A stretch of 64,000 nt of DNA from contig PBEB01000069.1 in assembly GCA_002717505.1 (NCBI GenBank), forward strand, positions 1-64,000, written 5' to 3'. Shown piece by piece: positions 1-64,000 of the stretch; within the stretch, counting starts at the first letter, position 1; each line of letters starts with the position of its first letter. Both the position numbers and the translations under genes were made by a program. Source of the stretch: Leptospiraceae bacterium. GTDB taxonomy: Bacteria > Spirochaetota > Leptospiria > Leptospirales > Leptonemataceae. The notes under the pieces were generated by a model, which did not search any database, was not told the DNA's origin, and was given only the letters and a program-made list of their open reading frames with translations.

Positions 1-95
<95 letters not shown>

Positions 96-110
96 CAATA
101 ATTCTATCCG

Positions 111-140
111 AAAAGGAGCACTGAAAGGTGCTCCTTTTTT
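111..140 (+). terminator. Rho-independent terminator of the rRNA unit
   Basis: A perfect 10-bp stem (AAAAGGAGCA / TGCTCCTTTT) with an 8-base loop (CTGAAAGG) runs into a T6 tract, 15 bases after the 5S end. Confidence 0.92.
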
Positions 141-665
141 ATGTACTGCTATTGTCGCAGTTTCTCAGGCTCTCCAGGCCCGTGTGCTCTCCTTGTTTTT
201 GATCTCCGGCCAGTATCTGATAACCTGAGTCTGCTTTCCTGGTGCTAATTTCCTCTCCACCTTCGATTCGATTCCTCCATTTATTCGATTCGGTTATCCT
301 TTTATGGGGATTGTCTCTGGCTATGTATGGGAAAACCGCCATTCTACGGTGGCCTGAGGAAGTGGCTGGTCCTCTGGGCAACAGGCGTTGGTCGTTTTCT
401 AATACATCTGGCTATGGAAGGCGCCTGTGAAGGACAGGGCTTCAGGGCGGAAGGAAGCAATTCTTTCGAAAAGGGTTGCCCCTCAGAGCATAAGTGTCAT
501 GCATTTGCTGTGTTCTCTATTGTATCGCGCTTCCTTTTTTCTGTTCGGCCTCCGGGCAGCCAATCTCGGGCCGGGGAACAAGATGATATTGGGAAATCAT
601 CTAAGGGTATCTGGTGGAGAATTGAAGCCTGTTTCCTGAAAGATCGGCGTATTCTTTCATTCACT
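141..665. other. No supported gene between 5S and the TPM protein
   Basis: About 525 bases with only short overlapping frames in several registers. The frame of the downstream gene is open back to 327, but its upstream translation has no domain and would place the signal peptide far inside the protein. It presumably holds the promoter of the TPM-domain gene; no convincing -35/-10 pair was identified. Confidence 0.5.
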
Positions 666-1313
666 GTGCGGCAGAGACCGGGCCGTAACCGGCGGGGTGC
701 TCTTCCTGCTCTACTCTCAGTTCTACTCTTTGCATTGGCTTTTTTGCATTCTATTACCTCGCTGGAAGCCGAAGAAGGCCCCAGACTCAGGGAAGTCCCG
801 GAATATCTGGGTCGTGTAAACGATTATGCCAGCCGTTTGAGCCATGATGCTGAAATGATTTTAGAGCATATTTCCTTTCAGCATGAGAAGCAGCACGGCG
901 ATAGAATCATTCTGCTTACCATAGATTCCTTGAAAGGGAATGATGCTGAAGAGTTTGCCAGGCGCACATTGAAAACCTGGGAATTGGCGGGCAGTAGCGA
1001 AGAGCCCACGCGAGTGGTTCTGATTCTGCTGGCCGTGCAGGAAAAGAGAGTTCGTATCCATAGTTCGGAAGGCATTTCCGAAGATCTATCCGCAGAGAAA
1101 AGGGCTGAGATACTGGCACGAGCGATTTTGCCGGAATTAAAGAAGCAACATTACTCCATAGGTCTGTACCGTGGATTTACAGAGATCTGCCAGTACCTGG
1201 GCGAAAAGCATGAAAGAAGAAAAGCCCTGGAAAAGGAAGAGGCAAAGAACAAGGAAAAGAAGGAATCCGGAGAGTCTAAATCTGAAAAAGACACCGGCGA
1301 AAAGAAAAAATAA
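666..1313 (+). CDS. TPM-domain exported protein
   Basis: About 215 aa. After a basic N-terminus and a hydrophobic signal segment (about residues 12-30, ending at SLEA) comes a TPM domain (Pfam TPM_phosphatase, formerly DUF477): VPEYLGRVNDYASRLS, then a GDRIILLTIDSL strand, a VVLILLAVQEKRVRIHSSEGI core and an ILPELKKQHYSIGLYRG helix, as in YgcG-type proteins. The C-terminus is a highly charged Lys/Glu tail of about 40 residues. Family members occur in the envelope of many bacteria; a phosphatase activity is reported for plant TLP18.3, but the bacterial role is unsettled. There is no glycine-rich tail or second membrane segment as in many homologues. The GTG at 666 was chosen because it yields a normal signal peptide; the frame stays open to 327, so the start is uncertain. 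Confidence 0.75.
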   Translation: MRQRPGRNRRGALPALLSVLLFALAFLHSITSLEAEEGPRLREVPEYLGRVNDYASRLSHDAEMILEHISFQHEKQHGDRIILLTIDSLKGNDAEEFARRTLKTWELAGSSEEPTRVVLILLAVQEKRVRIHSSEGISEDLSAEKRAEILARAILPELKKQHYSIGLYRGFTEICQYLGEKHERRKALEKEEAKNKEKKESGESKSEKDTGEKKK

Positions 1314-1568
1314 AACCTGGTTCCTGGTATGCAAATCGACGGTGACCCGCGTTGCCCACTATTCATTGCCACAGAATCTTCAAACCGGAAAGCCATCCCG
1401 CTCAAATTCTCCCATAAGGCAAGATTTCCTTCACTGAAAACCGGAGAACAGTCCATACCTGATTCACGAAAGAGCGTCATCCCTCCGACCTTGCGATTTC
1501 CGGCGGATCATAGTTTTGCGGCCTGGTCCATCAGGCCTTCCTGGGCAGGCCGATGTGTGCGAAATACC

Positions 1569-3833
1569 TTACTTTCGTAAGAAATAGGCTATGGGTTGGC
1601 CAAGCTTTACTTTGATGCCTTCATACATATGCTCGGCAAATTCCACAGTTTCCCTCTCGAATAGCAGGATCACAGTGGAGCCCATTTCGAACCTTCCGAT
1701 TTCGGCTCCTTTGGCCATCTCCACCGGAGCATCGTACTTGATGTCCCGTTTTCGGCGAAAGAACTTGTTGGTGCGAATGGTATCGTAGGTGACTCGAATC
1801 TTGCCTACGTTTGTGGCGCCCACTTTGATCATCGCTATGCTTCCCCTGGGCGAAACAAGAAATGATGTCAGCCTTTCATTCTTGGGAAACAGACCATGAA
1901 GGCCCTCAACCGCAATATCGTTCACCGGAAAGAGCTTACCTGGAGCGTAATTAAAGCCTTGCACCTTGCATTCAATGGGGGTGTGCATGCGATGATAATC
2001 TTGAGGACTCAAATACAGCACCATGTACTTCCCATCAAGGTACGGTTCTGCTCGATCCGAATCTCCCAGAAGATCCTTAAGGGTGTACACAATTCCTTTG
2101 GTTTGAATCAACAATCCTTCCGTGATGTCCCCGAAGCGGGACGCTCGGGCATCCACCGGACTTACAATGCTTCTGGGATCTGCATCAACGGGTCTTACTC
2201 CTTCTTTTAGCCTCCGAATGAAAAACTCATTCAAAGATGGATACTCCTCCAGAGGTTTTTCCGCTTCATCAATGTTGATCTTGTAGGCGGCGGCGAAAGC
2301 TCGAATCAAAGGTCGGCGAATCGGCCCGGGAAACCGAATTAAACTGAACCAGCCAAATAGCTTGCTGATCAAGTTCTGCGGCAATACCGAAATCAGAATA
2401 AGAAAGAAATCGCCTGCGATAGCTGCTTTCGCTTCTCGCGATTTTAGAAAGTAGGCCAGTTCATTTCGACTGGAACGCATCAATAGAAGTGATGCGATGG
2501 TTCCGGAAAGCGAACCGATCATCAAGACAACAGCGGCCAGAAGGAGTAGAAAAGGAAAAACCTTACTTCCGAAAAACTGGAGAGACAATCCGGTTCCAAT
2601 GATTACTGCAAAAAAGATCAAACTGAAAGCAACGGATAACCTTTTGCCACCCAGAGAATAGGCATTGTTATATAGGGAATACCACCATGCTGTCATGCCC
2701 GGAATGATCAGCACCACACAGGCCGCGAATAGAATCCAGCCTGAGACATTGCTGCCGGGAGAGCGAAAAAAGAAGGCTCGAAACAAATCGTAAAGCGAGG
2801 GATCGAAGATCTGAACCAGGGATTGGGCAGGGCCGCCGGATGTCAGATACCACTCATAGAGATGTCCAGCTCCGGATATACTTCCCAGAAGTAGCAAAAC
2901 CAGAGCAGAGATGCCCGACTCCAGAAGCAATGTAAGCTGCATGGATAGTCCAGCTTTGGCTGGATAATCGGTGCGAATCGTGGCAGATATGGCGGCAGCT
3001 TTCCCTGAACCCACCTCTGTGAATGCGAAATACACAGTCATTGCCAGCAGCACAGAAGGAAGTCGCTCCAGAGAAACGGAGTCTTGAAAGGCTGCGGTCA
3101 CATCATCAAGAATACCGGATACGTCTGGAATCGGACCAACCATCAGGGAAAGAAAGATGAGGATCAAACCGCCGTAGAATGCGAATTTGGAAAACAATCC
3201 GGTTCGCTTGATTCCGCCCGCCGAAAGCGCCACCAGCCCCAGGGCCAGAGCGATGGCAATGCCTGTAGGACCTGGCAGGAATTCGGTGGCCTTTCCTGTG
3301 AGATCAAAGGCGCCGGACAGGCTTCCTGATAAAAAAACTACAGGCAAAGCAGCACCGCCAATCAATGCTCCTGGAATGAAAAAACTGGCGGCGAGAATGG
3401 AGAGCCATCTGGACCGAGTAATCTGAGCGATTGCTTCAGAACTGGATCCGGCCACAGAGCCTGAGGAGGTCCGCTTTCGGCTGCGATGCGCCGCGGTAGA
3501 AAGCACGAAGTGGATAGGCGAAAGAAAGAATGAAACAATCCAGATCCAGAATATGATTCCAGGGCCTGCAATTAACACGGCCAGCAATGTGCCGAGGAAG
3601 GCGCCAGGCACCATGGCGCTCAGGGAGCTGGCAGCAAAGGAGCGACCCGGAGTAATCTTTCCCCTGGTGCCGGACCAATCCAGCGTTCCCAGGATTAACT
3701 TCAGGCTCAAAAATGGGTATCTTAGCTGCGGCAATTTAAGATATATGGTTAGCACAATGCCGGCCAGAGCCAACATGCCCGCCAGAATCAAAGATATATT
3801 ACTTGCTAGAACGCTGAGAAAATCCATAAACAT
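1569..3833 (-). CDS. psd: AGCS-type transporter fused to phosphatidylserine decarboxylase
   Basis: About 754 aa in one uninterrupted frame. Residues ~1-480 are a polytopic membrane domain resembling the alanine/glycine:cation symporter (AGCS) family: an early GPGIIFWIWIVSFFLS segment and a later GSGKAAAISATIRTDYPAKA segment match family hallmarks, though the domain is divergent. Residues ~490-754 are a phosphatidylserine decarboxylase, which makes phosphatidylethanolamine at the inner membrane: SPVDARAS and SPQDYHRMHTP carry the conserved Asp and His, and EMGST near the C-terminus is the LGST-type self-cleavage site whose Ser (~719) becomes the pyruvoyl cofactor. Cleavage would leave the large chain attached to the transporter. 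Start: ATG at 3833, AGGAAG four bases upstream; the frame is also open from a GTG at 3851. The start is one base from that of the divergent gene. Confidence 0.9.
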   Translation of the reverse strand: MFMDFLSVLASNISLILAGMLALAGIVLTIYLKLPQLRYPFLSLKLILGTLDWSGTRGKITPGRSFAASSLSAMVPGAFLGTLLAVLIAGPGIIFWIWIVSFFLSPIHFVLSTAAHRSRKRTSSGSVAGSSSEAIAQITRSRWLSILAASFFIPGALIGGAALPVVFLSGSLSGAFDLTGKATEFLPGPTGIAIALALGLVALSAGGIKRTGLFSKFAFYGGLILIFLSLMVGPIPDVSGILDDVTAAFQDSVSLERLPSVLLAMTVYFAFTEVGSGKAAAISATIRTDYPAKAGLSMQLTLLLESGISALVLLLLGSISGAGHLYEWYLTSGGPAQSLVQIFDPSLYDLFRAFFFRSPGSNVSGWILFAACVVLIIPGMTAWWYSLYNNAYSLGGKRLSVAFSLIFFAVIIGTGLSLQFFGSKVFPFLLLLAAVVLMIGSLSGTIASLLLMRSSRNELAYFLKSREAKAAIAGDFFLILISVLPQNLISKLFGWFSLIRFPGPIRRPLIRAFAAAYKINIDEAEKPLEEYPSLNEFFIRRLKEGVRPVDADPRSIVSPVDARASRFGDITEGLLIQTKGIVYTLKDLLGDSDRAEPYLDGKYMVLYLSPQDYHRMHTPIECKVQGFNYAPGKLFPVNDIAVEGLHGLFPKNERLTSFLVSPRGSIAMIKVGATNVGKIRVTYDTIRTNKFFRRKRDIKYDAPVEMAKGAEIGRFEMGSTVILLFERETVEFAEHMYEGIKVKLGQPIAYFLRK

Positions 3834-3834
3834 A

Positions 3835-4692
3835 ATGCTTCCTGCCAGCACAGCGTTGCGTGGCTTTGCTGTCTATTTCCTTTGTTTTGCCGCCTGGCCT
3901 GGAGCGCTCTCTGCACAGAGCTTTGAGCTGGGACTTCAGTTCTCAGCGCATGAGCGCTTCGAGGATGCTTTCAGTCGAGGCATTCAGAAATTTCGCACCT
4001 CGATTTTTATTGAGCCCATCCGTTATAGCGAAGCGGAGCCAATGAATCGATTGTATCAGACGGAATTCTTCTTCCGCTTCAACGATTTCATCGGTCCGGA
4101 GCACTATACTGGAATAACTATCGGTTCCTATTCTATGCCATCCTTTTCTGTGCAGCACCTGGAAAGCTCCGGCCGGTTTCTGGTTTCCAGTATGGATTTT
4201 CGGCTAACGTATTTCCTGTTGGGTTATCATTACGTGCGGCCTATGAAAAGCTTTCTTCGCGGATGGCGATGGGAAGCAGGGGGCGGATTCGGTTTGATAC
4301 CTACTGCCACATGGAGAATTCGCGGCGTGCAGCGAACGGGGTTCGAATTGCGAGATTATTCTGCCACCCATCGGGCCAGAAGTGGTACCATGGCCAGGCT
4401 GGAGGTTGCGCTGAGTCGACCCTATCAGTATTCTATTTTTCGCATGGGTCTGAGATGGGACTATGCATTGCTGGGCGATTTTCGAGGCGAGCTTCGAGAT
4501 TCCGGAGCTGATTACTATACTCTGGGCGATGGAAGCATTGCATTACTTCCCGATGTTGCAGACCTGGCCACTATCAATCAAAGACTGGCCGAGGCCAGCA
4601 CCAATGTGTTCACTAACTCGGCGATCAGGGAAAAGACAAGGGTAACGTTCGGAAGCATGGGTCTATTTGTTTCCTTCGGTTTTCGTTTTTGA
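3835..4692 (+). CDS. Predicted outer-membrane beta-barrel protein, unknown function
   Basis: 285 aa. The N-terminus is a signal peptide (hydrophobic stretch FAVYFLCFAAWPGALSAQ, cleavage after LSA). The rest alternates short amphipathic strands rich in Tyr, Phe, Arg and Gly, typical of a small beta-barrel, and the protein ends in FVSFGFRF, the C-terminal aromatic signature used for outer-membrane insertion. No family is recognised. The start at 3835 was chosen because it directly precedes the signal peptide; the frame is open further upstream inside the divergent psd gene. No strong ribosome-binding site is visible. Confidence 0.7.
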   Translation: MLPASTALRGFAVYFLCFAAWPGALSAQSFELGLQFSAHERFEDAFSRGIQKFRTSIFIEPIRYSEAEPMNRLYQTEFFFRFNDFIGPEHYTGITIGSYSMPSFSVQHLESSGRFLVSSMDFRLTYFLLGYHYVRPMKSFLRGWRWEAGGGFGLIPTATWRIRGVQRTGFELRDYSATHRARSGTMARLEVALSRPYQYSIFRMGLRWDYALLGDFRGELRDSGADYYTLGDGSIALLPDVADLATINQRLAEASTNVFTNSAIREKTRVTFGSMGLFVSFGFRF

Positions 4693-4796
4693 TCCTCTTT
4701 CCGTGCCGGGAGCAGTGCACAGTTTATGCGGTGCATTTTGTTGCGGACCATTAATTTTCGCTTGTAAACCACCTTCACCGTGTTAAGCACTTCCCA

Positions 4797-5051
4797 ATGG
4801 AAAACGAAAAACTGATCTCCATGCCCATCAAAGACCTGGCCCAGCTAAAGATTGTGCTGGCCACCTGGTATTCCTTTTTAAAGGATCAGGCGGGCACACT
4901 TTCGAAAGAAGCATTTGCCAGTTCGCTTAAGACTCCGGTTTTGTATGACCTGGAAAAGGATCAGATAGAAGTACTTTTCACCGGTTCTCAGGAATTACTG
5001 AAGAAGTTTAGCGATTACGTTTTTCAAACCACGGACAACGATAAGAAATGA
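4797..5051 (+). CDS. Small hypothetical protein
   Basis: 84 aa, no signal peptide or membrane segment, predicted alpha-helical and acidic at the C-terminus. Its stop codon overlaps the start of the next gene (ATGA at 5048-5051), which supports both being real and translated together. No recognised domain. A second possible start lies at the internal Met 9; no good ribosome-binding site is seen for either. Confidence 0.65.
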   Translation: MENEKLISMPIKDLAQLKIVLATWYSFLKDQAGTLSKEAFASSLKTPVLYDLEKDQIEVLFTGSQELLKKFSDYVFQTTDNDKK

Positions 5052-5500
5052 AGCCCATCCGAGGAGCGCTAACTTTTATCCTTGTGCTGAGTCTGAGCGC
5101 CGGATCAGTTCTGGCGCTTCCGCCCCTGGAGTCCCCGGTGGAGCGAGCCAGGAATAGCGATGTCGTTATTCATGCTGCAGTAACAGCTCAGCAACAGATC
5201 TCTCTAAATAGTGTTATCAGCGCAGTACAACTAAGTATCATGGTACGGCAGGTACTGAAATCTCCTTCGACATTCAAGGCCATGAAGCTGAAGTCCTTGA
5301 ATTTCCTGGTTACCCCCAATTCCTTTGAATCTGGCTTACGGGAAGCCCCCGGGCCGGGCGAATGGCTGATCTTTCTTAGATTGACCGAACACACGGTAGG
5401 CAATAAAACCTACGTGATTCCCGTTCTTTATTCGCCGGAAGCCTTTGCTTTTCATCGGTACGACGAAAAGATAGCCACAGAAATACGCAAACTTCCATAA
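5048..5500 (+). CDS. Exported hypothetical protein
   Basis: 150 aa. A clean signal peptide (MKPIRGALTFILVLSLSAGSVLA, cleavage before LPPLESP) is followed by a ~125-residue beta-rich domain with the pattern GPGEWLIFLRLTEHTVGNKTYVIP. No metal-binding motif or lipobox. It is translationally coupled to the preceding small gene through an ATGA overlap. Function unknown; a small periplasmic protein is the best description. Confidence 0.7.
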   Translation: MKPIRGALTFILVLSLSAGSVLALPPLESPVERARNSDVVIHAAVTAQQQISLNSVISAVQLSIMVRQVLKSPSTFKAMKLKSLNFLVTPNSFESGLREAPGPGEWLIFLRLTEHTVGNKTYVIPVLYSPEAFAFHRYDEKIATEIRKLP

Positions 5501-5578
5501 AACGGTTGCGCATTAGGAAACATCCGCTCCAGTACTATCGTCTTATACAGCAGTGCCCTGTCGGGAATGGAGTGGAAC

Positions 5579-8098
5579 ATGAACTGGAAAAAAACCCATT
5601 ATTTGCAGACTACTGATTCGAGCGATCAGCGATCAATATTCATAAAACGACGTTGGTCCGTTGCAATAATTGCATCGATTTTGATCTTTGGTACCGGCTT
5701 ACCCGCGGAAGGAGATTTCGATCCATCATCCGTTCGGCCCAAAGGCTGCGACGGCCAGAACATGGACTGCGGTTACAAGCCCTCATCGCCTGCGGCAATG
5801 CGAGCCATCGAGCTGGCACCCACCACGCAGGTTCGGCATCGCGGGCTGCCTTCCCGTGTGGATCTAAGTTCTCGCATGCCTCCGGTGGGAAATCAGGGTT
5901 CGCAGGGCAGTTGCGTGGCCTGGGCTGTAGCTTATGCAGCCAAAAGTTATCAAGAACGAATCGAACATAACTGGCAGTACGATTCTCCCATGAGTGGAGG
6001 ATCCGGTCAGAGGGTTTTTTCTCCGGCATATGTATATAATCAAATCAATGGTGGGCGCGACGATGGCTCTGTAATCGACGATGCTATGCAGCTGGCTGTG
6101 CAGCAGGGCATCGCTCCCTGGTCCGCAATGCCCTATACACCCAACGACTTTCGCCGGCAGCCCAACTCCGGGGCACGTCAACAGGCGAGAAATTATAAAG
6201 CCCGCTCATTCAAGCGAATTCCCGGGCATAATCTGAATGCAGTGAAGGCGGAGCTGGCCAGTGGAAATCCCGTAGTCTTTGGCATCCCTGTGGACGATGC
6301 CTTCTATAGCCTTAGATCCGGTCAGGTTTATGACCGAAAAGGTGGTCAGAACTACGGCGGTCATGCCATGACACTGGTGGGCTACGATGACAGCAAGAGA
6401 TCTCCCAACGGCGATGTAGGGGCTTTCAAGCTCATCAACTCCTGGGGCACCTCCTGGGGCGAACGAGGTTATGGTTGGATATCGTATTCCATGTGGAGGC
6501 AGTTGAATCCATACGTGCTGGTAATGTATGATATTCAAGAGTCCAATCCCAATCCATCGCCAGGCCCTACTCCCGGACCGGAGCAGTCTGAAAAGATCAG
6601 CCCTCCTTCCAATGTTACAGCCAGTCGAGGAACGTATAGCGATCGTGTGGAGATCAGTTGGTCCGGTGTCGATGGAGCCGTGGTCTATATAGTATTTCGA
6701 GCGGACCCCGGCGGAACTGGATTTGAGCAGATCGCGTACTCAGAAACGACAGTTCATTCCGATCGCACCGTCCAGGCAAATGTGGCATACAAGTACCTGG
6801 TGGTGGCAGTGGCCACCGAGGATAACTATTCCAATCCGCAGGACTCTGCTATTGTAGAGGGATATGCGCAGCAAGGAGGAGGTACCACGCCTCAACAGGT
6901 GAGCGGCGTTCGCGCCAGCCTGCGGGCAGTGGCAGGAGTATCGGTTGCGCTTAACTGGAATGCAGTTTCTGGAGCATCCAGCTATCAGATTGCACGATAC
7001 AACCAGAGTTCGGATTCCTGGTCGGTAATTGGTACTTCTTCAAGACCAACCTACAATGATGGCAATCCAGGAAACAATACTGTCACTGCCTATGCAGTAC
7101 GTGCTATCAACAGTAAAGGAGCCGGGGAATGGTCCGATCCGATCCAGGTGAATCTTCCCGGACGAACAACAAAACCTGAGAAACCCGCCTCTGTGGATGC
7201 TTCCAAGGGAATCCATAATGATCGTATTGAAGTGGAATGGCAGCGAGTTCCGGGCGCCACAGCCTACGGTATCTTTCGCTACGACTATGGCCGGCGGGTA
7301 TGGGAAGGACCGCGCAAGGTAACAGGGAATAGCTTCACAGATCGAGATGGTAACGTAAAATCCGGCCGATGGTTTGCCTATGTAGTGGTGGCCGTGAACG
7401 ATGCGGGCAGCAGTGCTTATAGCAGTCCAGCCCTGGGTCGTGCAAATCCCAATGCGACGCGTGCCGGACTGGTGCTTCCTCCGCCAAAAAATGTAAAATC
7501 TGAGATTAATGGCGAAAAGGTAAACATTCAATGGGATGCCGTGGAAGGAGCGGCTGAATACTATGTTTTCCGGGCCCAGACTCGCGGAAAAGGATTCCTG
7601 GATTCCATGGTATCCAGCTCGGACTATGAGTTCGTGGCTTCTGTGCCAGGGAATCAAGCAACCTATAGCGAAAAGATTCCCGGGGAAGCAGGTGACCTCT
7701 TCTTCTATGTTATTCGCACAAAAGCACAACTGGGCTCGGAATCCGATAATTCGAAGCCGGTTAGCGCCTATCGCAATCCAGAAACGGTGAAGAAAACCCA
7801 TCGATTTATGCCTGGAACCGGTATGGATCGATTTGAAGGGAAATGGAAAGGGGAGTTCTTTGACGGAAAGATGCGAACCGTGGAGGCCACAATTCAGTCC
7901 AATCAAGATCGGTTTACAATTAGCCTGACTCTGGACGGCCGCAGAAGCAGTTACTCCGGAACCTATGCTGCAAAAAGTGATGTTCTGGAAGCCGGCAATC
8001 TACGAGTTTTGGCCGATGCTGAAGGAATACTGGTGCTGGAGAGCTCCACTATCCCCGAGCTTTCTGGACGGAGCATCGTAGTCGCGCGCACGGATTGA
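5579..8098 (+). CDS. Papain-family (C1A) protease with fibronectin-III-like repeats
   Basis: 839 aa, exported. After an N-terminal hydrophobic segment (SVAIIASILIFGTGLPAEG, about 27-46) comes a C1 peptidase domain (about 90-320). The catalytic set is complete: oxyanion Gln106 in GNQGSQGSC, nucleophile Cys112, His262 in YGGHAM and Asn287 in LINSWGTSWG. Four fibronectin-III-like modules follow (about 345-430, 440-530, 535-625, 640-735), each with a VxxSWSxVxGAxxYxVFR-type core, and a ~95-residue beta-rich C-terminal domain beginning at MDRFEGKWKG. No long propeptide is apparent. The ATG at 5579 is preferred over 5567 because GGAG lies six bases upstream. The next gene is a tandem paralogue that abuts it. 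Likely a cell-surface or secreted cysteine protease; substrate unknown. Confidence 0.9.
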   Translation: MNWKKTHYLQTTDSSDQRSIFIKRRWSVAIIASILIFGTGLPAEGDFDPSSVRPKGCDGQNMDCGYKPSSPAAMRAIELAPTTQVRHRGLPSRVDLSSRMPPVGNQGSQGSCVAWAVAYAAKSYQERIEHNWQYDSPMSGGSGQRVFSPAYVYNQINGGRDDGSVIDDAMQLAVQQGIAPWSAMPYTPNDFRRQPNSGARQQARNYKARSFKRIPGHNLNAVKAELASGNPVVFGIPVDDAFYSLRSGQVYDRKGGQNYGGHAMTLVGYDDSKRSPNGDVGAFKLINSWGTSWGERGYGWISYSMWRQLNPYVLVMYDIQESNPNPSPGPTPGPEQSEKISPPSNVTASRGTYSDRVEISWSGVDGAVVYIVFRADPGGTGFEQIAYSETTVHSDRTVQANVAYKYLVVAVATEDNYSNPQDSAIVEGYAQQGGGTTPQQVSGVRASLRAVAGVSVALNWNAVSGASSYQIARYNQSSDSWSVIGTSSRPTYNDGNPGNNTVTAYAVRAINSKGAGEWSDPIQVNLPGRTTKPEKPASVDASKGIHNDRIEVEWQRVPGATAYGIFRYDYGRRVWEGPRKVTGNSFTDRDGNVKSGRWFAYVVVAVNDAGSSAYSSPALGRANPNATRAGLVLPPPKNVKSEINGEKVNIQWDAVEGAAEYYVFRAQTRGKGFLDSMVSSSDYEFVASVPGNQATYSEKIPGEAGDLFFYVIRTKAQLGSESDNSKPVSAYRNPETVKKTHRFMPGTGMDRFEGKWKGEFFDGKMRTVEATIQSNQDRFTISLTLDGRRSSYSGTYAAKSDVLEAGNLRVLADAEGILVLESSTIPELSGRSIVVARTD

Positions 8099-8103
8099 TT
8101 TCT

Positions 8104-10494
8104 ATGATGGTGAGGAAGAACAAAGGACATGCTGGCAGACCCATTGGAGCCCGGCATGTCCTGGCTGTGGCGCTGGTGCTGGGCTTTTTGCCCGCTGCCC
8201 TGGTTGATCTAACTGCAAAACCCTGTACAGACTGCGGATATCGGCAGGCTGGCTGGAAACAATTATCCGCCATTCCTGGGGCCGATCTGCCTGGTCAATT
8301 GCAGCCTGCACCGTTGCCATCCGAAATAGACCTTTCTCATCAAATGCCGCCGGTGGGCTTTCAAGGCGAGCAGGCCAGCTGTATATCCTGGGCTGCTGTC
8401 TATGCTGTAAAATCGTACTATGAAAATCTGCACCGAGGCTGGGGCTTCGACAGCCCCTTCAGTGGAGGGCCCGGGCATCATGTTTTTTCTCCTGCATACA
8501 GCCAGGCCATGATTGGAGCGGGAGACAAAGGAGCTACCTTTCCTGAAGCGCTGGATGTATTGCTCCGTAAAGGGGCGGTGCCCTGGAGCGAAATGCCCTA
8601 TAAGCCGGGCGAAGCGGGTCCTGCGCCGGCTGCCAGGCTTCATCCTATTGCCAGCAAGTTTCGCATAGAAGGGTATCGTGTGTTGTCCAGCCACGCTCCG
8701 GAAGGTATTAAGAGACAGATCGCCGCCGGCCATCCAGTGATGGTAGGAATCCTGTTATACGAGAGTATGCTGGATCTGAAGTCCGGCGTTTTCGAAAAGC
8801 CGGATGGTCCATTCCTGGGAGGCCATTCAGTGGTTATCGTTGGTTATGATGATGACCGAGGTAGCCACGGCGCCTTCAAGGTAATGAATTCCTGGGGCAA
8901 TCAATGGGGGGATGGCGGATACGGCTGGATATCCTATGAAGCGATGAGCCTGATTATTCGAACTGCCCTTATTATAGAAGACAGTGCTCCCGCTGATTCC
9001 GATGAGGTGCCGGAGAATCTGCCGGCCCCGGATCAAGTCCTTGCTTCCCGCGGAGAGTCTGCCCGGCATGTTGAGGTCTCCTGGAGTGCCGTGCCAACGG
9101 CTCTTGCTTACGAAATTCAGAGGGCGCCTCATGGGGAGAGCGCTCTGGACTTTCAAACCGTTGGATACTCTACCAGCACATTGTTTCGAGATACCACCGT
9201 TGAACCAGGCCGTCCCTATGCCTATCGAGTGCTCAGCCTGGATGAAAAGGGGCGTACTGCTCAAAAGGATGCCGTAGCTGTTCAGGGGTATGCGTCCCAG
9301 AATCCGGACCCTTCCTCCAGGGTGGAAATCCTGGGAGGCAAAGTTGTACAGAAGGGCACTCAGATCTATGCCCATCTTTCCTGGAAGTCCTCAGCCAATT
9401 CCTTTGAAATTCAGCGCTGGGATGATGCCACCGCTAGCTGGCAGGCCCTGGGGACCAGCCGGGCCCAGGAGTTTAAAGATTATCGCATTTCACCGGGAGC
9501 AAGATATACTTACCGGATTCGCAAGGTGGACACCAGCATTAAAGGGATGTGGAGCAGGCCTCTGATCCTTACGGCTGCGGATGACGATTTGCCTCCGGCC
9601 ATGGTAACCGGAGTCCAGATCAGCCGCGGTAGTCTGCAGGGCAAAATCAAGCTGGAGTGGGATGCCTCCCCGGGCGTCAGTCAGTATCTGGTGTATCGTT
9701 ACGATCCGGCCAAAAAGAAATGGGAAGGTCCCTTTCGGACCAGCGAAGCCAGCTTTCAGGATACGAACTCATTAAAACCGGGCCAGTGGTACGGGTATCG
9801 CATTGTGGCCATCAATCGCGCCGGCTCCGGACCTACCAGTCCATTAGTCTATGGACGTACATCCGCCACGCTAACAGCGGAGCGTTCCATCAAGCGGATG
9901 GAAGCACCTGACTTGATGGGGCTTCATACCACGGGGGAAGGGAGCGTGCGGCTCAAGTGGAAAGCTCAGAAAGATGCAGACAGCTATGATATAATGATGG
10001 CGCAGTTGCCCGGCAACGACTACGAAAAAGTAAAAAGCGTAAAAGCAGATGGGGCCCTGTTAAGCGAAAGGGTGGATCTTACCCGGCCGGGAGCTTACAG
10101 TATTCGCATAGTGGCACGATCTGGCCCCAGTGTATCTCCTGCATCTGAACCTCGTGTCGCCTACCTCAATCCTCAGGTAAAAAAGGAGCGATGGTTTGGA
10201 CTGAATGAAGAAAGCCCCTGGCTTCAAAAGACCAGGTTTCGCGCCATGGAGTGGAAATCCGGTGAGGTAGTTCTTTATCAACTGGAGTTACGAAAGTCCG
10301 GCAAAGGAATCCAGGCCACTCTGAAAGGAAATGGTACCGCGGTGAACTTTTCATTGAATGGGCCGGGCGGAGCCTTGGTACAAAACGCCTCCGGAGTGGA
10401 ATTCAGCCGTTCAACCGATGGGCGCTATATCCAGCTCAGGGAGCTAGAGCCTCGCATTTTTACCAATGGCAACCTTCTCTTTGTAGCTGAATAA
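8104..10494 (+). CDS. Papain-family (C1A) protease, tandem paralogue
   Basis: 796 aa, same architecture as the gene it follows: signal segment (HVLAVALVLGFLPAALVDL), a Cys-pair segment (CTDCGYR), a C1 peptidase domain with Gln87 in GFQGEQASC, Cys93, His241 in LGGHSV and Asn262 in VMNSWGNQWG, then fibronectin-III-like modules and a C-terminal domain starting near ERWFGLNEE. All catalytic residues are present. It starts six bases after the upstream stop, so the two are co-transcribed. Sequence divergence from its neighbour is substantial, meaning the duplication is old. The frame also opens at a TTG at 8095 that overlaps the upstream stop; ATG 8104 is the first standard codon. Confidence 0.88.
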   Translation: MMVRKNKGHAGRPIGARHVLAVALVLGFLPAALVDLTAKPCTDCGYRQAGWKQLSAIPGADLPGQLQPAPLPSEIDLSHQMPPVGFQGEQASCISWAAVYAVKSYYENLHRGWGFDSPFSGGPGHHVFSPAYSQAMIGAGDKGATFPEALDVLLRKGAVPWSEMPYKPGEAGPAPAARLHPIASKFRIEGYRVLSSHAPEGIKRQIAAGHPVMVGILLYESMLDLKSGVFEKPDGPFLGGHSVVIVGYDDDRGSHGAFKVMNSWGNQWGDGGYGWISYEAMSLIIRTALIIEDSAPADSDEVPENLPAPDQVLASRGESARHVEVSWSAVPTALAYEIQRAPHGESALDFQTVGYSTSTLFRDTTVEPGRPYAYRVLSLDEKGRTAQKDAVAVQGYASQNPDPSSRVEILGGKVVQKGTQIYAHLSWKSSANSFEIQRWDDATASWQALGTSRAQEFKDYRISPGARYTYRIRKVDTSIKGMWSRPLILTAADDDLPPAMVTGVQISRGSLQGKIKLEWDASPGVSQYLVYRYDPAKKKWEGPFRTSEASFQDTNSLKPGQWYGYRIVAINRAGSGPTSPLVYGRTSATLTAERSIKRMEAPDLMGLHTTGEGSVRLKWKAQKDADSYDIMMAQLPGNDYEKVKSVKADGALLSERVDLTRPGAYSIRIVARSGPSVSPASEPRVAYLNPQVKKERWFGLNEESPWLQKTRFRAMEWKSGEVVLYQLELRKSGKGIQATLKGNGTAVNFSLNGPGGALVQNASGVEFSRSTDGRYIQLRELEPRIFTNGNLLFVAE

Positions 10495-10695
10495 ATTCGC
10501 AGTGCCATTGGCTTCGCGCCACTGTCCATTCAAAGCGGTTCCTCTTTTCTGATTTCCCAGGTTCAGATTGCCTTTGGAATCCACGGTCTTCTTTCTGGTT
10601 ACATTGCTTCCAGGGTTTAACCGGGACTTTGATTTCGCTACTCGACCAGGCCGTAGACATAGATTGCCTGGCATCCATGCTTCGCTTATTCCAAT

Positions 10696-11490
10696 CTAAG
10701 GGCTACGAGCAGGAAACCACGGAATCAACATGCTTGTGCCCTGGTGATAGCGCTGAAAGTCCGGGTTATCCCCAAACTTCTTCTTGTACCTTTTTTCCAG
10801 TGGTGGAATTCCGCTGAAAAACAGAAGGATGCATGTAATAAATATCGGTCCAATTACTGTGACCCAGGCCCAGCCAGAGAGCAACGGGATTATGGCAATA
10901 AAGAGGGCCCACCAGAGCAGAATCTCCCCGAAGTAATTGGGATGTCTGGAATACTTCCATAGGCCGGATTGAATCCATCGGTTCTCGTTGGCTGGATCGT
11001 TCTTGAACGCGAATTTCTGTTGATCGGCCACGGATTCCCAGAGCAGGCCAAGGAGCCATAATCCTGTGCCCGCGGTGAATGCCAGCTCTGTAGGTAGCAC
11101 AGGCTGACTCAGTGCATACGTTACAGGAAGCATTGTGGCCCAGACCGTGATGCCCTGAAAAATCCAAAATAGTAGAAAAGACAGGAAATTCTCCCGGATT
11201 CCATCGAACCTTTGATCTCTACCCATGCGAACGATTCGAACCAGTAGATAGCCACCCAGGCGAATGGACCAGAGAACTACCATTCCGGCCAGGAAGTAAT
11301 GGCCGGGTCCCGCTTCGGAGTTCAAGAATACCAGACCCAGTGCCAGGATTAGAAATGTCAGGCTGTAGGTAAGATCGGTGACTTTGTCAGTCTTCAATGT
11401 TGCTGCGAAAATGAAGAAGATGGCCTGCAGCAGCATGGACACAAGAAAAGAAAGCAGCAGGTTATGGGGATCGAAATCTATTAGATGCAT
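10696..11490 (-). CDS. DUF1295 / steroid 5-alpha-reductase-like membrane protein
   Basis: 264 aa with about six hydrophobic segments. The C-terminal half carries the DUF1295 signature: DQQKFAFKND, then GLWKYSRHPNYFGEILLWW (the Arg-His-Pro-Asn-Tyr-Phe-Gly-Glu nucleotide/substrate-binding motif shared with isoprenylcysteine methyltransferases and 3-oxo-5-alpha-steroid 4-dehydrogenases), ending in a basic YKKKFGDNPDFQRY tail. Established knowledge places the family as integral-membrane enzymes acting on lipids or steroids; the substrate here is unknown. The gene stands alone, convergent with the protease pair. Confidence 0.85.
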   Translation of the reverse strand: MHLIDFDPHNLLLSFLVSMLLQAIFFIFAATLKTDKVTDLTYSLTFLILALGLVFLNSEAGPGHYFLAGMVVLWSIRLGGYLLVRIVRMGRDQRFDGIRENFLSFLLFWIFQGITVWATMLPVTYALSQPVLPTELAFTAGTGLWLLGLLWESVADQQKFAFKNDPANENRWIQSGLWKYSRHPNYFGEILLWWALFIAIIPLLSGWAWVTVIGPIFITCILLFFSGIPPLEKRYKKKFGDNPDFQRYHQGTSMLIPWFPARSP

Positions 11491-11697
11491 CTAGCTTAAG
11501 TTTGCACACTCATACACCAGCAGTCCATCAAAATCCCTGGACATCAGATTTTAAAATGTCAAAAGTTTCCAGGCTCCTGTCCAGCTTTTGCTATTTTCCG
11601 ACATACAGATAAATCAGGGTGGAATTACCAATCCTGCCATTCCATGCTGGCTGAAGCCGAATCCTGAATTCGGAAAATCTTATACGGGTATAGAAAT

Positions 11698-12270
11698 ATG
11701 GATCGCTATTCTTTGGATCAATACTACTGCAGAATGAAATTCTGGAAGTTGTTCGGGAATGAAATTAAAATCTATGATGGGAATCGCCAGAACTTGCTTC
11801 TCTTTGTTAAGCAGAAGGCCTTCAAACTGAAAGAGGCTATCACAGTCTATGCTGATGAATCGAAGAATGAAGAGCTTCTGCGCATCAATGCACGGAGCGT
11901 CATCGACTTTGGGGCCTCCTACGATGTAGAGGATGCAAAAACAGGCCAGAGGTTGGGTACACTTCGCCGAAAGGGGCTGAAGTCCATCCTTCGGGACTCC
12001 TGGATCATTCTGGATGCCAGTGAAAATGAAATCGGTACCATCCAGGAAGATAGTATGGCGCTGGCCATGGTGCGCAGGCTGCTCTCCAACCTGGTGCCTC
12101 AGGCTTTTACTGTGACGGTGAATGGCCAGGAAGCCGCTCATTTCAAGCAGGCCTTCAATCCATTTGTTCCTCAAATCACCATCAACTTCATGGCAGGCAG
12201 CTCTCTGGACAAGAGGCTGGGCCTATCCGCCGCAGTCTTACTGCAGGTCATCGAAGGTCGGCAACAGTAA
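11698..12270 (+). CDS. LURP-one/tubby-like (scramblase-related) protein
   Basis: 190 aa, cytoplasmic. The sequence LLFVKQKAFKLKEAITVYADESKNEELLRINAR followed by GASYDVEDAKTGQRLGTLRRK and DSWIILDASENEIGTIQED is the beta-hairpin pattern of the LURP-one-related/tubby-C-terminal-like fold (LOR, YxjI-like), including a hydrophobic C-terminal helix (SSLDKRLGLSAAVLLQVIEG). Bacterial members are of unknown function; related eukaryotic proteins bind phospholipids. The start could also be Met 12 (11731). It lies just upstream of the repressor-like palindrome but has its own transcription context. Confidence 0.72.
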   Translation: MDRYSLDQYYCRMKFWKLFGNEIKIYDGNRQNLLLFVKQKAFKLKEAITVYADESKNEELLRINARSVIDFGASYDVEDAKTGQRLGTLRRKGLKSILRDSWIILDASENEIGTIQEDSMALAMVRRLLSNLVPQAFTVTVNGQEAAHFKQAFNPFVPQITINFMAGSSLDKRLGLSAAVLLQVIEGRQQ

Positions 12271-12298
12271 CTCTTTAGATAAAAACACTCTGCACGGG

Positions 12299-12327
12299 TT
12301 GGAGCTCACTTCTGACCCGTATAGAGT
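12299..12327 (+). promoter_or_regulatory. Candidate sigma-70-type promoter of the thiolase operon
   Basis: TTGGAG (12299-12304) and TAGAGT (12322-12327) are separated by 17 bases, placing a transcription start near 12334, just before the inverted repeat. Matches to consensus are moderate, so this is tentative. Confidence 0.3.
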
Positions 12328-12348
12328 CCCCGGGCCCTTTTTTACAAA

Positions 12349-12374
12349 ATTGATTGACTGATTTGTCAATCAAT
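12349..12374. promoter_or_regulatory. Perfect inverted repeat, probable repressor operator
   Basis: Arms ATTGATTGAC and GTCAATCAAT are perfect 10-bp reverse complements around a 6-base spacer, 17 bases before the ATG of the first thiolase-like gene. Its size and symmetry fit a TetR- or similar-family dimeric repressor. It is too A/T-rich and lacks the T-tract of a terminator. No regulator gene lies in the immediate neighbourhood, and no second copy was noticed in the window. Confidence 0.6.
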
Positions 12375-12391
12375 GTGGATCTCTTGAGGAT

Positions 12392-13528
12392 ATGAACGGG
12401 GCCGTGGGTATTGTGGGTGGCGCCTCTCTGATTGAGGGGGCCAATATAGAACTCTCTGTAGAAGAAACTGTGTTTCTGACCGTGCGAAATGCTCTGGAGA
12501 GTAGCGGATTGAGCCGAGATCAGATCGATACGGTGGTTCAATGTGCGGATGACGTTTTGGACGGTATTTCTATCAATCATGTCTACCAGGTGGAGGCAGC
12601 GGGATCGTATCTTAAGGATGAGTCCAAAGTAGAACGCGACGGAGCCTGGGGGGCGATGTATGCGGTTGCGAAACTTCTTACCGGTAAGTTTCAGACTGCC
12701 ATGGTGGTTGCTTACTCCAAGGCCAGTCAGGTGGGATACTCCGCTTTTTCGGGAATGATCGCTGACCCCTTCTTTCTGAGGCCCGTGGGTGCGGACGGAG
12801 ACAGCATGGCCGGTTTGCAGGCTCAGTACTATATGCAAACAGGAGCCACAGAGAAGGATTTCGCTGCCGTAGCAGCGAAGAACCGACGTCAGGGCCTGAG
12901 CAATCCCAGAGCGATGGTAGGGGAAGGGATGGATGTTTCCGAAGACGATATCCTGAATTCGAACCCCGTGGCCGAGCCCATCCGAGAGTTAAGTACGGCG
13001 CATGCAGGAGATGGCTGTGTGGTGCTCATTCTGGCTACCAGGGATTATATTCAGAGTCACGGACTGCAGGCTTCATACATTCGCGGACTGGGCTTTGCCA
13101 GCGATGCATATTATCCAACGTTTCGTAAATTGAGCGAAATCGCTTCTGCACGGGTGGCCCTGGAAAAGGCCATAATCCATGCCGGAGTGCAGCCATCGGA
13201 TGTGGATTTCGCAGAAGTTCAGGAGATCTATGCGCACCAGGAAATAATGCTCTATGAATCATTATCGCTCTGCGGAGATTCCAGAGGATGGGACTGGTCT
13301 CGTAAAAACCGTGAAAGTGATGCGATTTCTGTCAACCCTTCCGGAGGCACACTCTGTTCACACGTACCTTATGCCACAGGATTAATGCGAATATACGAAG
13401 CCCATTTACAGATCATGGAAGAGGCGGGTCCGGTTCAGCTGAAGAATGCCGACCTGGCCCTGGTTCATGCTCAGGCAGGTCTGGCAATGCAATCCAATAT
13501 TGTCTACTTTCTGGAAGGAGACCGCTGA
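12392..13528 (+). CDS. Thiolase-fold protein lacking the nucleophilic cysteine (SCPx/Ltp2-like)
   Basis: 378 aa thiolase-superfamily protein, first gene of a five-gene operon. The thiolase C-terminal core is recognisable (NPSGGTLCSHVPYATGLMR, equivalent to the NPSGG...GHPxGATG loop), but the nucleophile loop normally reading AACASG is ERDGAWGAMYA here, with no Cys, and the HDCF loop of SCP2 thiolases is replaced by EIYAHQE. A normal thiolytic or Claisen reaction is therefore unlikely. Established precedents for cysteine-less thiolase-fold proteins paired with DUF35 proteins include the Ltp2 retro-aldolase of steroid side-chain breakdown, which suggests a C-C lyase or structural partner role. 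Start ATG 12392 has GAGGA immediately upstream at an unusually short spacing. Confidence 0.85.
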   Translation: MNGAVGIVGGASLIEGANIELSVEETVFLTVRNALESSGLSRDQIDTVVQCADDVLDGISINHVYQVEAAGSYLKDESKVERDGAWGAMYAVAKLLTGKFQTAMVVAYSKASQVGYSAFSGMIADPFFLRPVGADGDSMAGLQAQYYMQTGATEKDFAAVAAKNRRQGLSNPRAMVGEGMDVSEDDILNSNPVAEPIRELSTAHAGDGCVVLILATRDYIQSHGLQASYIRGLGFASDAYYPTFRKLSEIASARVALEKAIIHAGVQPSDVDFAEVQEIYAHQEIMLYESLSLCGDSRGWDWSRKNRESDAISVNPSGGTLCSHVPYATGLMRIYEAHLQIMEEAGPVQLKNADLALVHAQAGLAMQSNIVYFLEGDR

Positions 13529-13629
13529 ACAATGGGAAGGGGAACAATAGGGATTTCTACAAAATTCAGGGGCATCGCTGGAGCTTTCGCGGCAAAGGTT
13601 TGCTTAGGCACGGCAGAACTGGAGGAAAT

Positions 13630-14811
13630 ATGCAAAAGGTAGCCATTGCCGGTGTGGGGCAGACCAGAACCAAACTTAAGCGAAGGGATGTGAATTTTCC
13701 GGAGCTAATCGGCGAAGCGTGCGATCTGGCGCTGGAGGATGCCGGTCTATCGGAAGAAGACATCGATGGCACAGTGATGGGCAGCGGTCCAGAGTTCTTC
13801 GAAGGTGTGGGAGAGCCAGAACACTGGGCTGCGGACTACTCTCTGGGAATCCTGAATAGCCATTTTCGCATTCAAACGGGGGGTACTGTAGGGGCCTCCA
13901 CGACCATTGCAGGCTACTATCTGGTGGCTTCCGGTCTATTCGATGCTGTGCTGGTGGTGTCCGGAGATAAGCTCAGCGAATCCTCCGTCCAACAGGGGTT
14001 ATCCCTGGTGTATTCTCCTACAATGGGAAGGGACTTTGCCGGAGGAGCTCCTTCGGCAGTGGCGAACCAGACTCGCATTTACATGAGCCACTATCCGGCT
14101 GTAAGCGAAGACCATTTTGCGCGCATCGGCACTATGATGCGAAAGAACGCACTCAAGAATCCCAATGCCCAGCTGAAACTTCCCCAGATATCAGAAGATC
14201 TAATGAAGTCCATGAACTGGCTATCAACGCCATTACGATTGCTGGATGCCTGCCCCACTTCCGATGCAGCCTGCGCTATGGTCCTGGTAAGCGAACGTCT
14301 GGCGGAAAAAATGAATGTACCTCTCGCCTGGATTCAGGCGGCGGCCACTATATCGGACGGCGTGAATTATCCGGATCGGGACTGGGGCGATCCGGTAGCC
14401 CTTCGTGAAGCAGCTCAGCGGTGCTATCGCGCCGTAGGGATTACGGATCCCCTGGAGCAACTGGATGTGATGGAATTGTACGATGCCTTCTCCAGCCAGC
14501 ACCTATTCTGGTACGATGCCCTGGGTTTGTGCGAACCGGGAGAATCTTATAAACTAATCGAAGATGGCACTACTGCGATGAACGGAAAGCTTCCCGTTAA
14601 TCCATCCGGCGGGGTCTTATCCAATAATTCCATCGGCGCCAGCGCTATAATTCGTCAGGCAGAAGTGGCGCTGCAGGTCATGGGCCGAGCCGGGGACCGT
14701 CAGGTTCCTGGAGCCAGGATTGGGCTGGCCCAGGGATGGGGAGGGGCCATTCAATTTCATACCGTTATGATATTGAGTGCAGATAAAGAAATGGAGAATG
14801 CGAAATCGTGA
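13630..14811 (+). CDS. Second cysteine-less thiolase-fold protein (SCPx/Ltp2-like)
   Basis: 393 aa. MQKVAIAGVGQT is the usual SCPx-thiolase N-terminus and GLFDAVLVVSGDKLSES the conserved helix-strand after the nucleophile loop. The nucleophile loop itself reads QTGGTVGAST, with no Cys; the HDCF-equivalent is ELYDAFSSQ, with Tyr and Ala in place of His and Cys; and the GHPxGATG histidine is lost (NPSGGVLSNNSIGASA). A Tyr at the HDCF position also occurs in Ltp2-type aldolases as far as I recall. Together with the preceding gene it could form a hetero-oligomer with the DUF35 proteins encoded just downstream. The ATG at 13630 was chosen over the upstream 13600 codon because GGAGG lies four bases before it. 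Confidence 0.87.
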   Translation: MQKVAIAGVGQTRTKLKRRDVNFPELIGEACDLALEDAGLSEEDIDGTVMGSGPEFFEGVGEPEHWAADYSLGILNSHFRIQTGGTVGASTTIAGYYLVASGLFDAVLVVSGDKLSESSVQQGLSLVYSPTMGRDFAGGAPSAVANQTRIYMSHYPAVSEDHFARIGTMMRKNALKNPNAQLKLPQISEDLMKSMNWLSTPLRLLDACPTSDAACAMVLVSERLAEKMNVPLAWIQAAATISDGVNYPDRDWGDPVALREAAQRCYRAVGITDPLEQLDVMELYDAFSSQHLFWYDALGLCEPGESYKLIEDGTTAMNGKLPVNPSGGVLSNNSIGASAIIRQAEVALQVMGRAGDRQVPGARIGLAQGWGGAIQFHTVMILSADKEMENAKS

Positions 14812-14948
14812 AGTCTGAAAGGAGTAGTCTTATGCCCGGCGCGAGATTGGCATCGGACGCGAATCTAAATCTATTGAAAGAATGCGAAGGATTGTCCGAC
14901 TGGACAGTGCAATTGTCTCAACGTTAGTGATCTGGTTCAGGAGCGAAA

Positions 14949-15452
14949 ATGGAAGAGCAAAGCAACAATAAGAATCCAGAAGAGGATACTGCGGTTCCGA
15001 ATTCAGATGCACCTGCCATGGTAATGGAGGGAAGCGTTCATCTGGACTACAACTGGAATCCCGGAACCATCATTGGATCCTTTTTGACGCATTTACGATC
15101 CGGTGAACTGAAAGCTGGCCAATGCACGAAAACGGGAAAAGCATTCTTGCCGGCTCAGTCCAGATCTCCTTTTAAGGGCCGATGCGAAACCCTTGTAAGT
15201 ATTGAAAATTCTCCCAGACTCAAAGCAGGGACCATAGTCCACAGGGCTCCCTGGAATCTGCCGCAAGACTTACAACCGCCTTATATGCTGGCCAGCATTG
15301 CCTATCCCGGGGTGGAAACCGAGCTCATTCACCTGGTTGTTGGTTCGCTGGATACTTTGCGAAGCCTGGGTCCGGGTAGCTCGCTGAAAGCCGTGTTTGC
15401 GGACAGGAGAACAGGAAGCGTTCGAGATATTCTCTACTATGAAAAGGACTGA
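14949..15452 (+). CDS. DUF35 (OB-fold, degenerate zinc ribbon) protein
   Basis: 167 aa. A disordered acidic N-terminus (~25 aa) precedes the DUF35 N-terminal helix (VHLDYNWNPGTIIGSFLTHLRSG), a rubredoxin-like ribbon and an OB fold (GTIVHRAPWNLP...PYMLASIAYPGVETELIHLVVG). Only two cysteines remain in the ribbon (Cys59 and Cys79) and neither CxxC pair is present, so zinc is probably not bound. DUF35 proteins scaffold thiolase-fold partners and channel acyl-CoA (ChsH2-Ltp2, PhlB, BbsA, archaeal thiolase/HMG-CoA synthase complexes). Its helix motif D-Y-N-W is repeated in the DUF35 domain of the next gene. GGAG five bases before the ATG supports the start; its end overlaps the long frame of the next gene. 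Confidence 0.82.
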   Translation: MEEQSNNKNPEEDTAVPNSDAPAMVMEGSVHLDYNWNPGTIIGSFLTHLRSGELKAGQCTKTGKAFLPAQSRSPFKGRCETLVSIENSPRLKAGTIVHRAPWNLPQDLQPPYMLASIAYPGVETELIHLVVGSLDTLRSLGPGSSLKAVFADRRTGSVRDILYYEKD

Positions 15453-15459
15453 GGACCAT

Positions 15460-17355
15460 ATGCCCGAAGCGAATCTTAAATCGGATCTATTGGAGTTAAT
15501 GGAAGGTCTGGAACGGTATTCTTCCCGGGTATTCCTGGCTGCTCCGACAGAAGATATTTCCTTTGCAGAGTTTCTCTCCCGTGTAAAGGAGCGAGGCAGT
15601 ACTCTGGCAAGAGCCGGGATTCTTCCCCGGGATACAGTGGCGCTATATCATTCCGAGCCGGCTACTCTCCTGGTTGAATTCTTCGCTTTGCTTTCCCTCC
15701 GGGCTGTGCCGGTGCTTCTGAGTTCATTCTGGTCTCCTGCTCAGCTCATCCCCATGCTGCAGAAAGTGCATCCAGAATATATGAGCTACACCAGCAATCG
15801 GCAAAGCTCTCTGGAGCCCATATGGTCCAGCCTAAAGCTAAAGGGTCACTTTTCGGAGACTATGAAGCAGATCGCTGGAACAACCGGGTCCGTGGGAAAG
15901 GAACACAGCTCGGGCACCGTCCAGACGACGCAGCAGCAATTCCTGGAGCGTTTTGCGCTGATGGTATGCTTTTCCTCCGGTACCGAGCGAGAGCCCCATC
16001 CCGTATTTCTGGGCTCGGGTCTGTCCCAGCGTGCTGTGGCTGTGGCCAGAGCGATGGGTCTGAAACCCGAAGATCGCTTGAAAGTTGACCCAGATTTCGC
16101 ATCCATCCTGAATCTAGTATCGGGAGCTCTTGCCTGCATGGTGTCCGGAAGTAGTGTGGATCTTACCGAGCCGGGAGCTCAGTCCACGGTCGCGCTGTTA
16201 AACCGGCCAGGGCTTCCTGAATCAATTCGAAGTCTGAAGGAGAAGGGAGCCCGGGTCTACTATTCCTATGGACTGGCGGAAGCCGGTGGTCCTGTGACTG
16301 TGGGCGAAAGCATGCCAGAGACATGGCATTGCGGAGGCGTTCTGGACGGCATAGAGATTCGATTCCGGACCCTGGAATCTGCGGAAGAAAGCAAATCCAG
16401 GGGTGGCTCCGCACTGAAAGAAGGGAGCGAATTCGGTGAAATTGAAGTTCGCTGGAAAGACGTTCAAATCTGGAGCGAGGGTAACCAGGAAGCTTCGCAG
16501 GGCGTCGGCGAAGGGGAAGCCAGCCGCTGGATCTCCAGTGGCGATCTGGGACAGCTAGATGGCCATAGTCTACTGTTCCGCGGCCGTTCTTCAGAACGTA
16601 TAGTAAGAGGTGGGTATGAAGTGATGGCCCCGGATGTAGAGGAAGCTCTGAACGGGTATTCGGACATCGTCGAATCCGCTGTTGTTGGTATAAAGGACTC
16701 CAGGATGGGTCAGGAAATCATAGCCTTCATAGCTCAGAAGGAGGGTACTTCCGTAGACAACGCAGAAATCAAAACAAGGTTGCGAAACCAATTAGCGCCC
16801 CAGCAGATTCCAGCGAAGATCCTTTCTGTTGCTGAATTTCCGCGAAGCTCTTCAGGAGAGCTTCAGAAGCTTCGCATGGCAGAAGAGTATCTCCGGAATC
16901 AGAAACTACTGAATCGCATTCCTGGTTCGGTGGATATTGAGTATAACTGGGTTTACGGAAGAGCGCTTTCCAGATTTTACACTGGTCTCAAGGAAGAGGA
17001 AAAAATCTATGGTACTCGTTGCCCTGGTTGCCACAAAGTCCAGGTCCCGCCCAAGATTTATTGCGGAGTCTGCTTTCTGGAATGCTCGGAGTATATAGAA
17101 GTTCCTGGAGCAGGGGTTCTGGAAAGCTTCACCACAGTGCATCTTGAGTATCCCGGTCAGCCGCGAAAGCCTCCCTATACCTACGGCTATATCAAGTTGG
17201 ACGGCGCTCATACCCATCTCTATCATCTAGTGGATGGACTGGATGTAAGCGAAATACATACAGGAATGCGCGTGGAAGCTGTGTGGAAACCCCGGGAACA
17301 CAGAGCAGGTACTTTATATGACATCGAACACTTCCAGCCAGCAGGAGGACCGTAA
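15460..17355 (+). CDS. Degenerate AMP-forming ligase fused to a DUF35 domain
   Basis: 631 aa. Residues 1-485 are an ANL-superfamily (acyl-CoA synthetase) domain: A3-like FSSGTEREPHPV (171-182), A5-like YGLAEAGG (270-277), A7 SGDLGQLDG (360-368), A8 FRGRSSERIVRGGYEV (373-388) and A10-like PRSSSGELQK (461-470). The P-loop has lost the usual Gly-x-Pro-Lys, the A10 catalytic Lys is Glu467, and the A3-A5 interval is only ~90 residues, shorter than normal. Residues ~490-631 are a DUF35 domain with an intact zinc ribbon (Cys521, 524, 535, 538) and OB fold. The protein may bind rather than activate acyl groups. Start: ATG 15460 with GAGGA four bases upstream. Its 3' end overlaps the MFS gene by 38 bases. 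Confidence 0.85.
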   Translation: MPEANLKSDLLELMEGLERYSSRVFLAAPTEDISFAEFLSRVKERGSTLARAGILPRDTVALYHSEPATLLVEFFALLSLRAVPVLLSSFWSPAQLIPMLQKVHPEYMSYTSNRQSSLEPIWSSLKLKGHFSETMKQIAGTTGSVGKEHSSGTVQTTQQQFLERFALMVCFSSGTEREPHPVFLGSGLSQRAVAVARAMGLKPEDRLKVDPDFASILNLVSGALACMVSGSSVDLTEPGAQSTVALLNRPGLPESIRSLKEKGARVYYSYGLAEAGGPVTVGESMPETWHCGGVLDGIEIRFRTLESAEESKSRGGSALKEGSEFGEIEVRWKDVQIWSEGNQEASQGVGEGEASRWISSGDLGQLDGHSLLFRGRSSERIVRGGYEVMAPDVEEALNGYSDIVESAVVGIKDSRMGQEIIAFIAQKEGTSVDNAEIKTRLRNQLAPQQIPAKILSVAEFPRSSSGELQKLRMAEEYLRNQKLLNRIPGSVDIEYNWVYGRALSRFYTGLKEEEKIYGTRCPGCHKVQVPPKIYCGVCFLECSEYIEVPGAGVLESFTTVHLEYPGQPRKPPYTYGYIKLDGAHTHLYHLVDGLDVSEIHTGMRVEAVWKPREHRAGTLYDIEHFQPAGGP

Positions 17356-18544
17356 CGGTCCAGATACAGATTCACGACTGAACGGATGGCTGCGCTTTTC
17401 GCTTCTTGCAGCCAGCTCACTCACTGTGATGGCTGGCGCCACAATGTCTCCTTCGCTACCGGCGATGAAGAAGCACTTTCTTGATGTTCCAGATGTTGCA
17501 TTCTGGGTTAAATTGCTACTCACTTTGCCCGCTTTGTTTATTGCTCTGTCCGCTCCTCTGGCCGGCTGGGTCGCAGATCGATTCGGACGTAAGCGATTGC
17601 TGGTTCTCTGCACGATTCTCTATGGCATTAGCGGTACGGCCGGCTTTTTTCTGGATTCCCTGGTTTCTATCCTGGTATCCCGGGCTGTGCTCGGTATCAG
17701 TGTAGCCGGAGTCATTACGTCTGCCACTGCCTTGATCTCCGATTATTTCCATGGTCCGGAGAGAGCCCGCTTTATGGGATACCAGGCAGCATTCATGGGG
17801 CTGGGTGGAGTTGTTTTCCTTCTGGCCGGCGGAGCGCTTTCTGAGTGGTCCTGGAGAGGCCCATTTCTGGTGTATTCCTTCGCTTTTTTTCTGGCTCCCA
17901 TCGCCGCTCTGGCGGTCTTCGAACCGGAGCGTAAGCATGGCTACGAATCGGCTTTTCCTGGAGATCCGGAGGCCCTGCATTTACCGGTGATTGGATTTCT
18001 TCTCTTTTTTGCCTTTGGCGGCATGGTTGTGTTCTATCTGATCCCGGTACAGCTTCCGTTCTTTCTTGAACAGAATTTTCAGGCAAAAGGGTTCATTAGC
18101 GGAGCATCCATCGCACTGGCTACTCTGGTTTCCTCCATTTGTTCTTTGAATTTTGGTCACTTGCGAAAACGATTTTCGCATCTCATGATCTGTGTATTGA
18201 TCTGCATTTTTATGGGCACAGGATATATCATCTTTGGTAGTGCTTCTTCGTTGATTCAGGTCTGGATTGGTCTGGCCATATGTGGCCTGGGCTTCGGTAT
18301 GCTTATGCCCAACCTGAACCTCTGGGTAGTGGCGGTAACTCCAGAAGAGTTTCGCGGCCGGGTGGTGGGCGCTCTGGGTGCGGCCATATTCCTGGGACAA
18401 TTCTTTTCGCCGGTAATTACCGAACCGTTGCGGGGCGGCACCGGACTGGATCGACTATACGAGGGAGCCGGGGCTGCGCTGCTCCTGGGTGCCATAGTGC
18501 TGGCCTTCTGGAATACAATGCGAAAGAGGCACAGACATGCCTGA
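17318..18544 (+). CDS. MFS transporter
   Basis: 408 aa, about 12 membrane segments. The family loop 2-3 signature is present as GWVADRFGRKRLL (DRxGRK/R), with a conserved SRAVLGISVAGV helix 4 and a loop PERARFMGYQ. A Gly/Asp/Ser-rich hydrophilic N-terminal tail of ~20 residues precedes the first helix. It overlaps the ligase-DUF35 gene by 38 bases, so it belongs to the same operon and probably moves the operon's substrate or product across the inner membrane. The subfamily looks like drug/proton or organic-anion exporters, but direction and substrate cannot be read from sequence. The frame up to 17318 could include a later true start. Confidence 0.88.
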   Translation: MTSNTSSQQEDRNGPDTDSRLNGWLRFSLLAASSLTVMAGATMSPSLPAMKKHFLDVPDVAFWVKLLLTLPALFIALSAPLAGWVADRFGRKRLLVLCTILYGISGTAGFFLDSLVSILVSRAVLGISVAGVITSATALISDYFHGPERARFMGYQAAFMGLGGVVFLLAGGALSEWSWRGPFLVYSFAFFLAPIAALAVFEPERKHGYESAFPGDPEALHLPVIGFLLFFAFGGMVVFYLIPVQLPFFLEQNFQAKGFISGASIALATLVSSICSLNFGHLRKRFSHLMICVLICIFMGTGYIIFGSASSLIQVWIGLAICGLGFGMLMPNLNLWVVAVTPEEFRGRVVGALGAAIFLGQFFSPVITEPLRGGTGLDRLYEGAGAALLLGAIVLAFWNTMRKRHRHA

Positions 18545-18594
18545 TGCATTTATGGCTTTCTGATCACAGCCAATTGATATAGAGTCTGTGCGTC

Positions 18595-18626
18595 TGGCAA
18601 AGCAGGTGTAATGGCCCGCTTTGCCA
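18595..18626. terminator. Hairpin between convergent genes, possible bidirectional terminator
   Basis: Arms TGGCAAAGC and GCTTTGCCA are perfect 9-bp complements around a 14-base loop, placed in the 150-base gap between the ends of the MFS and porin-like genes. Only a short T-rich stretch (TTCTT) follows, so termination strength is uncertain. Confidence 0.4.
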
Positions 18627-18694
18627 TTCTTCGTATGCAATCCTCCCTGATCGGACCGGCTACTCTTTGCTTTGGTGCAACCCCGGGTCATTCA

Positions 18695-19834
18695 CTATTC
18701 AATCAGATAGGTATAGCTGAACTTAACGTAGTGAACGAATCTGGGAATTTCCATTCTGGGGGTGTAGGTGTAGTTTGTATTTCCAGTCTGGTTTTGAATC
18801 TGTGTAGTTACCGTGTTGTTGATGTAATCATTTACGATGCCCTGGGTCCTGGACGGATCGCTGACGCGACCATCGAAGCCTGTGCTCCCGCCATCCACCC
18901 ACATTGGCAGGTTGTTGTAAGCATCGGCATCATAGAGCCATTCATAGAGTTTGAGTTCCGGTCGATAACTCATGTTGTAAGAAACCGAAAACGTGCCCTG
19001 ACCCATGCTCATAGAAGCGCCCAGGTTAGCAGATAAATCGTTCATACCATGGACCTGATTGTAGATCGAGTAGGCAGCGCTCAGGCCGTAATCGATAGAA
19101 AGAGAATCGTTGATTCCGTAAGAGTCTGCATAACCCAGCTGAATATACTGCCAGATGTTGGTTAATTCAGAATAATAACTGAACGTAAGCTCTCGCAGAA
19201 TGGCAGGAGAGAAAGTGATATATGCTTCGTTTCCATAATACCCATTCAGGTTGCCATAATCGGATTTTACCAGAGGGCTGGAGTAGGCATAATGAATCAG
19301 TCCGAATCCAATCACTCCAATAGTTGAATCCATTTCATAACCAATGGTTACGTCCAGTTCATCCACTCGCCGGGTACCGTTGGTTTCTGGATACATCCCG
19401 GGCAGGCTGGTGTAAGCGGAAATAGGGGCTGTATTCGCGTTGGGGCCTGCATTGGCAATGGCGGTACTCAATGCAGGATCAAACCAGTTGGAGTTTCCCA
19501 CGAATGCCTGGTCAGGTCCTGTTTGAATCCTTTGATCTGTATCTACATCTTCCCGGCCTTCCAGAGCGAAAGAGCCCCAGAGGTTTACAAAGAATCCTCC
19601 TGTGGGAGCGATCCAGGTCACGCTGGGCTGAAAAGTCCATGCTCCTGTATTCGCTCCGTATTGTTCTCCATTTTGACGGGCATACAGGGCCATTACATCC
19701 TGACCGCGCCAGATATAGTTGGATACCAGATCGGTCTGGACTTCCACAGCTCCGTATTCCATCTCTTCAGCCAGAATAGGTGCGGCCAATATCAACAGGG
19801 AGATGGCCGTAATAGCTTTCGCTTTTTTCTTCAT
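18695..19834 (-). CDS. Outer-membrane porin-like protein (TorF-like)
   Basis: 379 aa. Signal peptide KKKAKAITAISLLILAAPILA, cleaved before EEMEYG. The first strands (VEVQTDLVSNYIWRGQDV) match the SxYxxRG start of the TorF/Gcw-type putative porin family; the rest shows alternating aromatic strands (FSYYSELTNIWQYIQLGYA, VHYVKFSYTYLIE). It has no carboxy-terminal Phe but ends in a strand. Likely a beta-barrel channel of unknown substrate. ATG 19834 was chosen over the GTG at 19840 because GGAG lies seven bases before it, whereas it would touch the GTG. Confidence 0.75.
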   Translation of the reverse strand: MKKKAKAITAISLLILAAPILAEEMEYGAVEVQTDLVSNYIWRGQDVMALYARQNGEQYGANTGAWTFQPSVTWIAPTGGFFVNLWGSFALEGREDVDTDQRIQTGPDQAFVGNSNWFDPALSTAIANAGPNANTAPISAYTSLPGMYPETNGTRRVDELDVTIGYEMDSTIGVIGFGLIHYAYSSPLVKSDYGNLNGYYGNEAYITFSPAILRELTFSYYSELTNIWQYIQLGYADSYGINDSLSIDYGLSAAYSIYNQVHGMNDLSANLGASMSMGQGTFSVSYNMSYRPELKLYEWLYDADAYNNLPMWVDGGSTGFDGRVSDPSRTQGIVNDYINNTVTTQIQNQTGNTNYTYTPRMEIPRFVHYVKFSYTYLIE

Positions 19835-20082
19835 CTTCACTCTCCGTTTTCCTCAACCCGGAGCATTTAAAATGCTATAAACAGGGCAGATTGATGTTTT
19901 TTTAGGCTTTCGGGCTTTTTCTGGCAAAACGCAAGCGTTTTTGGGTCTCTTCAATCCTTCTGCCTGCCCTCTGGAACGGACTGGAACGGACGCATCCCAC
20001 CGCGCTGGTTCTGCAATGAGGGAGGCGCCATGAGGTCCCAAATTCTCCATGACAGACAGTGCGCCGGTGCCGGATTAAGATC

Positions 20083-21084
20083 ATGAGTTCCCTCGTTCGG
20101 CTATTGCCGGGTTTTCCAACACTTACAGCCGAGGAGCTGCACCAGGATTCCATTCTTCGAGAATTGGAGCGGGATCTAATCCATGCCCGACAGCGTCTGG
20201 AGTCCGTAGAAACCCTGGCCGATGCGTCCTTGCGGGATAGCCGGCTGTTGGCCGAATACCTGCAGAAGGATCTGGAGCATCTGGGTCAGCGCCTGGATGA
20301 GCTGGAGACGACGGTTGATTCTGTGCCGAAAAAGACCGGGCTTCTGAGGACCTTTCTTGGAAGATTTAAGGCAGCGGATCCAGAGAATCTGCGGCAGCTA
20401 CAGGAATTCAGCAAAGATAGTGAAGAGAATTCGCAGCACCTTACGTCGGGTTTACGGCAGGCATCCGCCAGACTGGATTCACTGGAGGATCGATGGAAGT
20501 CTATTCGGCCGGCATTTCTTACTTCACAAAACGTCTACTTGCGGAGGCTTCGCAGGATTCTCTGGATAACTATTTCCGTCATCCTTCTTGGCACATTTGC
20601 CAGCTACCGGGTTTACAGGGACCAGCCGCAGCAGAAATTTGAAAGAAAGCACTTGAAGCCCCTGAAGTCTGTGCTGGATCCCAAAACCTACGAGAAAATG
20701 GAAGGCCTGGCCCGGGCTTCACGAAGCGATTTCCTTCGAATAGAAGACCTGATCAAAATTCGGATTGGTCTGGAAACTTTCCAGCAATCCCAGGGGCGGT
20801 TTCCTGGCTCTCGAGGAGAGAGGTTCAGCTCTGGAGGAAAGTCTGGAACCGATTGGATTCCAGAAATCCGATCGGTGGTGCCGGCCACTCTTCCCGTAGA
20901 TCGTCGGGGAGGCCAGGATCCGAAGAAGCAATACCTTTACATTACCAACGGGGCTGAATACAAGCTTCTGGCTCAGTCACCGGAAAATTGCACAGCCATC
21001 CAGCAGTGGATGCCGGAGCTGCTGGACCCTGTGCGCGGATGCCAGGGAGTGGGATTCTGGACTGAGGGTGCGCAGGATTTTTAG
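20083..21084 (+). CDS. Coiled-coil membrane protein with pseudopilin-like periplasmic domain
   Basis: 333 aa. Residues ~12-150 are predicted coiled coil (heptads of Leu/Asp/Glu/Arg such as LRELERDLIHARQRLESVETL), followed by one membrane helix (ILWITISVILLGTFASY, about 166-182) and a C-terminal domain of ~140 residues. That domain contains LIKIRIGLETFQQSQGRFP and later DPKKQYLYITNGAEYKLLAQ with a Cys pair near the end, the pattern of the soluble domain of GspG-like pseudopilins (LxxYxxxxGxYP...). Unlike true pseudopilins there is no N-terminal prepilin helix, so it would not assemble as a pilin. Topology: coiled coil in the cytoplasm, pseudopilin-like domain in the periplasm. Function unknown; the start could also be a GTG at 20059. 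Confidence 0.7.
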   Translation: MSSLVRLLPGFPTLTAEELHQDSILRELERDLIHARQRLESVETLADASLRDSRLLAEYLQKDLEHLGQRLDELETTVDSVPKKTGLLRTFLGRFKAADPENLRQLQEFSKDSEENSQHLTSGLRQASARLDSLEDRWKSIRPAFLTSQNVYLRRLRRILWITISVILLGTFASYRVYRDQPQQKFERKHLKPLKSVLDPKTYEKMEGLARASRSDFLRIEDLIKIRIGLETFQQSQGRFPGSRGERFSSGGKSGTDWIPEIRSVVPATLPVDRRGGQDPKKQYLYITNGAEYKLLAQSPENCTAIQQWMPELLDPVRGCQGVGFWTEGAQDF

Positions 21085-21345
21085 ATCCAGTGCACTGCCA
21101 TTTTCTGATGCCTTCTGGACTCTGCGGCCCCTATTTCGGCGGCCAAGTTCCGTGAACTGCCTTCTGCCAAACTCTTCTTGCCTCTCCGGAACCGGTAAAA
21201 AAACTGTTTCAGCGGCATGGCCGGTAGGCTCATTGCCTGGTTACCTGATAACCGGAGCTGTTGGTGACCCCGGGGGCGCCTCATTCCGGACACCTGGCTG
21301 GCCTTAACAGGCTCAAGCCAGGGACCAAACAAAGGAGAAGCATTT

Positions 21346-22623
21346 ATGTCAGATCAAACCGTTATCCTGGGGGGAGCCCAGACGGATTTTGCCCGCAACT
21401 GGAGCAAGGAAGGAAAGACCTTCATGTCTATGATGCGTGAGGTTGTGGAAGATGGCCTTACTCAGGCAGGACTGGACTACGATGAGATCAAGAAGCTCAA
21501 CCAGGAAAATCGCATCGCAGTATTCGTAGGTAATTTTGATGCAGAACAATATGCCAGCCAGGGGCACCTGGGAGCCTTCCTCACGGAAGTGCATCCTTCT
21601 TTCTACGGGGTTCCAGGAGCTCGGTATGAAGCGGCATGCGCCTCCGGGTCAGTAGCCCTGGATGCGGCCAATACAAAGCTCCGAGCCGGGGACTATGACG
21701 TTGCCGTAGTTCTGGGAATTGAAGTTATGAAGACCGTCAGTTCCTCTGTAGGCGGCGACTTCCTGGGCACGGCAGCCTACTATGAAAAAGAAGCCAAAGG
21801 TATTCCCTTTCCTTTCCCCAAGCTGTTTGGCCGTCTGGCTGACAATATCTTGAAGCGTTACGGTAAATCCGTAGGTGAGTCTCGCATTATGGATGATCTG
21901 GGCGAAATATCCCGAATCAACTATGCCAACGCGAAGCGCAATCCCAAGGCCCAGACCAGAAGCTGGTATATGAGCGGCGACCATGCCAAGACTCGGGGTG
22001 GAGATTTCAACGCTGAAGTGGGTGGAGTACTGGCCATCACCGATTGTTCTCAGGTAACCGATGGTGCTGCTCTGCTTGTAATCGCAAACCCCGGCTATGC
22101 CAAAGATTTTGCTTCCAGAAAAGGAAAGAAGATTTCTGATTACGCTGTCATCAAGGGATGGGGACATCGTGTGGCTCCTATCCTGTTCGACAAGAAGATG
22201 GAAGAATCTCAGGACGATCCTTATCTGCTGCCCTGGACTCGACGTGCAGTGAAAGAAGCCTATGATCGAGCAAAACTGGATGTTGATAAGATCGATGTAA
22301 TCGAAACTCACGATTGCTTCACCTCCAGCGAATATGCAGCCATTTCTGCTTTTGGAATTAGTGGGCCGGGCGAAGAGTACCAGGCCATCGAAGATGGTAA
22401 GATCGATTTCAAAGGCGGCAAGCCCATCAATCCTTCTGGCGGGCTCATCGGTGCCGGTCATCCTGTTGGCGCTTCAGGAGTTCGTATGGCTCTGGACATC
22501 AACAAGCAGGTCACAGGAGAAGCGGGCCAATACCAGGTGGAAGGCGCGAAGAACGGTGTCATGCTGAACATTGGCGGAAGTGCTACTACAAATATGACCT
22601 TCGTTATCGGAAAACCAGATTGA
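21346..22623 (+). CDS. SCP2-type thiolase (acetyl-CoA acetyltransferase family), catalytically intact
   Basis: 425 aa, cytoplasmic. All catalytic elements are visible: nucleophile Cys98 in [12 protein letters not shown] loop at 322-325 (HDCFTSSEY), and His372 in [10 protein letters not shown]. The ADP-pocket region and C-terminal [10 protein letters not shown] are as in SCP2-type thiolases, which use the HDCF cysteine instead of the classical second Cys. It cleaves or condenses acyl-CoA with acetyl-CoA in fatty-acid or related metabolism. AAAGGAG precedes the ATG with good spacing and a strong terminator follows, so it is a single-gene unit. Contrast with the two cysteine-less paralogues 7-9 kb upstream. 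Confidence 0.93.
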
Positions 22624-22704
22624 TCAGAAATTCAGGTTAATCCAGAAACCGACAATCGAGTAGCTAGATTCCCTGAATCAAGTCGATTCACGGAATCCAC
22701 ACGA

Positions 22705-22733
22705 AATGCCAGCCGCAGGGCTGGCATTTTTTA
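22705..22733 (+). terminator. Rho-independent terminator after the thiolase
   Basis: A 10-bp perfect stem AATGCCAGCC / GGCTGGCATT with a four-base loop is followed by a T-rich run (TTTTTTA), about 80 bases after the thiolase stop. Confidence 0.9.
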
Positions 22734-22767
22734 TTTGGCAGATCCCGGGCTAGATTCCCAATGTGCC

Positions 22768-23145
22768 ATGAAATCCTTCAGATCAGTAACTATCAGTATT
22801 TCCGCCGTTCTATTGCTTCTGGCATCTACGATGTGTACAACCGTGGATCGCGGATGGTCCAGAAATGGAATGTCCACTCCGGAGGGCCGGCCTTCCAGCT
22901 TTCAAGCCACCACTACTTTCGCCATCCATCTAGCTTGCGGATACATTCCGCTCTGGGGCGATGCATCTATGGAAGGGAGCCTGAAAGGCTTCACAGAGAA
23001 GGCAAGGGAAACCAGTGCGGCGAAATACGACATTACCAACGTAGAAGCGGAAAATTACTGTATGGGCATTCTAGGCCTGACAATTCTTCCCATTATCATC
23101 ACGCCGATGAAAACTACTGTATATGGTCATACCTACGCCCGGTAG
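22768..23145 (+). CDS. Small lipoprotein, TRL-like
   Basis: 125 aa. Signal peptide MKSFRSVTISISAVLLLLASTMC with a relaxed spirochaetal lipobox (STMC), so lipidation at Cys23 is likely. The body has GYIPLWGDASMEGSLK...ITNVEAENYCMGILGLTILPIIITPMKTTVYGHTY, which resembles the TRL-like family (GDASIExA ... TVYG). That assignment is tentative and the family's function is unknown. The frame opens earlier at 22735, but only the Met at 22768 gives a proper signal peptide. It precedes the cyclase gene by 45 bases. Confidence 0.62.
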   Translation: MKSFRSVTISISAVLLLLASTMCTTVDRGWSRNGMSTPEGRPSSFQATTTFAIHLACGYIPLWGDASMEGSLKGFTEKARETSAAKYDITNVEAENYCMGILGLTILPIIITPMKTTVYGHTYAR

Positions 23146-23190
23146 TTTCAGACGAATTTCCTGAGGGATAAACCAGAGATTTACCATCGT

Positions 23191-25329
23191 ATGTTTCGAA
23201 TGCCCGAAGGCAACGCCCCTCTTCCTGCCAGTCTGGAGAATTTTGCTCTCCGGCTATTTCGCGGAAGTGTTGCGGCAAGCTCCCTGGCAAAGCTTGCCAG
23301 GGGGACCTTTCTTGTCCTGGTTCTGACGGTATCGCTCTCAGGTTGTTACCAGGAAAGGCATCAAGTAGAAGCTGGTATTCGGGATTTCTCGCAGGAGTCC
23401 TTTGAGGAGCCATTACTACTGGATGGCTCCTGGGATTTTACCTGGACGGGAAATGGACAAGAAAGCCGGGTCATCGATGTTCCTGGCGCCTGGAATAACC
23501 AGGAGTGGAAGGGAAAGCATTATCCCTCCTATGGAAAGGGAATCTATTCCACGACATTGAAGCTTCCTCCCGAAGTGGGTCCGCTGGCTCTGTACAGCAG
23601 TCGTCAGGGTACGGCCTGGGAGGTTTTCGCAGACGGTGTATCTATTGGCGGCTCCGGAAAAGTAGGCAGAGACTCCCGGCACCATTCAGCGGCCTTTTTC
23701 ATCCAGCCTCTGGATATTCCTCCGGGGCTGACGGAGGATGGAGAGATTACACTCCGCGTGGAGATTTCTAATTTCACGGACCGAAGCGGCGGTATGTGGA
23801 ACCTCTTCTTCTTGGGCAAGAAGGAGGACATTCGCCGCCTCTGGCTGGGCCGACTGATTTTCGATGTGTTCACTATCTCTGCCATTGTGGCTATAGGTCT
23901 GTATCATTTTGCTCTATTCCTGAGTCGTAGAGAAGACCTTGCATCGCTGGCTTTTTCTGTCGTTTGTATGATCATCGCTATTCGGGTGGCTTCCACCGGC
24001 GAGCATTTGATGGAGTTTCTCTATCCTGGTGTTAGCTTCGAGCTCATGCGAAAGCTTGAGTTCCTTTCCTTTTACCTGGCCGTGCCTGCTTTTCTTACCT
24101 TTCTGCTTCTGGCATTAAACGATCCCTGGAAAAGCGTGGTCCCGGTGCTGGTCTGGGCTCCGGCCACCATTTTCAGTCTGGCTGTGGTATTCTTTCCCGT
24201 AGGCATCTACTCCCATACTCTGGTCTACTTTTTTGTTTTCTTTGCCGTTTGCCTGATGCTGGGCATTGCACTATGGTTCCGGGCAATCTGGCGGAAGGAT
24301 CCCGGTGCTCTGGCTTCCTTCATTGGCGGTACGGTTTTCGCCCTCTCCGCCATTCATGACATGCTCTATGCCAGCGAAGTATATTTCACAACCATCGGAA
24401 ATCTGGCTGGCTTTGGATTGATTGTATTCCTGCTAACCCAGTCCTATTTGTTGGCTCGCATCTTTTCCATGGCGTTTCGTCAGAGCAAAAACCTGAGCGA
24501 TACACTTCTGGAGACCAACCAGGCATACGCTCGTTTTGTTCCCACCGATTTTCTCAACCATTTGAATCGCACAGACATTCGAGATGTTCGTCTTGGCGAT
24601 CAGATCGAATCAGAGATGAGTATTCTGTTTACAGACATCCGAGCTTTCACAGATATCTCGGAGCGAATGAGTCCGCAGGAAAACTTTCGATTCCTGAACT
24701 CTTACTTAAAGCGAGTGGTTCCATGCATCACAGAAGAAGGCGGCTTTGTAGATAAATACATTGGCGATGCCATCATGGCGCTATTTTCGGGACCTCCGGA
24801 ACATGCTTTGAAGGCTGCCATTCGCATTCAAGAGGAGGTACGTAATTATAACCAGCATCGCCAGAAGCAGGATTTTGATCCCATTAAGGTCGGCATCGGA
24901 CTTCATTACGGGAAACTAATGCTGGGCACTATTGGTTCCGAAGATCGGATGGAATCCACGGTAATCTCCGATGCAGTGAATACGGCTTCTCGAATCGAAC
25001 GGCTGACAAGAGATTTCGGAAGTCCGATTCTAATTAGCGAAGGGTTCTTTAATGCCCTGGAAAGACCGGAGGCCTACAATACCAGATTGCTGGATCGTAT
25101 GCAGGTCAAGGGCAAGCAGGCCCCACTGAGAGTTTATGAGGTCCTGGACGGACAACCTCAATGGATTCTTGACCTGCATTTTCGCACCAGGGAAGCCTTC
25201 GAGCGTGGTGTTGAAGCAGCCTTGAACGGGCGAACCAGGGAATGCAAACGATTCATGCAGGATGTGCTGCGCGAAAATCCGGCTGATAGCGTGGCTGAAA
25301 TGTATGTCCTGAGAATGAGCGAATCCTGA
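23191..25329 (+). CDS. 7TMR-DISM receptor with class III adenylate cyclase domain
   Basis: 712 aa. A signal peptide ends in a lipobox-like VSLSGC (Cys52). Residues ~60-210 form a 7TMR-DISMED2/jelly-roll-type extracellular sensor (GSWDFTW...VPGAWNNQEWKGKHYPSYGKGIYSTTL), followed by seven membrane helices (~222-425), a short linker (YARFVPTDFLNHL) and a class III cyclase domain (~465-670). The cyclase set is complete: metal Asp482 and Asp526, adenine-selecting Lys522 and Asp594, transition-state Asn597 and Arg601, so cAMP is the expected product. The sensor may bind a sugar or other small extracellular ligand. The lipobox before an integral receptor is unusual and may only mark a signal peptide. 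The start could also be Met 4. Confidence 0.92.
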   Translation: MFRMPEGNAPLPASLENFALRLFRGSVAASSLAKLARGTFLVLVLTVSLSGCYQERHQVEAGIRDFSQESFEEPLLLDGSWDFTWTGNGQESRVIDVPGAWNNQEWKGKHYPSYGKGIYSTTLKLPPEVGPLALYSSRQGTAWEVFADGVSIGGSGKVGRDSRHHSAAFFIQPLDIPPGLTEDGEITLRVEISNFTDRSGGMWNLFFLGKKEDIRRLWLGRLIFDVFTISAIVAIGLYHFALFLSRREDLASLAFSVVCMIIAIRVASTGEHLMEFLYPGVSFELMRKLEFLSFYLAVPAFLTFLLLALNDPWKSVVPVLVWAPATIFSLAVVFFPVGIYSHTLVYFFVFFAVCLMLGIALWFRAIWRKDPGALASFIGGTVFALSAIHDMLYASEVYFTTIGNLAGFGLIVFLLTQSYLLARIFSMAFRQSKNLSDTLLETNQAYARFVPTDFLNHLNRTDIRDVRLGDQIESEMSILFTDIRAFTDISERMSPQENFRFLNSYLKRVVPCITEEGGFVDKYIGDAIMALFSGPPEHALKAAIRIQEEVRNYNQHRQKQDFDPIKVGIGLHYGKLMLGTIGSEDRMESTVISDAVNTASRIERLTRDFGSPILISEGFFNALERPEAYNTRLLDRMQVKGKQAPLRVYEVLDGQPQWILDLHFRTREAFERGVEAALNGRTRECKRFMQDVLRENPADSVAEMYVLRMSES

Positions 25330-25556
25330 TGTCTCCTTGAGAAAGAAAGGGCCCTTTCTCCGTAAAGCAGCATCGGCGCCTCTCCGAATACGTCGAATCC
25401 GTTCCCAAAGGGCATGCAAATTGCCGTGACTTCCTGGACAGATCACATGAAAGGGATTCTTGCTGGAAAGCTAATCCCAGCCTGAACTTAAGTAGCGGAA
25501 TCCATACAGATGATGAATCCAATCACAGGATTCAAGAACAACAAAGGATTAGATCT

Positions 25557-26111
25557 CTAGAGAGCATTTACCAGGTCAGTCAACTCATCTGCGGTCTGCG
25601 AAAACTTAAAGAGATATCGGATAGTGGCATCTTCATCGATCAGAAACAGCACAGGGGAGTGCTGCATGAGTTCCGGGTTCGCCGGATCCTGATAAAAAGT
25701 AACACCGAAGCGCTTTGCGGCCAATCTGAGTTCTTCCTCCGATCCGGTGAGGGCGCGGGAAGGAAAGCTGAACTTGCCCAGGTATTCTTTCAATGCCGCA
25801 GGCGTATCTCGTTCGGGATCCACGGAAATAAACAATAGAGTGGGCCAATCGGACGATTCGCTGGCCTTATAAGCCTTCTCGATTTTATGCAAAGTCATGG
25901 GGCAGAAATCCGGGCAATAGGTGTAGCCAAAGAATACCAGCACCGGCTGACCCCGGAACGAAGACCAGTTTACGGTGTTACCGTCGGCATCCTGTAGCTT
26001 GAAGGATTCAATGGTACCCAGCTCCTTTAGAGGAGAAGGCTTGCATGCCGGTAGAACGGCAAGCAAGGAAAGAACCATCAAGAAGAGCGTTGCGGTCTTC
26101 GTACTCAGCAT
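25557..26111 (-). CDS. SCO1/SenC copper chaperone lipoprotein
   Basis: 184 aa. Signal peptide with lipobox LPAC (Cys23), then a thioredoxin-fold SCO domain: CxxxC at Cys66/Cys70 (YTYCPDFC) and His151 (MQHSPVLFLID), the three copper ligands, plus VDPERDTP. SCO proteins deliver or reduce copper for the CuA site of cytochrome c oxidase. The frame is open to 26210 but Met at 26111 gives the signal peptide. It is the last gene of a minus-strand operon with the hydrolase (10 bases away) and PCuAC, which fits a joint copper-insertion role. Confidence 0.93.
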   Translation of the reverse strand: MLSTKTATLFLMVLSLLAVLPACKPSPLKELGTIESFKLQDADGNTVNWSSFRGQPVLVFFGYTYCPDFCPMTLHKIEKAYKASESSDWPTLLFISVDPERDTPAALKEYLGKFSFPSRALTGSEEELRLAAKRFGVTFYQDPANPELMQHSPVLFLIDEDATIRYLFKFSQTADELTDLVNAL

Positions 26112-26121
26112 AGGTATTCGA

Positions 26122-27093
26122 TTATCCTTCCGTGGTATCGGCGCCGGAAAGCCGTTTGCCCGCCTGAATTCTCTGCAAGAAACCCTGCACCTGGAGGCTG
26201 AACGCCTCACGGTTCGTGTCTATTGAGCGAGCATGCTTGGCGCCCCAGTCAGTAAAATAAATATCTTTATCTGAATCGGACAGTGCAGTTAAAGAGTCGA
26301 ACACAGCCTGAGAATTGGAAGGATCTGTGTATGTGTCTTGTTTGGAGTGAATCAGAAAAACAGGCGTACGGATCGCCGGCCCCTTTAGCACAACCGACGT
26401 CTGTTCTGCATCAAAGTTGGCTCTCATTTCGGCGAATGTAAAAGCCAGAGGAACGAATATTCCTGCGGCCGGTCCATAATCCGAGCGGGCCCTTTGAGCC
26501 ACAATCCCGGTAAGGCTTCGGTATGGAGACTCTGCGATAATAAATGCAAATTCGCGTCCCGAGAATCCAGCTGCCATCAGGGAAGTAGCGGCACCGAAGG
26601 ATTCTCCCATGATTCCAATGTTCATATCCTGGAGGCCTCTGGTTTTCTCCAGCCAGTCTATGATGTTCAAAAGATCCTGCTTTTCATGAAAGCCAAAGGT
26701 TCCGTATTCCCCTCCGGATTCTCCGTGTCTTCGCGCATCAAAAAACAACTGGTCGCATCCATACTGTGCAAACAGTGGCGCGTATTTCATTGCGCCATAT
26801 CTGGTTCCGGTGAATCCATGATGGTAAACAATAGCACATTTGCCGCTTTCCTTCGCAGGATAGAACCAGCCTTTGAGTTCGATTCCCTGAGACTCCAGGT
26901 TAAAGTCCTGGGCTCCTTTCAGTCCGAATTGCTCGGGACTCTCTATCTTCAGGTTCGTCCGGTCCTCTTCCAGAGTGCGCTGGCGAAAATCGATTAGAAC
27001 GCTGGAAAAATACCAGCTTATTCCAGGATAAAGCACTGCCAGCACCGCGGCCGCAATCAATAGAATCTTCTTTTTATTTGTTTTCTTTTCCAC
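26122..27093 (-). CDS. Membrane-anchored alpha/beta hydrolase
   Basis: 323 aa. An N-terminal lysine-rich segment and one hydrophobic helix (ILLIAAAVLAVLYPGISWYF) anchor or export it. The alpha/beta-hydrolase core shows oxyanion HHGFTGTRYGAM, nucleophile Ser165 in GESFGAA, Asp253 in HSKQDTYTDP and His287 in AKHARS, so the catalytic triad is complete. It resembles the YqkD/FrsA-type serine aminopeptidase (S33) hydrolases; substrate unknown. It sits between the PCuAC and SCO1 genes in one operon, 12 bases after PCuAC, but its link to copper is positional only. Confidence 0.88.
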   Translation of the reverse strand: MEKKTNKKKILLIAAAVLAVLYPGISWYFSSVLIDFRQRTLEEDRTNLKIESPEQFGLKGAQDFNLESQGIELKGWFYPAKESGKCAIVYHHGFTGTRYGAMKYAPLFAQYGCDQLFFDARRHGESGGEYGTFGFHEKQDLLNIIDWLEKTRGLQDMNIGIMGESFGAATSLMAAGFSGREFAFIIAESPYRSLTGIVAQRARSDYGPAAGIFVPLAFTFAEMRANFDAEQTSVVLKGPAIRTPVFLIHSKQDTYTDPSNSQAVFDSLTALSDSDKDIYFTDWGAKHARSIDTNREAFSLQVQGFLQRIQAGKRLSGADTTEG

Positions 27094-27105
27094 GAATCTT
27101 CCCCT

Positions 27106-27546
27106 CTATTCCAGCGCATCCCCGGGCGAAACCACGGGAATTCGAATGATTCTATCTGGCTGATTCTTAAAAGTGATAGTCAATTCTATTTCCGTTCCGG
27201 CCTCGGGAATGCCAGTTAGATCCACAAGCATGAAATGCAATCCTCCTGGGCGAAATTCCAGTGATTCGCCGCTGGCCACCGGGATTTCAGGAAGACGTAC
27301 CATTCGCACCAATCCATTCGAAATCTCGGTCCTGTGCATCTCTACTTTGCGGGCCACTTCAGTGTGTCCGCCTGTGAGTACGATGCTTTCCCCGGTGTCA
27401 TTCTCTATACGGAAATATATGGCCGCCGAACGATCATTCAATGGCGCCGGCGAGTAGGCATCCTGCACCGAGAGGTTTCCTGGATGACAGAAAATGGAGA
27501 ACTGACTGAGCAGAAGGAGCGGTAGCAAATAGTGCAAGCGGGACAT
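27106..27546 (-). CDS. PCuAC-type periplasmic copper chaperone
   Basis: 146 aa. Signal peptide MSRLHYLLPLLLLSQFSIFC then a PCuAC domain (DUF461): NDRSAAIYFRIEN, the Met/His copper motif spread over VEMHRTEISNGLVRMVRLPEIPV and GGLHFMLVDL, matching the H-M-x10-M ... H-x-M arrangement. Such proteins carry Cu(I) to SCO1 and the CuA site. The cysteine at the end of the signal peptide might act as a lipobox (FSIFC). The minus frame runs to 27912 and overlaps the transglutaminase-like gene; the Met at 27546 is the credible start. First gene of the PCuAC/hydrolase/SCO1 operon, divergent from the gene at 27595. Confidence 0.88.
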   Translation of the reverse strand: MSRLHYLLPLLLLSQFSIFCHPGNLSVQDAYSPAPLNDRSAAIYFRIENDTGESIVLTGGHTEVARKVEMHRTEISNGLVRMVRLPEIPVASGESLEFRPGGLHFMLVDLTGIPEAGTEIELTITFKNQPDRIIRIPVVSPGDALE

Positions 27547-27594
27547 TGGGCTGCAAAGTGACGAGGATAAGCCTCTTGACAAGCGGCTTTCGGA

Positions 27595-28260
27595 ATGAAA
27601 TTCTGTAATATGGAAGAATACCTGCAGCCTACCTACTATCTGGACTTCGATCATCCGGATGTGCAGGAGTTTGTGCAAAGTCATTTTGGCGGTTTGAATC
27701 CTACGGAAGCCGTTGTTCGCGCATATTATTTTGTCAGGGATGAGATCGGCTACAATCCCTATCGGGTGGGACTGAAGCGGGAACAGTACAAATCCAGCTA
27801 CATTCTGGGTCGCAAGCAGAACTACTGCATTCCTAAAGCTGTACTGTTCGCATCCCTTGCTCGAGCGGTGGGAGTTCCCTCCAGGATCGGCCTGGCCGAT
27901 GTAGTCAACCATCTATCCAGTCAGCGATTTATTGAAAAACTGGGCAGCAAGGTATTTGCCTTTCACGGATTTACCGAAGTCTATCTGGATAAGTGGATCA
28001 AGGCCACGCCCACGTTTGACAGCAAGCTCTGTGTCAAATACGGCGTTTCTCCTCTGGAATTCGATGGACAAAGCGACGCAATGTTTCAGAGCTTCGACGA
28101 AAATGGAAACCGGTTCATGGAATACGTCAAAGATCGTGGCACCCATGCGGATCTACCATTCGATACAATCATGCAGGGCTTTCGGGAGTTCTATCCCCAT
28201 TTCTTAAAAGGTGGAATCCCGGAGGGAAACATGATTGATGAAGAGCCTGCTGCTACATAA
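27595..28260 (+). CDS. Transglutaminase-like domain protein
   Basis: 221 aa, no signal peptide. A transglutaminase-core (papain-like) fold is seen: catalytic Cys in KQNYCIPKAVLFASLARAVGVPSR, His in FHGFTEVYLD and Asp in KATPTFD. The helix around AVVRAYYFVRDEIGYNPY is the usual lead-in of the family (transglut_core). Cytoplasmic members are thought to act as proteases, amidases or cross-linking enzymes on peptides; no substrate can be named. It is transcribed away from the PCuAC operon with a 48-base gap. The start could also be Met 6 (27610). Confidence 0.88.
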   Translation: MKFCNMEEYLQPTYYLDFDHPDVQEFVQSHFGGLNPTEAVVRAYYFVRDEIGYNPYRVGLKREQYKSSYILGRKQNYCIPKAVLFASLARAVGVPSRIGLADVVNHLSSQRFIEKLGSKVFAFHGFTEVYLDKWIKATPTFDSKLCVKYGVSPLEFDGQSDAMFQSFDENGNRFMEYVKDRGTHADLPFDTIMQGFREFYPHFLKGGIPEGNMIDEEPAAT

Positions 28261-28419
28261 TCCCTGTCCGAGCTTACCGGCACCTCTGAGTTCCGGTAAG
28301 CCCATAAAAATACTCTTGCAAGACTCAAAGACTCCCATATAAAAAAGCCCGCTCCAGGTATTCCAGCGGCGCGGCCCAATTCGAACAAAGAGAGAGAATT
28401 GAGGCAGGAGTGTGAGTGC

Positions 28420-30969
28420 ATGAAAATCAAAATGAAGATGATTCTCCTGATCTCAGGAGTTGTGGTCCTCAGCGTATTCCCTCTTTCCTTCATTGTCCTT
28501 CTGCGAAACCAGGAAGTTGTAACCGAAAAAACCTTCGAGGTTTGTCGAAACCTGTCTCATAACATTGCGTCTTCCGCCACCGAGGAGCTCCTTATCGATG
28601 TTACCTATGACGGCACACGGTCCGCCGTACAGGGATTGAACGATGCAGGAGTTAGCGGTCTTTTAAACGCTTACGTGCTGAACCTGGACGGAGAATACGT
28701 GGCGGACATGCATAAAGATCATATAGGTCAATCCGCAGATCCGGAAATCCTGGAGGAGTATCGTCGGGCAGAAAAGCTGGAAATGAAGAGCATCAGAGGC
28801 GACCCGGATTTGCTTCGCTTCGTTTATCCTATCTTCATTGAATACAAGGGCCAGAAGCTCCGCGTAGGAGAAGCTGTATTCGAATTTGATGAAGCGAAAG
28901 TATATCAGCCCATTGAACAAACCAGGCGTACAATATTCGTCGTGGCCGGAATAATCTTTGTCATCGCCATAATCATTGCCATAAGCACTGCCATCTTAAT
29001 TACTCGCCCCATCCTCTCTCTAAGCGAAGGCGCTACAATCATTGGAGGCGGGAATCTCAGTCACAGGATTCCTGTTCAGAGCAAGGATGAAATAGGCCAG
29101 CTTGCAACTTCATTCAACAATATGACGGAAAGGATTCAGGATTTCACTCAGAACCTGGAGGAAAAGGTAGAGCAGAGAACCCAGGAGCTAAATGAAACGC
29201 TGGAGCAGGTTCGCGCTTTGAAAGTCCAGCAGGATGGCGACTATTTCCTGACATCGTTGCTGGCTCACCCTCTACAAACTAATAAGAATCGCAGTAACTT
29301 CATTTCCAGCGAATTTGTTATTGAACAGAAAAAGAAGTTTAGCTTTAGAAAGTGGGACTCTGAGATTGGCGGCGACTATTGCATTACAGATACTATTCGC
29401 CTGGACGGAAGAAACTATACTGTCTTTTTGAATGCGGATGCTATGGGGAAATCCATTCAAGGCGCAGGAGGGGCCCTGGTTCTGGGGGCAGCTTTTAACG
29501 CGACTTTGATTCAGGCCAAGCTGGGAAAATCTTCTATACAATATCCAGAAATATGGCTTCGAGATACCTATCGCGATCTCCAGAATATATTCGTATCTTT
29601 TGATGGAACAATGTATATGTCCATCGTTATGGGGCTGGTCGACGAAGAAACCGGCTTTATGTATTTCCTGAACTGCGAACATCCATTTACCGTTCTGTAT
29701 CGCCAGGGACATGCATCCTTTCTGGAAGAGGAGCTGGAATTACGAAAACTCGGAGTCCCGGGAGAGGAAGAGAAGATCGCAATCAAGAGTTTTCAGCTTC
29801 AGCCCGGAGATGCCATTATTTGCGGTTCTGATGGTCGCGACGATTTGATTACTGTAAAATCGGACGGCAAGGAAAGCATCAACGAAGATGAATTTCTTTT
29901 TCTGCGGCATGTTGAGCTGTGCGATGGAGATATCCAGAAGATCCTGGAGTATTCGCGGACGAATTTTACATTGATGGACGATATCTCGCTTCTGCGAATT
30001 TCTTATAAAGAAAACCTGCCGAATGCAGTGGCCCCCACTGTGCCGGTGCCCGTGAGAGAAAGCATTGAAAAAACCCGAGAGTTGATAGCCCAGGGCCGGG
30101 AGGAAGAAGCTCTTCAAACAATTGAAAAGTTCATGAGCCACGGAAAGGATTTACCGGAGCTTCTGAAGACTGTGGGTCGACTCTATTTCAACAAAGAGGA
30201 TTATCACCAGGCGGCCGAGTGTTTCAAGGAATATGTTAGTCTGGCCCCTGAAGACCAGGAATACCTCTATGCCGTTTCGAATAGCTGTAGGCTTGCCCTG
30301 AGATTCGAGGAAGCTGCAGATTTTGGCGAGCGACTCCTGCTCAGGGAGCCAGAAAATGTTCTGAACCTCTTAAATCTTTCTGATATTTATTACAATCTTG
30401 AACAGTCGAAGCGAGCCCTTCATCTTGTGGACAAAGCCCTGCAGCTGGAGCCTGAAAATGAACAGGCGGCTCATCTGCGAGATCGTATCGTTCAGAAGAT
30501 GGCCAGTTCCAGCGAAACCCTGGAAATCATGGAGCTTCTGGAAAAGGGTAATCATCTCTATAAAAACAAGCAGTACGGCCGAGCGCTCAAGCAATACGAA
30601 AAGGTTCTGGATCTGGAACACAATAATCGAAATGCCCTGTATCGTGCGGCGAACTGTAATGCCTGCCTGCGAAACCAGGCCCAGGCAATGGAGTATTTTA
30701 ATCGTCTCCTGGCTCTGGATCCGGATAACCATCATGCTCACAATAACCTGGCAGTGTTATACTTTGAACAGAAAGAGTACAATCGAGCATTACTCAGTCT
30801 GCAAAGAGCATTGAAAGTGGAGCCGGAATTTGCCCCTGCTGTGCGAAATATGGAACAGGTTCAGAAAGTCTTGAGCAATCGCGGAGAGGGTGCAAACGAA
30901 GCGTCCCGGGACTATGCTGACCGAAAGCCGGTGGGTAGCGGATCCACAGGAAGTGAAAACGATGCCTGA
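28420..30969 (+). CDS. Sensor phosphatase: extracytoplasmic sensor, HAMP, SpoIIE/PP2C, TPR
   Basis: 849 aa. Membrane helix 1 (about 7-27), a ~150-residue periplasmic sensor (Cache-like, SGLLNAYVLNLDGEYVADMH), helix 2 (IFVVAGIIFVIAIIIAISTAILI), HAMP (about 197-250) and a coiled coil (QNLEEKVEQRTQELNETLEQV). Then a SpoIIE-type phosphatase with metal residues in IGGDYC, NADAMGKSIQG, GSDGRDDL and TLMDDISLLR, and ~300 residues of TPR repeats (e.g. YGRALKQYEKVLDLEHNNRNALY). Such RsbU-type enzymes usually dephosphorylate anti-anti-sigma factors. AGGAG nine bases upstream supports ATG 28420. The next gene starts before this one stops (overlap 30962-30969). Confidence 0.92.
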   Translation: MKIKMKMILLISGVVVLSVFPLSFIVLLRNQEVVTEKTFEVCRNLSHNIASSATEELLIDVTYDGTRSAVQGLNDAGVSGLLNAYVLNLDGEYVADMHKDHIGQSADPEILEEYRRAEKLEMKSIRGDPDLLRFVYPIFIEYKGQKLRVGEAVFEFDEAKVYQPIEQTRRTIFVVAGIIFVIAIIIAISTAILITRPILSLSEGATIIGGGNLSHRIPVQSKDEIGQLATSFNNMTERIQDFTQNLEEKVEQRTQELNETLEQVRALKVQQDGDYFLTSLLAHPLQTNKNRSNFISSEFVIEQKKKFSFRKWDSEIGGDYCITDTIRLDGRNYTVFLNADAMGKSIQGAGGALVLGAAFNATLIQAKLGKSSIQYPEIWLRDTYRDLQNIFVSFDGTMYMSIVMGLVDEETGFMYFLNCEHPFTVLYRQGHASFLEEELELRKLGVPGEEEKIAIKSFQLQPGDAIICGSDGRDDLITVKSDGKESINEDEFLFLRHVELCDGDIQKILEYSRTNFTLMDDISLLRISYKENLPNAVAPTVPVPVRESIEKTRELIAQGREEEALQTIEKFMSHGKDLPELLKTVGRLYFNKEDYHQAAECFKEYVSLAPEDQEYLYAVSNSCRLALRFEEAADFGERLLLREPENVLNLLNLSDIYYNLEQSKRALHLVDKALQLEPENEQAAHLRDRIVQKMASSSETLEIMELLEKGNHLYKNKQYGRALKQYEKVLDLEHNNRNALYRAANCNACLRNQAQAMEYFNRLLALDPDNHHAHNNLAVLYFEQKEYNRALLSLQRALKVEPEFAPAVRNMEQVQKVLSNRGEGANEASRDYADRKPVGSGSTGSENDA

Positions 30970-32509
30970 AATAAGAGTGAAATGGTTGGTACTGCTGTGG
31001 TTGGCTTTCGCATCGGCGCTGCGATCTGAACCTGTTCCTGTTATTGAAGTTCTGCTCTCTTCGGATTCTTCTATATACGAAGAAGGTCTGGCGGGCCTTC
31101 AATCGGTGGTACAGGGCCAGACCCGAGTTCGATATCTGGAAGTGTTGCAGGCAGAGCAGGCGGACCTGGGAGCTTACTTTAATGATATAGAGGCTTCGGG
31201 TTCTGTAGTCTATGTGGCTTTTGGCCGTGCGGCCGCTCAATTGGCTGCGGATAATCTGCGAAGCACAAACGTCGTTTTTTCCATGCTTAACTCCCCCAAG
31301 CAACTGAATTTGAAACAGGGAAATCTATGCGGGGTCAGTATGGACATCGGCCCGGAGCGGTTCTTCAAGACCCTCAAGGAAGTGGATCCGTCCGCAAGGT
31401 ATGTCTACTCCTTTTACTCCACAGATCAGGGTAGAGAGGCTGCGAAGGCCGGTGAATTCCTCGATTTACAGCACGGACTACTCTTAGAAGCAATTTCTCT
31501 GGGCACTGCGGACTCTTTTCAAGATGCACTGGAACGCATAAAAGGGCGGGCCGATGCCTTCTATATGGTAGCCGATCCTCTCTATGACCGGGAGAATTTT
31601 CAGTTTCTCTCCGCTTTCGCAAAGGAAAACGGAATCACGTTAATGACCGGCTATCCGGCTCTTGTGAAGCTGGGAGCTACGTTCGGAATAAGTCCCGACT
31701 ACACAAATTTAGGTATTGCAACAGGCGAAATGGTAAACCGCATCCTTCAAGGGAAAAGCGATTGTTCTCGCGAGCTTGTGGAAGTGCCTACTCAGACCAC
31801 GTTCACATTGAACGAAGGGTATGCCAGAGATCAAGGCCTGGAAATCTCCACAGCGATTCAGGAAAGGGCGCGCCTGGCCGGATTGATGAAGTTAGGCGTG
31901 GATCTGTACAGCGAAGATAAACTGAACTCGGCGCGAAAGATTTTCGAAGCGATTCTAAAGAGGGACAAAGAAAACCGTGCTGCCAGGAGTTATCGCTCAT
32001 TGATCATAGAGCGCCTCACCGGCGATCAGACGAAAAGATTCATGGCCCGGGCAGAAGAATTCATGAAGAATCGCAGGTATTTGCAGGCAAGAGCTGAATA
32101 TGCCCGGGTTCTGCGACTGAATCCTGATTATGAGGCAGCCAGGAAGGGACTGGCAGAGGCCTCTCGCCTGCAGAGCGAGGTGGAAACGAATCAGGCCCGC
32201 GCGCTTACGAATGCAGGAAAACCGTTTGCGGCCATACGTTCTTACATTAGCGCCCTCAGAATCTGGCCGCAAAACGGTCGCGCCAGGGTGGAGCTTGCTG
32301 CTCTGAGAGGCCGCGAATCTGCCCGGATTCCCCGGTACATGCGTGACGGACTTGTGGAATACAACCGAAGAAATTACGACCTGGCCATCCAGCGTTTCCA
32401 GGATGTACTGCTGGTAAACCCGGCGCATAAGGAGGCTACAGAGTACCTTCGCCTTTCCCAGCAAAAGCAACAAGCCGTTCGGCGATTGCTGCAGAGAAAA
32501 AACGATTGA
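30962..32509 (+). CDS. ABC-type substrate-binding protein fused to TPR repeats
   Basis: 515 aa. Signal peptide MPEIRVKWLVLLWLAFASALRS, then an ABC_sub_bind domain (Pfam PF04392; about 25-300) with SSIYEEGLAGLQ, VVFSMLNSPKQLN, DGRADAFYMVADPLY-type strands and TFGISPDYTNLGIATGEMVNRIL. Residues ~310-515 are TPR-like helices (e.g. YLQARAEYARVLRLNPDYEAARKGL; YDLAIQRFQDVLLVNPAHKEA). The start overlaps the sensor phosphatase by eight bases with AGGAAG upstream, so the two proteins are likely made together; the natural idea is a ligand-binding partner that signals to the sensor. No ABC permease or ATPase is next to it, so a transport role is doubtful. Confidence 0.87.
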   Translation: MPEIRVKWLVLLWLAFASALRSEPVPVIEVLLSSDSSIYEEGLAGLQSVVQGQTRVRYLEVLQAEQADLGAYFNDIEASGSVVYVAFGRAAAQLAADNLRSTNVVFSMLNSPKQLNLKQGNLCGVSMDIGPERFFKTLKEVDPSARYVYSFYSTDQGREAAKAGEFLDLQHGLLLEAISLGTADSFQDALERIKGRADAFYMVADPLYDRENFQFLSAFAKENGITLMTGYPALVKLGATFGISPDYTNLGIATGEMVNRILQGKSDCSRELVEVPTQTTFTLNEGYARDQGLEISTAIQERARLAGLMKLGVDLYSEDKLNSARKIFEAILKRDKENRAARSYRSLIIERLTGDQTKRFMARAEEFMKNRRYLQARAEYARVLRLNPDYEAARKGLAEASRLQSEVETNQARALTNAGKPFAAIRSYISALRIWPQNGRARVELAALRGRESARIPRYMRDGLVEYNRRNYDLAIQRFQDVLLVNPAHKEATEYLRLSQQKQQAVRRLLQRKND

Positions 32510-32542
32510 AAATCTATTTCGTTCGTTGTACCTGACTATACG

Positions 32543-32926
32543 ATGATGCGCCGACGTCTTATTTGTTCTGGTGCTCTGTTTCTTCTTTGCCTTTTTACTT
32601 CCCTTTCCGCTGCTCCCCGAAATTCGGGAAATATTAGCATCAGCGACAAAGAGAACGCAGTAGAAGTTAACATAGTGCGTCAGAAAGAAGAAATTCCCGG
32701 AATTCAGGAATTTCGTATTGAGGTAAGTAATAACAAGCCTCAAGAAAGAACTTTGCACGGAAAAATTGTGATTCAGGACGGTAGTTCACAAAAAGAATGC
32801 ACCATTTATTTACCGTTGCCGCCTTCCGCGAATGCCGTGGACACCATTCGATGTCAGGTCGCCGATTCGGCCGTGTACTGGCAGTTTGAAGTGATAAAGG
32901 TCTATGACTTCATACTGGAAAACTGA
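32543..32926 (+). CDS. Exported small hypothetical protein
   Basis: 127 aa. Signal peptide (MMRRRLICSGALFLLCLFTSLSA) followed by an Ig-like beta-rich domain (EIPGIQEFRIEVSNNKPQERTLHGKIVIQDG) with a Cys pair in ECTIYLPLPP and TIRCQVAD that could form a disulfide. No recognised family. It lies 33 bases after the binding-protein gene and three bases before the next, so probably in the same operon. Confidence 0.68.
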   Translation: MMRRRLICSGALFLLCLFTSLSAAPRNSGNISISDKENAVEVNIVRQKEEIPGIQEFRIEVSNNKPQERTLHGKIVIQDGSSQKECTIYLPLPPSANAVDTIRCQVADSAVYWQFEVIKVYDFILEN

Positions 32927-32929
32927 ACT

Positions 32930-33925
32930 ATGCGACGCATACTTTATTTTGTTACAATCCTCCTCTTTGTTTCGCCTCTGCTTGCTGAGGCGATCTACAT
33001 GCGCAACGGGGATATCCTGGTGGGTACCATTACGCAGCAAACCGAGCAATCCGTCACTGCAATTATAGAAGGTCGAACCCGGGTTATTCCCAAGAGCCAG
33101 ATCGCACGAATTACCTTTCAAACCGAAGAGGAGATTCGGGAGATTCGCCGGCAGCAGGCTCTGGAGCGGCAGCGCAGGCTGGCCGCAGAGAAGAGAAGGA
33201 AGGAAGAAGCAGAGCTGGAAAGGGTTCGCCAGAAATTTTTGGCCGAGCAGGCCATGGCTCGAGCGGAACGTGCTCAATACCTCCGTCAGCAGGTAGAGAA
33301 AGGTAATATCGAGAAGCCTGACGAACCCATCTCTTATTACGACTTTGCCTGGCGTTCTGCAGTCTTGCCTGGCTGGGGCCACGTGGAAATGGGACGACCG
33401 TATATCGGCTATACCTACATGGGCCTTACCGGACTGGCATTACTGAACGTGGCCCGCACCTGGGGGCCGGCCCATGCCGCTCAGGCAGAGAATAAAGCGC
33501 AGGTGGACACAAACCTGGCTCTGGCCATTATTCTGAGCACTCAGGGGAACGTTGATACCGGATTGCAGATTGCATATTACGCGGACTCGGCAAAACGCTT
33601 TTCGGATGAATATAACGAAAAGGTCAGCTCCTATAATTACGCTGTAGTGTCTCTAATGACCCTGTACGGTGTGCAGCTTGCCCACATCATCTTTAACGGA
33701 TTTGCCTGGGAACAAGGTCTGGTAGTGGATAATAGCGAATCTCCGGGAGGCTTTCGGCTGGACATTGTTCACGGAGCCCATCCGGGCAAGCTCTCGACGG
33801 ATACAGGTCTGGGGTTGACTCCCAGTGCATTCTCGCCCAGTCCCGGAGGTCGGGCCGACGCCGGACTGGCGGCTGCCAGGAAACCAGAAACGTCCCTGAC
33901 TCTCGGATACGACTTTCGATTTTAA
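32930..33925 (+). CDS. Envelope protein with DUF5683-like C-terminal domain
   Basis: 331 aa. Signal peptide (MRRILYFVTILLFVSPLLAEA), a small beta-domain (YMRNGDILVGTITQQTEQSVTAIIEGRTRVIPKSQIARITF) typical of spirochaete proteins beginning with an LSm-like fold, a long charged coiled coil (about 65-120; RRQQALERQRRLAAEKRRKEEAELERVRQ), then a DUF5683-like segment (FAWRSAVLPGWGHVEMGRPYIGYTYMGLTGLALL) with hydrophobic helices, ending in LTLGYDFRF. The -GYDFRF end suggests outer-membrane insertion. Likely a membrane-embedded envelope protein of unknown function. Three bases separate it from the preceding gene. Confidence 0.75.
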   Translation: MRRILYFVTILLFVSPLLAEAIYMRNGDILVGTITQQTEQSVTAIIEGRTRVIPKSQIARITFQTEEEIREIRRQQALERQRRLAAEKRRKEEAELERVRQKFLAEQAMARAERAQYLRQQVEKGNIEKPDEPISYYDFAWRSAVLPGWGHVEMGRPYIGYTYMGLTGLALLNVARTWGPAHAAQAENKAQVDTNLALAIILSTQGNVDTGLQIAYYADSAKRFSDEYNEKVSSYNYAVVSLMTLYGVQLAHIIFNGFAWEQGLVVDNSESPGGFRLDIVHGAHPGKLSTDTGLGLTPSAFSPSPGGRADAGLAAARKPETSLTLGYDFRF

Positions 33926-34004
33926 GCGGAGACGGTCTGAAAAGGGCCCAGGCAGAGGGATTTTTCTGCAAACGTTGGGTGTAAGGATTGTTGTTAGGTA
34001 CATC

Positions 34005-35171
34005 ATGAAGCGAATGGCTGCCCTATTATTCGTATGCTCAATGACTATTCCGGTCACGAATTGTCTGCTTCTCGAGCAGCCCTATTCGGACGGGGTGATT
34101 CTCCCTGCTTTGCTTTCCGGTGCATCCAATCCGGTGTATTTCTTCTTGAGCGACGAAAGCGGATCCACTCAGGCCCGATCTATTGTGAAAAGGGATATGT
34201 TCGGAGGTTTGCGACTACTTACCTGGAACGGCGGGCCGGGGAATATCTGGAAGGGCGCGGTGGTTAATGGGGTAATCTTTGCCCTGGAAAATAACAACCA
34301 GGATGACATCTGGATTTCTCGGGATGATGCTCAGACCTGGGAATTGGTGGATGCACCGGGTAGCAATGAATCGGAAAATATTTCCAATGTTCTGGGTTGT
34401 GGGAGTGCTGTTGTCATAACGCATCCCACAATCGCTTACAATGGATCTGGTACTCGACCGGGTTACATCAGCTATGACAGTGGTGTTACCTGGCAGGAGT
34501 TTCGCGTCGGGGCTTCCCCGGCAGCTACGGGAACCGGGGATTACGCCCTTTCTGCCATTGATTGCACAGCGGAAAAGGTCTTTGTGGCTTCCAGCGCTGT
34601 GGCCAATCGCTTTCAGTGGGCCTCCATATCCAATTTGAGTTCCTGGACCGTGGCCACGTCCCATCCGGCTTCGCAAAATGGTTATTCTTCTATTGCAACT
34701 TCCGGAACCAGTACAATCGGTCTGGCCTGTACCACGCCCGGCTACTGCCCCTATAATCCCGATGTGAACTATTCCCTGAATAATGCGGAGGGCATGGCTC
34801 TGTCCGGCACTATGCCGCATATGGGGCTGGATTTCACAGGTGTGGCGGAATACGGAGCGGGCGCTTTCTTTGTTTCGGAACTTGATCAAACCAACGATAT
34901 TTGTCGGATCTATAATCTGGGGGATGGGTCCACAAGTCCGTCTAGCAGCTCCATCGTTGCTTCTCTTTCCTGTGGCGACATCACCAACCCTCAGCGAATG
35001 CCGGCCCTGCTGGTAACCGATGCAGGGATTTTTTCTTCGTATGCTTCCTTTTCAGGAACGGAAACAGATGTCGTATATTCCACGGACGGTCTTAGCAATC
35101 TGACCAGGCTCAACATTGGTAGTGTGTATTCCGGAGATGGCATCGTAACGAGCATCGACGACATGAGGTAA
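34005..35171 (+). CDS. Asp-box (BNR-repeat) lipoprotein, paralogue 1
   Basis: 388 aa. Lipoprotein signal MKRMAALLFVCSMTIPVTNC (lipid Cys20, relaxed spirochaetal lipobox), followed by LLLEQPYSDG, a segment shared by the two downstream paralogues. Asp-box/BNR motifs (S-x-D-x-G-x-x-W type) occur as WISRDDAQTWE (~103-113), YISYDSGVTWQE (~154-165) and VVYSTDGLSNL near the C-terminus, implying a sialidase-like beta-propeller. Several conserved cysteine pairs (VLGCG, AIDCT, LACTT, GYCPY) may form disulfides. No catalytic sialidase residues are recognisable, so it is probably a binding protein on the surface. The longer upstream frame (33975) was rejected because the Met at 34005 gives the lipoprotein signal. 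Confidence 0.8.
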   Translation: MKRMAALLFVCSMTIPVTNCLLLEQPYSDGVILPALLSGASNPVYFFLSDESGSTQARSIVKRDMFGGLRLLTWNGGPGNIWKGAVVNGVIFALENNNQDDIWISRDDAQTWELVDAPGSNESENISNVLGCGSAVVITHPTIAYNGSGTRPGYISYDSGVTWQEFRVGASPAATGTGDYALSAIDCTAEKVFVASSAVANRFQWASISNLSSWTVATSHPASQNGYSSIATSGTSTIGLACTTPGYCPYNPDVNYSLNNAEGMALSGTMPHMGLDFTGVAEYGAGAFFVSELDQTNDICRIYNLGDGSTSPSSSSIVASLSCGDITNPQRMPALLVTDAGIFSSYASFSGTETDVVYSTDGLSNLTRLNIGSVYSGDGIVTSIDDMR

Positions 35172-35282
35172 TCCCAGGGGGGTTGGTGGCATGGAGCTTA
35201 GCAGTTAGCGATCCATTAAGTTCGATCGGGGTAGCAGTCTCGGAATTTCATCGTTCCAAACTGAAATGATGGCAGAGTCGAA

Positions 35283-36473
35283 ATGAAAACGAAAGTAAAC
35301 TACAGGATTTCCCTTCTTATCCCCCTGATTCTTACCGCTCTATTCCTGAATCGATGCCTGATCTTGGAGCAGCCTTATACCGATGGCCCCCTGAAGAACC
35401 TGACTCTATTCTTGCCATTGCTGCTGACAAACAGCACGTTTGCCTTTCTCAACGATTCGGCCGGCGACAATCAAGCGCGAACACTCTTCAAGATCTCTTC
35501 CGACGGCACACCACAGAGAGTTGACTGGTCCGGCGGTCCTGCTCAGATTCGCGATGCAGCCATCGTAAACGGAGTTATTTTTGCCGCCGACACCTCCAGT
35601 ACAGACGATTTCTGGATTTCCCGGGACCAGGGGGCCAACTGGGAATCTGTAGATCTTCCCTCTGCCAATGAGTCCACAGCCATTTCCTACGTTGTGGGTT
35701 GCGGGACATCGGTTGTTGTAACCCAGGGAAGCATTGCCTACAACGGAAGTGGTAGCCAGCCCGGCTTTATAAGCAGAGACAGTGGCGCTTCCTGGCAGGA
35801 GGTAAGAGTAGGCATTGGACCATCATCAACGGGGACCGGAAACATTGTGATTCGAGGAATGGACTGCACAGATAGCAGGATTTACGTGGTTTCATCCCAG
35901 TCCTCCAATCGAGTTCAGTTTGCTTCGCTTGATAATCTCGGGGCATGGACCGGAGTTCCCAATACGGGAGTCAGCTACTTCGATTACACGGATTTAACGG
36001 CTACTGCTTCTGGATTTGCCGGTTTAGCTCAGGATGATTTTAACACCATTCAATGTGCTTTGAACTATTCGTCAGATGGCGGGGCATCGGTGGATGAATC
36101 GGGGATCATGCCCAATATGAATTTCGGATGTAACGGAGCGCTGCGCTCTCGATATTCTCTTCCAGATTCTGTGGTGGTAACCGAGCCGGACTCCACTACC
36201 GAAACCTGCCGGATCTATGTGATGTCAAATCTGGCAAACTCGCCGGCCAGTATTACTCCCTTTAGCCGGGACTGCAGCGATGTGGGAAACCTTGGAATCA
36301 TGCCTGCGATCCTATACAGAAATTCTCAGATCCTTGTATCCTATGCGGCCGCTCCCGCAACGGCCACAGGCTTATTGATGTCCACAGACAATGGATCCAA
36401 TTTCTCCAAGATCAACCTGAGTTCCATCTGGAGCGATAGCGGATATATTATTGACCTGGAATCGTATCCCTGA
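35283..36473 (+). CDS. Asp-box (BNR-repeat) lipoprotein, paralogue 2
   Basis: 396 aa. Signal peptide MKTKVNYRISLLIPLILTALFLNRC (lipid Cys25), then LILEQPYTDG as in its neighbour. Asp-box motifs at WISRDQGANWES, FISRDSGASWQEV and LMSTDNGSNFSKI, and matching cysteines (VVGCG, GMDCT, IQCALN, FGCNG). It lies 111 bases after paralogue 1 and keeps the same length and domain order, so the pair arose by tandem duplication, now considerably diverged. Function unknown; a surface-exposed beta-propeller is the structural expectation. Confidence 0.8.
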   Translation: MKTKVNYRISLLIPLILTALFLNRCLILEQPYTDGPLKNLTLFLPLLLTNSTFAFLNDSAGDNQARTLFKISSDGTPQRVDWSGGPAQIRDAAIVNGVIFAADTSSTDDFWISRDQGANWESVDLPSANESTAISYVVGCGTSVVVTQGSIAYNGSGSQPGFISRDSGASWQEVRVGIGPSSTGTGNIVIRGMDCTDSRIYVVSSQSSNRVQFASLDNLGAWTGVPNTGVSYFDYTDLTATASGFAGLAQDDFNTIQCALNYSSDGGASVDESGIMPNMNFGCNGALRSRYSLPDSVVVTEPDSTTETCRIYVMSNLANSPASITPFSRDCSDVGNLGIMPAILYRNSQILVSYAAAPATATGLLMSTDNGSNFSKINLSSIWSDSGYIIDLESYP

Positions 36474-37003
36474 TTCCAACTGCGTCTGGCCCTCGGCAAC
36501 ATGATGCGTGCCGGTAATATGGGCCAGGTCCAATAGGATTGATACTGCAAACCTGCATTCTTTCTCAAGGCTGTGACTTCATCCGTAGAGTCGGGTCAGC
36601 ATCCCCGGTGGTCTTTCGCCGTGCCTGGATGCGCCGCTACCTGTAAGAAAAGAAGCTTCGTTCATCCGTAGAGTCGGCTGAGCTTTCGCGCTGCAAAATT
36701 ATCTGTGGTCCCTGCCGGAGTTCTCCGCGCTAAACCGGTGCCACAGGCATAGCTCACGGGCATCAGACTAGCACAGAATAGGGCCTCTGTCAATAATGGA
36801 AAGGCTATGCAGAATTCGCAAACCAGCAAGGTTTAGAAAAGCAAGTCAGAAATGCGATGCGTCACTAATACTTCGTCCAGAGTGCGACGCGTCTCTATGG
36901 TTTTGTCAAGGGATAGCATTGCCGTCTCAGTGGTCGGTCTTAGCGGCAAAAAAACAATAAAAAAATCCTACAAAAGTTAGTGGGTCATTGTTAACTAAAA
37001 TAT
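36474..37003. other. 530-base gap between lipoprotein paralogues 2 and 3
   Basis: No gene seen. It contains a nested hairpin right after paralogue 2 (CTGGCCC 36486-36492 with GGGCCAG 36521-36527) lacking a T-run, a 17-base direct repeat (listed separately), a weak repeat of GCGATGCGTC/GCGACGCGTC type (36853-36893), and a very A/T-rich stretch with two A7 runs (36945-37003) immediately before paralogue 3, which probably contains its promoter. Confidence 0.6.
36578..36677 (+). repeat. 17-base direct repeat, two copies
   Basis: TTCATCCGTAGAGTCGG occurs at 36578-36594 and 36661-36677, an 83-base period, followed in both copies by a similar GTCAGC/CTGAGC element and CTTTCGC. It may be a decayed duplication of a regulatory segment. 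Confidence 0.75.
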
Positions 37004-38174
37004 ATGCCAATAAAAAGATCCGTGAAGAGGCGTCTCAGTGGAATTCCTGTTGTTATTCTTTCAGCTTTCGTTTCGAGCAGCTGTCTTGAATTGGAGCCTC
37101 CGGTAACCTCGGATCTACCTGCTCTGATTGCACTAATGAACGGTCCGGAAAAATTTTTTTCTGTTTCCAGACGAATCCGATGCAGGTGGTGAATCCAACG
37201 GTATCATCGAGGCCAGACCGGCCGGTGCTTCTCTGGATCTTCGCTGGATTCCATTCACAGGTGGGCCAGAAAACATATGGAAGGCAGAAGTCATCGACGA
37301 AACCCTTTTTGTTCTTCAAGAAGATAGCGAAGACGAACTCTGGATCAGCCGAGACCTTGGGAGCTCCTGGGAAACCTACGAGGCTCCTGAGGACAACGAA
37401 TCCGAGAACATTAGCCATATCCTGAGTTGCGGCGATGCGCTGGTCATGACCTACGATACAATTTCGCAGGACTCCGAAGGGGATCATCCCGCATACGTTA
37501 GCTATGATAATGGACGAAGCTTCCAGACCTGGAATGTTTCTGGAAGCGGAGAAATCTCGGTGGATGGAATTGACTGTAATTCCTCATACCTCTACATCGC
37601 TTTTGCAAATCAGACGCATATCCAGTGGGCCCCGGTTCAGGATCTGAATTCCTTTACCCTTGCATCATCGCACAGTGCAATCTACGATCAGTATGGCGGG
37701 ATCATCGCCGGGACTTCCGGTGTCGTCGGAATGGCGGAACAAAATGGCGATTACTATTCTAACTATGCTACGGGTCTGCCACAGGATATGCAAACCGCCG
37801 GATCATACCCGGTGAGTTATACCTTCTATCCTCTGAGCGCGAGTCGGCACTCTGGGGCGGACTTCGTTTCTGGCTCCTATCATATTGGTATGGTAGATAC
37901 GGGAAACGACACCTGCAGATTTTACTCTATGACCAGTTCAGACAGAAATCCATCCTCTGCGAGTTACGTGGAACCTGGCTGCAATCGGGTGAGCGAACTG
38001 GGTAATCTGCCGGCTCTGACCGGGACCGGCAGCGCTGTGCTCACCAGCTATCGAAACGAAGCAGGTACGGATGGCGCTGTGCTCTATTCCACGGATGGAG
38101 GTCAGTCTTACTCCCATCTAAATCTCAACGTCTGGAACGATGCCGGCTACATCGCAGACATAGAAGTAGACTAA
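37004..38174 (+). pseudogene. Asp-box lipoprotein, paralogue 3, frameshifted in a T7 tract
   Basis: The first frame (ATG 37004) gives lipoprotein signal ...VSSSC (lipid Cys27), LELEPPVTSDLPALIALMNGPEKFF and then a stop at 37190. Shifting one base at the T7 run (37154-37160) restores homology without another stop to 38174: FPDESDAGGESNG..., RWIPFTGGPENIWKAEV, WISRDLGSSWETYEAP, YVSYDNGRSFQTW, VLYSTDGGQSYSHL, which match the two upstream paralogues point for point. Removing one T would reopen the gene. It may be a fresh pseudogene, a slipped-strand phase-variable locus, or an assembly error in the homopolymer. Downstream reading remains well conserved, arguing that any inactivation is recent. 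Confidence 0.85.
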
Positions 38175-38331
38175 GAACCGTCATGCCAGCTGTCCTGGTC
38201 TCAGAGAAAGTAGAGATCGCAACCGCAGGCCTGGAGCCCTGGTTGCATCCGCATCCCGGAGAAAATCGGTATCAGTGTCGTAGAAGTGCTGCGAAGCTGT
38301 GAGTCGAAAATCGGCCTGTGATGCCTTCCGG

Positions 38332-40332
38332 TCAGGCCAGGTCTTCCACTCGGTGTCTTAGATGCTGGGCCAGTATGTTATGCTCTTCCTTCGCATTGGT
38401 TAAATTCTCCAGCCAGGCAGCCGTGTTCGATAACCAATCCAGGTTGTCCAGATTCTCTTTGCGAATAAAGAGCCGTCGATGCTTCATCAAGGGTCGGATT
38501 TCATCGAATCGATCCTGCTGGTCATAATAGAGCAGGTCACCTGTATTGTTCATATCGAATTTAACCGAGTTTAATGCTTTTACAACTTCATCCAGCCAGA
38601 TCAGCCCATGGTTGGCCCTTTCTACGTAGGCCGCTGCTTTCGAAACATTGGGCGGGACCAGGTGAGTTCGCGCTTTGGGGCCGGAGCGCTGGGTCTGCTT
38701 TTTCTTCTTCTTGTTTTCGCTTTCGGACTCCGCGCTCTCAGCTAGCTCTTCGATCGTTGGGCTGTGACCGTTATCCGGCTTCTTTTCTGGGCCTGCGTCC
38801 ATCCCGAAGAGTGAAAGCAACCAGTCCAGAAATCGTGCTAGTAGACCACGACCCTTCCGTTCCCTTTTTTTGCGTTCCTTTTCTAGCTCATCTTCCCATT
38901 TCTTGATGGCTTCCGTAAGCTCTCGCTGCTCGCTCAAAACCTCTGTATCCAGGCCGGGCATGTTTATATCGATCAGCGTATCATAGATGCCACTTCCCAT
39001 ACCACCTTCTTTGGCCATCAAGTGCAGGAATGAGCGACGATCTTTGTTACGAATGAAAGCCCTGGCAAGGTTGGATCGAAAAATCAAGAATGCTCCGGGC
39101 GGATCAGATCTACGGTCCAGGCTTACCAGGACTTCCGGGTCCTTGCGAAAGCGCGCCATTACAGCATCGTAGATCTTTTTCTTATCAGAGAATTTCTGGG
39201 CTACCTTTTCGGGCGGCTGAAAGCTTTCCTGATCGAAATGTATGGGCTCGAACTTCATGTTCAGCATCTTAAGAGTCTGCTGATACACGAATCCCAGAAG
39301 CACTTCAGCACGAACGTTACGAAGCCCTTGAACCAGTTGTATCAAGCGTCCCAGGGATTCCAGAAATTCCAGTCCACCTGGCCAGGACTCCCCTGCTGTA
39401 AAGCTCGGATGTCTGGAAAGCTCGGTATGATAACCGGCTCCCATATCACCTTTTTCGACTTCAATATCCGGCATTAGAAAATGAATTATTCTTCCGGCCG
39501 TTTCTACAAAGATACGATGTATCCATTCTACTTCGGTAATACGCTCGCTGAAGGTATCCTCTTCGAAATCTACCATGGACATTCCTGGTGGATAAACCAG
39601 ATGAAAGTCTCTTCGCAGTGAATACAAAACAGGGCGTTCCGGTCTTTGATCTAGAAGATCAAACGATTCCTGAAACTTTTCCTTTTCCAGTTCCAGTTCT
39701 ACTCTCAATTCTTCCTGGGGTCTGGCCAGCTGGCGAACGATTTCGTCTACATAGGACCTGGGCGCATCGGTTTCGCTTTCCAGAAGTCCTTCAAAGGATA
39801 CACTTTCCAGCCTTCCCAGTTGCTGCACGAAGGCTGTGCGATCCTGAAGTGATTCCGGATTTAAAAGTAGATGTTCCCGGAGCATGGGGCCCAGCTGGCC
39901 GGTTCTTTCCTGATCCAGAAGTCGAAAGTCCCGATGCCGAATATAGCGCATTACGCTACTCAGCCCGGTGCGAACGCAGGCTCTCAAGATCTTGTCTACT
40001 TGATCTCCCTTCAAAGAGGCGGGTCTGATGGCCACTTTCTGGAGAATCAGTTTTTGCTCTTCATCTGAGTATTCCAGGTAATGCCCAATGCGGAGTACTT
40101 CCCGGGCTTCCAGGTTTTTAAGGTCAGTCTCTGAAAGAACCTTCAGCTCCTGAATCTTCACTAGGGCTCGGGGGGACTGATGGAACATGAAGAAGTTTTG
40201 CACCCCTTTTTCAACCTGGGTGATTTCCCGTTCTGCTCCAGGGCTGAATGAGAGCAGAAGGCTTTTCAAATCGGTGCTGGAGATGAGATCCGGACTCTGG
40301 GAAGGACTATTTTCGCCTGCTGCGGGTTCCAT
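38332..40332 (-). CDS. Large cytoplasmic protein of unknown function
   Basis: 666 aa, no signal peptide. Predicted mostly alpha-helical; around residues 480-520 there is a highly basic coiled coil (KWEDELEKERKKRERKGRG) next to a hydrophobic helix (LLARFLDWLLSLFGM) that may bind a membrane, followed by a low-complexity acidic/lysine-rich linker (ESESENKKKKKQ) and a C-terminal helical domain. No family recognised. It starts three bases after the stop of the metallophosphoesterase gene, so the two are co-transcribed and likely to work together. No good ribosome-binding site; first Met used. Confidence 0.72.
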   Translation of the reverse strand: MEPAAGENSPSQSPDLISSTDLKSLLLSFSPGAEREITQVEKGVQNFFMFHQSPRALVKIQELKVLSETDLKNLEAREVLRIGHYLEYSDEEQKLILQKVAIRPASLKGDQVDKILRACVRTGLSSVMRYIRHRDFRLLDQERTGQLGPMLREHLLLNPESLQDRTAFVQQLGRLESVSFEGLLESETDAPRSYVDEIVRQLARPQEELRVELELEKEKFQESFDLLDQRPERPVLYSLRRDFHLVYPPGMSMVDFEEDTFSERITEVEWIHRIFVETAGRIIHFLMPDIEVEKGDMGAGYHTELSRHPSFTAGESWPGGLEFLESLGRLIQLVQGLRNVRAEVLLGFVYQQTLKMLNMKFEPIHFDQESFQPPEKVAQKFSDKKKIYDAVMARFRKDPEVLVSLDRRSDPPGAFLIFRSNLARAFIRNKDRRSFLHLMAKEGGMGSGIYDTLIDINMPGLDTEVLSEQRELTEAIKKWEDELEKERKKRERKGRGLLARFLDWLLSLFGMDAGPEKKPDNGHSPTIEELAESAESESENKKKKKQTQRSGPKARTHLVPPNVSKAAAYVERANHGLIWLDEVVKALNSVKFDMNNTGDLLYYDQQDRFDEIRPLMKHRRLFIRKENLDNLDWLSNTAAWLENLTNAKEEHNILAQHLRHRVEDLA

Positions 40333-40335
40333 TTA

Positions 40336-41211
40336 TTACCAGTATATCTGTTCTACCTGTACATCGGTTCTGTCCAGTTCTATCCGAACATGGTGTCTTC
40401 GTTTTTCACCGTTTTCCCTGAATATACGTGGTACCCGGGCCGCATTCACATAATGGATGCCATTCCGATTCACATACCAGGTCCTTTCACCTCCGCCTTT
40501 CAGGGCATGATGCATATGCCCGGCCAGTACCACCTGGGGCGCCCAATCTGTATCCACAGCCTGCCCAAGGGCTGATTCAAGGTCTGGGTCGCCAAAGTCT
40601 CCCCGGTCCGGGTCAAAATCACAGCCCCATATATCCCGGGGAAATGAGCCCAGACCAGAGGGGCCATTGTGTGCCAATATCAGCCGCAGGGATGATTTGC
40701 TGTTTTGCAATAGCTCCAGAATGCGGCGGGCTGAATCTTCCTGGGTTTTTACATCGAACTGGCTTTCTATGTAAGGCGCAAATCCGATGTCCGGACCACC
40801 CATGCTATGAGGTCTTGCAGATATTATGTCCAGGTCCGCTGGCCCATCCACCCAGCCTTCCTGTTTGCTAAACCTGTGAATTGTGTAGCCTCCTAATTGG
40901 ACGGAGCCCAGGGCATCTCGAAGTTCCTGTACCCGACCTGGCATTTTCGGATCCTCCCGTTTCAGTCGGTTGCTTCCCGTAATCTCGCCCAGTAATTGCC
41001 GCACCGTAGTAGAATCGTGATTACCGGGAATCATCAGTGCTGGCCTTTTCAATCGAGAAAGCATGCTTCCTATGCTCACGGTCTGTTTGTGAGACCGACC
41101 TGGTAGATCGCCACAGACCAGTATTAGATCGTAGTCGCTAGAGTTAAATAGACTCACATCCTCCTCGTCAAAAGCTGTGTGTATATCTCCGATTCCTGCG
41201 ATTTTGATCAT
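40336..41211 (-). CDS. Calcineurin-like metallophosphoesterase
   Basis: 291 aa, cytoplasmic. The five metallophosphoesterase blocks are present: GIGDIH (Asp9, His11), CGDLPG (Asp35), GNHD (Asn64, His65), LAHNGP and AGHMHH. A two-metal phosphoesterase of the calcineurin-like superfamily, acting on a phosphodiester or phosphomonoester that cannot be named from sequence. The ATG at 41211 is preferred over the TTG at 41226. First gene of a two-gene minus operon with the 666-aa unknown protein, and divergent from the sensor phosphatase at 41307. Confidence 0.9.
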   Translation of the reverse strand: MIKIAGIGDIHTAFDEEDVSLFNSSDYDLILVCGDLPGRSHKQTVSIGSMLSRLKRPALMIPGNHDSTTVRQLLGEITGSNRLKREDPKMPGRVQELRDALGSVQLGGYTIHRFSKQEGWVDGPADLDIISARPHSMGGPDIGFAPYIESQFDVKTQEDSARRILELLQNSKSSLRLILAHNGPSGLGSFPRDIWGCDFDPDRGDFGDPDLESALGQAVDTDWAPQVVLAGHMHHALKGGGERTWYVNRNGIHYVNAARVPRIFRENGEKRRHHVRIELDRTDVQVEQIYW

Positions 41212-41306
41212 AGTATTAACTTTCAAGGACAGATTGTTGCCCTATTTCCCTTGACTCAAATTGAAAAACGACTATGCCAGGGGGAAAGAAAAAAAGGATC
41301 CCTGAC

Positions 41307-43541
41307 ATGCGAATCTCATTCAGTCTGAAGGTAGCAATTGCAATTGCCTTTGTTTCCCTGGCCGCCTCCACCTCTGCCATGGGTTATTACTACCTGCAAT
41401 TAAAAGACAAAGTCTGGTCGGAAATGAGTCGGAGGCTTCGAGACATTGGAAAAACCGGGCAGGCTCTGTTCACCGAAGAGCAGCGCCAGGCCATGGTGGC
41501 CTTGAGTCGAGAAATGCAGGAAAGCCAGGAGGGAGTAACTGATGAATTCCTGGCAAGCATTCCAGAGGATGAGTTTCAGGAGGCCATCCCGCGCAAGAAG
41601 TCCCTGGAGATGGAACAAAGCCGGGAGTTCCAGATGCTGGCTCAATCACTGCGACTCATCAAAGCCGGGACTTTTTCCGATCCAGTGTATCCGGAAAAAC
41701 TGGATCAGCAACTGAATCGTCCAGATCAATCCACAACTCTGAAATATACCTATCTTCTTGCGCCCATCGATGAAAGTCCTGATTTCGAAATCGTGCGCTT
41801 CCTCGGAGATGCGGACTACGAAGAAATTGATATGAACGGCAACGGCGAAATCGATGACGATGAAGTAGGCGTCCCCGCAGGTTTGCTATACAACATCTCA
41901 GAACAACCCAGGATGCGAGAAGCATTTCGTACGGGAAAAGTTACGAATACCGATGAGGCCTTTGCCGATGCATGGGGCGTCTGGTATAGCGCAATGGTAC
42001 CGATTAAAGACAAAGATGGAAAGGTCATTGCTGTTCTGGGCCTGGACATGGACGTAGACTCAGATTTGAACCTCCTGGACTGGTTCTTCTGGGTTGCGGT
42101 TACCAGTCTGATCGTCATCTTTTTTGTTACCCTGGCTGCTGCTTATCTGATTGCCCGTTATCTGGCCACACCCATCGAAAAGCTGCGAAAGGCTGCAGAG
42201 CAAGTGCAGGACAGAGACTTCAATACTCGTGTTGAGGTCAATAGCGGGGATGAACTGGGTCTACTTGCGGATGCCTTTAATGACATGGTGCGCGAAATTC
42301 GCATCTATTCCGATCAGCTAGAAGATATGGTGGCGGATCGGACGGCTCGCCTGGAGGACACACTGAAACAGGTTCAGCAGTTAAAGAGGCAGCAGGATGG
42401 AGATTATTATCTTTCAACGCTGCTGACGAATCCTCTCTTTAAGAATCGAAACAATAGTGCAAGAATCAGTACCGAGTTTTTGCTCCGTCAAAAGAAGCAG
42501 TTTTCTTTTCGCCGCTGGAGAGCGGAGCTTGGGGGTGACCTCTGTATCAGTGGGAACGTTAAGTTTAACGGCAGTCGCTGGGTTATGTTTTTCAACGGAG
42601 ATGCCATGGGTAAATCCATGCAGGGAGCCGGTGGTGCTCTGGTTATGGGCTCTCTGATCAATTCCATAATGGTGCGATCTTCGGCCAACGATCGGGACCT
42701 TCGGATTGCCCCGGAGCAGTGGATGCGCGAAACCCATGCTGAGATTCAGAGAATATTCGAAACCTTCGATGGAAGTATGTATGTGAGCGGAGCGCTGGGA
42801 ATCATCGAGGAAGGTTCCGGTAGAATGTATTATCTAAATGCCGAACATCCGCATACGGTGCTTTATAGAAATTCCCACGCTGCTTTTCTGGAGGAGGAGA
42901 TAAGTACTCGCAAATTCGGTATGCCAGATGTGGGAGATCCTCAGATCTTCGAATACCAGCTTGAGCCGGGAGATGTTCTTATCGTGGGCTCGGACGGTCG
43001 GGATGATCTGGAGATTTCCTCAAATACGGAGGGCCGGATCATCAATCAAAATGAAGAGCTTTTCCTGAATGTATGCGAAAGCACAGGTGGTAAGCTTCAG
43101 GGTATGGTGGAAAAACTTCAGGAAATTGGAGGAATCACCGATGACCTTTCACTAATACGCGTGGAATTCGCACCGGTGACTGCAGCTCTAGAGGAAGGGC
43201 CTGCCATCAAACAGCTGCTCCAGCGAAAGGAGTTTTCAAGAGCCCTGGAGGCACTGGAAGAGAAACCGGGGCCGGACTCAACCATTGATCTCTATCACAA
43301 AGGGCTCTGTTTGTGGAAACTGAATCGTAGCCAGGAGGCTCTGGATTATCTCTACGCTGCTGAAGATGAATTGGCAAATCATACAGCCATGCTTCGCTTA
43401 CTTGCTCGAGTTTACCTGGATCTTGGTGACTCGGTGCAGGCTCGAATTCATGCGGAGAGAGCCCTGGATCTAGATCCTCAGGATGAGCGAGCTCAGCGAA
43501 TTATTGCTCGCATTGATCAGCAGTTTCCTGTGTCCGGGTAG
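41307..43541 (+). CDS. Sensor phosphatase with EF-hand loop, HAMP, SpoIIE/PP2C, TPR
   Basis: 744 aa, paralogue of the gene at 28420. Membrane helix 1 (VAIAIAFVSLAASTSAMGYYYL), periplasmic sensor (~35-250) ending in a Cache-like VWYSAMVPIKDKDGKVIAVLGLDM, helix 2 (WVAVTSLIVIFFVTLAAAYLI), HAMP, coiled coil, and a SpoIIE phosphatase with LGGDLC, NGDAMGKSMQG, GSDGRDDL and TDDLSLI metal residues; a short TPR tail ends the protein. Inside the sensor a canonical EF-hand loop, DMNGNGEIDDDE (bases 41829-41864), has Asp1, Asn3, Asn5, Gly6, Ile8, Asp9 and Glu12, so calcium binding is likely. ATG 41307 has AGGA eight bases upstream; an in-frame ATG at 41274 is the alternative. Confidence 0.9.
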   Translation: MRISFSLKVAIAIAFVSLAASTSAMGYYYLQLKDKVWSEMSRRLRDIGKTGQALFTEEQRQAMVALSREMQESQEGVTDEFLASIPEDEFQEAIPRKKSLEMEQSREFQMLAQSLRLIKAGTFSDPVYPEKLDQQLNRPDQSTTLKYTYLLAPIDESPDFEIVRFLGDADYEEIDMNGNGEIDDDEVGVPAGLLYNISEQPRMREAFRTGKVTNTDEAFADAWGVWYSAMVPIKDKDGKVIAVLGLDMDVDSDLNLLDWFFWVAVTSLIVIFFVTLAAAYLIARYLATPIEKLRKAAEQVQDRDFNTRVEVNSGDELGLLADAFNDMVREIRIYSDQLEDMVADRTARLEDTLKQVQQLKRQQDGDYYLSTLLTNPLFKNRNNSARISTEFLLRQKKQFSFRRWRAELGGDLCISGNVKFNGSRWVMFFNGDAMGKSMQGAGGALVMGSLINSIMVRSSANDRDLRIAPEQWMRETHAEIQRIFETFDGSMYVSGALGIIEEGSGRMYYLNAEHPHTVLYRNSHAAFLEEEISTRKFGMPDVGDPQIFEYQLEPGDVLIVGSDGRDDLEISSNTEGRIINQNEELFLNVCESTGGKLQGMVEKLQEIGGITDDLSLIRVEFAPVTAALEEGPAIKQLLQRKEFSRALEALEEKPGPDSTIDLYHKGLCLWKLNRSQEALDYLYAAEDELANHTAMLRLLARVYLDLGDSVQARIHAERALDLDPQDERAQRIIARIDQQFPVSG

Positions 43542-43941
43542 GGAGTGGCACTTTGCTGCCATTAGCTCATGAGGAAGGTGGTCTCGGCAACGGAGGCATT
43601 CCAGTTATTTGAGCTTATCCTTCTGCAATCCATCTGCCGAAAGCGGCGCAGATGAAACAGGATTGTACTATGGTACATTAAGTCCCTCCGTAGCCGAGCA
43701 TTTGACTGCGGAATGGTAATTATTACTTGCCTCCGTTCCTTCACGGTTCTAGAAACCGGGTGCGATGGATGCATTCAATCAAAGTCAAGCATCCACGTTT
43801 CCTCCATCCGGGGCAGTAGCAACATCCAGGCATCTTCCACCCATCTATGCTGCACTTTCCGAAACTGCCCTTTGTACCGGAGTGCTCCGATTCATTACCC
43901 TTTTTTCCGAGATAGCAGCTGACGTTACTTTGTTTCGAGCC
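43542..43941. other. No supported gene before the first TonB-dependent receptor
   Basis: About 400 bases. The receptor frame is open from 43765, but its translation there lacks protein-like features. The stretch presumably holds the receptor promoter. I looked for a cobalamin riboswitch, often found before TonB receptors, and did not find its conserved boxes. Confidence 0.45.
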
Positions 43942-46842
43942 TTGAACAGCAGGCTGAGAAATGTCCTGGTTCTTACGGTCTTATCCCTGCAGTTCTTAGG
44001 GGCCAGCTCACTTTTTGCGGAAACCGTTATCATCGGGGGCTTTGAGGCAAGAAATCGAGCAGAGCCCGCGGTTGAGCAGGCCATTCGCAATCAAATGAAG
44101 GCTGAGATGGAGCGCTCTAATCTCCAGGTAAAAATGATTGGCGATATGAAACCGTCTACAGTGTCAGAAGAAACCCTGGCCGGTAGTCATCTTTTCGTTT
44201 CCGGCTACTATTCCCGGAGCCAAAACGGAGTGCTTAATGTTTATGTACAGATATATCATCCGTCTTCCGGCGAAGTGATTGATGCATTTAATCGAATGGA
44301 TGTGGCCGAGAGAGTGAATGATTTTGCGGACATTGAGCTACCGGCGGAGGAGGTGCGAACTCCAGATTCGGAAGTCCTGGATATTGTAGCGCGAAGAGTG
44401 ACCATTCAAGTTCGGGTCAATGCATCGCGCCGAGTGAAGAGGGAAAATCTGGACCGATATATTCGTACCACCGATCTCGAGAATTCTTATGCCCTTCCGC
44501 TGGCGGAACGAGATCCCGATGTTGCAACCCGCGAGGTTTTTCAGCTTCTGGAGGAGCAAGAGGTAATCACCGCTACTAGAACCAGAAGTACTTTGAGAGA
44601 AGCGCCGGCCGCGGTGTATGTGATTACGGAGCAACAGATTCGTGAACGAGGTTACAGAACTCTGGTTGAGGCGCTTCAAGATCTTCCAGGATTTGATATA
44701 ATTCATACATATGGTATCTTCCCGGAGCTCATCCATCAGCGTGGGCTTGTTGGCAATAATCAGAAGACACTCCTCTATGTCGATGGAGTGCTGGACAACA
44801 ACCTGACAGAAGCGGCCATACTGGCCGGCAGCATTCGCTTCCCGCTACATAATGTGAAGCGAATCGAAGTGATTGCAGGCCCCGCTTCGGCTCTGTACGG
44901 GGCGAACGCATTCAATGGGGTGATCAATATTATCACTCAGGATTACGATGGAAATCCTACCAACGAAGCGGAGGTTACAGCGGGTGGATATAACAACCTG
45001 CAAAGACCAGGTTATGGAGCAAACGTTACTCTACGAGGGTCCACACCGGGTACCGAGAAACCATTTTCCTATTCTGTCAGTGGATACATGCATCGCACCG
45101 TTGGTCCCGATTTCAGTCACGTTGGCCGGTTGGATCGCACTGACATGGGAAAGAATGACCCTGCGTACGCAGTGGAATCGGAAATCTGTGGTGGACAATG
45201 TAATCCGGATGGCAGCTCGCTGGGGTATTGGTGGTCGCCCTATTTCAATGTGGCAAACTTGGACACATACAATATTACTGGTAAATTCCAGATGGGAAAC
45301 TTTCGCTTTCAGACTGTAAACTGGCAGTACTTACAAGGCGACGGAACCTTTGCCAACGGCACTCAGCAAATCGATACTGACAAACTGGGCTATCGAGGGT
45401 CAGCATGGAATTTTGAGAATCATAGCTTCACTTTTGGCTATCTGCACGAATTCAGCCCTTTTCTTTCTCTGGATACTGAGGCCGGAATTCGTCATACAGA
45501 AATACTTTCGAGCTCCGGAGAGCAATATCCCAACACAGCTGGCGTTCAGCCGTATTTCATCGCGGATCCTGCGAATACCAGTACGATCTATACCTATTCC
45601 AGGCCGGACCGAGCCTACGATTTTAAGCAACGCATCACATATAATCCCGGGGCGAAAGCAACCAGCGTCATCGGCTGGGAAGGAAATCATACCGTGGTGC
45701 CAGAGGCCTACGGTTCGGAAAAAAGGATTCGTACTTCGAACTATGCGATATACGGTCAGCAAATGTACCGGCCGGTCTCCAGTTTGCAGATTACCGGAGG
45801 CTACAGATATGATAATAGCACAGATTATGGACAATCCCATACGCCCAGGCTGGGCGCCGTGTATCAGGCAACGTCCGATCTTACGATAAAGCTTCTGCTG
45901 GGCACCGGATTTCGCGCACCAACAGCGTGGGAACTTTACAATGAAACGGCCCAGAGGTTAAGAAATGAAAACCTGGAGCCTGAGCGAATGCGATCGGTGG
46001 AAGTAGGGATTGGTTACCGATTTAAAGAACGGTACTATTTTTCAGTGCAGGCCTATCAGAATGAAATCGAAAATCTGATTCTGGAAGTCCAGACTTCTCA
46101 GAACAACCCATCCGGTGGAAACTGGAATCAAAACCAGAATGTGGGGGATGCGCGAATTGTTGGCGTGGAGTCCAGAACCGACTTTTTGATCCTGGATAAT
46201 CTTTCCCTGAATTTTAATCATACATTTTCGGAAGGATATTATCTCAACCTCCCCTATACGCTGGCTGTCTCTCCCACCACAAGGGGCCGGGCTGGAGCCG
46301 ACCCCTTGCAGGATGCTGCAGCATCGGTGATCGCCAGTGTTCGCACACAGGAAGCTGCGGTCCTGGCTCAGCTTGAACAATCGGTGCTGGATGCGGTGGC
46401 GGCGGTAAATCCGGAACTCCTGAACAATGCTCAATTCTTACGTGAGATTCGAAGTGCTCTACCATCGCAGCTATTGGAGCTGGACGGAGTGCCATCCAGG
46501 GGGCCTGTGCCCAACATTGCCAGGCATAAACTAAATCTCGGTATTACCTATTACCCTATCAAGACCCTCTCTCTGAACTTACGGATGAACTATGTATCTG
46601 AGCGAAGGACAATCTCAACAAATCCCGAGTCTACGATTCCGGCCTATTACTTCTGGGTGGGCAATATTCGATGGGAACAGCCCTTTGGTGTGGAAAGCAT
46701 GTACATGCAGCTTATGGTGCGCAATCTTACAAATGAGCAATTCTGGGATCCCGGAATTCGAACAGCCACCGGCGGATATTACCCAACCAGGCATCCTTTA
46801 GAGAACCGGAACATATGGCTAACTGTAGGATATCGATTCTAG
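43942..46842 (+). CDS. TonB-dependent receptor with N-terminal FlgO/LpoB-like domain, copy 1
   Basis: About 966 aa. Signal peptide NSRLRNVLVLTVLSLQFLGASSLFA, then a ~120-residue domain (ETVIIGGFEARNRAEPAVEQAIRNQMKAEMERSNLQVKMIGD ... LFVSGYYSRSQNGVLNVYVQIYHPSSGEVIDAF) resembling TolB-like N-terminal, FlgO or LpoB-type folds. A plug follows (VITATRTRSTLREAPAAVYVITEQQIRERGYRTLVEALQDLPGFDI ... VKRIEVIAGPASALYGANAFNGVINIIT) and a ~700-residue beta-barrel ending in LTVGYRF. Energy-coupled import of an unknown ligand across the outer membrane. The TTG at 43942 was chosen because it gives a normal signal peptide; the frame is open to ATG 43765, which would place the signal peptide after 60 extra residues. 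Confidence 0.85.
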   Translation: MNSRLRNVLVLTVLSLQFLGASSLFAETVIIGGFEARNRAEPAVEQAIRNQMKAEMERSNLQVKMIGDMKPSTVSEETLAGSHLFVSGYYSRSQNGVLNVYVQIYHPSSGEVIDAFNRMDVAERVNDFADIELPAEEVRTPDSEVLDIVARRVTIQVRVNASRRVKRENLDRYIRTTDLENSYALPLAERDPDVATREVFQLLEEQEVITATRTRSTLREAPAAVYVITEQQIRERGYRTLVEALQDLPGFDIIHTYGIFPELIHQRGLVGNNQKTLLYVDGVLDNNLTEAAILAGSIRFPLHNVKRIEVIAGPASALYGANAFNGVINIITQDYDGNPTNEAEVTAGGYNNLQRPGYGANVTLRGSTPGTEKPFSYSVSGYMHRTVGPDFSHVGRLDRTDMGKNDPAYAVESEICGGQCNPDGSSLGYWWSPYFNVANLDTYNITGKFQMGNFRFQTVNWQYLQGDGTFANGTQQIDTDKLGYRGSAWNFENHSFTFGYLHEFSPFLSLDTEAGIRHTEILSSSGEQYPNTAGVQPYFIADPANTSTIYTYSRPDRAYDFKQRITYNPGAKATSVIGWEGNHTVVPEAYGSEKRIRTSNYAIYGQQMYRPVSSLQITGGYRYDNSTDYGQSHTPRLGAVYQATSDLTIKLLLGTGFRAPTAWELYNETAQRLRNENLEPERMRSVEVGIGYRFKERYYFSVQAYQNEIENLILEVQTSQNNPSGGNWNQNQNVGDARIVGVESRTDFLILDNLSLNFNHTFSEGYYLNLPYTLAVSPTTRGRAGADPLQDAAASVIASVRTQEAAVLAQLEQSVLDAVAAVNPELLNNAQFLREIRSALPSQLLELDGVPSRGPVPNIARHKLNLGITYYPIKTLSLNLRMNYVSERRTISTNPESTIPAYYFWVGNIRWEQPFGVESMYMQLMVRNLTNEQFWDPGIRTATGGYYPTRHPLENRNIWLTVGYRF

Positions 46843-47016
46843 GGCGTCACAGCACATCTATGCAAGTGTAAGCCCGGCCAGGGTCCTATTGTAACTCATG
46901 TTCGATAGGCAGTTTTATTACGCGAATTGCTTGATTTTTTGTATCAGGGCTGGTCCGCTTCGAAGCCCCATTTTAGACCTGCCATCCGCGGAGAGGTAAA
47001 ATGTGGTTCTGGAACT

Positions 47017-49845
47017 ATGAAACCGGAATACCTACAGGTAACGTTTCTTGCCCTGCTTTTATTACCCGGGTTGCAGGCAGAGCAACCAGGGAGTGGCACG
47101 ATTCTTATTGGCCCTTTTCAACCCTATGAATCAGACATCGACTTGCAGCTTCAGACCGACATTCGATCGGCCATCAAGCAGAAACTGAATGAGCATGGCT
47201 ACAATGTAATTTTCGCGCGCACTCGCACCAGGGAGTCCGCAATGAAGGAAGCGGCGGCAAGCAATGCTGATTTTCTGGTCTCCGGATACTATCGAAACGG
47301 AGCGATTAACCTGGAGTTATTTGGCCAAATCTATGACCCAGAGACCGGCTACGTGGTGGATGCAATTAACGTTTCGGACAACCTGGAAAGGCTTGGCGAC
47401 TTGCAGGGAATTGAAAATTTACAACTGGATCGAGATGAGCTAAAAGAGTCAAATCCAGACCGGATCGATGAATTCTCAAGAAAGATCTCAATACGAATTC
47501 GCTCAAATCCTGATAAGCAAGAACGTCGCTTTAATATAGATGAAAACATTTTAAGTCATCCCATTGGCGAAGATAAAAACTTTCCCATTCGAGAGAGTTC
47601 CGGGTCCGGGAGTGAAGATGTATTTCAAGTCCTGACGGAGCAGGAAGTGACCGTTGCTTCAAACGTGGTCCGAGCACTGGAAAAGCAGCCGGTATCGGTT
47701 TCGATTATTGATCGGCAGAGGATTCAATTGAGCGGGGCCAGAACCATAAATGAAGTGCTCATGATCTATGTTCCTGGATTCTTTCTGGTGGAGGATCAGG
47801 ACGATGTCATTGCAGCGTTTAGAGGGCTCGCCCCGGATAACAATGCGAAGGTTCTGATGCTTCTGAATGGTCAGAACATCAACACCGAATGGTTCTGGGG
47901 TCCCCCGGATGCCTTGCTTCAAGGGATGGATCTGCAATACATTGAACGGATTGAGGTTATTCGAGGTCCGGGATCAGTGACGCTCGGGCAGGGAGCCCTT
48001 CTGGGGGTGATCAACATAGTTACACGAAATGGTGCCACGCATCGGAACTCAGTAATTACAGCCTCCACCGGAAAGGATGGCTACGGTCACCTTTCCTTTC
48101 AGTCCGGAATCAGAGGGCAAGAGGTTCCGGACTTTCATGCGTATGCTTATATGGGGCGTAGTTACTATCCGGGGCAGACCATGCGAAATGACGCTTATGC
48201 CAGGGATAAGGGATATGAGGGTGTAGATGACCTGCGATTGCAGAATGCATACGACTTTCAGATCAGGCCCACGGGGAACATAAACACTTCCTTTGAAGAA
48301 GTGGTTACCAATGGAGCGGGCCCAATTTTTCAGCAAGACGGATTTTCTCTCGTTCAGAGAAGAACCGTATTCACTTCAGGAAACCGACTGAAGCGCGGCG
48401 AAAACACTACGGCGATGACGACTCTTGCCTACAATGATTTGGAGCTAGATCTTTTTTATACGGATCAGCAACGCGATATCTACAATTTTTACAGGGATCG
48501 GAACGAAGTACAGAATATCATACGCCATGCGAACGGTCATTATTCCTTTGGCCTTGGATCCGAGGCCACCCTGCGCCTGGGGACATTCTTTACCCAGGAT
48601 GATGTTATCTTGCATTCCCATAGTGGCTTCATAATGGGAGGAACCAGGGAGGAGCGTTACGGAGGCTCTATGCTGCTGAACTGGAAGACTTCGCGTAACA
48701 ATCAGCTTGCCGTGGGAGTGGAGTATCGCAAATACGATATGGGCCTGCCAGATAAGAATGGCAATAATTTCATTGTAAACCAGGCAAATTCCACGCTACT
48801 GGGAAATGTAAATCAAACACATCAGTATGTATATACCAATACGATAGACGTAGCCTCATTCTTCGTAGAGGACTTCTATAGTCTGAGCAATTCCCTGGAT
48901 CTGTTTGCAGCCTTTCGTTATGACAAACAACGATACTGGGGGGCCAACATTTCCCCTCGCCTGGGAATGCTGTATCGATGGGATCGGGACCTTCGCTTTA
49001 GAGTCTCCTTTCAGGAAGGATTCCGCGGCTCTCCTGGAGTGGCCTATTCTGGCGGATTCCAGAAAGATGGTCACCTCAGAACAGACAACTTTGACGATAT
49101 TGAAGCGGCCGGCATTCCGAATCCTGATGGAAGCGGAATCTATCGAAATATCCCCAGAACCAAGCCCGAAAAGATGAAGAGTTTTGAACTGGCCGCAAAC
49201 TACCAGTTCAGCGAAGGCTGGGAGCTGGAGTTCATTACATTCTACAATCGGCTGAAAAACATAATCGATGTGGGTGTCTTATTTCAGGATCCGGCTACTT
49301 TTCTTATGCCTCAAGTGGGAAACGATGAACCCGGTGACTGGAACGGATTCTGGTTTTACAAGAACAACATAGGTGAGCTCAGGCAGGTGGGTGCAGAATT
49401 TGGTCTTCGATACAGATCTCGGACTCTGGACATTGGCCTGAATCACTCCGTGGTACGAGTTGTATCTGCTTCCAGTCAAAACATTGGTGGGATGTATCTG
49501 ACCACAGATTCGGAGAACAAACATCACAGGGCTTATCCGGAAAACGTGTTTCGCGCAAATTTTATATATTCGCCCGTTCAGAGTTGGACCCTGTCTATGA
49601 ATTATCTATATTTTCCGAACTGGTACAGTCCCAACGGCAATCGTGTGGAAGGTAGTCAGCTTCTCAATGCAGGTGTTGCCTACGATATCAATGAACACAT
49701 GGAAATAAGCCTGGTGGGCAAAAATCTTCTAAACTACACAAATCCCTTTCCCATGAATGCAAATGCTGGCGGGCGGGATCTGTCCGATGGGGCGGCTTCC
49801 CTCGAGGAAACCACCTACTGGCTTACCTTTCGCTTCACTTTTTAG
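47017..49845 (+). CDS. TonB-dependent receptor with N-terminal FlgO/LpoB-like domain, copy 2
   Basis: 942 aa. Signal peptide MKPEYLQVTFLALLLLPGLQA, then the same kind of N-terminal domain as its neighbour (GTILIGPFQPYESDIDLQLQTDIRSAIKQKLNEHGYNVIFAR ... NADFLVSGYYRNGAINLELFGQIYDPETGYVVDAI), plug (EVTVASNVVRALEKQPVSVSIIDRQRIQLSGARTINEVLMIYVPGF ... IERIEVIRGPGSVTLGQGALLGVINIVT) and a barrel ending in LTFRFTF. No STN domain is seen. Start ATG 47017 fits the signal peptide; GGAA is upstream. A separate ATG at 47001 in another frame (after GAGAGG) encodes a peptide that overlaps this start. It follows copy 1 by 174 bases. Confidence 0.88.
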   Translation: MKPEYLQVTFLALLLLPGLQAEQPGSGTILIGPFQPYESDIDLQLQTDIRSAIKQKLNEHGYNVIFARTRTRESAMKEAAASNADFLVSGYYRNGAINLELFGQIYDPETGYVVDAINVSDNLERLGDLQGIENLQLDRDELKESNPDRIDEFSRKISIRIRSNPDKQERRFNIDENILSHPIGEDKNFPIRESSGSGSEDVFQVLTEQEVTVASNVVRALEKQPVSVSIIDRQRIQLSGARTINEVLMIYVPGFFLVEDQDDVIAAFRGLAPDNNAKVLMLLNGQNINTEWFWGPPDALLQGMDLQYIERIEVIRGPGSVTLGQGALLGVINIVTRNGATHRNSVITASTGKDGYGHLSFQSGIRGQEVPDFHAYAYMGRSYYPGQTMRNDAYARDKGYEGVDDLRLQNAYDFQIRPTGNINTSFEEVVTNGAGPIFQQDGFSLVQRRTVFTSGNRLKRGENTTAMTTLAYNDLELDLFYTDQQRDIYNFYRDRNEVQNIIRHANGHYSFGLGSEATLRLGTFFTQDDVILHSHSGFIMGGTREERYGGSMLLNWKTSRNNQLAVGVEYRKYDMGLPDKNGNNFIVNQANSTLLGNVNQTHQYVYTNTIDVASFFVEDFYSLSNSLDLFAAFRYDKQRYWGANISPRLGMLYRWDRDLRFRVSFQEGFRGSPGVAYSGGFQKDGHLRTDNFDDIEAAGIPNPDGSGIYRNIPRTKPEKMKSFELAANYQFSEGWELEFITFYNRLKNIIDVGVLFQDPATFLMPQVGNDEPGDWNGFWFYKNNIGELRQVGAEFGLRYRSRTLDIGLNHSVVRVVSASSQNIGGMYLTTDSENKHHRAYPENVFRANFIYSPVQSWTLSMNYLYFPNWYSPNGNRVEGSQLLNAGVAYDINEHMEISLVGKNLLNYTNPFPMNANAGGRDLSDGAASLEETTYWLTFRFTF

Positions 49846-49916
49846 ATATTCCGGTGTTGGCCTGTAGCTTATTTTAGGATCTGTCTCAATTATTCTCGAT
49901 TAAATGCAGTCTGCCA

Positions 49917-50276
49917 CTAGAAGCCGCCCTGAAACAGAGAGCCATCAAAGAACTCGGCAGGCGAAAGTCCGCAAGGCTGGGCCGCCGCATCGCATGTGCC
50001 CCATAGAATCATATTTGTACAGGCATCCACATCTTTACTTGAATAATAGGCCCCATCCAGTATCTTTCTGGGGTTTTCGGTAAACTGAAGGTACAGATAA
50101 GCGCCACCGGTTTCGGTGATGCCGCATTGTGCAATCTTCACCAATCGGGCATCGTTAATGCGATTCAGCGCCTCCTTTCTGGTGATTACGTCCGGTCCGT
50201 CTACTCCATAGTAGGAGCCGGAACAGCAAACCAGGACCAGAGCTATTGCCAGGGCGGCCCTTTTCTGAATTCGCAA
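49917..50276 (-). CDS. Small lipoprotein, unknown function
   Basis: 119 aa. The signal RIQKRAALAIALVLVCCSGSYYG has a lipobox (LVCC/VCCS). The mature part contains VITRKEALNRINDARLVKIAQCGITETGGAYLYLQFTENP and several cysteines (AQC, DACT, GTCDAAAQPC) that may form disulfides. A TTG start at 50276 is proposed because it gives the signal peptide; an AGGAGG lies about 20 bases further upstream and the frame is open to 50477 with non-protein-like translation. No family recognised. Confidence 0.6.
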   Translation of the reverse strand: MRIQKRAALAIALVLVCCSGSYYGVDGPDVITRKEALNRINDARLVKIAQCGITETGGAYLYLQFTENPRKILDGAYYSSKDVDACTNMILWGTCDAAAQPCGLSPAEFFDGSLFQGGF

Positions 50277-50505
50277 GAGGGCAGGTGGGATGCCCTCCTG
50301 GGGACTTGTGGGTCCCGATGCTCCGGGGGACCGGGAATTAGCTGTCAGATTCGCGCTGAGTCTCAGAGTGTTCTCCTCAAAAGAAATCCATCTGAGTGTG
50401 AGCCACATAGCTCTTCCATTCAATCTTTTTTCAAACGCTGCGAATCTGTAAGTAACGTTGGTTATCTTCCCTGGCAATATTCTCTCTGGATGGAAGTCTT
50501 CCTGG

Positions 50506-52689
50506 TCATGAGCTATGTTCGTTGTATCTGAATTGAAAGCGGTACAGGGAAAGGGAGGAAAGCACTACGCTTACACTGCTCAGAGCCATGGCTGCACCGG
50601 CGATCATCGGGCTCAGAAAGCCAAAGGCGGCAAGTGGGATTCCAGTAATATTATATATGAAAGCGAAGAACAGATTCTGGTGAATCTTTCGAATCGTAGC
50701 GCGAGACAGCCGAATAGCATTGACCAGTTCCATGGGGTTATTCCCCGTGAGCGTAACATCGGCAGCTTCGGAAGCAACGTCGGTACCTGAACCCATGGCA
50801 AATCCGGCATCGGCTCTGCGAAGAGCGGGGGCATCATTGATTCCATCGCCAACCATTCCCGATGTAGTATCGCATGCATCGATAGCTGCCAGTTTTTGTT
50901 CTGGTTTGAGTCCGGCCTGAAAGTCAATACCCAGCATCTCTGCCACTGGTGCCGCAGCTCCGTCTCGGTCCCCGGTGAGCATGGTTGGGCGAATCCCCAT
51001 TGTCTTCAGTTCGTTCATGGACTCAATGACTCCTGCACGAACGGTATCTTTCAGGATAATTCTACCAAGGTATTTACTATTGCGCGCGACATGTACCACG
51101 GAACCCTCTGCATTGTCGTTCGCGGCCTCGATGCCAAGTTCCTGCAAGAATTCCCTGGTTCCTGCTACCAGTTCGCTGCCATCTGCTCCAGTGGCCTGGA
51201 TTCCCGCGCCGGGAACCGTGCGGTAATGAAACCCACTGGAATCTACCTGAATGTTCTCCTTTGCGCAGTAATCCTGGATCGCCCGGGATAGGGGATGCTC
51301 GGAGCCCAGTTCCGCAGCACAGGCCGTTTCCAGTAATTCTCGGATCGATCCAGTGGGATGAATTTCGGAGACTTCCGGACGTCCCAGAGTAAGCGTACCG
51401 GTCTTATCGAAGAATAATGTGCGAATTTTGCCGGATATCTCCAGGGCCATGGCATTGCGAAACAGGATTCCATTTTTTGCGCTCAATCCTGTGGCAATGA
51501 CTACCGCGATAGGACTGGCCAGGCCCAGGGCGCATGGGCATGCGATGACAAGCACCGCCACACCTCGAATGATGGATTCGGAAATTCCCATGCCCAGGGC
51601 ATAGCTAATGCTCCCTGCTAGCAGGGAGATGATTACAACAGCAGGAACGAAGATCTCAGAAACGCGATCCACAAGGCTCTGAACCGGGGCCCGGGAATTC
51701 TGTGCCTCCTCTACAAGCTTCATGATTCGGGCAACGCTGGATTGATTCACAGCTCTGGATACAGACACTATAAGTCTGCCGTTCAGATTCAGGCTTCCTG
51801 CATATACTGTATCGCCGGCTGCCTTTACTACCGGTACCGACTCTCCCGTGATCAGCGAATCATCGGTTTCGCTACGACCCGAGTCTATAGTTCCATCAAG
51901 AGGGATTCGTTCCCCCGGTAGAACCACAATACGATCGCCTGCATCCAACAAGCGAACATCGATCAATTCCCAGCTGGACCCATCATCCTCGCTTTGAAAG
52001 ACCCGCGCTTCTTCAGGTTGTAGACTGAGTAGCTCTTCCATCGCTCGCGTCGCTCGGGACCTGGCTCCTCGCTCCATAATTTTGCCCAGTAGAACCAGAG
52101 TTAGAATCACGGCAGAAGATTCGAAATACACATGGCCCGGGTCCGGAAGGAAAAACTGTGCGACGCTGAAGCCATAGACCACGGTAGTACCCAGGGCCAC
52201 CAGAACATCCATATTGCCCGCACCACTTTTCAGCGAATGGTAGGCGCCTTTGTAAAATCGGAAGCCTGCGAAAAACTGCACAGGAGTAGCCAGGATCCAT
52301 TGCCATAGCGGGGGAAGCATCCATGATTCGAAGAGCATGGGAAGTACAAGAGGCAGGGTTAGTATTGCGCTAAAGCTGAAGATTATTCGATCCCGCAGAC
52401 TTGCGGCACGTTCTCTTTTAAGGTTTTCCTTCTTTCTTTCCAGCAGTTCGTTTACGGCAGGTCGAATCGAATAGCCCATTTTCTGGACTTTTTCTGCCAG
52501 TGTTGCTTCATCGATTTGCTCGGGATCCCAGGTAATTCCCGCCGTCTCAGTTGCAAAATTGACTCGAGCCGATTGTACGCCCTGGGTTCGGGACAGGACT
52601 TTTTGAATACGACTGGCGCAGGCCGTGCAGGTCATCCCATCCACGGAGAATCCCTGCTTTTTTGAATCTTCGCGAGTCGCCGTACTCAT
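50506..52689 (-). CDS. copA: Copper-exporting P1B-type ATPase
   Basis: 727 aa. One N-terminal heavy-metal-associated domain with GMTCTAC (Cys21, Cys24), eight membrane helices with the CPC metal site (VIACPCALGLASPI), TGES actuator motif (LITGESVP), phosphorylation site DKTGTLT, SEHPLSRAI, and the hinge GDGINDAPAL. These define a P1B-1 Cu(I) exporter. It lies 84 bases downstream of the csoR gene on the same strand; that gap contains a CsoR-like site, so copper-induced expression is expected. Exports cytosolic Cu(I) to the periplasm, where it could also feed the SCO1/PCuAC system encoded 25 kb away (inference). Confidence 0.95.
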   Translation of the reverse strand: MSTATREDSKKQGFSVDGMTCTACASRIQKVLSRTQGVQSARVNFATETAGITWDPEQIDEATLAEKVQKMGYSIRPAVNELLERKKENLKRERAASLRDRIIFSFSAILTLPLVLPMLFESWMLPPLWQWILATPVQFFAGFRFYKGAYHSLKSGAGNMDVLVALGTTVVYGFSVAQFFLPDPGHVYFESSAVILTLVLLGKIMERGARSRATRAMEELLSLQPEEARVFQSEDDGSSWELIDVRLLDAGDRIVVLPGERIPLDGTIDSGRSETDDSLITGESVPVVKAAGDTVYAGSLNLNGRLIVSVSRAVNQSSVARIMKLVEEAQNSRAPVQSLVDRVSEIFVPAVVIISLLAGSISYALGMGISESIIRGVAVLVIACPCALGLASPIAVVIATGLSAKNGILFRNAMALEISGKIRTLFFDKTGTLTLGRPEVSEIHPTGSIRELLETACAAELGSEHPLSRAIQDYCAKENIQVDSSGFHYRTVPGAGIQATGADGSELVAGTREFLQELGIEAANDNAEGSVVHVARNSKYLGRIILKDTVRAGVIESMNELKTMGIRPTMLTGDRDGAAAPVAEMLGIDFQAGLKPEQKLAAIDACDTTSGMVGDGINDAPALRRADAGFAMGSGTDVASEAADVTLTGNNPMELVNAIRLSRATIRKIHQNLFFAFIYNITGIPLAAFGFLSPMIAGAAMALSSVSVVLSSLSLYRFQFRYNEHSS

Positions 52690-52737
52690 ATGCTCAGTAA
52701 AGCGAATGAATCGGGCATCAGCAATTCGATTATATCC

Positions 52738-52751
52738 ATACCCCGGTACCC
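52738..52751. promoter_or_regulatory. Candidate CsoR-type operator before copA
   Basis: ATACCCCGGTACCC in the csoR-copA gap contains the TACC...GGTA half-sites seen in copper-responsive CsoR operators. It is short and imperfect, so this is only a suggestion. Confidence 0.2.
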
Positions 52752-52773
52752 TTTCGGACGGATTGCAGATGCA

Positions 52774-53094
52774 TCAGGAATAGGTCTTGAATACTTCCAG
52801 CAGTTCCTGGATAGTCTTTTCTCCGTTGTTGGATTCGAAGGCTTCCCTTACACATTGATTTGTATGGCTTTCCAGAAGTTCAATGGAAAGGGATTTTAAT
52901 GCAGACCTTGCAGCTCGCACCTGCATGAGAATATCTACGCAATAGCGTTCTTCTTCTATCATTCGCGAAATAGCCTGCACCTGACCCTCAATTCGCCGGG
53001 CCCGGCGCACATAGGCTTCTTTCTCCGGGGGACTGTTTTCGCTTCCCGAATTCTTGCGTTGTGTGGACTTCCTGGTGGAGGTTTTGGACTTCAT
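52774..53094 (-). CDS. csoR: CsoR-family copper-sensing repressor
   Basis: 106 aa, all-helical DUF156/CsoR fold (RRIEGQVQAISRMIEEERYCVDILMQVRAARSALKSLSIELLESHTNQCV). The copper ligands Cys52, His77 and Cys81 are all present, which marks the CsoR branch rather than RcnR or FrmR types. The basic Lys/Thr/Ser-rich N-terminal extension (~25 aa) may assist DNA binding. Cu(I) binding releases DNA in this family. It is followed by the copper ATPase gene and preceded by the divergent sugar-kinase gene with an 86-base intergenic region. Confidence 0.93.
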   Translation of the reverse strand: MKSKTSTRKSTQRKNSGSENSPPEKEAYVRRARRIEGQVQAISRMIEEERYCVDILMQVRAARSALKSLSIELLESHTNQCVREAFESNNGEKTIQELLEVFKTYS

Positions 53095-53180
53095 GTTGTC
53101 TCCTTTTGGCCGAATCCTGTCTCAGGTGCAGACTTGAAAATGGCTTTAATTCAGGAAACACAAAGTTTCCCCTGTTGTCC

Positions 53181-54278
53181 ATGCAGGTTATTTCCAGCGC
53201 ACCCGGTCGCATCTGTCTATTTGGAGAACACCAGGACTATCTGGGACTGCCGGTGATTGCGATGGCTGTGGATCTACGGTTTTATATCGAATATGAGCCC
53301 GCATCCGGAAGTAACTACCGGATTCTTACCCCTGATCTGGACCAGAAAGAGCGCCAGGTAGACATTCAAGCCCCTCGGCCTGCAACTTCAGATGACTTTT
53401 GCTGGGGCATTGCTCAGGTTCTAAAGGAGGAGGGGTTTCAGCTCCCTCCGGGCGGCATCTTCAAATTTCATTCTCGCATACCTGTACGGGCAGGATGTTC
53501 CAGTTCTTCTGCTATGTCTGCGGCCTGGCTCCGGCTACTGATTGAGATAGGGGACCATCCGGACAAAGAGCGATATTTGAATGATCCGGTGCTCTGTGCA
53601 CAGCTGGTATATCGCGGCGAAAAGGAGAAGTTTAACGGAGCGGGTGGAATGATGGATCAATATACATGCTACATCGGAGGCTTGTTGCATGTATTTCCTG
53701 ACTCCTCGGGATCCAATCCTTATGGCGTAGAAAAGCTGTCGCATGAACCTCAGGAAATCCTGCTGGTAGATTCCGGGGATCCCAAAGACACGCAAGGTGT
53801 TCTATCCAGCGCCAGTGGCACAGCCCAGCATTTTATGAGAGAGGCCGTTGAGAGTATACCCGAGTTCTCGCTTTCGCATAGTTCGCTGACTTACTTCGAT
53901 CTGTTTGGAGGCCGCCTGCGAGATGACCGGGCCCGAATGCATGTACGCAATCAGATGAGAAACAGGGATATATGTCAGGACGCTTTGCGATTGTTGCGTA
54001 ACGGAACAATGCAATCAGAAATACTGGGAACTCTGTTTCGCGAAGAGCATGAAATCCTGGCCGGCACTGTCGGAATCTCGACGCTCAAGATCGATGCTCA
54101 TCTGGGAGCGTTGCGGGCCGCAGGTTCTCCGGGGGGAAAGATCAATGGTTCCGGCGGAGGAGGCACATTCTTTTGTGTTCAGGGCAAAGAGCCGGACAAA
54201 CTAAAGGAATACCTGGATAAGAGAGAATTGCGATACTATCCAGTGCATAGCGAGCCCGGAGCGCGCATAGAGCGATGA
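53181..54278 (+). CDS. GHMP-family sugar kinase (galactokinase-like)
   Basis: 365 aa, cytoplasmic. The N-terminal SAPGRICLFGEHQDYLGLPVI is the galactokinase signature (GRxNxxGEHxDY), the ATP loop is PVRAGCSSSSAMSAAW and motif 3 is KINGSGGGGTFFC. Overall it phosphorylates a sugar with ATP; galactose is the first guess but glucuronate, arabinose or another sugar are possible because the substrate loops are divergent. The frame is open upstream to 53061 into the csoR promoter region; ATG 53181 directly precedes the conserved motif and is the best start. Divergently transcribed from csoR, which seems unrelated in function. Confidence 0.85.
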   Translation: MQVISSAPGRICLFGEHQDYLGLPVIAMAVDLRFYIEYEPASGSNYRILTPDLDQKERQVDIQAPRPATSDDFCWGIAQVLKEEGFQLPPGGIFKFHSRIPVRAGCSSSSAMSAAWLRLLIEIGDHPDKERYLNDPVLCAQLVYRGEKEKFNGAGGMMDQYTCYIGGLLHVFPDSSGSNPYGVEKLSHEPQEILLVDSGDPKDTQGVLSSASGTAQHFMREAVESIPEFSLSHSSLTYFDLFGGRLRDDRARMHVRNQMRNRDICQDALRLLRNGTMQSEILGTLFREEHEILAGTVGISTLKIDAHLGALRAAGSPGGKINGSGGGGTFFCVQGKEPDKLKEYLDKRELRYYPVHSEPGARIER

Positions 54279-54322
54279 ATTTGCAGTTGCCGGGGTAGGG
54301 CCCAAAAATACTTTGCCGGGCC

Positions 54323-54520
54323 ATGAGTTACACTATCTGGAGAGTGAGTCCCGACGGAGAGAGTTTTCAACTCACCAACATGGGAAGCACCGCCAACAAA
54401 GAGAGGGCCCTGGAGAAGGTCCGTAGTCTGAATGAAAGACTTCGTCAATCGGAGCCCCAGGGAAGCGATCGCTTTGTGGCTCGTGATCAAAATGGCAAGG
54501 AACTCAAGTCTCCGGCCTAG
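54323..54520 (+). CDS. Small hypothetical protein
   Basis: 65 aa, charged, predicted beta hairpin (SYTIWRVSPDGESFQLTNMGS) followed by a helix (ANKERALEKVRSLNERLRQS) and a short strand (DRFVARDQNGKEL). The composition and 44-base distance after the kinase gene suggest it is real and in the same operon. No recognised family; GCCGGG rather than a clear Shine-Dalgarno lies upstream. Confidence 0.5.
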   Translation: MSYTIWRVSPDGESFQLTNMGSTANKERALEKVRSLNERLRQSEPQGSDRFVARDQNGKELKSPA

Positions 54521-54605
54521 AGCCCGGGGCAATTTCCTGCAGCAGATTTTACGATTCCTCTAAAGGAAAAAATGAATCCTCCGATGTTCTCCTCAGAGGG
54601 GCACC

Positions 54606-54803
54606 GTGGGACAATTGGAAGATTTCAAGCCATTTCGCGCAGATATAGAATGCAGTCAGTGTCATTATCAAATGGCCATCATGCTTCAGCCAGTGCACAT
54701 GGAGATTCCCATCCAGTGTCCCTCCTGCGGTCATAACCTGACCTTTATCATTCGTAAATCCATACGTCAACATCTGAAAGAAGCACTGGCTGTTTTCGGT
54801 TAA
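54606..54803 (+). CDS. Small double-CxxC (zinc-ribbon) protein
   Basis: 65 aa from a GTG start with GAGGGG five bases upstream. Two CxxC pairs (ECSQCHY and QCPSCGH) 20 residues apart imply a zinc ribbon, followed by a basic helix (RKSIRQHLKEAL). Such proteins often bind nucleic acid or stabilise a partner; no function can be assigned. Its stop is six bases from the stop of the convergent CDF gene. Confidence 0.7.
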   Translation: MGQLEDFKPFRADIECSQCHYQMAIMLQPVHMEIPIQCPSCGHNLTFIIRKSIRQHLKEALAVFG

Positions 54804-54809
54804 AGACCG

Positions 54810-55781
54810 TTAGCAGTCAGGGCAATTTTCCTTTTTCTCTTCGATTTGAATCGTTGGATGCGAAATACCAAACTCACTTTCCATATCTGATTTGATGCTT
54901 CCAAGCAAGGCCGGACTTCGCTCCAATGAGTCAACGACGAGATGTGCGCTCAAGGCTGACTTACGCGTACTCATAGCCCATATATGAAGATCATGAACGT
55001 CCGTCACGCCTGGCAGCTCATGTAGATATTCACGGACTCTCGATGTGTCGATGTCCTCCGGAACAGCATCCAGGGATAATCTCAATGCATTCCAGAGAAG
55101 CTGTACAGTGCTCCAGACAATGACAGCAGCGACGATCATCGAAAGCGCCGGATCAATCCAGTAGGCTCCGGTCCATTGCATGGCAAGGCCTCCTACAACA
55201 ACGGAAAGACTAACTAAAGCATCCGCAGCCATATGGAGAAAGGCGCCTCGCATGTTCAGGTCTTCCTTCCTGTCCTGCCAGTACAGCGCGGTGGATATGC
55301 CATTGATCAATACTCCAATGGCGGCAATAATCACGATGATCATACCCGGGACTTGAGCCGGCTCCCGAAGTCGGTCAATGGCTTCCATGGCAATGGCGCC
55401 TGCGGCCCCCAGCAGTATTACTGAATTGAGAAGAGAGATCTGTATGGAGGCCCGCCCCTTTCCATAAGTGTAGCGATCCGTGGCTGCCTGGCGTCCCAGG
55501 TGCACGGCGATGAGAGCCAACACCAAACCCATGACATCGCTGAAATTATGACCTGCATCGGCCAGCAAGGCCAGAGAGTCGGTCCAGAACCCGGCAACTG
55601 CCTCTGCTCCGGCAAAGATTACGTTCAGTATGATTCCCAGCCAGAGTCGGAAGGATGTAGTATCCTTGATTTCATGACTATGGCTATGACCATGCGAAGA
55701 GTGGTCATCATGCGAATGTCTGTGGGAACCGTTAGGCTTTTTTTCGTTTACCGGTTCAGTTTTGTGCGAATGGCCGTCCAT
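54810..55781 (-). CDS. Cation-diffusion-facilitator (CDF) metal exporter
   Basis: 323 aa. Histidine-rich N-terminus (HSHKTEP...HRHSHDDHSSHGHSHSH), six membrane helices, the metal site pairs HNFSD (helix 2) and HMAAD (helix 5), and a cytoplasmic C-terminal domain (VHDLHIWAMSTRKSALSAHLVV) ending in CPDC. This is the Zn/Co/Cd exporter pattern of CzcD/ZitB-type proteins: proton-coupled efflux of divalent ions from the cytosol. The N-terminal His cluster suggests zinc or cobalt. Its own promoter would lie in 55782-56038; no clear candidate was fixed. Confidence 0.94.
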   Translation of the reverse strand: MDGHSHKTEPVNEKKPNGSHRHSHDDHSSHGHSHSHEIKDTTSFRLWLGIILNVIFAGAEAVAGFWTDSLALLADAGHNFSDVMGLVLALIAVHLGRQAATDRYTYGKGRASIQISLLNSVILLGAAGAIAMEAIDRLREPAQVPGMIIVIIAAIGVLINGISTALYWQDRKEDLNMRGAFLHMAADALVSLSVVVGGLAMQWTGAYWIDPALSMIVAAVIVWSTVQLLWNALRLSLDAVPEDIDTSRVREYLHELPGVTDVHDLHIWAMSTRKSALSAHLVVDSLERSPALLGSIKSDMESEFGISHPTIQIEEKKENCPDC

Positions 55782-56038
55782 AATTCACAGAAACGCAAGG
55801 AAGTATGGAAATCGTCAAGCAATGGCGAAAGAAAAAAGGCAAGATCGGAAAACCGGCAACTAATAGTATTACTGATTGCGAATTGGACTAATTTCTTTTA
55901 TACTTATTGACAGGTTGAACGTCTGGTCCCTTCGCCGATATGCCCGGGATGTCGCGGTAAGGTCATGAATGATACCATAGTATGTGGAGAAAATTCAAGG
56001 CCTGGAAATATCTTCAGCTAAACCGGAGACCCAATTCT

Positions 56039-56632
56039 CTAGCCTCGATTGTGCATCATACGTTGAACGTATTTTCCCAGTATGTCAAATTCAAGATTGA
56101 TTCGATCTCGGACCTTACGCGATCTAAGATTCGTGTGCTCTATGGTATGAGGAATGATGGCAACTTTAAACCGGTCATCGTCCAGCTCTGCCACTGTGAG
56201 GCTAATTCCATCCATAGCAATACTGCCCTGAGGAACTAGAAGTTCTCTGTCTTTTTCCGGATACAGAATCCAGAATTCATGACTGCCACCCAGGTCTTTA
56301 ATCTCTGCGATTTCGCCCATGGTATCCACGTGACCTTGAACAAAGTGACCGTCTATCCTGCCATCGCCCCGAAGGGAACGCTCCAGGTTTACTGTATGGC
56401 CTTCCTTGAGGTCCCCCAGGTTGGTTTTTGCCAGAGTCTCCTGGATTGCGCTGACAGTGTACTGACGCTGCGAAGGTATTGTCTCTGCAGTAAGGCACAC
56501 TCCGTTATGCGAGATACTATCTCCTTCCTTTAGCTCCGATGCAAAATCGCTTTCGATGAGAAAGGTTAGATTACCCTTGCCAGGAATAATCTTTAGCACC
56601 TTTCCCTGGGACTCAATAATTCCAGTGAACAT
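56039..56632 (-). CDS. ribE: Riboflavin synthase alpha chain
   Basis: 197 aa, two tandem lumazine-binding beta-barrel domains (MFTGIIESQGKV and GHFVQGHVDTMGEI each start a half). Conserved motifs GDSISHNGVCLT and GSIAMDGISLTV are present. It catalyses dismutation of two 6,7-dimethyl-8-ribityllumazine to riboflavin in the cytoplasm. Length is normal for the family. It is the second gene of a minus-strand pair, five bases after the lipoprotein gene. No other riboflavin genes are adjacent. Confidence 0.95.
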   Translation of the reverse strand: MFTGIIESQGKVLKIIPGKGNLTFLIESDFASELKEGDSISHNGVCLTAETIPSQRQYTVSAIQETLAKTNLGDLKEGHTVNLERSLRGDGRIDGHFVQGHVDTMGEIAEIKDLGGSHEFWILYPEKDRELLVPQGSIAMDGISLTVAELDDDRFKVAIIPHTIEHTNLRSRKVRDRINLEFDILGKYVQRMMHNRG

Positions 56633-56637
56633 GAGAG

Positions 56638-57591
56638 CTATTCTGGAAGCTCCAGGTTCTGTGGCAACTTATCTACCGGTCCATTTTGTTCCCAGTAATC
56701 CGTATAAGTGATATTGCTTAGTTCCAGTGTTCCTCCATCATTTCGTTCCCAGCGTAGTAGCGGGCGAATACTGGACTTCAAATCCACATAGAAGACATCG
56801 GTCTTTTCGGGCACTGTTCCCGACTCGGTTGAAAAGGCCGGTTGTGTAACGGTAACGATTCTTACGCTACGAGGATTGCCCTGCCATTGAATTTCATCGG
56901 TTGTTACATCCAGGCGAGCCTTTCGGAAATCCGGATTACGGGACGGCATACCAATGTCCCAGTCCGGCCTCCGAATTTGCGAACTCATGAGCATGGGATA
57001 CAGGGCCACCGATTGCGAAGACTTCAAACTGTCCATGCGAACGAACAGAGGTAGCTCATCGTAGAGAAGGGTGTAATCTGCAGATGGATAGTCCCGGGTT
57101 TCGTAACCTCGGGACTCATCTTCCCAGTAGGAGCTGTAGAAGAGTTGCAAGGTGTTTCCCATCTTTCTAAGCTCTCGGTAAGTCTGGCCACACCATTCCT
57201 GGGTTGTCATAAATGCTTTCAATAAAGTCCCGGAATCCAGAGACCAGAAAACAGAATTCATCTGCCTGTAAGGGTAAACTCCAGTCTGATAACTCATTAC
57301 CTGATTCTGTTTGATGGCGTAGAAATCGGTGTCTGATTCGGACTTTACCAGCTGATCCCGCAAAAAAGGCTCCAGAACCGTAATGAGCACCAGTACTGCC
57401 TCACGGGGTTTTCCGTACCGAATAATGGTGCCCTCGTATGTGGCCACCTCCGCCTTTCCACGGAACTGACTTTGTTCCATGAAGTCCCATTTAGCCCGTT
57501 GCGAATATTGCTGTTCCGGGGGCTGGCAACCCGGGAACATGGAGAGGATTGGCAATATTGAAATACAGACGCCGACCTGGATACGTTTCAT
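56638..57591 (-). CDS. Lipoprotein, unknown function
   Basis: 317 aa. Signal peptide MKRIQVGVCISILPILSMFPGC with a good lipobox (FPGC, Cys22). The mature part is beta-rich, with patterns GTIIRYGKPREAVLVLITVLEPFLRDQLVKS, YQTGVYPYRQMNSVFWSL, TTQEWCGQTYREL and YVDLKSSIRPLLRWERNDG that hint at a conserved envelope family I cannot name. The minus frame extends to 57732, but Met at 57591 gives the lipoprotein signal. It is co-transcribed with the riboflavin synthase gene and divergent from the gene at 57674 with an 82-base gap. Confidence 0.7.
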   Translation of the reverse strand: MKRIQVGVCISILPILSMFPGCQPPEQQYSQRAKWDFMEQSQFRGKAEVATYEGTIIRYGKPREAVLVLITVLEPFLRDQLVKSESDTDFYAIKQNQVMSYQTGVYPYRQMNSVFWSLDSGTLLKAFMTTQEWCGQTYRELRKMGNTLQLFYSSYWEDESRGYETRDYPSADYTLLYDELPLFVRMDSLKSSQSVALYPMLMSSQIRRPDWDIGMPSRNPDFRKARLDVTTDEIQWQGNPRSVRIVTVTQPAFSTESGTVPEKTDVFYVDLKSSIRPLLRWERNDGGTLELSNITYTDYWEQNGPVDKLPQNLELPE

Positions 57592-57673
57592 AGCAGAAGG
57601 GAAACATGCAGGGCTCGAAAGGCAAATACTGTTTGAAAAATAGATGGGGGGGAGGCAGACTCCGTATTGAACC

Positions 57674-58552
57674 ATGAATCGCAACTCGGATGAAATTGAG
57701 GCCATTGAGCACGAACTGGAGATAATGACCACTCCGGCTCAGGTATTCCGGGTGCTTACATCGCAAACCGAGCTTCGCAAATGGTGGGCCCCTCGAGTCA
57801 TTATGTCCAGGAACCTTGTCACCCAGCTGGACGGAAAAGATATGGAAATGAAGGCGGTGACCAAAGAAAAGAATCATCTGGTCCGCTACTCCTGGAGAGG
57901 GAAGGACTGGCCTGACGATAAACCTTCCACTGTTATCACTTTTGAAATCGAAGATCAAGGCGTCAGTCGAGGGCGTACCGGCGAAGGCATTTTGCTCACA
58001 ATCTCTCACGATGGCTGGTCCGATGCAGAGGAACGCAATCATCAGGCTGAAATCTGGAAGGATGCTGTGGCCGGACTGGAATGTGTACTCTCTGGAAAGG
58101 ATTTCCGACCCTGGTGGCAGGATGACCGCCGGGTAGGCGATTTTCTCACCGTTCAGTTGAATGAGCTCAAGGACTTCATTGGTCGAATCGAAGAAGAAAG
58201 CCGAGCGAAGAAAGAAAAGAAGCAGGCTGCAAAAAATCTCTGGAAGATCTTTCAGGAGCTGGATGGTCAGGGGGATTGGCTTTGTAAAGAAAACGGCACC
58301 GAAATGGAGCTAAGATACAGAGGAATTCGCATTTTTGGCGCCCTGAAGAACGGTCAACTTGTGATGGCATGGCGAGACCTGGACCCACTGCTCGGCCGAG
58401 AGCTACAGGATTTTGCGGACAGATTTACGGTGGAACAGGATATGGACATACATGTGGGCAGAAACTACGATCGACTGCCCGGAGCGGAAATCAATCCGGA
58501 CCTGTTCAGTCGATGGTGCAAAGATGTGATGGCCCATAAAGCAGAGCCGTGA
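57674..58552 (+). CDS. SRPBCC/AHSA1-domain protein
   Basis: 292 aa, cytoplasmic. Residues ~10-145 form an AHSA1/START-like (SRPBCC) domain: HELEIMTTPAQVFRVLTSQTELRKWWAPRV, a strand-rich middle with TFEIEDQG and GWSDAEERNHQAEIWKDAVAGLE, the usual C-terminal helix. A Lys/Glu-rich helical linker (RIEEESRAKKEKKQAAKN) joins a second, unrecognised domain (WKIFQELDGQGDWLCKE...RDLDPLLGRELQDFADRFT). AHSA1-type domains bind hydrophobic ligands or chaperone partners; function here unknown. It overlaps the next gene by four bases (GTGA), indicating coupled translation. Confidence 0.8.
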   Translation: MNRNSDEIEAIEHELEIMTTPAQVFRVLTSQTELRKWWAPRVIMSRNLVTQLDGKDMEMKAVTKEKNHLVRYSWRGKDWPDDKPSTVITFEIEDQGVSRGRTGEGILLTISHDGWSDAEERNHQAEIWKDAVAGLECVLSGKDFRPWWQDDRRVGDFLTVQLNELKDFIGRIEEESRAKKEKKQAAKNLWKIFQELDGQGDWLCKENGTEMELRYRGIRIFGALKNGQLVMAWRDLDPLLGRELQDFADRFTVEQDMDIHVGRNYDRLPGAEINPDLFSRWCKDVMAHKAEP

Positions 58553-59145
58553 TTAACTTCTCCTGGACACCGGTAGGACCGGAACAAACCCTTTTAGAAA
58601 TTCGAACGCCTATGGTACGAGTCGGTACTCTGTACCGACTGGCAGCTGCTATCTATTGCCTGGATCTGGATATCTATTCAGGCGACGTGGATACGATTAC
58701 AGAAGATGGGGAAACCTATTCCCAGGATCGCTTCTTTCTGCGACCCGTAGAAGGCAAGGAGCGAGACAGCACAGAAATCTACCATAGTCTGGGTGTTTTG
58801 ATGGAGACTTTGATGTCCGATCGCATTGACCCGGAGAAATTGCTGCAACAACACAATCGCTCCATTCCGGATCCATCGTATTTTATGGATGAAGCACCGG
58901 ACCTGGTCTTTGATACGGACTCGGATAGAAATGAAACCAGGTTCTACATTGAAACCAGCGGACGCACCGGGCTTTTAATTCATCTGAGCCGGCTCTTTTA
59001 TTTGAGCGATATAAACATCGTAACGGCTACCATCCGAACAAACAATGCCGGTCGGGCCCAGGATCAATTCCATCTGCAATACAGAGGAAAGCCTCTAGAT
59101 GAGGATCTGTGTCGTAAGATCGAAAATCGAATCCTGGGGCGCTAG
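58549..59145 (+). CDS. Tandem ACT-domain protein (GlnD-like regulatory half)
   Basis: 198 aa from a GTG that overlaps the stop of the preceding gene. Two ACT domains: residues ~10-70 (LEIRTPMVRVGTLYRLAAAIYCLDLDIYSGDVDTI) and ~125-195 (RFYIETSGRTGLLIHLSRLFYLSDINIVTATIRTNNAGRAQDQFHLQ). This matches the C-terminal regulatory region of PII uridylyltransferase (GlnD), without its nucleotidyltransferase or HD domains. A stand-alone amino-acid-sensing protein is plausible; glutamine would be the GlnD precedent. It may regulate the SRPBCC protein encoded with it (inference). Confidence 0.83.
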   Translation: MINFSWTPVGPEQTLLEIRTPMVRVGTLYRLAAAIYCLDLDIYSGDVDTITEDGETYSQDRFFLRPVEGKERDSTEIYHSLGVLMETLMSDRIDPEKLLQQHNRSIPDPSYFMDEAPDLVFDTDSDRNETRFYIETSGRTGLLIHLSRLFYLSDINIVTATIRTNNAGRAQDQFHLQYRGKPLDEDLCRKIENRILGR

Positions 59146-59197
59146 GTTCACATCTTTCAGGCAGGTAAAATGCAGTGACAATGCGAAGTTCGCAATC

Positions 59198-60112
59198 CTA
59201 TGTAGTTCTTGTTTGTTCCTGCCATTCGTCCAGGGATGCCATCTTGGCCAGGCAATTCTCCTGAATAATCTCCAGGCTGGGCAGGGCATCTCGAACGGCC
59301 ATGGTCTGACTGGCATTCAGCTTGGATTGCATATCCTCGGGCATTTCTTCCAGCATCCCCTTTAGGTCCGTGGTCACTGAGTAGATTGATTGGAAGGCCT
59401 TATGAAATGCATTGTACATCTCCAGCTTCTTGATCACTTCCAGTCGAGATTGCTCATCTCCCAGGGATTCCACCCATTGACGGTCTTCAGGCTCCAGTCG
59501 ATTCAAGTAGTGGGTGACTGGACGGGGGTAAGAGTATAACTCTTTGTAGTAGTTGGTGGCCTGTTCGCCAATCTGCCAGGAGTCGGTATCAATCTTTCGA
59601 GTAATTTCGGAGAATCCATCGTATTGATCCCGGTCAAATATCTGCTGCTTTCGCAGAGTATTCAGTACTGCTTGCTGGCGCTCACGTATCTTGTTCACTT
59701 CCTGGACGCAATCATCCAGCAGATCTCTGTCTACGATTCCATGCCCACCCACATCGTCCGGTGTATGGTAATAATCCGCGGATTCAGTCTCGGAAGAGCT
59801 AGAATTGACCGGGGCGGAGCGGGTTTCGGGTTGCGGAGTTTCCACGCCTGACTTTTGATTCCGAATCTTAATTTGAAGCCTTCGCGCTTCTTCGATTGTT
59901 CGCGCCAGTCGAACGACTTCCACTTCCCGGGTCTTTATATTAAAACGGGTAGCATATCGATTTCCCTCTCGATCGATGTACTTTTTATTCAGATCGCGAA
60001 TGGAAATCTTCCTGGGGTCGATTTCATCTATTGAATTGATCGGTATATATTCCAGAACAGGCCTCCATCCAATGCATGGAAAACAGGGGCATTTTCGTAC
60101 TCTATACCTAAT
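59198..60112 (-). CDS. Hypothetical protein with no canonical start codon
   Basis: The frame from 59198 is clearly coding at least to 60055 and probably to 60112, where a TGA stop (60113-60115) precedes it. The upstream part translates as RYRVRKCPCFPCIGWRPVLEYIPINSIDEIDPRKISIRDLNKKYIDREGNRYATRFNIKTREVEVVRLA, which reads like real protein, yet no ATG, GTG or TTG lies in frame between the stop and the GTG at 59923. Candidates are CTG at 60055 with GGAGG six bases upstream, or ATT at 60112. The remainder (about 240 aa) is helical, with a Ser/Glu-rich linker and a DUF-like segment (LNTLRKQQIFDRDQYDGFSEITRKI). No family recognised. Confidence 0.65.
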   Translation of the reverse strand: MRYRVRKCPCFPCIGWRPVLEYIPINSIDEIDPRKISIRDLNKKYIDREGNRYATRFNIKTREVEVVRLARTIEEARRLQIKIRNQKSGVETPQPETRSAPVNSSSSETESADYYHTPDDVGGHGIVDRDLLDDCVQEVNKIRERQQAVLNTLRKQQIFDRDQYDGFSEITRKIDTDSWQIGEQATNYYKELYSYPRPVTHYLNRLEPEDRQWVESLGDEQSRLEVIKKLEMYNAFHKAFQSIYSVTTDLKGMLEEMPEDMQSKLNASQTMAVRDALPSLEIIQENCLAKMASLDEWQEQTRTT

Positions 60113-60191
60113 TCAGAGCAATTCTATGGGATTGGCAACCAAATAAAGCCTGCTTTACTTAATCGTGACAGCGGGAGCCGAATTAAATTCT

Positions 60192-61076
60192 TCAGTCTTC
60201 TGCATTGAAGAGGTTGTAGATTTCTGAAGGCTGGAACTCGTATCGCCTCCGACAGAACTCGCAGAAAACTTCTACATGGCCCTTTTCTGCCACCAGATCC
60301 TCTATAGACTGCCGCCCCATTGCAAGAAGCACCTTTTCGATCTTTTCTTTGCTACAATCACATCTGTATTCGAATGTGCCGGTCTTGAGGATCTTAACAC
60401 TGGAAAGAGAAGAGCTGAAGACCCGCCTTTCTCCGTCGCCATCCGAAAGCAGTCCATGAACCATATCGGAAGGCCGAGTGTTTCGAATCATCTCCAACAC
60501 CCTTTCCGAATCCTCCACAGACGCTCCGGGCAGGGCCTCAAAGCTAAAACCGGAAACATCCAGCAATATATCGCGGTCTATGGTGGTTTCCATGCGAATG
60601 AATCCAAGCTTCTGATCTGAGCGGCCCAGGTATTCTTCCACATTCTTTTCTAGAGGAAGATCATGCATTTCTACGCTGGATGAATAGACTTTGCGGCTGT
60701 CTTCCACGAAACGATTCACGGTAAACAGGCCATCCTTCTTACCTGCGTATATATTTCCCTCCCATGAAACATCGGGACTGGAGCAGAAGGAGCGAACGAT
60801 TCCGTCAGACGAAGAGAAGGCCAGGATCTTTCGGGCCGGTCCATTACATTGCATATCTATGCCAACGACGGTTCTACGAGCTTTTTCATTGTGGCCGGCC
60901 AGGAAAAAGGCCGCCAGCATGGATTCGCCCAGAAGGGCGGTGATGGGAACCGAGGCATTCAGGACATGTCCCACTTCCAGGGCCACATCCGTAAGACTGC
61001 CAAGAATAAATCGGTAATTCTGATCCGGGAGGATGCCTGTGATATAGCGATTGTAGGCCATATCCCTGCATTCCAT
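60192..61076 (-). CDS. hslO: Redox-regulated chaperone Hsp33
   Basis: 294 aa. The Hsp33 N-terminal domain (about 1-190) is followed by the redox switch: Cys239-x-Cys241 (YRCDCS) and Cys272-x-x-Cys275 (VFCEFCR), which bind zinc in the reduced form and form disulfides on oxidation to activate holdase activity. FEYRCDCSKEKIEKVLLAMGRQSIEDLVAEKGHVEVFCEFC is diagnostic for the family. Length is typical. Start Met 1 (61076) or Met 6 (61061) are both possible. It lies 15 bases after the stop of the DUF4015 gene on the same strand. Confidence 0.95.
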   Translation of the reverse strand: MECRDMAYNRYITGILPDQNYRFILGSLTDVALEVGHVLNASVPITALLGESMLAAFFLAGHNEKARRTVVGIDMQCNGPARKILAFSSSDGIVRSFCSSPDVSWEGNIYAGKKDGLFTVNRFVEDSRKVYSSSVEMHDLPLEKNVEEYLGRSDQKLGFIRMETTIDRDILLDVSGFSFEALPGASVEDSERVLEMIRNTRPSDMVHGLLSDGDGERRVFSSSLSSVKILKTGTFEYRCDCSKEKIEKVLLAMGRQSIEDLVAEKGHVEVFCEFCRRRYEFQPSEIYNLFNAED

Positions 61077-61090
61077 AACCCAGGATTATC

Positions 61091-62587
61091 TCAATTGGTT
61101 TCTTTCAGGGCCTGGAAAAAAACTCGATAGTCATTTTTCGGATTCCAGACAATAAATCCGGCTCCTCCGGAATCCTCTGCCGCTTCGATCTGCTTTTTGA
61201 TGTAGTTTTTATAGCTCAGACCACTTTTTCCCACCAGCATGGTAAATCCCTGAATATAGGCAATGACCCTTGTTGTGCCTGCTCTCTTAATGGCCCTGGT
61301 TTTTCCATCGTAGATGGTTCGGTACGGATTTTTCTGATAGAATGGATCACCGTAGAAATGCGAAGGATAGAGCATTGGATAGAGTGTATCCATATACCGC
61401 GAGAAGACCTCCATTTTCTGACCGATGATGTCGTTGTTATTGAAGGGGATTCGCCCGAAGATGTCGGCTCCGATTCGCACACCATAGGGTCTTAATTTGA
61501 CTTCGAAGGATTTTAAGATCGCTGCAATGGTTCGATATCTCTGATTCAGAGTCAGACCCTTTATATGCAGATTGTCCGCGAATCGAATATAATCCAGCTG
61601 AATTTCCATAAAGCCCTGTCTTGCGGACTCTTCGGCCTGCTTTCGCACTCGATCCAGATGAGCCTCTGGAGCAGGAAATGTTTTTAATCCGCCTTCAAAC
61701 ACCACAACGCGGCTTACCAGATAGAAGCCCTGGGCCTTCGCTTCCTGAATGAATTTCTCCGGTGGTACTCTGGGTTGAACATCCACCACAAGTGTGTTGA
61801 TGCCGGTGGCTTTGGCCTTTTTCATCAGGGGTAGATAGCGACCTGGAGTTCTTGCAGTATAATTACTGAGGTAAATCCCTTTGTAATACACAGGAGCGGT
61901 GTATTTGTAGTTTCGGGGCATTACCGGATCGATGCCACGAAGCAGGCGATCCACACTCTTCTGCTCCTTGTTTTCCCGGCTTTTCTGGACCGGGTCCTCA
62001 TTTTCTTTTCCCTTTAATGGTCCGGTGGCCTCATCCAGCAGGTCTTTTGCAATAATGTTTGCGATCTTCTCTTTGTCTGTGTCGAAGGCTTTCTGCTCCT
62101 TTTCCCGGCTAAGAAAGCTGGGCTTTGGGCTGTCTTTCTTGTCTGTTCTCCTGTCTTCCTTTGCTTTCGCAGGCTTTTTCGGCCCTTTCTTCTGTTCAGA
62201 TGGCTTCTGGCTGATTACTTCTTTAACAGGCTCTGGCTGTGATCTGGTGGTAGAGTCTGTAGCCGTCTGCATATCATTGGATACGGGCCTGTCCGCGTTT
62301 CGCGTCTGCCTGGCTTCGGGGGAGCTGTCCTGGAAAGCGCGGATCTCCTCATTATTATTCTGCTCAGTCTGTGTGGCTGTGTTGGATTGCTCGGGATATT
62401 TCTCTTTGTTCTGCATCATGTTGCGATACAGAGAGTCCTGGTCCTGGGATCTGGGGGGCGGTATTTCCGGCAGTGCAGGAACGAAGGGATCCTCCGCAGG
62501 AATTGAATACACCAGCACAGTAGAAAAAGCTGTGGCTGTAAGGAAAAATATGAGGCTGGAAGGCAGCCATTTGCGTGGACCGGACAT
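61091..62587 (-). CDS. Membrane-anchored putative glycoside hydrolase (DUF4015/PF13200)
   Basis: 498 aa. One N-terminal membrane helix (LIFFLTATAFSTVLVYSIPA), a ~180-residue disordered, charged linker rich in Lys/Glu/Gln/Pro, then a TIM-barrel-like domain (~225-495): YKGIYLSNYTA, KKAKATGINTLVVDVQPRVP, GFYLVSRVVVFEGGL, EIQLDYIRFADN, VRIGADIFGRIP, TLYPMLYPSHFYGDPFY and AGFIVWNPKNDY. This matches PF13200, assigned to glycosyl hydrolases of the cell envelope; the conserved Asp and Glu of a hydrolase are present in QLDYIRF and EIQLDY. The linker would let it reach the peptidoglycan. Co-transcribed with hslO. Confidence 0.85.
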   Translation of the reverse strand: MSGPRKWLPSSLIFFLTATAFSTVLVYSIPAEDPFVPALPEIPPPRSQDQDSLYRNMMQNKEKYPEQSNTATQTEQNNNEEIRAFQDSSPEARQTRNADRPVSNDMQTATDSTTRSQPEPVKEVISQKPSEQKKGPKKPAKAKEDRRTDKKDSPKPSFLSREKEQKAFDTDKEKIANIIAKDLLDEATGPLKGKENEDPVQKSRENKEQKSVDRLLRGIDPVMPRNYKYTAPVYYKGIYLSNYTARTPGRYLPLMKKAKATGINTLVVDVQPRVPPEKFIQEAKAQGFYLVSRVVVFEGGLKTFPAPEAHLDRVRKQAEESARQGFMEIQLDYIRFADNLHIKGLTLNQRYRTIAAILKSFEVKLRPYGVRIGADIFGRIPFNNNDIIGQKMEVFSRYMDTLYPMLYPSHFYGDPFYQKNPYRTIYDGKTRAIKRAGTTRVIAYIQGFTMLVGKSGLSYKNYIKKQIEAAEDSGGAGFIVWNPKNDYRVFFQALKETN

Positions 62588-62907
62588 CTCTGGAATTATC
62601 GGGACAGTAAATTAAAGCCTGCAGTGAATTCCCTGGCATCTTCCAATATCCATATTCATTTAAGCTGCGCCGCAGATCTCGGGACTTTGTCCGCGGAGTT
62701 TATGAACAGAGAAGAGATGTACAGAGTAAATAGGGAGCCGGAGCTATAGCCTTAACCAGGAGTGAAAAAAACTCGGTGCAGGGAAGGGTTCGGTGTGTAC
62801 CGGCCGGGCTTTTGGAGGCCACCGCTGGAGGATGGTCGATAGAGCAAGTAGCTCAATTTGTCGGGGAATGAGCTTTACAAATCCAGAGAAAAAAGCCTTC
62901 TGATGCC
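62588..62907. other. 320-base gap, no gene seen
   Basis: Divergent intergenic region between the DUF4015 gene and the esterase gene; presumably carries both promoters. Only short frames occur and no clear -35/-10 or hairpin was identified. Confidence 0.5.
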
Positions 62908-63864
62908 ATGAAGGCAATGGCAAAAGGAAGACGGACATTCTGGATCATATTCCTGTTGATCATCCTTCTGCCGATGCTTCTGGACTGTCGCGGCCGAAGA
63001 TACCGTGGCACAGAAAACACCCGGGAATTTGAATTTGTATTCGAAGGGCTGGAGCGTAGTTACGAACTTTACGTGCCAGAGCGTCTCAACCCCAATCCAG
63101 ATGTAATCTTTGCTCTCCATGGAGGGGGCGGAGATCCCGGGAAAATGATGGGACTGACCTACGGAGCGTTTGACCGATTGGCTGATAAGCATGGCTTTCT
63201 GGTAGTCTATCCGGCCGGGGTGGATAACCAATGGAACGATGGTCGTGAGGTACCGGATTCTCGAGCTCATTCAGAAAAGCTCAATGATACTGGTTTTCTA
63301 TTGGCTATCCAGGATCGGCTGAAGCAGGATTACGGAATTCGTCGCACCTTTTTTACAGGCATATCCAACGGGGGCTTCATGTCCTTTCGCATGGGTTGCG
63401 AGTATCCGGAACGTGTGGACGGAATTGCGCCCGTTACTGCAAATCTATCGGTTTACCTTTATGATCGGTGCAAAGCAACAGGAGTTCCGCTGCTGGTTAT
63501 TAATGGCACCGAGGATCCGCTGGTTCCCTATGACGGAGGCTTCGTGGAAGTTCTGGGAAAGAAACGGGGCGCCATCCGATCCACCGATGACAGTATTCGA
63601 TTCTGGCTTAAAGCAAACGGCTGCGCAGTGCCATCGGATCTAAATGAGGCATTAAGCGAGACCATCGACGAAAAGGACGATGATACGGTGGCGAAGATTC
63701 TGAACTTTCGCTGCCGGATACCGATTGAACTGATTCGGATCGAAGGCGGCGGTCATACCTGGCCATCTGGGCTGCCGTATCTCTTTGAGTTTATTGTGGG
63801 TCGCGTTTCTCAGGAGATTGATGCATCGTTTCGAATCGTTCAGTTCTTTGAAATGGATCGGTAG
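62908..63864 (+). CDS. PHB-depolymerase/feruloyl-esterase-type lipoprotein (LpqC-like)
   Basis: 318 aa. Signal peptide FWIIFLLIILLPMLLDC with a lipobox-like LLDC, so a lipoprotein is likely. The esterase_phd domain shows ALHGGGGDPGKMMG (oxyanion loop), nucleophile Ser in GISNGGFMS, Asp in NGTEDPLVPY and His in GGHTWPSG, so the catalytic triad is complete. The loops KHGFLVVYPAGVDNQWNDGR are typical. It probably hydrolyses ester bonds in polyesters or plant-type feruloyl esters; the actual substrate is unknown. Start Met 1 or Met 4 are both possible. Confidence 0.9.
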   Translation: MKAMAKGRRTFWIIFLLIILLPMLLDCRGRRYRGTENTREFEFVFEGLERSYELYVPERLNPNPDVIFALHGGGGDPGKMMGLTYGAFDRLADKHGFLVVYPAGVDNQWNDGREVPDSRAHSEKLNDTGFLLAIQDRLKQDYGIRRTFFTGISNGGFMSFRMGCEYPERVDGIAPVTANLSVYLYDRCKATGVPLLVINGTEDPLVPYDGGFVEVLGKKRGAIRSTDDSIRFWLKANGCAVPSDLNEALSETIDEKDDDTVAKILNFRCRIPIELIRIEGGGHTWPSGLPYLFEFIVGRVSQEIDASFRIVQFFEMDR

Positions 63865-64000
63865 TTCTGAATTTCCAGCAGAAAGTCCCGATTCCCATTC
63901 ATCTGAAAACATAGCTGGAGTATCGGCAGGCGCCTTGACTTTTTCGCCTCAGTCGGCGGGTCCATTCCTGTAATCTGCTGCTTGAGCCGCGAAGCAAAGT

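Follow-up and report, generated by a model that had tools for sequence, protein, structure and literature searches.

A predicted aldolase operon of the Ltp3/Ltp4 kind in Leptospirales, with a decayed acyl-CoA ligase fused to DUF35

Judged from its sequence, the five-gene operon at 12392-18544 (plus strand) of the 64,000-nt window, that is, the whole stretch of Leptospiraceae bacterium DNA that was analysed (contig PBEB01000069.1), is a divergent and rearranged Leptospirales member of the Ltp3/Ltp4 kind of aldolase system. From what was computed (homology, clade membership, residue patterns, a shared palindrome, gene linkage and the decay of a ligase domain) we infer a reaction, a substrate, a subunit arrangement and TetR binding. 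The favored reading, which is held to be fairly probable, is that the products form a heteromeric Ltp4/Ltp3-type acyl-CoA aldolase acting in the degradation of branched-chain acyl-CoAs, together with an acyl-CoA dehydrogenase (ACAD) operon and under TetR control.

The first two genes encode the thiolase-fold proteins, thiolase A of the Ltp4 type (P0001, 12392-13528) and thiolase B of the Ltp3 type (P0002, 13630-14811). They are followed by a small DUF35 gene (P0003, 14949-15452), by a ligase-DUF35 fusion (P0004, 15460-17355) made of a degenerate AMP-forming acyl-CoA ligase domain (residues 1-483, 15460-16908) and a DUF35 half (residues 484-631, 16909-17355), and by an MFS transporter gene (17318-18544; PF07690, E 7e-50). 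Upstream of thiolase A, the perfect 10-6-10 palindrome ATTGATTGAC-TGATTT-GTCAATCAAT, an inverted repeat with 10-bp arms and a 6-bp spacer to which no strand is assigned, occupies 12349-12374 and is predicted to be a probable TetR operator; none of 100 shuffled windows matched it at up to 3 mismatches. The preliminary description of this DNA had named all of these elements, including the absence of the nucleophilic Cys from both thiolase-fold proteins, and the analysis bears it out on each. Its picture of tightly packed genes holds for the 3' part, where a gap of 7 nt is followed by a 38-nt overlap of the MFS gene with the 3' end of the fusion gene, but not for the first two gaps, of 101 and 137 nt. 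About 3 kb downstream (21346-22623, plus strand) lies an SCP2-type thiolase, P0006, with its Cys, HDCF and GHP motifs all intact (PRK06289, 603 bits against a cut-off of 375) and with a 97% identical, similarly placed counterpart in G002 (G numbers denote genomes compared with that of the window). Other open reading frames of the window include an unusual fusion of 760 aa (1569-3851, minus strand), in which a region resembling sodium:alanine symporters (PF01235, E 8e-10) is linked with a phosphatidylserine decarboxylase domain (PF02666, E 1e-58); two adjoining frames of 843 and 799 aa (5567-10494, plus strand) that look like paralogues, the first of which carries a papain-like protease and fibronectin III-like repeats in a domain scan; and three similar consecutive frames, probably paralogues (33975-38174, plus strand), the first with a weak, below cut-off similarity to sortilin.

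The placement of both thiolases within the Ltp3/Ltp4 family comes from a 57-sequence tree, in which P0001 groups with actinobacterial Ltp4 and P0002 with actinobacterial Ltp3, each with support of 99/98. The two clades are sisters, and Ltp2, in a separate clade (100/99), and the SCP2-thiolases fall outside them; the long branches Sim_A, Rrh_A and Hal_A are unsure, with no bearing on the rows of the window. Both clades include members of other phyla, so the grouping denotes family membership and not strict orthology. In profile searches neither protein reaches the cut-off of its family, P0001 scoring 176 bits against PRK07937 (Ltp4; cut-off 419) and P0002 372 bits (E 4e-111) against PRK08313 (Ltp3; cut-off 514), while the Ltp4-like and Ltp3-like proteins of Tsukamurella exceed both. 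P0001 is only about 30% identical to the Tsukamurella Ltp4. On these sequence grounds the window proteins are divergent relatives of Ltp3/Ltp4 and not the equivalog. Ltp3 and Ltp4 have been reported as aldol-lyases for C24-branched sterol side chains (PMC4761994, PMC8708139), and the actinobacterial genes were characterised genetically (Wilbrink 2012, as related in PMC4761994, PMC8708139 and PMC10398937); no enzyme assay of either protein was found in the literature searched, the aldolase role there resting on genetics. The Tsukamurella genes form a locus with the order tandem OB/DUF35-Ltp4-Ltp3, and genes for a "steroid 3-ketoacyl-CoA thiolase" and a cytochrome P450 are close by. For Mtb, the locus numbers Rv3520c, Rv3521, Rv3522 (ltp4) and Rv3523 (ltp3) (PMC6429209) imply this order as well.

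At the fold level, P0001 matches PF22691 (E 2.5e-26) and its N-terminal half gives no Pfam match (no Thiolase_N); its AlphaFold model, with a mean pLDDT of 80, matches whole thiolases at TM 0.76-0.88, and its Foldseek matches include 7yvy, 4yzo, 6et9, Sal-Shy and Ltp2-ChsH2. P0002 matches PF22691 (E 6e-38) and, slightly below the cut-off, Thiolase_N (E 6e-6). The active sites were compared over 21 A-type and 21 B-type sequences. The nucleophile position is occupied by Gly in both window chains (Gly84 in P0001, Gly85 in P0002), in every B-type sequence and in 18 of the 21 A-type ones, none of which has Cys there; Gly84 is preceded by a conserved Asp83, the A-type having Asp or Glu at that position in 21/21. 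The HDCF His is replaced by Tyr throughout the B-type (21/21; Tyr284 of P0002, within YDAF) and is variable in the A-type, with Gln in P0001. At the GHP His position all 21 B-type sequences carry Asn (Asn333 in P0002) and the A-type mostly His, the sole residue of the SCP2-thiolase motifs kept by P0001. All three elements of the SCP2-type thiolase set (Cys, HDCF, GHP) are altered in P0002. An intact Cys/His/HDCF set was looked for in homologous operons, and not one of the 42 sequences (21 of each type) has it.

The preliminary description was right to compare the operon with enzymes of the Ltp2-ChsH2 type. In TcLtp2 and CtSal the catalytic base is the Tyr of a YD[H/C][F/Y] motif, and a Gly lies near the substrate hydroxyl (PMC12329534); Tyr284 of P0002 corresponds to that Tyr in a comparison with the same work. 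The window operon shares with the TcLtp2-ChsH2 and CtSal-Shy steroid aldolases the Cys-less SCP2-thiolase fold combined with DUF35, the Tyr base in a YDxF/Y motif and the Gly at the nucleophile position. It differs in having two distinct thiolase-fold chains where those enzymes have one chain type, and in that their second catalytic residue, the general acid (Tyr344 in TcLtp2, Cys304 in CtSal), is not conserved in the P0002 alignment, where Asn/Ser and Ala286 take its place, a point against the aldolase reading. The active-site signature of P0002 otherwise fits a retro-aldolase, and thiolase B is the probable aldolase subunit. The thiolase fold assembled with DUF35 is also the architecture of PhlABC, BbsAB and the archaeal thiolase/HMG-CoA synthase complexes, and such structures are among the Foldseek matches of P0001, and a complex with Claisen-type acyltransferase or thiolase activity, making or breaking a beta-keto compound, has to be considered; BKACE genes, whose products cleave beta-keto acids, adjoin A-B pairs in Dehalococcoidia, and a BKACE-DUF35 fusion occurs in G053. 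However, those complexes catalyse acyl transfer or thiolysis, whereas the window pair is devoid of the nucleophilic Cys (0/21 A, 0/21 B), both active-site His residues are replaced in B and the nearest clades are Ltp3 and Ltp4, and a Claisen or thiolase activity is regarded as unlikely.

Like the thiolases, the DUF35 units have counterparts in the Ltp3/Ltp4 system, in which a pair of them is also encoded beside both thiolases. P0003 was identified as DUF35 through comparison with its relatives, since its zf-ChsH2 match (E 9e-4) is under the cut-off; it has no four-Cys zinc site, and BLAST aligns it (E 6e-8) to a stretch in the N half, residues 5-133, of the OB protein from Tsukamurella. The DUF35 half of P0004 is over the cut-off for zf-ChsH2 and OB_ChsH2_C, keeps an intact CxxC...CxxC zinc ribbon and is 41% identical to the C half (residues 172-298) of the same protein. 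The window operon resembles the Ltp3/Ltp4 system (Rv3523, Rv3522 and Rv3521 in Mtb, ltp3/ltp4 in R. rhodochrous) in several respects: its two thiolase-fold chains belong to the same pair of clades; its two DUF35 units correspond to the N half and the C half of a tandem protein, which in Mtb we take to be Rv3521; and Cys is absent, the Ltp3 partner having Tyr where HDCF has its His. It departs from it in that the DUF35 units are split, the second being fused to a (decayed) acyl-CoA ligase, that the sequences stay under the NCBIfam cut-offs, that no KshA was found and that a TetR-ACAD regulon is probably attached to it.

The ligase half of P0004 is still recognised by AMP-binding (E 9.5e-14) and AMP-binding_C (E 3.5e-11), but its motifs are degraded. 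Aligned with intact orthologues, it has lost the P-loop, TSGTTGxPKG reading SSGTEREPHP, and the A4 region, and the A10 Lys has become Glu (SGELQK). P-loop and A10 Lys are intact in G022, G008, G010, G018, G020, G006 and G014, and intact ligase motifs are absent from the window, G002, G003 and G004, the last of which keeps an A10-like Lys. Since the P-loop is intact in the partial gene of G001, which belongs to the same genus, the loss probably took place within the genus. In G009, which belongs to a different genus, an unrecognisable N-half is joined to a conserved DUF35. Between the window and G002 the ligase half is 45% identical (dN 0.55) and the DUF35 half 92% (dN 0.05), a roughly tenfold faster divergence of the ligase half in this genus; synonymous sites are near saturation, which makes dN/dS rough, and it is safer to set the dN of one half of a gene against that of the other. 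In pairs with an intact ligase both halves evolve alike (identities of 95/93, 79/78 and 73/74%). Four species keep the frame open, and an ANL fold is still predicted for the ligase half, which may for these reasons have a structural role. This decay beside a conserved DUF35 tail amounts to a natural experiment in which the two functions are uncoupled, the DUF35 unit being the one still needed.

A neighbourhood survey of 60 relatives, extended to other phyla, shows the order A-B-DUF35-ligaseDUF35 beyond the genus, in G022, G008, G010 and G025 (contig ends truncate the G001 and G025 loci). In G018, G020 and G006 thiolase A is separated from B-DUF35-ligaseDUF35; in G014 the order of the four genes differs and the ligase is intact; and DUF35-A-B-DUF35 without ligase fusion is found in a further family of the class as well as in G053. 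In G053, the BKACE-DUF35 fusion and an SCP2-DUF35 fusion (L041, 9920-12538) stand beside two A-B thiolase pairs. Outside these groups, the relatives found in a named genome collection include MAGs of Planctomycetota, Dehalococcoidia and Candidatus Methanolliviera, the latter two with A-B pairs that have DUF35 neighbours; the order in a Dehalococcoidia MAG is ACAD-ACAD-BKACE-A-B-DUF35-DUF35.

Partner genes are pointed to by the palindrome. At up to 3 mismatches the 26-bp element has exactly two sites in the 4.42-Mb genome and the reversed control none, and the second site, on another contig, lies just in front of a run of three genes, TetR, ACADa and ACADb. The element is present at both places in five genomes of the genus, with one additional weak match in G002 besides the two sites that each of G001-G004 has, and chance recurrence is ruled out by the reversed-pattern control and the five genomes. 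A related palindrome stands close to the thiolase A start in G010 and G022. A search near the ACADs of G010, G009, G025, G020 and G006 did not find the 26-bp element, and for this reason the regulon is claimed for the genus only. Within it, the thiolase operon and the TetR-ACAD-ACAD operon are probably a two-operon regulon, and position and symmetry suggest that TetR binds the palindrome; the shared element provides a short list of partner genes. Linkage points the same way in G022, where A, B, DUF35, ligaseDUF35, MaoC, ACADa, ACADb and SDR form one run of genes, an arrangement that looks alike in G025, divided between two contigs; the MaoC homologue of the window genome is on another contig. 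In the genome of the window, a gene for a dioxygenase of the TauD family and one of the sodium/bile acid symporter family lie several kb from the ACAD operon (L077, 1261-3327).

The transporter allows a different reading, a non-catalytic or biosynthetic role in which the thiolase-fold pair would bind acyl-CoA or make a C-C bond in the aldol direction and the MFS protein would export the product. The MFS gene follows the operon also in G002, G003 and G004 (78-90% identity), that is, in the genus with the decayed ligase; none was seen in operons of other genera among the relatives compared, and the protein weakly resembles siderophore and drug exporters in profile searches. Against this, the palindrome in common with the ACADs and the MaoC/SDR linkage in relatives point to degradation, and both thiolases appear strongly constrained (dN/dS of 0.06 for A and 0.02 for B, rough values with dS near saturation); this role is judged improbable.

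Regarding the substrate, clade membership with Ltp3/Ltp4 and the sterol-type cluster of Tsukamurella would be in agreement with a steroid, degraded at its side chain as in actinobacteria. A profile search of 12 genomes for the steroid-ring marker KshA (PF19298, KshA_C) found nothing, which rejects steroid ring degradation in that set and makes a steroid substrate probably incorrect; a KshA-independent or side-chain-only route is still compatible with it. The best PDB matches of ACADa and ACADb are ordinary isovaleryl/butyryl-type dehydrogenases, which do not fix the substrate and include no steroid ACAD. Overall, sterol side-chain catabolism is considered quite improbable. Leucine or isovalerate was also discarded as the main substrate: HMG-CoA lyase is over the cut-off in 11/12 genomes, so that a carboxylation route for short beta-methyl acyl-CoAs is probably already present and the system would not be needed. 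By analogy, a beta-branched acyl-CoA is the preferred guess, because a tertiary beta-hydroxyl is not oxidisable and retro-aldol cleavage would solve this, as for C24-branched sterols. Literature searches on tertiary-alcohol retro-aldol cleavage, beta-methyl routes and Leptospirales beta-oxidation returned no matches.

According to the favored aldolase reading, a retro-aldol lyase complex would be formed by the pair of Cys-less thiolase-fold chains together with two DUF35 units, which would cap and assemble both thiolases. The acid would first be activated with CoA, a step for which most relatives would use the ligase half of their fusion protein and this genus a different ligase, and ACADa/ACADb would dehydrogenate the acyl-CoA. 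A MaoC hydratase would then yield a beta-hydroxyacyl-CoA; its alcohol is probably tertiary and would be out of reach of ordinary beta-oxidation. Finally, Tyr284 of thiolase B would accept the hydroxyl proton and the C-C bond would break without a covalent Cys intermediate, releasing a ketone or aldehyde and acetyl- or propionyl-CoA. The TetR repressor of the ACAD operon would bind the same palindrome at both operons.

The preliminary description had also raised the possibility of a new acyl-CoA system, in an arrangement that it did not recognise. This holds in part: the thiolases and DUF35 units map one to one onto Ltp4, Ltp3 and the tandem DUF35 protein, and the kind is already known; what is unusual and new is the DUF35-fused ligase, its decay, the probable TetR-ACAD-ACAD regulon and the absence of KshA from the 12 genomes searched. 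Ltp3/Ltp4 are known from actinobacterial sterol degradation, and the window pair probably has a regulon of its own and lacks the steroid-ring marker. The presence of the paired Ltp3/Ltp4-type system in Leptospirales and other phyla suggests an older and wider route of acyl-CoA C-C cleavage. A further proposal, put forward tentatively, is that it serves a general, non-steroid degradation of beta-branched acyl-CoAs without carboxylation that extends over Spirochaetota, Chloroflexota and an archaeon; the actinobacterial sterol Ltp3/Ltp4 system would be one specialised branch of it. If true, the general route would consist of an ACAD pair, a MaoC hydratase and a retro-aldolase of two thiolase-fold and two DUF35 units, the last splitting tertiary beta-hydroxyacyl-CoAs into a ketone and acetyl- or propionyl-CoA.
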